DNA from: Phycisphaerales bacterium
GTDB lineage: Bacteria; Planctomycetota; Phycisphaerae; Phycisphaerales; UBA1924
Direction: 5' to 3'
NCBI GenBank assembly: GCA_029260475.1
Contig: JAJDDE010000076.1
Span: forward strand, 1-34,079
Length of the DNA stretch: 34,079 bases
Part shown: piece by piece, positions 1 to 34,079 of the stretch
Numbering within the stretch: the stretch's first letter is position 1
How the letters are laid out: each line of letters begins with the position of its first letter
Notes under the pieces: model-generated
Told to the model about the DNA's origin: nothing
Databases searched by the model: none
The model's input: the letters and a program-made list of their open reading frames with translations, nothing else
Translations under genes and position numbers: made by a program

Positions 1-1464
1 GACTTCGTGAGGCGACAGGTTCTGCGCCTCGTCCACGATCATGAACTGGTGCGGGATTGAGCGCCCGCGGATGTAGGTGAGCGCCTCCATCACGAGCTTG
101 CCGTCGGCGAGCATCTTGCCGATGCGCTGCTCGGCGGACTGGCTGTCGGCGTGCTGCGTCCCGGCGCCGCGGGTGGACATGAGGTAGGTGAGGTTGTCGA
201 AGATGGGCTGCATCCACTGGGCGAGCTTCTCGTCCTTGTCGCCCGGCAGGTACCCCAGGTCTCGCCCCATCGGCATGATGGGGCGTGCGACGAGGAGCTT
301 GTCGTAGCGGCTCTCGGCGCCGAAGGTTTTGCTCATGCCGGCGGCGAGGGCCAGGAGGGTCTTGCCCGTGCCCGCGGAGCCGATGAGGGAAACCAGGCGG
401 ATGTCGTCGTCCATCAGCAGGTCGAGCGCCATGGTCTGCTGGACGTTGCGGGCCATGATGCCGTAGACGGGTTTGTTGCGGTGCCCGGCGATGGGCGTCA
501 TGTGGTCGGTGTCGCCGATGCGCCGCGCGAGGCCGGTGTGCGACTCGTCGGTCCGGTCGATCATCAGCGCGTAGCCGTTGGGCGGTATGGTGCCCTCGGG
601 GTCCAGGCCCGCGGCTTCCATCGCCTCGGAGAGAGCGGCGATCGCGAGCACGCGCTGGGAGTACAGCTCGTCGATGGTCGCGCCGTCGCAGCGCAGGGTG
701 ACGTACCCGCTGTAGAGCTGGTCTACGTCCACCTTCATGTTCTCGAAGTCCTCGGCGTTGAGGCCCAGGGCGTCGGACTTGATGCGGCAGTTGATGTCCT
801 TGGTGACCAGGACCACGTTGTCGCCTCTGGCGTGGTGCGCGAGGGCGACGCCGATGATCCGGTCGTCGGGCTTGTCGTAGGAGAGCGGCGGCGTAAGGGC
901 GGTGGGGGCCATCTCGACGCGGAGCGTGCCGGTGGGGCCGTACGGCCCGGCCTCCGGGAGCGCGGGGTCGCCGTTGCCCAGTTCGACGCCGTGATCGAGG
1001 CGGCCGATGTTCCGGAGGCGGTCGAGGTAGCGGATGGTCTCACGTGCGGAGCGGCCGCGATTGTCGTTGTCGCCCTTGAAACGGTCGAGCTCCTCGAGAA
1101 CGGTGAAAGGCACAACGACGTCGTTCTCTTTGAAGACAAAGAGCGCCTTGGGGTTGTGCAAGAGCACGTTGGTATCGAGGACGAAGGTCTTCACGGTGGT
1201 GTCGGAGGCACGCTCCGGAGCCTTCTTCGGCGTCGGAGCCTTCGCGCTGGAGCCCGACTTGGGCTTCTTGGGGGCATCGATGGTCGGCGAAACACCCGAA
1301 ACGGGGTCTATAAGGCGGTCGGTGCTGCTCAAGCCCTGCTCCTGCTGATCTGTGCGTGCATTCGGGACGGTCGTCGAGGGGTGGTCACCACCGACGGTAG
1401 GCGTGTCGGTGCGCGGGGTGACGTCTCCGACGCGGGCGTCGTTTATGTCGGTGGACGGTGTCAC
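1..1464 (-). CDS. PhoH family protein (N-terminal PIN domain + PhoH-like ATPase), C-terminus truncated by window edge
   Basis: Reverse-strand reading gives KTFVLDTNVLLHNPKALFVF (PIN), LVSLIGSAGTGKTLLALAAG (Walker A), LLVARPIMPMGRDLGYLPGDKDEK and FMIVDEAQNLSPHEV at the edge; frame open to a GTG start near 1464. Not in the ORF track because it runs off the window. Confidence 0.93.
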   Translation of the reverse strand, partial: MTPSTDINDARVGDVTPRTDTPTVGGDHPSTTVPNARTDQQEQGLSSTDRLIDPVSGVSPTIDAPKKPKSGSSAKAPTPKKAPERASDTTVKTFVLDTNVLLHNPKALFVFKENDVVVPFTVLEELDRFKGDNDNRGRSARETIRYLDRLRNIGRLDHGVELGNGDPALPEAGPYGPTGTLRVEMAPTALTPPLSYDKPDDRIIGVALAHHARGDNVVLVTKDINCRIKSDALGLNAEDFENMKVDVDQLYSGYVTLRCDGATIDELYSQRVLAIAALSEAMEAAGLDPEGTIPPNGYALMIDRTDESHTGLARRIGDTDHMTPIAGHRNKPVYGIMARNVQQTMALDLLMDDDIRLVSLIGSAGTGKTLLALAAGMSKTFGAESRYDKLLVARPIMPMGRDLGYLPGDKDEKLAQWMQPIFDNLTYLMSTRGAGTQHADSQSAEQRIGKMLADGKLVMEALTYIRGRSIPHQFMIVDEAQNLSPHEV

Positions 1465-1664
1465 GCGTGGTCACTCTCTCTCGCTCTGTGCAGGAGGGAG
1501 CGCCCGGCGTCCCGGCACCCCCGACCTGTTGTGTGGTCGTGCGTCCGTGCAACGTTTGGAGTGTATCGGTCGATTCTGCGCGTTGGGTGAAGAGAGGGTG
1601 CAAAGGCGGGGCATCGGAGCCCCTTGCCTGTTATGGTTTTGGAAGGAATGGAGGTCCGCCGCAG

Positions 1665-2723
1665 ATGATGATTCTCGAGTACGTCCCCGCCTCGCCCGGC
1701 ACGAAAGACCCGAGACGCTTGGCCGGGATGAAGGCTGAAGAGCAGATGGCGCACTACCTCGGGCGTGCGTTCGGTGAGTCCAAGGACGTGATGTTGCTGC
1801 ACGGGTTGAGACTCGTGGACGAGACTCAGCGTGAACCCAACGGCGGTCCCTTCGTGGCCCAGATCGATCATCTGGTGCTGCACCGGCACGGTGCGTTTAT
1901 TGTGGAGAGCAAGTCGTGCCTGGGCTCGGTCCGGATCACGCCGAGTGCTTCCGGGGCGGATGAGTGGGCGATCAAATCGCGCAAAAGCAATCGATACAAC
2001 GGGATGCCTTCACCGCTTGCTCAGGCGAAGCGCCAGGCCGACGCGCTGCGGAGATGCTTGCAGAAGCACGACAAGGAAGTGCTCGGGAAGATTCTCGGTC
2101 TGAAGCAGCGGACGTTCACGAACATGCCGATTCAGTTCATCGCTGCCATCGGCGATGGCGGCGTGATCGACAATGAGAAGGGGTGGGTTCCACCCCGGAA
2201 GCCGTATGCGGGCACCGTGGAAAAAGCGGACAACGTATGCGTGTTCATCGAGAATGAGATGGCCAAGCACCGCGAGAACGACAGAGCGCTCCTCGCCGAC
2301 ATGAAGAGTGAGTACGGCTGGTGGGCTTCCAAACCCGCCGAGGTGAATCACACTGCACGGCTGTTGTTCGCGCTGCATGCGCCGTTGAGGCCGGGCGCTG
2401 GAGTGCCCGCGCAACCCGTGCCGGCATCGCCACCGAAACGAACGCCAACACCATCCAAGGGGCCGAAGACCCCGCCCGCGGAGGACGCCGCCTGCAAGTC
2501 CTGCGGCGAGTCCCGCGCGCTCGACGCGATGTGCGGGAAGTTCGGGTACTACTGGAAGTGTCGATCGTGTGGTGTGAACACCACGATGCCGCGGGTGTGT
2601 TCGGCGTGCCGCTGCGCCGACAAAGAGGTGGTCCGCATCCAGAAACGTGGTCCCGAATACACCCGCCGGTGCGGGACGTGTTCGATCGCGGAGGTGATCT
2701 GGCGAGCGACGGGTGTGTCGTGA
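1665..2723 (+). CDS. NERD (nuclease-related) domain protein with C-terminal multi-cysteine zinc-ribbon region
   Basis: MMILEYVPASPGTKDPRRLAGMKAEEQMAHYL...QIDHLVLHRHGAFIVESKS NERD-type core; C-terminus CKSCGE...CRSCG...CSACRC...CGTC. Internal ATG at 1665 preferred over the ORF-track start at 1458. Confidence 0.8.
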   Translation: MMILEYVPASPGTKDPRRLAGMKAEEQMAHYLGRAFGESKDVMLLHGLRLVDETQREPNGGPFVAQIDHLVLHRHGAFIVESKSCLGSVRITPSASGADEWAIKSRKSNRYNGMPSPLAQAKRQADALRRCLQKHDKEVLGKILGLKQRTFTNMPIQFIAAIGDGGVIDNEKGWVPPRKPYAGTVEKADNVCVFIENEMAKHRENDRALLADMKSEYGWWASKPAEVNHTARLLFALHAPLRPGAGVPAQPVPASPPKRTPTPSKGPKTPPAEDAACKSCGESRALDAMCGKFGYYWKCRSCGVNTTMPRVCSACRCADKEVVRIQKRGPEYTRRCGTCSIAEVIWRATGVS

Positions 2724-2757
2724 TAGTCTGACGCGACACCTCACACAGGAGATCACG

Positions 2758-3414
2758 ATGGACCTGCGCAAACCCCTCGTCGAAGGCATCGGCACCTTCT
2801 TCCTTGTCTTCACGATCGGGGCTGCGGTCCTCGGGGCGGCCGGTGATTTCGCACCATTGGCAATCGGTGTGGTGCTCGTCGCGCTGCTCTACATGGGCGG
2901 GCACATCTCCGGGGCGCACTACAACCCCGCGGTCACTCTCGCGGCGCTCATCCGCGGTGCGTGCACCGTGTCAGACGCGGTGCCGTACATCATCGCGCAG
3001 TTGATCGCGTCGGCGGCGGCCAGCGCCTGCGCCTTGTACGTCCGCGGTGGCGGCGCGGACATAGCGACCAACATCGATCTCTGGCCTACGATGCTTGTCG
3101 AGGCGCTCTTCACGTTCCTCTTGTGCTATGTCGTCCTGAACGTTGCGACCGCGAAGACGACCGCGGGCAACAGCTACTTCGGCATCGCGATCGGCTTCAC
3201 CGTGATGGCGGGCGCGTACGCAGTGGGCGACGTCTCCGGCGGGGCGTTTAATCCCGCTGCTGCTCTGGGATTTGGGATCATGGGGATGGTGGAATGGGCC
3301 GCGCTGTGGCCGCACCTCGCGGGGCAGATCGTGGGCGCGATCGTGTCGGCGTTGGTCTTCCTGTACGTCTGCAAGGACGCGGAGACCGAATCGGTCGAGG
3401 TGGAACGGGCGTAG
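2758..3414 (+). CDS. MIP/aquaporin family channel
   Basis: Two NPA boxes (HYNPAVTLA and AFNPAAALG) and six hydrophobic segments; ATG at 2758 chosen over upstream ORF-track start. Confidence 0.92.
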   Translation: MDLRKPLVEGIGTFFLVFTIGAAVLGAAGDFAPLAIGVVLVALLYMGGHISGAHYNPAVTLAALIRGACTVSDAVPYIIAQLIASAAASACALYVRGGGADIATNIDLWPTMLVEALFTFLLCYVVLNVATAKTTAGNSYFGIAIGFTVMAGAYAVGDVSGGAFNPAAALGFGIMGMVEWAALWPHLAGQIVGAIVSALVFLYVCKDAETESVEVERA

Positions 3415-3442
3415 AATGGGGTGCCCGCACCGTGTGGGCCTT

Positions 3443-3516
3443 GCCCCGGTAGCTCAGTTGGATAGAGCAGCGGACTTCTAATCCGCCGGTCGCTGGTTCG
3501 AATCCAGCCCGGGGTG
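3443..3516 (+). tRNA. tRNA-Arg (anticodon TCT)
   Basis: GCCCCGG acceptor, TAGCTCAGTTGGATAGAGCA D-arm, CGGACTTCTAATCCG anticodon arm, GCTGGTTCGAATCCAGC T-arm, CCGGGGT 3' acceptor with a G-U pair at 1:72. Confidence 0.95.
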
Positions 3517-3520
3517 CTTC
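3486..3520 (+). repeat. Candidate attachment-site repeat, left copy (3' part of tRNA-Arg)
   Basis: CCGGTCGCTGGTTCGAATCCAGCCCGGGGTGCTTC; 30/35 positions match 21067-21101. Confidence 0.65.
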
Positions 3521-3523
3521 GAG

Positions 3524-3554
3524 AACGCGGCCCATGTGGCCGCGTTTTTCTTTC
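3524..3554 (+). terminator. Rho-independent terminator just downstream of tRNA-Arg
   Basis: AACGCGGCC-CATGT-GGCCGCGTT perfect 9-bp stem followed by a T-rich tract (TTTTTCTTT). Confidence 0.85.
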
Positions 3555-3587
3555 CGAAGCCGTTGCCCTGCAAGCACTCAACTGGCA

Positions 3588-4010
3588 TGGCACAAACCCC
3601 GTCGCTGCTGGAACAAGAAGCGGCAGGGCAATACGTACTACGTGAGGGTCGGCTGGTGCGCTGGAAGGCCGCATGAGGCGGATAGAGCGCGACTACCCCA
3701 TCGCCTCGGTCGGCGGTGACATCGGCTTGCCCGCGGACGACCCCGAGTGCCCCGCGCGCGGCAACACGGAACGCACCGAGTTCGGGCGTGTGGCTATGGG
3801 CGCCGTCCTCGACATGCTCGAGGAGGCGAAGGACCTCGACTCGCCGACACCGAGGTGGGTCCAGTCAATCGGCAACCAGCGTGGTGTTGGGTCGCAACCC
3901 ACCTCGACCTTGATGCACTGCCCGGACGAGAGGCCGAGCGCGAGGTCACCCTCCAGTTGCAAGCCGGACGCAAGTCGCAGACAATCCAAACGCGCGGACC
4001 AACCCGCGCC
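3588..4010 (+). pseudogene. Decayed/frameshifted coding remnant of unknown family between tRNA-Arg and xdh genes
   Basis: Coding-like codon usage moves between frames: MAQTPSLLEQEAAGQYVLREGRLVRWKAA* (ATGA overlap) MRRIERDYPIASVGGDIGL...AVLDMLEEAKDLD, then in another frame LADTEVGPVNRQPAWCWVATHLDLDALPGREAEREVTLQLQAGRKSQTIQT. Confidence 0.4.
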
Positions 4011-4020
4011 GGAGGTTTGC

Positions 4021-6216
4021 GTGCAAAGACTCGAAGGCATCTCAAAGCTCACAGGTCGTGAGCGCTACGTCGACGACCTGCCCTTCGATGATGCCCTTTG
4101 GGGCATGACCGTCCGCACCCGCGTCCCCCGGGGGCGTATCCGCCAAATCAAGTTCGGTTCCGCGGTTGATTGGGCCGAGTTCGTCGTCGTCGATCATCGG
4201 GATATTCCCGGGCCCAACGAGGTCTTCCTCATCGAGCGCGACCAGCCCGTGCTCGCGGCGGACTACACGCGCCACATGCACGAGCCCGTTGTGCTTATCG
4301 CTCATCCCGATCGCGAGATGTGCCGCCGCGCCGTGGCGGACGTCCAGATTATCGTTGATGAAGAACCGCCCGCCCTCGACTACCGCCTCCCCGCGGGCCC
4401 CGAGCAGATACAGCGCAACAACGACAACCTGTTCAAAGTGCTCAAGATCGAGAAGGGCAATACCGAGCGCGCCCTCGAGCAAGCCGCCCACGTGGTTGAA
4501 GGGCTCTACGAAACCGGCGCTCAGGAACACGTCTATATAGAGAACCAGGGCATGATCGCCTGGGTGGAAGATGGTGTCGTCGTCACCAAGGGCTCGATGC
4601 AATGCCCGTACTACGTTGTCAACGCCCTCAAGCACGCACTCAACCGTGATGAGTCGCAGGTCCGCGTCATCCAGACGCCGACCGGCGGTGGCTTTGGTGG
4701 CAAGGAAGACTATCCCTCAAACCTCGCCCTCCACGCCGCACTCCTCGCCCTGAAGGCGAACCGCCCCGTCAAGATCATCTACGACCGCCCCGAAGACATG
4801 GCGGCAACAACGAAGCGCCACCCCGCGCAGACGCGACACCGGACAGGCTTCGACTCCGACGGCAAGCTCGTTGCCCAGCACATCGATGTCACAATGGATG
4901 GCGGCGCCTACGTCACGCTCTCGCCGGTTGTCCTGAGTCGCGGAATCATCCATGCCGCCGGACCCTACGCCTGTGACAATGTCCTGATTGACGGACGCGC
5001 GGTTCTTACCAACGCCGTTCCCTTCGGCGCCTTCCGCGGCTTTGGCGCCCCCCAAACCCTCTTCGCGCTCGAGCGTCACATGGATGTGTGCGCCGCTCAA
5101 CTCGGCATCGATCCCATCGAACTCCGCCGCATCAACCTCATCCGAGATGGACAGACCACCGCGACCGGACAGGTCATCAACGATGGAACCGATCGCACGG
5201 CAGTTCTCGATCAAGCCGCCCAAGCCATCCGCTTTCGTGAGAAGCAGCGAGCACACGAATCGTTCAATGCGACTGAGCCTTATCTCCGCCGCGGGGTCGG
5301 CCTCGCATGTTTTTGGCATGGAGCAGGCTTCACAGGCAGTGGCGAGGTCGCACTCAAGTCGCGCCTCCGCGTTCAAGGTCATGCCGACGGTCGAGTCGAG
5401 ATCCTCTCAAGCAGTACTGAGATGGGCCAGGGCACGTGGACCGTCTTCACGCAGATCGCCGCCGAGCACCTCGGCATCGCGCCCGCGGACATCATCATCA
5501 CCACGCCCGACACCTCGCGCGTTCCCAATAGCGGCCCGACGGTCGCCTCACGCACAGCTATGGTCGTGGGGCGTCTCGTCGAGCGCGCCTGCGACGACCT
5601 GCGCCAAAGTCTCGGCCTCGACAATGCCACCAGAGGTGAGGCTGTCACCGCCGCGATCCGCGCCTGGCACAACACGAACGCGGACCAATCTCTGTTTGGC
5701 GAAGCCCAGTACGAAAAGCCGCCCGGCATCAATTGGGACGACGACACATACGAGGGCGACGCGTACGGCACCTACGGCTGGGCGACGTACGCCGCTGAAG
5801 TCGAAATCGATCTGCGCACCTACACCGCCCGCGTTATCGATTTCGTCGCCGTTCAGGAAATCGGCAAAGTCCTCAACAATACTCTCGCACGAGGCCAGAT
5901 TCAGGGTGGCGTCGCGCAGGGCATCGGCTGGGCACTCCTCGAGGAATGCAAATGGGAGTTGGGAGGCATGAAGAACTGCCAGCTCACCAACTACATCATT
6001 CCCACGAGCGCTGACCTGCCACCCATCCGCGTCGCGTTCCTGGAAAACGCCTATGCCCACGGAGCGCAAGGAGCCAAGGGCATCGGCGAACTGCCTATGG
6101 ATGGACCCGGCCCCGCCATTGCAAACGCCATCGCCGACGCGATCGGCGTCCATGCCAATATCATCCCGCTGACGCCCGAACGCATCATGGGCATGATGGA
6201 CCAGACCCATGCCTGA
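4021..6216 (+). CDS. Xanthine dehydrogenase-type molybdopterin-binding (large) subunit
   Basis: LEGISKLTGRERYVDDLPF, PTGGGFGGKEDYPSNLALHAALLALK, PFGAFRGFGAPQTLFALE, STEMGQGTWTVFTQIAAE, QGAKGIGELPMDGPGPAIANAIADA. GTG at 4021 preceded by GGAGG (4011-4015); the ORF-track extension to 3673 probably belongs to the upstream remnant. Confidence 0.92.
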   Translation: MQRLEGISKLTGRERYVDDLPFDDALWGMTVRTRVPRGRIRQIKFGSAVDWAEFVVVDHRDIPGPNEVFLIERDQPVLAADYTRHMHEPVVLIAHPDREMCRRAVADVQIIVDEEPPALDYRLPAGPEQIQRNNDNLFKVLKIEKGNTERALEQAAHVVEGLYETGAQEHVYIENQGMIAWVEDGVVVTKGSMQCPYYVVNALKHALNRDESQVRVIQTPTGGGFGGKEDYPSNLALHAALLALKANRPVKIIYDRPEDMAATTKRHPAQTRHRTGFDSDGKLVAQHIDVTMDGGAYVTLSPVVLSRGIIHAAGPYACDNVLIDGRAVLTNAVPFGAFRGFGAPQTLFALERHMDVCAAQLGIDPIELRRINLIRDGQTTATGQVINDGTDRTAVLDQAAQAIRFREKQRAHESFNATEPYLRRGVGLACFWHGAGFTGSGEVALKSRLRVQGHADGRVEILSSSTEMGQGTWTVFTQIAAEHLGIAPADIIITTPDTSRVPNSGPTVASRTAMVVGRLVERACDDLRQSLGLDNATRGEAVTAAIRAWHNTNADQSLFGEAQYEKPPGINWDDDTYEGDAYGTYGWATYAAEVEIDLRTYTARVIDFVAVQEIGKVLNNTLARGQIQGGVAQGIGWALLEECKWELGGMKNCQLTNYIIPTSADLPPIRVAFLENAYAHGAQGAKGIGELPMDGPGPAIANAIADAIGVHANIIPLTPERIMGMMDQTHA

Positions 6217-6691
6217 TTCAAACAACATCAATGTCGAGTTCACCCTCAACGGCAATCCGATCTCCATCGATGTCGCACCGCGGGATCGATTGCTTGACAC
6301 ACTGCGCTACGCCCTTGATTTGACCGGGGCAAAGGAAGGTTGCGGCGAGGGCGAATGCGGAGCATGCACCGTGTACCTCGACGGAGTGCCCGCGAATTCC
6401 TGCCTCATCCCGACATACCAAGTGTCCGGTCGCGCAATCGACACGATCGAATCTATCCCCGCCGATGCACTGAGCGACATGCTCGCAAGCGGCGCCACTC
6501 AGTGCGGCGCGTGCACGCCTGGCGTCGTCATGACCGCGTGCTGGCTCAAGCGCCATCCCGAGTTGCTCAAGACACACACCGTCCGCGAACTCATGGCAGG
6601 CAACCTCTGCCGCTGCACCGGATACGACGGCATCATCGACGGCATTACCGACGGCTGTCAGAGCAATTACGATCGTGGGAACGCCTCGTGA
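6209..6691 (+). CDS. Xanthine dehydrogenase-type (2Fe-2S)-binding small subunit
   Basis: Plant ferredoxin cluster CGEGECGACTVYLDGVPANSC and second cluster QCGACTPGVVMTAC...NLCRCTGYDGI. Confidence 0.95.
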   Translation: MPDSNNINVEFTLNGNPISIDVAPRDRLLDTLRYALDLTGAKEGCGEGECGACTVYLDGVPANSCLIPTYQVSGRAIDTIESIPADALSDMLASGATQCGACTPGVVMTACWLKRHPELLKTHTVRELMAGNLCRCTGYDGIIDGITDGCQSNYDRGNAS

Positions 6692-7524
6692 AAGTGCTTT
6701 CGCCCCGATCACTCGACGAAGCCTGTGCCTTGCTCGCGCGCGATCCTGCGCCGCGCCCCATCGCCGGCGCTACCGATATCCTCGTGCATTGGCCAGACAA
6801 CCTCAACGCCAAAGCCGAAACCGAAACCTATCTCGACATCTCAGCGCTCTCCGACCTGCGCCACATCACTCGAGAAGATGATGTGCTCACACTCGGCGCG
6901 TTGACCACCTATTGGGATGTCATTCAAAGCCAAGCATGCCGCGACGACTTCCCCATGCTCCTTGACGCTGCTCGCCAGGTCGGATCTGTCCAGATCCAAT
7001 CCCGCGGCACATGGGCCGGCAACATTGTCAACGCATCGCCCGCCGCCGATGGCGTCCCCGTTCTCATGGCCTACGACGCGACCGTTGTGCTGCGATCAAA
7101 GTCGGGCGAGATGGAAGTCCGCCTCGATGAGTTCTACTCCGGGTACAAGCAGATGCAGCGCCGCCCTGACCAACTCATCACCGCCATCCGCATCCCGCGT
7201 CGCACCTATGACACTCAGATTTTCGAGAAAGTCGGCCCGCGCCGTGCACAGGCCATCTCCAAAGTTGGCCTGGCCATCACCCACTCAACCGAAGGGTGGC
7301 GCGTCGTCGCCGCCGCCGTCGCGCCGATGATTCTCCGTTGTAAATCAGTCGAGGCGCTCCTTGAATCTGGCGCTCCTGTCCGTTCTCCGGACGATCTTGC
7401 GCAGGCCATCGACCAAGACGTTGCGCCCATCGATGACATCCGTTCCACCCGCGAGTACCGCCAGCGCGTTCTCGCACGTCTGATCTACCACGACCTCAAG
7501 GGCGTGCTGCCCGCCTTCTCCTGA
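6688..7524 (+). CDS. Xanthine dehydrogenase-type FAD-binding medium subunit
   Basis: IAGATDILVHWPD, LGALTTYWDV, VQIQSRGTWAGNIVNASPAADGVPVLMAYDATVVL (FAD-binding motifs); GTG start overlaps the previous stop (GTGA). Confidence 0.9.
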   Translation: MKVLSPRSLDEACALLARDPAPRPIAGATDILVHWPDNLNAKAETETYLDISALSDLRHITREDDVLTLGALTTYWDVIQSQACRDDFPMLLDAARQVGSVQIQSRGTWAGNIVNASPAADGVPVLMAYDATVVLRSKSGEMEVRLDEFYSGYKQMQRRPDQLITAIRIPRRTYDTQIFEKVGPRRAQAISKVGLAITHSTEGWRVVAAAVAPMILRCKSVEALLESGAPVRSPDDLAQAIDQDVAPIDDIRSTREYRQRVLARLIYHDLKGVLPAFS

Positions 7525-7527
7525 CCG

Positions 7528-8310
7528 ATGTCAATCGATGCCAACATACTGCACGCCGCAGGCCAGCTCGCCGCAACAGGCCAGCCCTTCGTCTTGCTGA
7601 CCGTTATCGCGACCAAAGGCAGCGCACCCCGCGAACCCGGTGCACGCATGATCTGGCGCCCGGGCGACGGCTTCATCGGCACCATCGGCGGTGGGCAGTT
7701 CGAACACCTCGCGCTCGGAACCGCTGAGCGAATCTTTCGCGATCGATCCTGCACGACCGAGCAATTCGTCCTCGGCGCCGAAGCCGAACAGTGCTGCGGC
7801 GGCGTCATGGACGTCTTCATTGAATACATCGGGCCAGCCCAACGTCTCATCATTTTCGGTGCGGGCCACGTCTCGCAGGCGCTCACGCAGCTGCTCTCCG
7901 CAGCGCCCTTCGAGCTCATCATCGCTGACGATCGCCCCGACTGGAACACCGCCGATCGCTTCCCGACGGCTCAACGGTTGACTGACTATGAAGCCGCACT
8001 GCGCGCTCTGCGCATTGCGCCCGCCGCAACGCTCGCCTGCGTGATGACCTGCTCACACGACACCGACTTCGATCTGCTTCGCGGGCTGCTGTCACTCGAC
8101 AGCCCGCCCGCGTTCGTCGGGCTCATCGGATCGAAGAGCAAACGCGTAAGCCTCTTCACCAGGCTCGTCGCCTCAGGCATCGCGCAGGAACGTGTACAGA
8201 CGATCCACTGCCCCATAGGTGTGGGTGATACCGGCAAGGAACCAGACCTCCTCGCCATCTCGATCGCTGCGCAACTGCTCATCGAGGCAAAGAAACTTGC
8301 CGCCCTCTAG
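7528..8310 (+). CDS. xdhC: XdhC/CoxI family xanthine dehydrogenase maturation protein
   Basis: TVIATKGSAPREPGARMIWRPGDGFIGTIGGGQFE and LIIFGAGHVSQALTQLLSAAPFELIIADDRPDW, FVGLIGSKSKR. Confidence 0.92.
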   Translation: MSIDANILHAAGQLAATGQPFVLLTVIATKGSAPREPGARMIWRPGDGFIGTIGGGQFEHLALGTAERIFRDRSCTTEQFVLGAEAEQCCGGVMDVFIEYIGPAQRLIIFGAGHVSQALTQLLSAAPFELIIADDRPDWNTADRFPTAQRLTDYEAALRALRIAPAATLACVMTCSHDTDFDLLRGLLSLDSPPAFVGLIGSKSKRVSLFTRLVASGIAQERVQTIHCPIGVGDTGKEPDLLAISIAAQLLIEAKKLAAL

Positions 8311-8899
8311 CACAACCGATGTTGCGCTGGTTCTCGCCGCAGGTCGTGGCACCCGCATGGGTGGCCCCAAAGCACTCATGCACGTCGCGGGCAGTCCTTG
8401 GTGGCGCACGCAAAGCGCCCGCCTCGCCGCCTGGCACATCCCCGCGGTCTGGGTCGTATCTCAGCAGGTCCGCGACGCGCTCACGCCCGAAGGGGATGCG
8501 CCCAACATGATCACCGCTGAACCGGACGCGCCCATGTTCGCGAGCATCGCCGCGGGCCTGCGGCACCTCGCCGATGTGCCTCCCCGCGCCTTGTACCTGC
8601 TGCCGGTTGACGTCCCCGCCTGTTCGCCCGCCTGCATCGCAGCGTTCGGTGCGCACAACACCCGACCTGAAGTCCCAACCGTCAATGGCAAAGGCGGCCA
8701 CCCCGTTCGTCTCCCTTGGCCGTTTATTGAAACTCATATCAGACCGCATCTTACAAGCCCTGATGCACATACAGACGTGCGCCTCGATCATCTCCTCGCC
8801 GATCACGCTGCCCATCGCGAAGTTGGTGACCCCGCAGTCATCACCAACCTCAATACCCCGGAGGCGGTCGAAGTCTGGCTCACAAGTCAGGTACAGTAA
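8297..8899 (+). CDS. MobA-like NTP transferase, MocA type (molybdenum cofactor cytidylyltransferase-like)
   Basis: VALVLAAGRGTRMGGPKALMHVAG nucleotidyltransferase motif, LLPVDVPACSP, GKGGHPVRLP; TTG start overlapping xdhC. Confidence 0.8.
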   Translation: MPPSSTTDVALVLAAGRGTRMGGPKALMHVAGSPWWRTQSARLAAWHIPAVWVVSQQVRDALTPEGDAPNMITAEPDAPMFASIAAGLRHLADVPPRALYLLPVDVPACSPACIAAFGAHNTRPEVPTVNGKGGHPVRLPWPFIETHIRPHLTSPDAHTDVRLDHLLADHAAHREVGDPAVITNLNTPEAVEVWLTSQVQ

Positions 8900-8903
8900 A
8901 CCC

Positions 8904-10259
8904 ATGCAACGCACGCTCGATCACAATCAGCTCGCTCCGCTCCTCGCCAAACTCACCGAGGCCAACCGCGCATACGCGGGTGTCTATCCGGGCGAACCCG
9001 TCGATCGCCAGCCCGTCCACACCGTCTATGGTGGCGCTCAGCTCTTTCGTCGCGACACCGCGAGTCGCCTCGGCAAACTCGCCATCGCGTCGCTTGATGA
9101 GTATGCCCCCGACGCCGACACCTTTGCGAGCCTCCTCGGTATCGGCCCCAGCCTCGGGCCATCCATTTATGAGGCCGTCATTGCCAAACTCCACACCGAG
9201 CCGGTCGAAGACTTCCGTATCGATTTCGAAGATGGTTACGGCGTACGCCCCGAATCGGAAGAAGACCAGTGTGCGGTCCACGCTGCCGAGGAACTCGCGG
9301 CGGGCATGGAGCAAGGCACGCTTCCACCCTTCATCGGCATCCGCATCAAGAACTTCGGTGAAGATACGCTCGAGCGCGGCGTTCGTACGCTCGATCTCTT
9401 CCTTACCGCGCTCACGGCACGAACGAACGGCGCACTCCCTGCCAACTTCGTCGTCATGCTCCCCAAGGTCGTCTCCGAGCATCAGGTCGCGACACTGGTC
9501 GACATCTTCGAGATGTTCGAAGGCGCGGGCGCCTTTCCTCCCGGCTCACTCAAGATGGAGTTCATGGTCGAGACGACCCAGTCCGTTATCGATGAAAACG
9601 GCGCGGTTCCGATCAATCGCTTTGTTCGCGCCGCACGTGGACGCTGTGTCTCAGTCGCCCTGGGCGTGTACGACTACACCGCGAGCATCGGCGTCACCGC
9701 GGGGCACCAGCGCATCGATCACAACGCCTGCGACTTCGCCCGCCATATGATGCAGGTCTCGCTCGGCGGAAGCGGTCTCTATCTTTCCGACGGCGCCACC
9801 AACATCATGCCCGCACCGCCGCACAAGGCCCCGGATGGCGGCGCGCTCAGCGCTGCCGAGGCCCAGGCAAACCGCGACGCCGTCCAGTCTGGCTGGAAGC
9901 TTCACTTCCAACACTGTCGCCGTTCGCTCGAGCACGGGTACTACCAGGGTTGGGATCTCAATCCAGCCCAGCTCCCCACGCGCTACGCCGCACTGTATTC
10001 CTATTTCTGGGAATCGCTGCCCGGGGCGACCCAACGGCTCAGCAACTTCGTCGAAAAAGTGGCCCGCGCCACGATCGCTGGAGGCGGCGTGTTCGACGAC
10101 GCCGCAACCGCCCAGGGCCTGCTCACGTTTTTCATCCAGGGCTTGCGGCGTCGCGCCATCACCGAAGATCAGGTACGCGCCACCGGACTCACCGTCGACG
10201 AAATCCGAATGCGATCGTTCCTCGAAATCGTCAAGCATCGCGGGCTGTTGGATTCCTAG
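8904..10259 (+). CDS. DUF6986 / HpcH-HpaI aldolase/citrate-lyase-like protein
   Basis: VEDFRIDFEDGYGVRPESEED, SLKMEFMVETTQSVID, SVALGVYDYTASIGVTAGHQRIDHNACDFARH, WDLNPAQLPTRYAALYSYF; TIM-barrel C-C lyase-like motifs. Confidence 0.75.
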   Translation: MQRTLDHNQLAPLLAKLTEANRAYAGVYPGEPVDRQPVHTVYGGAQLFRRDTASRLGKLAIASLDEYAPDADTFASLLGIGPSLGPSIYEAVIAKLHTEPVEDFRIDFEDGYGVRPESEEDQCAVHAAEELAAGMEQGTLPPFIGIRIKNFGEDTLERGVRTLDLFLTALTARTNGALPANFVVMLPKVVSEHQVATLVDIFEMFEGAGAFPPGSLKMEFMVETTQSVIDENGAVPINRFVRAARGRCVSVALGVYDYTASIGVTAGHQRIDHNACDFARHMMQVSLGGSGLYLSDGATNIMPAPPHKAPDGGALSAAEAQANRDAVQSGWKLHFQHCRRSLEHGYYQGWDLNPAQLPTRYAALYSYFWESLPGATQRLSNFVEKVARATIAGGGVFDDAATAQGLLTFFIQGLRRRAITEDQVRATGLTVDEIRMRSFLEIVKHRGLLDS

Positions 10260-10264
10260 CGCTG

Positions 10265-11104
10265 CTATCGCCTCACGGTCGCCTCGATCATGCCGTGCGG
10301 CTCATCGATCGGCAGGAAAATCTCGTTGTCGTTCGGCATTCCGAATGGCGACAAGTCGACAAGCAAGTTGTGATTGTTGGGCATTGCTAGATCAATAGCA
10401 TCGATCGATGCGCAGGCTCCAAGCGCGGCTTCGCCCATTGCAAACAGTGTGTGCTGGACTGACAAGCTGTCATGTTTCGCGAACGTCTCAAGCAGCGCCT
10501 TGCGAATTGCGCACCGCGCATCGTTGAAATCGGCATCAGTACCAAGCGCCCATGTGGCTGTCACCGATGTCCCAAAGAGGCGGTCGTCCGCGTCTTTGAG
10601 TGTCGTAAATTTGTCCCGCATGAAATCTGAAAAACCCGACTGCGTCGTCTTCAGGATCATCCAGTCGTCGATACCCGAGGTGATCCTCGCGCCTTCGCGA
10701 CCAACCACCGCGGCGCACGTCGCGGTCTCGGGCCCAACACGTTGGAAACTGTGATCGTGTGCCACACCTCCAACTTCCATCCGCTCCCACTGCACCTGCG
10801 AAATATCGATATGCGCTTCTGCGATATGCTTGCTCGTCGAAACGAAGTGCCGCCCGAGATGCAGCGCGAATGCTTCGATCGAAGACATCGGGTGATCTTT
10901 GGCGAGCGCGTATACGGTGTTCTTCATCGTGTCCGTGGGGAGCACGCCGGTGTTGTCTGCCTTGGTGTGGGCCGCATCAAAGTCACCCTCAAGCCCGATC
11001 TTCACCGTCAGTTCGCGAACACTGTGCTTCGCCCCATCCCGAAACACCTTCAGCACGCGCACCCGCGACTTGCCATACCGATTCCATCCAAGCGATGCGG
11101 CCAT
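10265..11104 (-). CDS. Urate oxidase (uricase)
   Basis: YGKSRVRVLKV, ADNTGVLPTDTMKNTVYALAKDH, VGGVAHDHSFQR, SGIDDWMILKTTQSGFSDFMRDKFTTLKDADDRLFGTSVTATW. Confidence 0.97.
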   Translation of the reverse strand: MAASLGWNRYGKSRVRVLKVFRDGAKHSVRELTVKIGLEGDFDAAHTKADNTGVLPTDTMKNTVYALAKDHPMSSIEAFALHLGRHFVSTSKHIAEAHIDISQVQWERMEVGGVAHDHSFQRVGPETATCAAVVGREGARITSGIDDWMILKTTQSGFSDFMRDKFTTLKDADDRLFGTSVTATWALGTDADFNDARCAIRKALLETFAKHDSLSVQHTLFAMGEAALGACASIDAIDLAMPNNHNLLVDLSPFGMPNDNEIFLPIDEPHGMIEATVRR

Positions 11105-11107
11105 CTC

Positions 11108-11452
11108 TTAACTCCCTCGATAGGTTGAATACCCAAACGGACTCAGGAGCAACGGTACGTGGTAGTGCTCCTCCGCGCGCGCAATCTCAAAGACAATCTC
11201 AACGAACGGATAAAAGCTCGTCGCGCCCTGTGCACGGAAATACTCCGCAACGTCGAACCGAAGCCGATGCACCGCCGCCTGCAATGGGCCGGCATCGGCG
11301 AAACCTTCGACGCGTCCGTCCGCATCCGTGAACGCCCGCCCAAGCTCCTGCCAGTTTCCGTCCTCGTTTACGCGCTCGAGCGCCACCGGCACCTCGGCTG
11401 CCGGCCGGCCGCGCGAGATGTCCAATATGTGTGTCGAAATCCGACCCATCAA
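11108..11452 (-). CDS. uraH: 5-hydroxyisourate hydrolase (transthyretin-like)
   Basis: ISTHILDISRGRPAAEVPVALE N-terminus and HYHVPLLLSPFGYSTYRGS C-terminal tetrapeptide. Confidence 0.96.
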   Translation of the reverse strand: MMGRISTHILDISRGRPAAEVPVALERVNEDGNWQELGRAFTDADGRVEGFADAGPLQAAVHRLRFDVAEYFRAQGATSFYPFVEIVFEIARAEEHYHVPLLLSPFGYSTYRGS

Positions 11453-11952
11453 TCCACCAGCTTCCCAAGACGCAGTCTCGTGATCAAGGCCTGCTGCTCC
11501 GTTGCGATCTTCATTTCCTTCGCGGGAGTGTTCCCGAGGCGCTCCTGCAGATTCTTCAGCATCTCTGCCGCCGACTTCCCGGTCGCGCAGATCAAGAATA
11601 CATGGCCGAACCTGTCCTCGTACGCCCGGTTCCCCTCGAGCAGCGCCGCCTCAACATCTGAGGTTGCCTGTGCCATCCCCACCTGCTCCTTTGACGACCA
11701 CCGCGACGTCGAAGCGTGCTTCGCGCCCGCGCGCTCGCCGATTCGCGGATGACCCGCAAACGCCTCGAGCCAGTCCGCTTCACCGAGTGCAAACCAAATC
11801 GCATCCGCTTTCTGTACGACCTCTTCGTCTGAGGCGAAGGGGCGTGCGCTGATCATCTGGGTTGCCCACGCGATCGAGGCGCAACACTTCAACAATGCTT
11901 CCCGCGCCGTGTCGGCATCTGCACCGTTCAAGAATCGCGCGATCGCCATCAC
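11449..11952 (-). CDS. uraD: OHCU decarboxylase
   Basis: LKCCASIAWATQM, GHPRIGERAG, SSKEQVGMAQA, YEDRFGHVFLICATGKSAAEML; 4-bp overlap with uraH. Confidence 0.96.
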   Translation of the reverse strand: MMAIARFLNGADADTAREALLKCCASIAWATQMISARPFASDEEVVQKADAIWFALGEADWLEAFAGHPRIGERAGAKHASTSRWSSKEQVGMAQATSDVEAALLEGNRAYEDRFGHVFLICATGKSAAEMLKNLQERLGNTPAKEMKIATEQQALITRLRLGKLVD

Positions 11953-12950
11953 ACCGGCCGCCCAAAGACCCGCAGTCGGCTCACGCCGCCGTCCGGATGG
12001 ATGTTCAACCGCACATGCGTTGCAGGACCTTGGTCCACCAATTCCCCGTCGAACGAACGCTCTTCATGCGCGTTGAGCTTGGTCTCTCCGAGCAATGCCC
12101 GCCACGCGGGTCCGCCTTCTGCGTTCGGGACGAGCATCGCGCTCGTCGCACCCTCTGCATCACAGACTTCGATGTCACACGAATCCGGGTAGTTGCCCTT
12201 GAAGTGATTCGTATCAACAACCACCCGCTCGATCACGCCTCGACGCCCAAGCCGCAACACGACCCAGTCATAGCCCGGGCCCCGCCTGCGCTTTGTCTCC
12301 CATCCATCTCCCATATGGTCGGATCGCCCCGGCATGATCAAGTTCCTTGGCTCGGAGAAGAACGCGTCTGAACATCCCATTGGCTGGCCGCCATGCTCAA
12401 CCGCTGCCAAATCACACACCGATGACGCCGACACAATCGACGCCCAGTCCGCCGCCACCTCGCCCCACACACGAAACCGCGCGACCCCGCCATCCGGGTG
12501 GATGTTCAGCCGTACATGCGTCGTCCGCGCATCCCCGGTAACCGGAATCACGTTCTCAAAGTGCGCTTCGATCGGCGTCTTGCCAAGCAGCACACCCCAC
12601 GCCGCCTCCGCAAACGCCTCGTCCGGCGCATCCGTCGCAAGTTCACACCGATCGATCGAGACCGATTCCGGGGCATTGCCGCGGAAGTGATTCGTATCCA
12701 CCGTGACCCCGCGCACAATCCCCGGCAAGCCAAGCTTGATGACGCAACGGTCATGCCCCGGCGTCCTCCGCCGGCGCGACTCCCACCCGTCCATCCACTT
12801 CCCGCGCTCCGTGTACTTGTCCGCCAGAAAGATCCCTCGCCCCGGTTTGAGCAGATTCTCTTTCTCCGCGAAGAAGTCATCGTTCGCGAACAGCGCGCGT
12901 CCACCAACCCGTTCCGCCGCGAGGTCTATCAACTCAGTAAACGAACTCAT
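11949..12950 (-). CDS. alc: Allantoicase
   Basis: Duplicated domain: ALFANDDFFAEKENLLKPGRG...WMDGWESRRRRTPGHDRCVIKLGLPGIVRGVTVDTNHFRGN and CSDAFFSEPRNLIMPGRSDHMGDGWETKRRRGPGYDWVVLRLGRRGVIERVVVDTNHFKGN; THVRLNIHPDGGV twice. Confidence 0.97.
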   Translation of the reverse strand: MSSFTELIDLAAERVGGRALFANDDFFAEKENLLKPGRGIFLADKYTERGKWMDGWESRRRRTPGHDRCVIKLGLPGIVRGVTVDTNHFRGNAPESVSIDRCELATDAPDEAFAEAAWGVLLGKTPIEAHFENVIPVTGDARTTHVRLNIHPDGGVARFRVWGEVAADWASIVSASSVCDLAAVEHGGQPMGCSDAFFSEPRNLIMPGRSDHMGDGWETKRRRGPGYDWVVLRLGRRGVIERVVVDTNHFKGNYPDSCDIEVCDAEGATSAMLVPNAEGGPAWRALLGETKLNAHEERSFDGELVDQGPATHVRLNIHPDGGVSRLRVFGRPV

Positions 12951-14299
12951 GACACCTCCCGATTGATCAACCGCCCATGCGTCGGGTGGATGCGCCCTTC
13001 GCGATAGACCTCAACACCCCGCACAAACGTCGACTCCACAACCCCGCGAAGCGTCATACCCTCATACGCCGTGAGCGCGTGCCTGTGCTCGAGCGATGCT
13101 CCGCGCACCTTAAACGATTCCTCGGGGTGCCACACAACCAGATCCGCATCATACCCGGGCGCGATCTGCCCCTTCCGATCTCCGAGCCCTGCCAACTGCG
13201 CTGGTGCTGCACACAACCACCGCGCGATCTCACCCAGCCCAAATCCACGGAACGACGCTCCGGTCCATGCCGCTGCAAGCCCCAATTGCAACGATGTGAT
13301 CCCGCCCCACGCCGCTCCAAAGTCGCCGCTCTCCAAACACTTGCCTGCGACCGGTGAAGGAGAGTGATCCGACGCGATCAAATCCAATGAACCATCCTTG
13401 AGCCCCTGCCAAAGCCGCTCTCGATGCTCGCGCTCGCGGATTGGGGGTGCACACTTGAACTGTGTCCCGCCGCTCGGCACATCTTCCGCCGCAAACGTCA
13501 GATAGTGTTGGCACGTTTCTGCCGAAATCGCGATCCCGCGCGCCTTCGCTGTTGCGATGAGTGCTGTCGCATCGCCGTCAGCAACGTGCACAACATGCAC
13601 GCGCAGGCCCGTCTGCTCACTCACGCGGATCAGCATCTCAATTGCGCTGCGCTCCGCGGCTGCGGGTCGTGTCGAAAGATACGCCGCATATGACTGCTCG
13701 TGCCCTCGTTCAATCGACGGCGCTTCTGCAAGAACCGCCGGATCCTCCGCGTGCACGAGCAGCGGCAAACCCGCGGCGACCAACACCGGTGCCGCTGCCC
13801 GGATGTCACTCTCTTGCGCATTCTCGAACTCATCGACACCCGAGGGGCTCAGGAAGCACTTGAACCCGAGCACCCCGCCATCGATCAACCCAGGCAGTTC
13901 ATTGATGTTCCCCGGCACCACTCCGCCCCAAAGCCCAACATCGACGCTGCACTTCTCCATTGCTGCGCTTCGCTTCGCCGCCAGGCCCGCGACCGTTGTC
14001 GTCGCCGGAACACTGTTGAGTGGCATATCAACAAGCGTCGTCACACCGCCCGCAGCGGCGGCGCGAGTGGCCGTCTCAAACCCCTCCCAATCCGCACGCC
14101 CCGGCTCATTGATATGGACATGCGTATCGACAACGCCAGCCATGACGACCGCATCAGCAACGTCAACGATGCGATCCGCATTCCCCGCCCCGTCGCGCAC
14201 CCCTTCAATCGTACCGCCCTTGCACAGAACCCACCCCGGGCGCACTCCACGCGGTGTCACGATCCGCGAACTCCCTATCGCCAGTGTTGCTGTGCTCAT
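12947..14299 (-). CDS. allB: Allantoinase
   Basis: GVVDTHVHINEPGRADWEGFETATRAAAAGGVTTLVDMPLNS, GVLGFKCFLSPSGVDEF, IASDHSPSPVAGK, AWGGITSLQLGL. ATG at 14299 chosen over ORF-track start at 14461. Confidence 0.95.
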   Translation of the reverse strand: MSTATLAIGSSRIVTPRGVRPGWVLCKGGTIEGVRDGAGNADRIVDVADAVVMAGVVDTHVHINEPGRADWEGFETATRAAAAGGVTTLVDMPLNSVPATTTVAGLAAKRSAAMEKCSVDVGLWGGVVPGNINELPGLIDGGVLGFKCFLSPSGVDEFENAQESDIRAAAPVLVAAGLPLLVHAEDPAVLAEAPSIERGHEQSYAAYLSTRPAAAERSAIEMLIRVSEQTGLRVHVVHVADGDATALIATAKARGIAISAETCQHYLTFAAEDVPSGGTQFKCAPPIREREHRERLWQGLKDGSLDLIASDHSPSPVAGKCLESGDFGAAWGGITSLQLGLAAAWTGASFRGFGLGEIARWLCAAPAQLAGLGDRKGQIAPGYDADLVVWHPEESFKVRGASLEHRHALTAYEGMTLRGVVESTFVRGVEVYREGRIHPTHGRLINREVS

Positions 14300-14605
14300 G
14301 CGGCGAAAGCATACGCCAGACCGCCATCGCGCCGGTGCCAACTCCGTCAAGCGGCGGGTCATCCCGTGCTGGTCGAGCAGCCATTTGCGCCGCCTCCTGA
14401 CGGCGCTCTCAAAGACCAATCCGGCCTCATTTCGTGCGGCGCACTTCCGTGGCGGCCTCAAGTACCCCCCCTCGAAGCATGCCCATCACGCGACAACAAG
14501 CACATCAACATGCGACGTCCCGATTGCGCATCTCCTGGAAACGGATGCCGGCGACTCTCGGTGTCATACGTTCACCCCTCACGTGGGGCCGCTACTCCCC
14601 CACAC

Positions 14606-15673
14606 TCATCCGCCGAGGGAATTCATTGCCACGTTGGGCCGGCGGAAACGATCGGTGCCGATGCCGTGACCGGACTGCTTGCGCCAGACCGCATCCAGGA
14701 TCTCGTCCTTGATCTTCGGATCATCTGCCCCCGAACGGAGGAGCTGCATGAGATCTCCTTCCGTGGATCCGAATAGACAGGGGCGGATCGATCCGTCGGC
14801 GCTGATCCGCAATCTGTTGCACGCTCCGCAGAACGTGCGGGTAATGGGCGCGACCAAGCCGATCCTTCCCGGCGAGCCGTCCGCAAACTCGTACAGCTCG
14901 GAAGTGCTGCTCTTGCTCGCCCGCCCGATCGGCCGCAATGGGTACACCTCATGAATCATGTCATGCGTTTGTGCCGCCGAGATAAACGAGTTGCTCGTCC
15001 ATTTCCCCCCGCCGTCGAGGGGCATGAACTCGATGAAACGCATATCAACCCGGTGGGCCCGTGCCAGCCCCGCTAAGGGCACGGCCTGGCTGTCGTTGAG
15101 CCCCGGGAGGAGCACCGCGTTCAGCTTGGTTTCGCGATACCCCATCGCGATTGCCGCATCGACCCCCTCCATCACCCTGGCGACAGACGACGTGCTGCGC
15201 GTCAGCTCTCGGAACAGCTCTTCCTCTGCGGCGTCGATGCTCACGGTGATCCGATCGAGCCCGAGCCGCCGCCAACGCTCGAGCCTGTCGGGCGTGAGCA
15301 ACGAGCCGTTGGTGGTCATCGCCAGGTCATCGATATCAAGCCGCGCGATACGCTCGATGATCTCATCGAGGTCCGCTCGCGCGGTGGGCTCCCCTCCGGT
15401 CAGACGGACTTTGCGTACCCCCAGCTCCGTACACACGCGAGCAACGCGCTCGAGTTCGATCGCGCTCAGCAGAGAATCGCCGGGAAGGAATCGCTGATCG
15501 GGTTCCATGCAGTACACACAGCGGAAATTGCACCGATCGGTCACACTCAATCGTAAATCATGGACCACCCTCCCGTGCGCATCACGGATGTGATCGCGAC
15601 CCGCCCGTCGTGCAACAGCAGTCCGAGTCCTGGCTCGACCGAAGATGGGGAGTTGGATGTTGTTCATGGACAC
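14606..15673 (-). CDS. moaA: GTP 3',8-cyclase
   Basis: Radical SAM CNFRCVYC, VRKVRLTGGEPTAR, RFIEFMPLDGG, second cluster CGACNRLRISADGSIRPC, C-terminal GG. Confidence 0.97.
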   Translation of the reverse strand: MSMNNIQLPIFGRARTRTAVARRAGRDHIRDAHGRVVHDLRLSVTDRCNFRCVYCMEPDQRFLPGDSLLSAIELERVARVCTELGVRKVRLTGGEPTARADLDEIIERIARLDIDDLAMTTNGSLLTPDRLERWRRLGLDRITVSIDAAEEELFRELTRSTSSVARVMEGVDAAIAMGYRETKLNAVLLPGLNDSQAVPLAGLARAHRVDMRFIEFMPLDGGGKWTSNSFISAAQTHDMIHEVYPLRPIGRASKSSTSELYEFADGSPGRIGLVAPITRTFCGACNRLRISADGSIRPCLFGSTEGDLMQLLRSGADDPKIKDEILDAVWRKQSGHGIGTDRFRRPNVAMNSLGG

Positions 15674-15790
15674 AATCGGGCGCTCGCATTCGATTCGATT
15701 GTAGCCTCAGCGCCCGGTGCCACGCCCCGCAGTGCCGCGACGACCAGCACGATACCCACGGCGGGATGAACGGCTACTGTGATCTCAGCC

Positions 15791-15865
15791 ATGGCCCTCA
15801 AAGTCGCCATCCCGATCTTCACGAACAAGGTGGGCCTGCACATCAAGGAGGGGCGAGTTGACTGA
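15791..15865 (+). other. Candidate 24-codon leader ORF overlapping the CMD-MoaD start
   Basis: MALKVAIPIFTNKVGLHIKEGRVD*; contains AAGGAGGGG before the downstream TTG start and its stop overlaps that ORF by 8 nt. Confidence 0.3.
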
Positions 15866-16460
15866 CCACAATCTCCCCAGCACGTTTAGGCGGTTCGCTA
15901 CCCAATTCCCCGGCGTCGTGGCGTGCCACGAGAACATGGCCAAGGCGGTAGACGCTGCGGGGCCGCTCGATGCCAAGACCCGTGCCCTGATCAAAATCGG
16001 GATCTGTGTGGGCGCGGAAATGGAGTCCGCGCTGCGGAGCCACGTCCAGAGCGCCAGGCAAGCAGGAGCCACCAAGCCCGAGATCGAGCAAGCCATACTC
16101 CAGGCCATGAACACGTGTGGGTTTCACCGAACGGTCGCGGCGTGGAGCTGGGCGCAGATTCAATTCCAGCGTGACGACCACTCCGAGGCCGCAGGTCCAG
16201 CCGGTGCGAGCGCTGTGCGGATTTCCGTCAAGCTCTTTGGGCCGCAGGCTCACGTCGCCAACACCGACGAGGTCCGGCTCACATTCGAACACGACCCCAC
16301 GTGCGCACAGGTGCTCGATGCGCTGGGCGATTCGTGCCCCGAGATCAGTCGTACGTTGTCCGGCTCGCGACTCGCCGTCAACCAGGGCTTCGCAACGCCC
16401 GAGGCAATCGTTCGCGAATCAGACGAGGTGGCGCTCATCGGGCTTGTGGGTGGTGGGTAG
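15858..16460 (+). CDS. Fusion of carboxymuconolactone decarboxylase/AhpD-like domain with MoaD/ThiS-like sulfur carrier
   Basis: N-terminal AAGPLDAKTRALIKIGICVGAEMESALRSHVQSARQAGATKPEIEQAILQA (CMD fold, no CxxC) followed by AVRISVKLFGPQAHV...LAVNQGFATPEAIVRESDEVALIGLVGGG (MoaD, terminal Gly-Gly). TTG start with strong SD. Confidence 0.85.
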   Translation: MTDHNLPSTFRRFATQFPGVVACHENMAKAVDAAGPLDAKTRALIKIGICVGAEMESALRSHVQSARQAGATKPEIEQAILQAMNTCGFHRTVAAWSWAQIQFQRDDHSEAAGPAGASAVRISVKLFGPQAHVANTDEVRLTFEHDPTCAQVLDALGDSCPEISRTLSGSRLAVNQGFATPEAIVRESDEVALIGLVGGG

Positions 16461-16471
16461 GTACGCAACAC

Positions 16472-16915
16472 ATGGATACAGAGAAGAACATTAGAATATC
16501 GATCACGGAAGGACCGCTCCCCGCACTCCACAGCACCCCCACCAACCGATTGTCGTGCGAGGGTGCCGGGGCGATGCTCCGCTTCGACGGCATCGTTCGC
16601 CCGACAGAAGACGATCGCCCCATCGACGGTATCGCGTACGAGGCGTACGAGCCGATGGCCCAGAACGCACTCCGCGAGCTCGCACGCACTGCGATTGAGA
16701 AGTTCGGAGTGCTGGCGATCACCGTCGAGCACAGCAAAGGCATGGTCCCAAATTCCATGTGCTCATTCCGGTTACAGGTGGCCTCCACCCACCGGAAGGA
16801 AGGCTTGGCGGCCTTAGACTGGTTCATTGATGAGATGAAGCGCGACGTCCCACTTTGGAAACACCATGCCTGGTCCAGCGTGCTCCCAAACAGCGAGGAG
16901 GTCAACGATGCATGA
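16472..16915 (+). CDS. moaE: Molybdopterin synthase catalytic subunit
   Basis: GAMLRFDGIVRPTEDDRPIDGIAYEAYEPMAQ, ITVEHSKGMVP, STHRKEGLAALDWFIDEMKRDVPLWKHH. Confidence 0.93.
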   Translation: MDTEKNIRISITEGPLPALHSTPTNRLSCEGAGAMLRFDGIVRPTEDDRPIDGIAYEAYEPMAQNALRELARTAIEKFGVLAITVEHSKGMVPNSMCSFRLQVASTHRKEGLAALDWFIDEMKRDVPLWKHHAWSSVLPNSEEVNDA

Positions 16916-18140
16916 TCCCTCCAGTACTTTGCGCCACCGCGCTCAACACCCCGATCTCGCGTGCGCCGAATTGACGGACACACTTGGCGCAGTCGGAACC
17001 GAGACCATCTCGCTCGCGGAAGCGTCGGGACGTGTACTTGCGGAGCAGGTATTCGCCGATCGCGACAGTCCCCCATGCGATGTTTCATCGATGGACGGGT
17101 ACGGCGTGCGCATCGCCGATGCAAATATGGGCCCGCTCCCGGTCTCGGGAGAGGTGCTCATGGGAGAGCGCCCGACGGAATTGCCGCCCGGGCACGCCGT
17201 CAAGGTCTTTACCGGCGGGCCTGTTCCGACGGGGGTGGAGTGCATCGTGCGGCGCGAACTCACCGATGAACGCGCCGTCTCTCGCGATGGCGTCGTCACC
17301 ATCCCCGCGGACGCGGACGATCTCTACCCGGGCGCGTACATCCGGCGTAAGGGCGAGAATATCAAGCGAGGCGCCGCGGTCATCGATCCGGGCGTAGCCA
17401 TCTCACCGGCGCACGTCTCCGCGCTCGCTGCGTTCGGGTACGACACGGTGCGCGTGTTCAAGCGGGTGCGAGTGACGCTGCTGATTACAGGGAACGAGCT
17501 GCGTGATACGGGTGTCTCCTCCTCCGAATTCACCATACGAGATTCCAACGGCCCCGCCCTGTGCGCACTATTCGCGCAGCGCCCGTGGATCGATGTCATC
17601 GCGTGCGACCGCGTTACTGACGAACGAAGCGTGCTGCTCAACAAGGCCGACGGCGCGCTGCGAACAAGCGACGCGGTTGTGTTCACAGGCGGCGTTTCGA
17701 TGGGAGATCACGACTACGTTCCCGGTGTGCTCGATGAACTCGGTGTGCGGACGATCTTCCACACACTCCCTATCAGGCCCGGAAAGCCCCTCTTGGGCGC
17801 CGTCGGCGCCGAGGGACAGGCGGTGCTCGGGCTCCCGGGCAACCCCGCGTCCGCACTCACCACCATGCTCCGCCTGGGCATGGGCGTTCTCGCGAAGAGA
17901 GCCGGGCTCACAGGCAACCCGGTGCAACCTCGGAGCGTGCGCATCGCGAACGCGGACGAAAAACAACTCCACTTGTGGTGGTTCCGCCCGGTCCGCCGAC
18001 GCGACGCCAACGCGGTGGAACTCGTCAGCACGAACGGATCCGGAGACCTCGCGGCGCTCGCCAACTCGGACGGATTCGTGCAGCAAGCACAGGGCAAGAC
18101 CATCGAGCACACCTCCGAGTACTGGGGCTGGACACCGTGA
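16908..18140 (+). CDS. moeA: Molybdopterin molybdenumtransferase
   Basis: SPPCDVSSMDGYGVR, KVFTGGPVPTGVECIVRRE, LLITGNEL, VFTGGVSMGDHDYVPGVL, RPGKPLLGAVG...VLGLPGNPAS. Confidence 0.96.
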   Translation: MHDPSSTLRHRAQHPDLACAELTDTLGAVGTETISLAEASGRVLAEQVFADRDSPPCDVSSMDGYGVRIADANMGPLPVSGEVLMGERPTELPPGHAVKVFTGGPVPTGVECIVRRELTDERAVSRDGVVTIPADADDLYPGAYIRRKGENIKRGAAVIDPGVAISPAHVSALAAFGYDTVRVFKRVRVTLLITGNELRDTGVSSSEFTIRDSNGPALCALFAQRPWIDVIACDRVTDERSVLLNKADGALRTSDAVVFTGGVSMGDHDYVPGVLDELGVRTIFHTLPIRPGKPLLGAVGAEGQAVLGLPGNPASALTTMLRLGMGVLAKRAGLTGNPVQPRSVRIANADEKQLHLWWFRPVRRRDANAVELVSTNGSGDLAALANSDGFVQQAQGKTIEHTSEYWGWTP

Positions 18141-18631
18141 CCGAGCACTCCTCTCGCAATCCGTTCACGCATCTCAACGACCAGGGCGCGGCTCGCATGG
18201 TGGACGTCACCGAGAAGCCCGCGACCGTTCGGCGCGCGGTCGCCGAAGCGGTCGTCCGGGTGAGCGATGAACTCGCCGACGCGATCCGTGCCGACAACGT
18301 CAAGAAGGGCAACGTGCTCGAGATTGCCCGGCTCGCGGGCATCCAGGGCGCCAAGCACACCTCCCTGCTGATCCCGCTCTGCCATCCGCTGCCGATCGAC
18401 GCGGTCAGGGTCGAACTCACCCTCGAAAAGAGCACCGTCACGATCCACGCTGAGGTGAAGACCACATGGAAGACCGGCGTCGAGATGGAAGCCCTCACCG
18501 CGGTGACGACCGCGGCACTGACGATCATCGACACCGGCAAAGCGATCGACAAAGGAATCGTCATCGAGCGCATCCGTCTCCTCTCAAAGACCGGCGGGAA
18601 AAGCGGCGACTATCTCGCACCGAGTCTCTGA
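18137..18631 (+). CDS. moaC: Cyclic pyranopterin monophosphate synthase
   Basis: FTHLNDQGAARMVDVTEKPATVRRAVAEA, KKGNVLEIARLAGIQGAKHTSLLIPLCHPLPID, GVEMEALTAVTTAALTIID. Confidence 0.97.
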   Translation: MTEHSSRNPFTHLNDQGAARMVDVTEKPATVRRAVAEAVVRVSDELADAIRADNVKKGNVLEIARLAGIQGAKHTSLLIPLCHPLPIDAVRVELTLEKSTVTIHAEVKTTWKTGVEMEALTAVTTAALTIIDTGKAIDKGIVIERIRLLSKTGGKSGDYLAPSL

Positions 18632-18668
18632 TCCCCGAGGCAAGGCCTCTCCACGAACGGGTTTCCTC

Positions 18669-19262
18669 ATGGACCGTCTCTCCCCACCGATCACCGTCAC
18701 CGTGCTCACCGTGTCAGACCGGTGTTCCCGCGGCGAAACCACCGACACCTCCGGACCCGGCCTCCAGGACATCTGTCGCGATCAACTCGGCGCCACGGTC
18801 ATCGGCACGCGGTGTGTCCCCGACGAGCCGGCCGACATCACAGAGGCAATCCGCAATTGGGCTTTGCAAGGCGTGTGTGGGGGTCAGCACGCGCGTGTGA
18901 AACCGGATCTCATCATCACCACCGGGGGCACCGGCCTCGCCCCGCGCGACGTGACCCCCGAGGCCACGGCGTCCGTCTTAGAACGCCGGCACCCCGCCCT
19001 GCTCGAACTCGCTCGGTTGCGCTGCTATCAGATCACCCCGCGGACGTTCCTCTCGCGGGGTGAGTGCGGGACCCTCGCGCGTTCCCTCATCATCAACCTC
19101 CCCGGTTCTGTGCGCGGCAGTTCCGAGACGCTCGGCGCCATACTCGACATCCTCCCACACGCCATCGAGACCCTCCGTGGCGATGTCCAGGACGACGGCA
19201 GAACGGATGTCACGCCGACAACCGGAAGAGTCATCCAGCATCACGACAAGGGCGGGGCGTGA
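18669..19262 (+). CDS. MogA/MoaB-type molybdopterin adenylyltransferase
   Basis: VLTVSDRCSRGETTDTSGPGL, PDLIITTGGTGLAPRDVTPEAT, LIINLPGSVRGSSETL. Confidence 0.93.
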   Translation: MDRLSPPITVTVLTVSDRCSRGETTDTSGPGLQDICRDQLGATVIGTRCVPDEPADITEAIRNWALQGVCGGQHARVKPDLIITTGGTGLAPRDVTPEATASVLERRHPALLELARLRCYQITPRTFLSRGECGTLARSLIINLPGSVRGSSETLGAILDILPHAIETLRGDVQDDGRTDVTPTTGRVIQHHDKGGA

Positions 19263-20554
19263 CGCACCGAGTCACCCAAGGCGCACACGACTCCGAGCAC
19301 GGGAACCAAGCACGCTGGTGGGGACGATGGTTCGCGCCGCGCGAATGGGCCGGATCTCTCGCCGACCTGGGCACGTTCCTTCCTCTGGCGCTCGGGGTGT
19401 CGGTCGCGTGCGGTCTCGACCTCGCGGTGATCTTCGTCGGCGCGGCGCTCATGTGCGTTACGAGCGCCCTCCTCTTTCGCCAGCCGATCCCACCCCAGCC
19501 CATGAAGGCGATCGCCGCGATAGCCATCGCAGGCGGTGTACCCGCCGGAGCGATCGCGGCATCCGGGATCTGGATGGGCCTCTTCCTCGTCGTGCTCGTC
19601 GTCACCGGGCTTGTCGAACACGCCTTGAAGTTCATCCCCAAACCGGTCGTGATCGCGGTCCAGGTCGCGGTTGGGTTCAAACTCTTACTCGCGGCATTGT
19701 CCGCGGTCCTCACCGGCGACGGATCGCTCGGCACGGGAGAGCCCTTGCCGCTTCTCGGGTGGGACAGCATCCTCATCGCGCTCATTGCGCTTTCGCTGTT
19801 CATGTTCTGCAAGAAGATGCTACTCGTCCTCCCGCTCGTCTTCCTCGCGGGCATCGGCATCGCATGGGCGTCCGGCGAACTCATCGGCCCGATGATCACG
19901 CCGGCGCTCCCCACCCCTGGCCTGGTCACGATGACGCGAGAGCATTGGATCTCGGGCCTCGTGGATCTCGCGGGTGTGCAGTTCCCGCTCACGCTGCTGA
20001 ATTCTGTCGTCGCGGTCTGCGCGCTGAGCGCTCGGTACTTCCCCGACCACCCGGTCCCCCCACGCAGGATGGCCGCCGGCGTGGCCGGCTTGAATCTCCT
20101 CATCTCACCACTCGGTGCCATGCCCATGTGCTACGGCTCGGGAGGGCTCGCCGCGCAACACTGTTTCGGCGCACGCACCGGCGGCGCACCGATCATCCTC
20201 GGCTTCTTCTTGCTCGTCACCGCCGTCCTCTTCGGCCCGACCCTCACGAGCATCCTGATGGCGTATCCCAGGTCCATCCTCGCGATGATGCTGGTCCCCG
20301 CTGCCGTGGCGCTCATCCGCTTCCTGTTCGATATACGAGACGCCCGCTCGCTCGCGATCGTAGTTCCAGCGGTGCTCGTAGCACTCTGTTCAAACATGCT
20401 GTGGGGGTTCCTCACCGGGATGGCCCTGGCGAGCACCCTACGGCTGAGCCGCGGAGCGCCCGTACTTCAGCGTGCTCCGGGCGATACGCTCGACACTGGC
20501 ACCGTCAACGAAACCAACGCAACCATGAGAAACGACGACCCGGATGCCCGATGA
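19259..20554 (+). CDS. MOT1/SulP-like putative molybdate (sulfate) transporter
   Basis: GSLADLGTFLPLALGVS, QPIPPQPMKAIAAIAIAGGVP, LGAMPMCYGSGGLAAQHCFGARTGGAPI plus many TM segments; GTG start overlaps the MogA stop. Confidence 0.85.
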   Translation: MTHRVTQGAHDSEHGNQARWWGRWFAPREWAGSLADLGTFLPLALGVSVACGLDLAVIFVGAALMCVTSALLFRQPIPPQPMKAIAAIAIAGGVPAGAIAASGIWMGLFLVVLVVTGLVEHALKFIPKPVVIAVQVAVGFKLLLAALSAVLTGDGSLGTGEPLPLLGWDSILIALIALSLFMFCKKMLLVLPLVFLAGIGIAWASGELIGPMITPALPTPGLVTMTREHWISGLVDLAGVQFPLTLLNSVVAVCALSARYFPDHPVPPRRMAAGVAGLNLLISPLGAMPMCYGSGGLAAQHCFGARTGGAPIILGFFLLVTAVLFGPTLTSILMAYPRSILAMMLVPAAVALIRFLFDIRDARSLAIVVPAVLVALCSNMLWGFLTGMALASTLRLSRGAPVLQRAPGDTLDTGTVNETNATMRNDDPDAR

Positions 20555-21093
20555 CCTACAACGACCGGCGTACACCCTGGCCGGTGGGAAGAGCTCTCGA
20601 TTCGGTGCGGACAACTCGCCCGGTTTGTATCGCCTGTGGCCAGCTCCGTCACTACGGTCGCTGAGCATGAAAGTGGCTATCACGACCTGGGTGTGCGAAC
20701 AATCGCCGACGCGCACCAAAGAACCGGACCCTTCACTGGTATGTACGCCGCTTTGACGAACACACACCTGTCCTGATGTGGCAACGGATCGCCATCGAGG
20801 GGACTCGTGCTCTCTGGCGACCCGGTCTCTTTGAATGCACGTGGTGCGAGATCCTCGCGCAACACCGCAGCGGCCCTGCACGCGCCATCGCGTTTCGGCA
20901 CGACAAGTGGGAGCCCCTGTTCGGGCTGCATCGGACCGATCTGTTGCGCGATGTGACGCTTCGCATTGAGGCACGGTTGCACTCACTGCAGCGCCTACTG
21001 GATGATCTGCGGGCGTTCGCGGTAGAGCCCCCGGAGGGCTGGCCGAGCGTATTGCAAGTCAACACACCGGTCGCTGGATCGAATCCTGCCTAG
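20544..21093 (+). pseudogene. mobA: Frameshifted remnant of mobA (molybdenum cofactor guanylyltransferase)
   Basis: Fragments in successive frames: MPDDLQRPAYTLAGGKSSRFGADN; PVASSVTTVAEHESGYHDLGVRTIADAHQRTGPFTGMYAALTNT* ; VLSGDPVSLNA; WCEILAQHRSGPARAIAFRHDKWEPLFGLHRTDLLRDVTLRIEARLHSLQRLLDDLRAFAVEPPEGWPSVLQVNTP. Confidence 0.8.
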
Positions 21094-21101
21094 GGCGCTT
21101 C
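21067..21101 (+). repeat. Degenerate copy of tRNA-Arg 3' end (candidate distal att site)
   Basis: CCGGTCGCTGGATCGAATCCTGCCTAGGGCGCTTC vs 3486-3520; 5 mismatches in 35 nt, no gaps. Confidence 0.7.
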
Positions 21102-21246
21102 CACCGTCGATCTAACGGCCCACAAGGCCTTGTCCGACGTAAGGGGTTCTCAAATCCCGGGATCCGAACTATCGTGACGCCCTGCACGCCCGGCGGTGGC
21201 GTGGAATGAGGTTTGTGACGCGGTGGTAGGCGTCGGGAGGTGATCG

Positions 21247-22008
21247 ATGGTGGGAACTGACAACGGCTCTATCGAATCGCGCCTCGCGATACTCGAGCGT
21301 TCGGTGCGCCGGACGCGGGTGATTGCGGCGGGGCTGTTGTGCGGGCTGATCGCGTTGCCGCTGCTCGCGCTGGGGCCCGGGGCGAGCCTAGTGCGGGCCG
21401 ACCGTGTTGATGCGCGTGAGGTGAACCTCGTCGATGACGCGGGGAACATGGTGATGTCGCTGAGTTCCGATGCCGGCGGGTCGCTGGCGATGTATCGGCC
21501 CGACGGCGACGTGGCGCTCGCGCTGGGCGAGCGCACCGGGACGCGTCACATGGTGCACCTGGGCGACCCGGGGATGCGCGGGTGGGGGGTGCTGGGCGAG
21601 GTGGACCCTGATGATCGCGCGAATCCCGCGGCTCGGGCGGTCGATGGTGTTCACGCGACGCCCGATCGCGGGCCCGAGGCCGCGGCGACGCTGCGCCCGC
21701 TTGAAAGCGCGACCGATGCGCAGCGCGCCGAAGCGATGGCGCTGGTCTCGCGTGGCTGGGTGTACCAGATGCCCAGGCCCAAGAGTTCGAGCGCCGCGTG
21801 GGGGCGGATGGACCGGCGGGCGACGTGGTTCAGCGGGTACTGGAAGAACCAGGAGACGGGCGCGGTGTCGTCGGTGGTGCCGAACACCACCAACGGGTAC
21901 GCGGGCGACGGCGTCGAGGTCCCCGAGTGGTATTACGGCGCGAAGTCGCTGGCGCCCTCGGTCCTCGAGTGGCTCTGCTCGCGTGAGGGCGGCGTGCCGC
22001 CGCAATAG
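21247..22008 (+). CDS. Hypothetical membrane-anchored protein
   Basis: ATG preceded by GGGAGGTG; N-terminal hydrophobic segment GLLCGLIALPLLALGPGASL; coding-like GC3. Confidence 0.7.
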   Translation: MVGTDNGSIESRLAILERSVRRTRVIAAGLLCGLIALPLLALGPGASLVRADRVDAREVNLVDDAGNMVMSLSSDAGGSLAMYRPDGDVALALGERTGTRHMVHLGDPGMRGWGVLGEVDPDDRANPAARAVDGVHATPDRGPEAAATLRPLESATDAQRAEAMALVSRGWVYQMPRPKSSSAAWGRMDRRATWFSGYWKNQETGAVSSVVPNTTNGYAGDGVEVPEWYYGAKSLAPSVLEWLCSREGGVPPQ

Positions 22009-22022
22009 CGATCAACGGCTGA

Positions 22023-24623
22023 TTACTTGTAGAACACGGCCGCCGAGTAGGGCGGCAGTGTGGTGTCGTCGGTGACGGTCCCGATCGTCTGGACGCCCGC
22101 GCGAACGTGGTTGACGACCTGGTTCCAGTCGCCGAAGGGCAGCGCGAAGGCCTGCTGCTTGTCACTGCCGTTGTAGACCACGACGACGGTGGACCACTCG
22201 TCGCCGACGGCGGAGCCGTCGAGCTCGAAGGCGATCACGCGGCGGTCCTTCGGATTAAGCCAGTCGAGATGACGTCGGATGTCGCCTGTGGTGCGCATGC
22301 GAAAGACCGGGTGGGCCTTGCGGAGTTCGATGAGGCCCGCGGTGTACTCGAAGACGTCGAGGTACTCCGCCTTGCGGGGCCAGTCGAAGGCGTTGTCGTC
22401 GTCCCCCGCGTTGTACGAGTTGTGGTTGCCGTTCTTGGTACGGCAGAATTCGGCGCCGCCATGGATGAAGGGCGTGCCCTGGCCGGTGAGGACGATCGCG
22501 TGGGCGAGTTTCTGCATGTCGCGCCGCGTCTCGTCGCTGGCGCCGGGGGAGACCTTGGTGATCTTGTCCCAGAGGGTGAGGTTGTCGTGGGCGCTGGCGT
22601 AGTTGATGGTCTCGCTTGGGCCGTCGGTGAAGTCGTCGATGGCACCCATGACGCCCCGTTTGATCTCACCCGTATTACCGTCGGGCCCGGTGGCGAAGCC
22701 CCGCGCATCGCCGTCGAGATCGCCCCGGATCGCGTTGCGGAGGTGGTCGTTGAAGACGGCGATGCCCATGGATCGCTGGGCGCCCTTGGGGAAGTAGGTG
22801 GGGCCGCCCCCGGTCCAGGGCTCGCCGTAGATGGTGAGGTCGCTGCGGAACTCGCGTAGACGCCGGACCCAGGAGCGGACGGAGTCGGGGTGGTGCGTGC
22901 CGATCAGGTCGAAGCGGAAGCCGTCCACCTTGTACTCGTTTGCCCAGTACATGAGCGAGTCGCTGATGTACTTGCTGACCATCACGCGTTCGTCGGCGAT
23001 GGAGTTGCCGACGCCCGCGTCGTTGCGGAGCCGCCCGTCCACTGTGGTGCGGAAGTAATAGAAGGGCACGGTGTTATCGAAATGGGAGTGCTCGAAGCTG
23101 CTCGAGGTGTGGTTGTAGACCACATCGAGGATCACGCGCAGCCCCGCGTCGTGCAGGCCCTTGATGGTCTTTTTCAGCTCGACGATGGGGAGCGTAGGCG
23201 TGCGCCAGTTCGTCGCGTAGTTGCTCTCGGGGACGTTGAAAAGCGTTGTCCAGTAGCCCCAGTTGTACTCGTCGCGGGGAGAGGGAAAGTCCTGGATCGG
23301 GAGCAGGTGCAGGGCGGTGACGCCGAGTTCCTTGAAGTGCCCGAGGCCTGTGGTCACGGGGCCCAGCGGCGTCTGGAGGCCCCCCTCGTTGATGAGGCCC
23401 AGGTACGTGCCCTGTGTGATGGGGTCGAGCGAATCATCGCGGATTGAGACGTCGCGGACGTGGATCTCGTAGATCACCTCGTCGGTGGGGTGCGCGATGG
23501 TGGGGGGCTCGTGCTGCGCCCAGCCCTCGGGGTTGGTGGCGTCGAGATCGACGACGACCGAGAGCGCGGAGTTGTACGTGGCGGCCCGCGCGTAGATGTC
23601 GGCGGCGGAGCGCAGCTTGGCGTAGGAGCGGTACTCGTAGTCGTAGAACCGCCCTTCCATGTCCCCCTCGACGATCGCTTCCCAGACACCGTTGCCGATG
23701 TTCTTCATCTGGACGACCTTGTTCGGCGATCTGCCGCGAGGGCCGCGATAGAAGTGGACGAAGGCCTGTTCGCTCACCGGCGACCAGGTGCGGAAGACGG
23801 TGCGCTCGGGTGTATAGAGGTTGCCAAGGGTGGTGAGGGGCGCGGTGAATCGCTTCTCATCGAGCACGTCGCGCGCGTAGACCGTGCAGGCACCCACCGA
23901 GCGGATGTTCAAACGCAGCCTGGCGACGTCCTCATCGGCAACCCGGGGCGTGATGGGCACGCGGTAGACGACGCCGCCGGGGACACGCCGATCGTCGAGG
24001 ACCGCCGCGCCGGTCCGGTACTCCTGCGAGGCGCGGAGCGTCTGCACGCTGACGGACGCGAGGGTGCGATCATCGAGCGGCGCACTGGTGGTGAAGGTGA
24101 TCGCGTCGGAGCTATCGAGGAAGGCGCCCACGACACGGACGGCGAGGTCCACATCGCCCGGCTCGGTGAAGACGGCGGGGTTGCCCGCGACGAGCCAGAC
24201 CTCGGTGACGCCGTCATCGTCGAGTTCGACGAATCGATCGCTGTCCATATCGCGCGCCTCCCAATTGTTCTTGCGGACGATGAGGCCCTGGCGCTCGACA
24301 TCGTGAGGAATTCGGAGGACGGCGTAATACCCGTACTCGGTACGCCCGCGCGTTCGCAGGGTGCTGTCGATCTGCGGATCACCCGAGAAATCGAACCGCT
24401 GGCCTTCGGCGCCCTCTGACCAACTCCACAGGTTCCATCCCTGGTAGTCATCGTCCTGGCGGTGGTAGTGGACGATGAGTGTTTGATCCACGCGATTCCC
24501 GCCGACGATCGCGTCTCGGACCTCCTCGAACCGTTGCTCGAAGGATGGGACCTCGGGTACCGCGAACGCGGCGTGCGATAGGAGCGTCGCCAAGAAGAGT
24601 GCGAGCGGGCGGGTGAGCTTCAT
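22023..24623 (-). CDS. Type I pullulanase-like GH13 enzyme, secreted
   Basis: Signal peptide MKLTRPLALFLATLLSHAAFA; DDDYQGWNLWSW (PUD-like), VILDVVYNHTSSS, VDGFRFDLIGTHH, IYGEPWTGGG, INYASAHDNLTLWDKI. Start at 24623 preferred over 25136. Confidence 0.92.
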   Translation of the reverse strand: MKLTRPLALFLATLLSHAAFAVPEVPSFEQRFEEVRDAIVGGNRVDQTLIVHYHRQDDDYQGWNLWSWSEGAEGQRFDFSGDPQIDSTLRTRGRTEYGYYAVLRIPHDVERQGLIVRKNNWEARDMDSDRFVELDDDGVTEVWLVAGNPAVFTEPGDVDLAVRVVGAFLDSSDAITFTTSAPLDDRTLASVSVQTLRASQEYRTGAAVLDDRRVPGGVVYRVPITPRVADEDVARLRLNIRSVGACTVYARDVLDEKRFTAPLTTLGNLYTPERTVFRTWSPVSEQAFVHFYRGPRGRSPNKVVQMKNIGNGVWEAIVEGDMEGRFYDYEYRSYAKLRSAADIYARAATYNSALSVVVDLDATNPEGWAQHEPPTIAHPTDEVIYEIHVRDVSIRDDSLDPITQGTYLGLINEGGLQTPLGPVTTGLGHFKELGVTALHLLPIQDFPSPRDEYNWGYWTTLFNVPESNYATNWRTPTLPIVELKKTIKGLHDAGLRVILDVVYNHTSSSFEHSHFDNTVPFYYFRTTVDGRLRNDAGVGNSIADERVMVSKYISDSLMYWANEYKVDGFRFDLIGTHHPDSVRSWVRRLREFRSDLTIYGEPWTGGGPTYFPKGAQRSMGIAVFNDHLRNAIRGDLDGDARGFATGPDGNTGEIKRGVMGAIDDFTDGPSETINYASAHDNLTLWDKITKVSPGASDETRRDMQKLAHAIVLTGQGTPFIHGGAEFCRTKNGNHNSYNAGDDDNAFDWPRKAEYLDVFEYTAGLIELRKAHPVFRMRTTGDIRRHLDWLNPKDRRVIAFELDGSAVGDEWSTVVVVYNGSDKQQAFALPFGDWNQVVNHVRAGVQTIGTVTDDTTLPPYSAAVFYK

Positions 24624-25288
24624 ACGAATGGGCCTTCCGGTCGGAGGGTCTCGTGGGAAATTGGGGTCGGGTCCGTTCGTCGCGGCGAGGGCCTCATCTG
24701 TGCGCACACGCTGGGTCAGCTTGATGAGGTCCTTGCATTCGAGGGTACCGTCGTTGTTCGCGTCGGTTGGGATGGCGACGAGTGGGTAGAGGACTTCCTC
24801 GTCTGTGTGCCGCTGGTGTTGATGTCGGTCACGAAAGTGGCCGGTCATGGGAAGCGGCCGGTCAACGAATGTGCTGTTGCCGTGCACCCGACGCTGTCGG
24901 GGACCAGGCTCACGACGCGATACCCGACCGCGGCGTGTGCCCGCGACGAACGCCTTCGTGCTCTGCGGGCACGCCTCTCGGCGATGGACCGAAACGCACC
25001 GGGCGCGGCCACGATTATTCGGAACATGATCGGGTGTCCATTGGCGTGCGGATATCCGGCGAATCATCGAATCCAATGGCCTGTGCCTGTCCCCGGTTGT
25101 GTACGCCAGAGGTATTGAGAGGACCTCCTCCGGCACGGAGCACTCGGGGGGGCGTCACACCCACTTCTGTACGCCGTAAAAGGTGGTTTCTGGTTGCGGA
25201 ACCCCTCTCACGAGGTCGATGACTGGGCACGAACACCCGAGTGGGTGTGCCGGGCCGGGCGAGGATGACGCCATAAGGAATTCAGAGG

Positions 25289-27304
25289 TTGACTGAAGAG
25301 CTGGACAACACGAAGGGCGTACGCAGCGCGTGGCGCGAGGGTGTGCTGTCGGCGCTCTCCGGCGCGCTGGGCACCCCGCTCGCAACGATGGGTGCTCTAC
25401 GCCCCGCTGGCGAGTCGATCATCGCGTCGCTCGGATTCGTTCCGACTGACTCGTCGTGCCGTAACCCCCTGACCGATCTCGTGCCCCCGGACCAGGACGT
25501 CATCGAAATCCGCCGGTTCGATGGTGAGAGTTGGGCACACCAGCAGGGGGCTCGGTCGGGCCTGATCGCGCTCATGACCGGCCCGGACGGGCGACGCGTT
25601 GGCTGCCTCTGCGCTCTGGACACCGCGGAGCGGGCCTTTGACGACGACGACATCATGATGATCAGAACGCTCGCCTCGCTCGCGGGGCATCGGCTGGCAA
25701 CCGAGCGATCCTCGGAATGCCAAGAGGATCTCCACGCATCGGCCGAGCTCTTCGATGCGCTGTCACGCTGCGTGCCGGGCGTGCTGTACCAGTTCCGCAT
25801 GACGCCCGAGGGTGAGTCCTCTTTCCCGTGGGCGAGCGACGGGATCCGGGCGATCTACCGTGTGGACCCTGAAGAGGTCGCCGCCGACGCCTCTGTGGTC
25901 TGGGGACGGCTGCACCCGGACGACATCGATGGAGTCCACACGAGTGTGCTGGCGTCTGCGGAGATGCTCACGACGTGGCGTGCCCGCTACCGCGTGATCG
26001 ACGACGACGGCGCGGTCCGTTGGCTCGAGGGCGAGGCGAACCCGCTGCGTGAGCCCGATGGGTCCACGCTGTGGCACGGGTACATCCGCGACGTGACCAA
26101 CGAGGTGGAGCGTGAGGCGAAGCTGAAAGAAGCGCGCGACGACGCCCAGAAGGCGAGCAAGGCCAAGAGCGTGCTGCTCGCGAACGTGGGGCACGAGATC
26201 CGCACACCATTGGGCGCGGTCATGGGCTTCGCCGAGGTGCTGGAGCAGTACATCACGGACGTCACGGACCCGGAGTGCATCGAAGCGATCCGCACGATCC
26301 GGCGCAACGGCGAGCACCTTCTGGGCCTGGTGAACGACCTCCTAGACGTCTCGCAGATCGAAGCGGGGCGGCTGTCGATCGAGATGATCGGCGTGGACCC
26401 CGAGGCGGTGGTCACGGACGTCGTCGCGCTGCTGCGCGTCCGTGCCGAGGCGAAAGGGCTCGAGCTGCACACCACCAGCGAGGGGCCGATCCCAGATCGC
26501 GTGACGACCGACCCGACGCGATTGCGCCAGATCCTCATCAACCTCGTGGGCAACGCGATCAAGTTCACAGAACTAGGCTCCGTGACGCTGCGCGTGCGCA
26601 TGGGCGGGCACGAGCGGCTGCTCTTCGAGGTCTCCGACACGGGGATCGGGATGACGCAGGACCAGTTGGACGTGATCCGCAGGTTCGAGGCCTTCACGCA
26701 GGCGGACGTGTCAACGACGCGACGCTTCGGCGGGAGCGGGTTGGGCCTGCGCATCAGCGCCTCCCTCGCCGAGCGCCTGGGCGACCCCCTCGATATCGAG
26801 TCCGTCGAATCCAGCGGCAGCACATTCCGATTCGCGATCGACACCGGATCGCTGGATGGCGTCGGTTTTCACTCGGGGCACCGGTTCGAGCAGCCCCAGA
26901 ACGCCGACCCGAAGAAGCCGCTCGGTGGCGTGCGCATCCTTCTGGCCGACGACAGCGCGGACAACCAGCGTCTGCTCTCGCACCACCTCGTGAAGGCGGG
27001 GGCGGAGGTGGAGATCGTCGGCAACGGACTGGAGGCCGTCCGAGCGGTCCGCGGCGCCTCGGTCCCGTTCGCGATTGTGCTGATGGACGTGATGATGCCG
27101 GTCATGGATGGGTACGAAGCGACACGCGAGCTCCGGCGCGGCGGGTTCCGGGCCCCGATCCTCGCGATCACCGCCCACGCGGGCCACGATGAGCGGGAGA
27201 GCTGCCTGGGAGCGGGGTGCGACGCCTGTCTCACCAAGCCCGACGCCTCAGCGACACTGATCCGGGCGTGCGAGCGATTCCTGCTGCGAGCGAGCGCGGC
27301 GTGA
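25289..27304 (+). CDS. Hybrid sensor histidine kinase (GAF-like, PAS, HisKA, HATPase) with C-terminal receiver
   Basis: SVLLANVGHEIRTPLGAVMGFAEVL, LINLVGNAIKFTELGSV, FEVSDTGIGM, GGSGLGLRIS; receiver ILLADDSADNQRLL...IVLMDVMMPVMDGYEATREL. TTG start. Confidence 0.93.
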   Translation: MTEELDNTKGVRSAWREGVLSALSGALGTPLATMGALRPAGESIIASLGFVPTDSSCRNPLTDLVPPDQDVIEIRRFDGESWAHQQGARSGLIALMTGPDGRRVGCLCALDTAERAFDDDDIMMIRTLASLAGHRLATERSSECQEDLHASAELFDALSRCVPGVLYQFRMTPEGESSFPWASDGIRAIYRVDPEEVAADASVVWGRLHPDDIDGVHTSVLASAEMLTTWRARYRVIDDDGAVRWLEGEANPLREPDGSTLWHGYIRDVTNEVEREAKLKEARDDAQKASKAKSVLLANVGHEIRTPLGAVMGFAEVLEQYITDVTDPECIEAIRTIRRNGEHLLGLVNDLLDVSQIEAGRLSIEMIGVDPEAVVTDVVALLRVRAEAKGLELHTTSEGPIPDRVTTDPTRLRQILINLVGNAIKFTELGSVTLRVRMGGHERLLFEVSDTGIGMTQDQLDVIRRFEAFTQADVSTTRRFGGSGLGLRISASLAERLGDPLDIESVESSGSTFRFAIDTGSLDGVGFHSGHRFEQPQNADPKKPLGGVRILLADDSADNQRLLSHHLVKAGAEVEIVGNGLEAVRAVRGASVPFAIVLMDVMMPVMDGYEATRELRRGGFRAPILAITAHAGHDERESCLGAGCDACLTKPDASATLIRACERFLLRASAA

Positions 27305-27325
27305 ACACCGCCTACAGTGCGCGCC

Positions 27326-30049
27326 ATGACACAGGCGACCACACCGTCCGCTGATCTCAACGACTTCGCGCTCGTTACGGGCGTTCTCGACGAACTCTCC
27401 ACGGGCGAGCGTGCCTCGGCGCGGGACCTCGCCCACGAACTGGCCAGCGCCTGCCGGGCGGGAGACGACCGGTTGCCCTCGGTGCTCGAACGCGTGCGGA
27501 CACTGAGCGACGACCAGATCCTCCACCTGACGCGCTACCTGACCGTCCGGTTCCACCTGCTGAACAAGGCCGAGCAACTCAACATCGCTCGCGTGAACCG
27601 AAGGCGGGAGCGCGAAGCGGAGTCCCGCGGCGCCAAGCCCGAGTCCATCCGCGAGGCGGTGCAGAAACTCCGCGCGGGGGGCGTCGGGCTCGAGGACGCG
27701 CTCACGCTGCTCCGTTCGGTGGACATCCAGCCCACGTTCACAGCCCACCCGACCGAGGCACGCCGTCAAACCGTGCTGAACAAGCAGAGCGACGTCGCCG
27801 AGGCGGTGGATGAATTGCACTCACAGCGGGCCACGCCCCTGGAGCGCAACGAGGCGCGCGCCAAACTCCGCAGGGCCATCGAGCTCATGCAGTTGACAGA
27901 CGACGTGCGGTCGCTCCGCCTGCGCGTGCTCGACGAGGTGCGCAACGGTCTGCACTACCTGAGCACGTCGGTGTGGGAGACCGTGCCCCGCCTCGGGCTC
28001 GACACGCTGGACGCCCTGCGCGAGGCGTACCCCGAGGCCGCATCGACGCTCGCCCTGGCGGACATGCCCTCCGGCGTGCGCTACCGCACGTGGATCGGTG
28101 GCGATCGTGACGGCAACCCCAACGTCACGCACCGAGAGTCCGAGCGCGCGCTCCGCATGCTCCGCGAAAGCGCGATCGGCCTGCTCGACTTGGACCTCGA
28201 GCGCCTGCGCGACGAGCTCAGCCTCTCCGACCGTATAGCCCCGGCCCCCCGTGCACTCTTGGACGCGATCCGGGCGGCGGGCGCGATCGACCTCGAGGGT
28301 TCGGGCGACGCCGAGCACGCGGAGCACGAACCCTTCCGCCTGCGTGTGATGCAGATGAGAGCCCGCCTGAAGAGCGATCCTTCGTACTCCTCGCGCGACA
28401 TCCTTGAGGACCTCGAGACGCTGCGCAGCGCCCTGGAATCGATGGGCTGCACCGAGAGCGCCCGCTCGGGCCCGCTGGGCGAGACGATCCTGCGTGTGCG
28501 CACGTTCGGGCTCCACCTCGCGAGCGTGGACATCCGCCAGCACTCGAAGGTCCACGAGCGGTGCGCCGACGCCCTGCTCCGCGCCGGCGGCGTCGAGGAG
28601 GCCTACACGGCCCTCGACGAGGACGCGCGGTGCGCGGTGCTCCGCAAGGAACTGCTGTCGTCCCGCCCGCTCGTCCGTGATTGGGATGGCTTCGACGACC
28701 AGGTGCGCGAGGCGTTGGACGTGCTGCGCATCGTGCGCGAGGCGAAGCGGCGCGAGCCCGATTGTGTGCGCGCGTACGTCGTCTCTATGACCCACGAGGT
28801 GAGCGACGTGCTGGAGGTCCTCCTGATGATGAAGGAGGCGGGCCTGTACCGCGTGGTCGCTGGCGGCTCTATCGAGAGCGACATGGACGTCGTGCCACTG
28901 CTGGAAACCGTGGAGGACCTGAAGCACGGCGAGCGCGTCCTCCGCTCGCTGTTCAGCGACGACGCCTACCGCAAGGTCCTTGCGCACCGGGGCGCCGAGG
29001 AGCGGTGCGCGTTCTTCCAGGAGCTGATGCTCGGGTACTCCGACTCCAATAAGGATGGCGGGTTCCTGATGGCGAACGTCGCGCTGCAAGAGGCGCAGCG
29101 CTCGCTCGCAGCGGTGTGCGATGAGGCGGGCGTGACCTTCCGCTTCTTCCACGGTCGGGGCGGCACGGTCGGACGGGGCGGGGGACGCGCCAACCGCGCG
29201 ATCCTGTCCTCGCCGGCGAACAGCCGCAACGGCAGGATCCGCTTCACCGAACAGGGCGAGGTGATCAGCTTCCGCTACGCGCTGCCCGCGATCGCACGCC
29301 GGCACCTCGAACAGATCGTGAACGCAGTCGTGTTGGGCAAGCACAGCGCGGCCTCCGAGCCCGACGACGTCTCGGACCGGGACATCGCGCTGGCGCGCTC
29401 GATCGCCGAGAAGGGGATGTCGTCGTACCGCGCGCTCATCGACGACGAGGCGTTCTGGTCGTGGTTCACCTACGTGAGCCCGGTCACGCACATCGGGGGC
29501 CTCCCGATCGCGTCGAGGCCGATCATCCGCTCGGGCTCGAAGTTCGAGTTCGAGAACCTGCGCGCGATACCGTGGGTCTTCTCGTGGGTGCAGATGCGCG
29601 CGATCGTGCCCGGATGGTACGGCGTTGGTGCCGCGCTCAACGCGCTGGACGACACCGAACTGAAGCACTGCAAGGAGGCCTACGGGCGATGGCCCTTCTT
29701 CACGTCGCTGCTCGACCGCGCCCAGCGCGAGATGGCGCGATCCCGCTTGCCCATCGCCCGTCTTTACGCGATGGAACACCCCGACGGTGCCGCCTTCTTC
29801 GATCCGATCTGCGAGGACTACGAGCGTGCGCGCACCGCGCTGCTGAGCATCGCGGGTCGATCGGAGCTGCTGGACAACGAGCCGGTGATCAAGAGCGCGA
29901 TCGAGAAGCGCAACCCCTGGACGGACGTGCTGAACCTCCTGCAGATCGAGCTCATGCGCCGGGCGAGAGAGGGGCGGTCCGAGGAACTGAGCGGGCACAT
30001 GTTCGCGGTCATCAACGGCATCGCCGCCGCGATGCAGTCCACGGGATGA
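27326..30049 (+). CDS. ppc: Phosphoenolpyruvate carboxylase
   Basis: FTAHPTEARRQTVLNKQ, WIGGDRDGNPNVTHRES, LMLGYSDSNKDGGFLMANVALQEAQ, FRFFHGRGGTVGRGGGRANRAI. Confidence 0.97.
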   Translation: MTQATTPSADLNDFALVTGVLDELSTGERASARDLAHELASACRAGDDRLPSVLERVRTLSDDQILHLTRYLTVRFHLLNKAEQLNIARVNRRREREAESRGAKPESIREAVQKLRAGGVGLEDALTLLRSVDIQPTFTAHPTEARRQTVLNKQSDVAEAVDELHSQRATPLERNEARAKLRRAIELMQLTDDVRSLRLRVLDEVRNGLHYLSTSVWETVPRLGLDTLDALREAYPEAASTLALADMPSGVRYRTWIGGDRDGNPNVTHRESERALRMLRESAIGLLDLDLERLRDELSLSDRIAPAPRALLDAIRAAGAIDLEGSGDAEHAEHEPFRLRVMQMRARLKSDPSYSSRDILEDLETLRSALESMGCTESARSGPLGETILRVRTFGLHLASVDIRQHSKVHERCADALLRAGGVEEAYTALDEDARCAVLRKELLSSRPLVRDWDGFDDQVREALDVLRIVREAKRREPDCVRAYVVSMTHEVSDVLEVLLMMKEAGLYRVVAGGSIESDMDVVPLLETVEDLKHGERVLRSLFSDDAYRKVLAHRGAEERCAFFQELMLGYSDSNKDGGFLMANVALQEAQRSLAAVCDEAGVTFRFFHGRGGTVGRGGGRANRAILSSPANSRNGRIRFTEQGEVISFRYALPAIARRHLEQIVNAVVLGKHSAASEPDDVSDRDIALARSIAEKGMSSYRALIDDEAFWSWFTYVSPVTHIGGLPIASRPIIRSGSKFEFENLRAIPWVFSWVQMRAIVPGWYGVGAALNALDDTELKHCKEAYGRWPFFTSLLDRAQREMARSRLPIARLYAMEHPDGAAFFDPICEDYERARTALLSIAGRSELLDNEPVIKSAIEKRNPWTDVLNLLQIELMRRAREGRSEELSGHMFAVINGIAAAMQSTG

Positions 30050-30741
30050 GGCTGGATCGACGCGAACTCGTCGGCGAGCTCATGGACGATCCGGCGCTGG
30101 ACGCCCGTGAGCACGAACAGGCGCTGCGCGGGCTCGCCCGGCTCAACCGGCTGAGCAACGCGAGCGGTCCGATCGTGCGAGCGATCAGTGCCCACGATTC
30201 GCGACGCGACGCGACCCTGCTGGACGTCGCCTCGGGGTCGGGGGACGTGCTCATGCACGTGCTCAGGAGTGTGCCGGACGTGTGCGCGCACGCCTGCGAC
30301 ATCAGCCCGGTGGCGTGCCATCGCATCGAGTCCCGTGCCGCGAGTGCTGGGCTCCCCGTTCGTGTGGTCGAGGTGGACGCGCTCTCGCCGGGGAGCCTGG
30401 GCGACGGGGCGTACGATGTGGTGATGAACGCGCTCTTCCTGCACCATCTCGAACGGGATGACGCCCTGCGCCTGCTGCGCTCGATGCGCGAAGCTCTCGC
30501 GCCGGGGGGGCTGCTCGTCATCAGCGACCTGCTGCGGACGCGCCTGAACTACGCGATGGCGCTCGCCGCCTCGCGTCTGGTCACACGCTCGGGTGTGGTG
30601 CACACCGATGCGCTGCTGTCGGTGCGGGCCGCGTTCTCGATGGAGGAGGCACGATCCCTCGCGGCGGACGCGGGGCTGGTTGGCGCGGTGCTGCGCCGTG
30701 TGTGGCCCGAGCGGTTCCTTCTGACCTGGGTCAAATCGTGA
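30046..30741 (+). CDS. Class I SAM-dependent methyltransferase
   Basis: TLLDVASGSGDVLMHVLR, YDVVMNALFLHHLERDDALRLLRSMREALAPGGLLVISDLLRTR. ATG overlaps ppc stop. Confidence 0.9.
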   Translation: MRLDRRELVGELMDDPALDAREHEQALRGLARLNRLSNASGPIVRAISAHDSRRDATLLDVASGSGDVLMHVLRSVPDVCAHACDISPVACHRIESRAASAGLPVRVVEVDALSPGSLGDGAYDVVMNALFLHHLERDDALRLLRSMREALAPGGLLVISDLLRTRLNYAMALAASRLVTRSGVVHTDALLSVRAAFSMEEARSLAADAGLVGAVLRRVWPERFLLTWVKS

Positions 30742-31820
30742 GCGGGTACGGCGCGGTGGTCGTCGGAGCGGGGCCCGCGGGCGCGTTGTCGGCGCTGCTG
30801 CTCGCGCGAAGTGGCGTGCGCACGCTGCTCGTCGAGAAGGCCTCGTTCCCGCGATACAAGGTCTGCGGCTGCTGCCTCGCCCCGACGGGTCAGCGCGTGC
30901 TGGAGCGCAGCGGTATCCAACAGATTCTCGAAGGCACCGCAACGATCGATCGGCTCGAAGTGCGCCATCGCGTAGGCCGCGTAAGCACCGTGGTTCCCGC
31001 GTACCGCGTGCTCACGCGAGAGACGTTGGACGCCCGTCTCGTGGAACTCGCGCAACGCGTCGGGGTCGAAGCACGGTTCGGCGCTGGCGCACGTGTGTTG
31101 CCATCGGGCGTTGTTGAGGTCGGTGACGAGGTTGTTCGGGCGGGCGTTGTGCTCTGCGCCGACGGTATCGGCGGCTCTTCGCTGCGGGGTTGGGACCGGT
31201 TCGGGTGGAACGTGCGCGAGGCGTCGCGCGTGGGCGTGGGGTGTGTGATCGATGATGGCGGCAACGCAGCGAGGGACGCGGTCACGATGGGCGTCGGCGC
31301 GGGCGGGTACTGCGGCGTTGCCCCGCTCGGTGACGGGCGCAGCGTGCTGGCGGCGGCGATCGATACCGCCGCGGTGCGCGCGCACGGCGCGCTCGGTGCG
31401 GTCGGGCGCGTGCTGGAAGACACCGGGATGGATGCGCAGATTCCGGCGGGCACGCTGGTCGGCGTGCCGACGCTGACGCGCACGCGATCTTCAATCGAAG
31501 CGGGCGCTGGCGATGGGGGGCGTATCTTCGTGATCGGTGACGGCGTGGGCTACATCGAGCCCTTTACGGGCGAGGGGATGAGCTGGGCGCTGCGGAGCGC
31601 CGAGATGGTGCGCGACCGCGTGCTTGCGTCGCTCGAGAGGTCGTACGTCGAGGGATCGTGGACACGGGATATGCGCCGCGTGCTCGGGCGTGAGAAGGCG
31701 GCCTGCAGGGCGGTGACCGCGGTGCTCAGGCGCCCGCGATTGACGGCGCTGTGCGCGCGGGCCGCGGGGTGGTCCCCTGCATTGGCTGGGTTCGCGGCGC
31801 GGCGGGTGGTGGCGGCGTGA
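30738..31820 (+). CDS. FAD-dependent oxidoreductase (geranylgeranyl reductase-like family)
   Basis: YGAVVVGAGPAGALSALLLARSGVRTLLVEKASFPRYKVCGCCLAPTG, FVIGDGVGYIEPFTGEGMSWALRSAEM. Confidence 0.9.
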   Translation: MSGYGAVVVGAGPAGALSALLLARSGVRTLLVEKASFPRYKVCGCCLAPTGQRVLERSGIQQILEGTATIDRLEVRHRVGRVSTVVPAYRVLTRETLDARLVELAQRVGVEARFGAGARVLPSGVVEVGDEVVRAGVVLCADGIGGSSLRGWDRFGWNVREASRVGVGCVIDDGGNAARDAVTMGVGAGGYCGVAPLGDGRSVLAAAIDTAAVRAHGALGAVGRVLEDTGMDAQIPAGTLVGVPTLTRTRSSIEAGAGDGGRIFVIGDGVGYIEPFTGEGMSWALRSAEMVRDRVLASLERSYVEGSWTRDMRRVLGREKAACRAVTAVLRRPRLTALCARAAGWSPALAGFAARRVVAA

Positions 31821-32860
31821 GTGTGCGCGTGCTTGGCCTGGGGACAGCGCTGCCCGAGGGGCGCATCGAGCAGGGGCCGACAGCGACGATCGCGGCCCGC
31901 CTCGCGGACGCGGAAGATCGCATCGGCGCGATCCGGGCGCTCTTTCGGCGCTCGGGCGTGGACGAGCGACGCAGCGTGCTCGCGAGCGAGGATGGTGCGC
32001 TGCGATTCTTCGAATCGGGGCGCGTCCCGACGACCGCGGAACGCATGTGCACGTACGCACAGCACGCGCCGTCACTCGCGCACAGCGCCTGCGTTGCGGC
32101 CCTCAACGACGCCTCGACGGACACCGACGCGGTCACCCACCTCGTCGTCGTCTCGTGTACCGGCTTCGAGTCACCCGGCGTGGACCTGCGCCTCATCGAT
32201 TCCCTCGGGCTCAGCGCCGGCGTGCGGCGCACGAACGTGGGGATGATGGGGTGCCACGGCGCGATCAACGGGCTGGCGACGGCCCGCGCCTTCGCGAACG
32301 AGCACCCGTCGCACCGGGTGCTGATGGTCTGCGTCGAGCTCTGCACGCTTCACTTCTGCGCCTCGATGGAGCGCGGCGCGATGGTCGCCAACGCGCTCTT
32401 CGCGGACGGGGCCGGAGCGGTGGTGGTCGGCCAGGGCGATCGCGGGCGCGAGCTGGTGGGGTGCTCGAGCGTGGTGGTGCCCGGGACAGACGCGGACATG
32501 GGCTGGGTGATCGGCGATGCGGGCTTCGAGATGACACTCGCCAGCGGCGTGCCGCGGGCGCTTGGGGAGCGGGTGCCGGGCTGGGTGGATGGCTGGTTGA
32601 ACGAGCACGGGCTGTCGCGCTCGGACATCGGTGGGTGGGCGGTACACCCCGGGGGACCCAGGGTGCTGGACGAGGTATCCGCGTCTCTGGGCCTTGCAGA
32701 AGACTCGATGGCGGTATCGCGCGCCGTGCTGCGCACGAAGGGCAATATGTCGTCGGGGACGGTGCTCTTCATCCTCGACGCGATGCGCGAGCGGACGGGT
32801 CCGATCGTGGTGCTCGCGTTCGGGCCCGGGCTGTGCGGCGAGGGTGCGCTGCTGTTATAG
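31817..32860 (+). CDS. Type III polyketide synthase (chalcone/alkylresorcinol synthase-like)
   Basis: Catalytic triad contexts: Cys in NVGMMGCHGAINGL, His in IGGWAVHPGGPRVLDEV, Asn in TKGNMSSGTVLFILD; FGPGLCGEGALL C-terminus. GTG start overlaps previous stop. Confidence 0.92.
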   Translation: MSVRVLGLGTALPEGRIEQGPTATIAARLADAEDRIGAIRALFRRSGVDERRSVLASEDGALRFFESGRVPTTAERMCTYAQHAPSLAHSACVAALNDASTDTDAVTHLVVVSCTGFESPGVDLRLIDSLGLSAGVRRTNVGMMGCHGAINGLATARAFANEHPSHRVLMVCVELCTLHFCASMERGAMVANALFADGAGAVVVGQGDRGRELVGCSSVVVPGTDADMGWVIGDAGFEMTLASGVPRALGERVPGWVDGWLNEHGLSRSDIGGWAVHPGGPRVLDEVSASLGLAEDSMAVSRAVLRTKGNMSSGTVLFILDAMRERTGPIVVLAFGPGLCGEGALLL

Positions 32861-32913
32861 ATACGATCGCAAACGGATCTGCCTTCGGCGAGATACTGAG
32901 GTACGTTGACTCG

Positions 32914-33753
32914 ATGCGTTTCTTGAATACAGACAATTCCAGAGGCACTACTCAGGATTCGGCTCGGCCTCAGTCAAGCCGTAGCTTCATGAAGCGAAAC
33001 CTCGTGTTTCTTGCGCTGCTCTTGGTCTCATTGCCAGTGTGTTTAGTCGTCATGTTGTATGCCGATCAGGGTCGAGCACGCTTTCAGAAAACCGTGGAGG
33101 CTTCACTCTTTGGTGGGCAATACACAATTCTCTATTCCCCGAGCGGAGACCGCGTCTTTGTTCCACCAAAACACAAACTGTTCGACGATGATGGGGACCC
33201 ACTTGGTGGCAGTTTCGATGTACACCTTGACAAAGGTTTTATCTCTGGAAGCGCCATCCCTGATGATCCTCCGCTCTTTCGCCGGCTGCTAGGTTCGCAC
33301 TCATACCGCGTTTCGGCACAATTATATATGCATGACGAGAGTGTCATTGGTGGGCCGAGGTTTTTTGGGACCGGTGCAAGCCCAACAACCCCTGTGACGA
33401 GCTACGCAACGGACGACGAGGTGTCGCTAGTACGGCAGTTCTTGCGGCTCGTCTGGGAACCAAGGAACGGACACATCGTGCGTGTTCACACACCGGATGA
33501 GTTTGTCGATGCGTTGATTCGTACCTCAACCTGGTCTGATCGACTCACCTCGGGGTGGTTCGTCGTGCACGTGACTTCTGTTGGAATCGCGCTTGCCGCC
33601 TTAACTGCGGTGGCAATTCAAACTCTTCGGCTTTCCCGAATGTATCGCAGACAGAAGTTGAATCGGTGCGCGATGTGTGGATACCCGATGGAAGGGAACG
33701 CCTCGGGTGCTTGTTCAGAGTGCGGGCTCGCCGTTTCAAAACCGACGGGTTGA
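32914..33753 (+). CDS. Hypothetical membrane protein with C-terminal zinc ribbon
   Basis: TM segments MKRNLVFLALLLVSLPVCLVVMLYA and VVHVTSVGIALAALTAVAIQTL; CAMCGYPMEG...CSECG. ATG 32989 is an alternative start. Confidence 0.7.
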   Translation: MRFLNTDNSRGTTQDSARPQSSRSFMKRNLVFLALLLVSLPVCLVVMLYADQGRARFQKTVEASLFGGQYTILYSPSGDRVFVPPKHKLFDDDGDPLGGSFDVHLDKGFISGSAIPDDPPLFRRLLGSHSYRVSAQLYMHDESVIGGPRFFGTGASPTTPVTSYATDDEVSLVRQFLRLVWEPRNGHIVRVHTPDEFVDALIRTSTWSDRLTSGWFVVHVTSVGIALAALTAVAIQTLRLSRMYRRQKLNRCAMCGYPMEGNASGACSECGLAVSKPTG

Positions 33754-34079
33754 TTGAGTAATTCTCCGGGATGCCGACGCTCGCCGACGTCGGCGTGTGC
33801 AGAGCGGGGCGATGATGAACAGCGCGAGCGCGGAGGGCGCGGGGACCGTGAGGTCGTAGCCGCGCCAGAGGGCGCCGGGGGTGTTGAGGATGAAGACCAT
33901 GCCGTTGGCGTAGCTGAAGGAGGTGCGGGCGCTGTCCGAGCCGTCGGCATCGGTGAGTATCGCGGTGTCGGTGCGCGCGCCTGTTGCATCCCAGAGCGAG
34001 ACGACGCCCGCCGCGAAGGTCAGGATGTCGCCGTCATCGGTGATCGCGAAGCGGTCGCGCCCGGGGAGGGCGGATTCGT
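33736..34079 (-). CDS. C-terminal part of a putative exported protein with PEP-CTERM-like tail
   Basis: Reverse-strand open frame from the window edge: ...MVFILNTPGALWRGYDLTVPAPSALALFIIAPLCTRRRRRASASRRITQSTRRF*; VPAPSA-hydrophobic-Arg cluster. Confidence 0.65.
   Translation of the reverse strand, partial: ESALPGRDRFAITDDGDILTFAAGVVSLWDATGARTDTAILTDADGSDSARTSFSYANGMVFILNTPGALWRGYDLTVPAPSALALFIIAPLCTRRRRRASASRRITQSTRRF

Follow-up and report, generated by a model that had tools for sequence, protein, structure and literature searches.

Introduction

Islands inserted into tRNA genes follow the model used in the Islander database, in which the tDNA fragment at the distal end of the island is the original 3′ end of the host gene (PMC4383910). 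Islander islands have length limits of 2–200 kb and are required to carry an integrase gene on board (PMC4383910). Concerning cargo, the genomic islands of Pelagibacter have been reported to carry purine-degradation genes (PMC11247762).

The locus described here lies in the window, i.e. the whole 34,079-nucleotide stretch of DNA that was analyzed (contig JAJDDE010000076.1 of Phycisphaerales bacterium assembly GCA_029260475.1). It shares with Islander islands (PMC4383910) (i) an intact tDNA, (ii) a piece of that tDNA's 3′ end lying downstream as a direct repeat, and (iii) tyrosine-integrase sequence beside the tDNA, but it differs from them in having only remnants of the integrase and a distal att site of 86% identity. 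As in Pelagibacter (PMC11247762), purine catabolism forms part of the flexible, island-borne gene content; those islands, however, belong to another phylum, and the paper describes neither a tRNA att pair nor a set of molybdenum cofactor (Moco) genes (molybdopterin is absent from its text). The element is a decayed example of the well-known tRNA-island type, with an unusually self-contained cargo.

Results

A degenerate copy of the tRNA-Arg(tct) 3′ end

The initial annotation had drawn attention to a 35-bp sequence (positions 21067–21101, plus strand), read as an orphan 3′ fragment of a tRNA-Arg gene and as a degenerate att site. The letters are exactly as reported there. This sequence matches positions 3486–3520 (plus strand) of the window in direct orientation and without gaps (30 of 35 bases identical, ~86%, i.e. 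5 mismatches), and this second copy covers the 3′ part of an intact tRNA-Arg(tct) gene (3443–3517, plus strand; detected by ARAGORN and by Rfam model RF00005 with 70.9 bits). The resemblance to a tRNA-Arg 3′ end was thus confirmed, and the term “orphan” is true locally, although the partner tRNA gene is present 17.6 kb away. The repeat spans the region from the variable loop of the tRNA through its 3′ end plus CTTC. Beyond it, the two sites aligned in register match at only 10 of 43 upstream and 8 of 40 downstream positions, which gives the repeat sharp edges and agrees with the annotated lack of a 5′ tRNA half. ARAGORN and Rfam recognized tRNA-Arg(tct) as the single tRNA gene of the window, and neither produced a full tRNA model over 21067–21101.

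The initial annotation had also relied on a match in the tail that follows the tRNA. The repeat does run through CTTC; nevertheless, the GCTT tail is weak evidence on its own, because it is common to most tRNA-Arg(tct) genes of the relatives.

The specificity of the match was examined within the window and in the genome, a fragmented assembly of 210 contigs (3.4 Mb). BLAST with region 21040–21115 as a query (E≤1) returned only the site itself and 3486–3520 (E value of 6.3e-5); similar fragments spread through the genome were not seen. The next-best tRNA locus, in a comparison that included most of the 44 tRNAs, matches the 35-mer at 24 of 35 positions, six bases below tRNA-Arg(tct), and a better-matching tRNA elsewhere in the genome was therefore rejected. 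The second-best place within the window gave 21/35, and the best match in a random control of 60 Markov-1 windows was 24/35.

As read from the sequence, the five mismatches are divided between the T-loop (one), the T-stem (one) and the acceptor stem (three), the placement originally proposed. The T-stem substitution breaks a T-A pair, while those in the acceptor stem convert a G-C pair into a G-U wobble, break a C-G pair and change the terminal G-U into G-C. The last of these is a T to C change; both T and C occur before the discriminator base in the tRNA-Arg(tct) genes of relatives, and the fragment may retain the ancestral tRNA 3′ end of the host.

The gene said to abut the fragment was misidentified. 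A predicted MobA-like gene is located at 8219–8899, and the actual neighbors of the fragment are a gene for a MOT1-type molybdate transporter (~19266–20554) and a 105-aa ORF (20776–21093) without Pfam or PHROG matches. The stop codon of this ORF falls inside the att fragment.

Integrase remains behind tRNA-Arg(tct)

The DNA directly behind the tRNA-Arg(tct) gene contains remnants, and only remnants, of a tRNA-targeting tyrosine integrase. Sequence shared between the window and a tRNA-Lys element on contig C54 of the same genome (GAGAACGCGGCCC...) starts precisely at the point where the att repeat stops, after CTTC. The element-borne stretch at 3521–3578 (plus strand), which includes an inverted repeat and, behind it, a run of T, is common to both (blastn alignment with locus L009). 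Two pieces of an integrase pseudogene, also on the plus strand, were recognized: (i) an N-terminal piece (3554–3664), with 82% DNA identity to L009 positions 518–627 and 61% protein identity to the C54 integrase, and (ii) a second piece (3660–3845), with 87% DNA identity to L009 positions 799–987 and 59% protein identity to the full-length integrase of contig C123. Overall, the DNA identity of the pieces to the C54 element is 81–87%. About 172 bases are deleted between them relative to C54, and the remainder of the gene is missing. The C54 integrase, placed behind tRNA-Lys, is itself truncated.

Full-length integrases of this subfamily (464 aa; 93.5% identical to each other) are encoded in the same genome behind tRNA-Asp (C123) and tRNA-Arg(acg) (C124). 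The C123 protein matches Pfam Phage_integrase under the cut-off and a PHROG integrase family at 1.6e-10. Both elements resemble that of the window in the integrase subfamily and in its position directly behind the tRNA 3′ end, and differ from it in that their integrases are full length, whereas the window has remnants. No distal tRNA repeat was found for either of them within the 18.5–20 kb read. More distant relatives of the integrase, in other genomes of the family, are mostly located within ~1.5 kb of a tRNA gene (Arg, Leu, Lys or Pro). Another fragment of the same subfamily (83% identical) is present in the same genome at C206:18933–19391, and a tRNA-Gly-like partial tRNA (C123:8780–8829; 29 bits) begins just where the full-length integrase gene ends.

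Three comparable loci of the genome combine a tRNA gene, a repeat of part of it and integrase sequence; those on C153 and C22 are read as further tRNA islands. On contig C153, tRNA-Met (11909–11984, minus strand) is accompanied by a full-length integrase and an exact 38-base repeat (2402–2439) 9.5 kb away. The C22 contig carries tRNA-Val (19654–19728, minus strand), an integrase and a repeat with 44 of 45 bases identical (7809–7853) at a distance of 11.8 kb; ARAGORN calls a second tRNA-Val at this distal repeat. The third case is tRNA-Gly(gcc) of contig C209 (11615–11686), whose 5′ part is repeated over 37 bases (9356–9392), with an integrase fragment in between; the position of this repeat points to integration on the 5′ side, a less usual arrangement.

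Extent and composition of the probable island

The two att copies delimit a region of ~17.6 kb (3486 to 21101). Its GC skew was analyzed by a two-change-point fit, with 300 block permutations as a control. The fitted change points, 3890 and 21190, each lie close to an att copy, and the gain of the fit was 159, compared to a permutation maximum of 59. On the plus strand, the skew is mostly positive in the flanks and negative within the island, though the cargo genes point both ways. Moreover, most cargo genes have a lower GC content at third codon positions than the right-hand flank. Since the repeat and the integrase remains are accompanied by a change of GC-skew sign at both ends, the att pair appears to bound an immobilized island.

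The arrangement is that of a tRNA-borne island: the intact target tRNA and a direct 3′ fragment of the same tRNA, located downstream and reaching the tRNA end, are on the same contig, the length falls within 2–200 kb, integrase remains lie beside the tRNA and the composition is unlike that of the flanks. Analysis of the main ORFs (Pfam, NCBIfam) recognized no structural phage or conjugation genes between the att sites; only metabolic genes are present there, unlike in a prophage or an integrative conjugative element.

Genes for purine breakdown

The left part of the island encodes predicted enzymes of purine catabolism. The xanthine dehydrogenase (XDH) genes, all on the plus strand, comprise those for the Mo subunit (3673–6216; Pfam MoCoBD_1/2, Ald_Xan_dh_C), the FeS subunit (6209–6691; Fer2_2, Fer2), the FAD subunit (6690–7524; FAD_binding_5 in residues 118–287 of an ORF listed as 6340–7524, whose true start is near 6690) and the maturation factor XdhC (7528–8310; XdhC_C, XdhC_CoxI). 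The first ~60 codons of the Mo-subunit ORF are an integrase remnant, homology to XDH begins near 4021, and its relatives align only from residue 91–117 on. The ORF thus starts in the integrase remnant (3673–4020) and passes into XDH without a change of frame, and an automatic annotation pipeline would yield a chimeric N-terminus of ~100 residues.

A DUF6986 protein (malate synthase/aldolase-like; Pfam DUF6986, 542 bits) is encoded further downstream on the same strand (8900–10259; ORF listed from 8574). It is followed, on the minus strand, by genes for uricase (10265–11104; Pfam Uricase), hydroxyisourate hydrolase (HIUase) (11108–11452; NCBIfam TIGR02962, above cut-off), OHCU decarboxylase (11449–11952; TIGR03180, above cut-off), allantoicase (11949–12950; Pfam Allantoicase) and allantoinase (12947–14461; Pfam Amidohydro_1, homologous to a gene located beside allantoicase in loci L145 and L147). 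Uricase was detected in only 5 of 61 genomes of the family, which makes this cargo patchy.

Genes for molybdenum cofactor synthesis and molybdate uptake

The right part of the island is occupied by predicted Moco genes, and the island as a whole holds most of the set needed to make the cofactor. With the exception of moaA (14606–15673, minus strand; Pfam Radical_SAM and Mob_synth_C), they lie on the plus strand and encode a CMD-domain/MoaD protein (15858–16460; CMD and ThiS), MoaE (16301–16915 as listed, though the gene probably starts further in; MoaE domain in residues 83–181), MoeA (16866–18140; MoeA_N, MoCF_biosynth), MoaC (17975–18631 as listed; MoaC domain from residue 75) and MoaB/Mog (18669–19262; MoCF_biosynth). 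The last gene of the set is that of the MOT1-type transporter (19266–20554, plus strand; two stretches of MFS_MOT1 in ORF 19064–20554). The MobA/MocA-like nucleotidyltransferase gene mentioned above (8219–8899, plus strand; NTP_transf_3) is located in the purine part. The CMD-MoaD protein appears to fuse a carboxymuconolactone-decarboxylase-like domain to MoaD, and its two parts match separate places in one relative (G007).

The search for moaA gave 28 of 61 family genomes above the cut-off and a single match in the genome studied, namely the island copy (the assembly is ~97% complete, and a second copy could lie in a gap). The island may form a self-contained module of purine-catabolism, cofactor and molybdate-uptake genes, so that the whole Moco-making ability of the host would rest on one horizontally acquired, frozen island; we consider the chances of this to be even.

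Comparison with relatives

Similar purine blocks were identified in four relatives (G007, G074, G029 and G076), and in G074 the Moco genes adjoin the block. In relatives, purine and Moco genes are also found with no tRNA fragment nearby, and this cargo is therefore not an obligate passenger of such elements. A tRNA-Leu gene is located beside the G074 purine/Moco block, but no repeat of that tRNA was found and no island is assigned there. The gene for PEP carboxylase, chosen as an identity yardstick against the cargo, was found in only one of four relatives.

No empty site was seen in the relatives searched, among which there is no other genome of the genus, and neither island flank showed synteny in the family relatives. 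Attempts to reach such a site through synteny of the aquaporin gene, the gene for the 21247 protein or the pullulanase gene failed, the relatives being too distant; no tRNA-Arg was found beside aquaporin.

An orphan 3′ half of tRNA-Arg(tct), beginning in the anticodon loop, was found in another relative (G139, contig C32, locus L210), ~0.9 kb from an integrase homolog. Over 45 bases it is identical to the tRNA-Arg(tct) gene of a congener (G078), and it is probably an att site at the same type of tRNA in another lineage. Since this half lies near an integrase homolog, tRNA-Arg(tct) appears to be targeted there as well.

Discussion

The cognate tRNA gene, the integrase remains, the cargo and the switch in composition at both ends argue that the fragment is, as the initial annotation proposed, a degenerate att site, and we hold this to be very likely whichever way the cargo arrived. 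It is also likely, with somewhat less assurance, that the fragment is the distal att site of a ~17.6-kb genomic island delivered into tRNA-Arg(tct) by an integrase and now immobile.

Such an island could have arisen as follows. A tyrosine integrase of the C123/C124 subfamily would have acted on the 3′ half of tRNA-Arg(tct) and integrated the element there, the tRNA gene being restored by the element's own copy of the 3′ end. The original end, displaced to the far side and not needed as a tRNA, would have been free to accumulate substitutions, and the integrase gene would then have been gutted by deletions, leaving the island stuck. Purine breakdown, starting with xanthine and heading toward glyoxylate and urea, may account for the retention of the island, along with the Moco genes and molybdate uptake. 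Judging from the sequence, the island looks immobile, with an integrase in pieces and 5 of 35 positions mismatched in the distal att site. “Displacement” is thus an apt term within the usual tRNA-island model, but the annotated “decay” may be only part of the history, as the five mismatches may reflect decay or, in part, older differences between the host and element copies.

A composite history would also leave a decayed att site at 21067–21101, yet the cargo would not have been brought by that integrase: a small element, now mostly lost, would have produced the tRNA-Arg duplication and the integrase remains, and the purine/Moco block would have arrived otherwise, e.g. by recombination between the att sites. 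The similar blocks without tRNA repeats in relatives speak for such a course, as do the lack of recognized conjugation or phage genes between the att sites and the start of XDH homology shortly after the integrase remnant. The switch of GC skew, however, coincides with the att sites and not with an internal point, and we regard a composite origin as rather unlikely.

Readings in which the fragment is not an att site are weaker still. Duplications of tRNA genes occur, and family genomes hold several similar tRNAs, so the fragment might be what is left of a complete second tRNA-Arg gene (a tandem duplication or a segmental copy) after loss of its 5′ half. This is very improbable: the similarity breaks off within the tRNA, at the variable loop, and nothing of the 5′ part is left, as is the case for integrase repeats, and in the relative G139 a comparable repeat of this type of tRNA, beginning in the anticodon loop, lies near an integrase homolog. 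Chance resemblance of ordinary DNA to a T-arm, with native purine and Moco genes, could be invoked because T-arm sequences are alike among tRNAs and 35 bases at 86% identity is a short match. It is scarcely credible, given that the best match, and the sole one in the genome, is to a tRNA on the same contig and in the same orientation, six bases above the next tRNA, with integrase remains at the other end and a skew switch at both.

With this att pair, both ends of a metabolic island are located in the Phycisphaerae, a lineage for which a full-text search yielded little literature on tRNA/integrase islands. No publication was found that links genomic islands both with uricase (or uric acid) and with XDH or Moco, a weak negative given the limits of the search. 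Within this one genome, the small integrase subfamily is tied to four or more distinct tRNA genes, and the way in which target choice evolves can thereby be tested. The gene content of the island suggests that purine catabolism and the genes for its cofactor could spread as one package.
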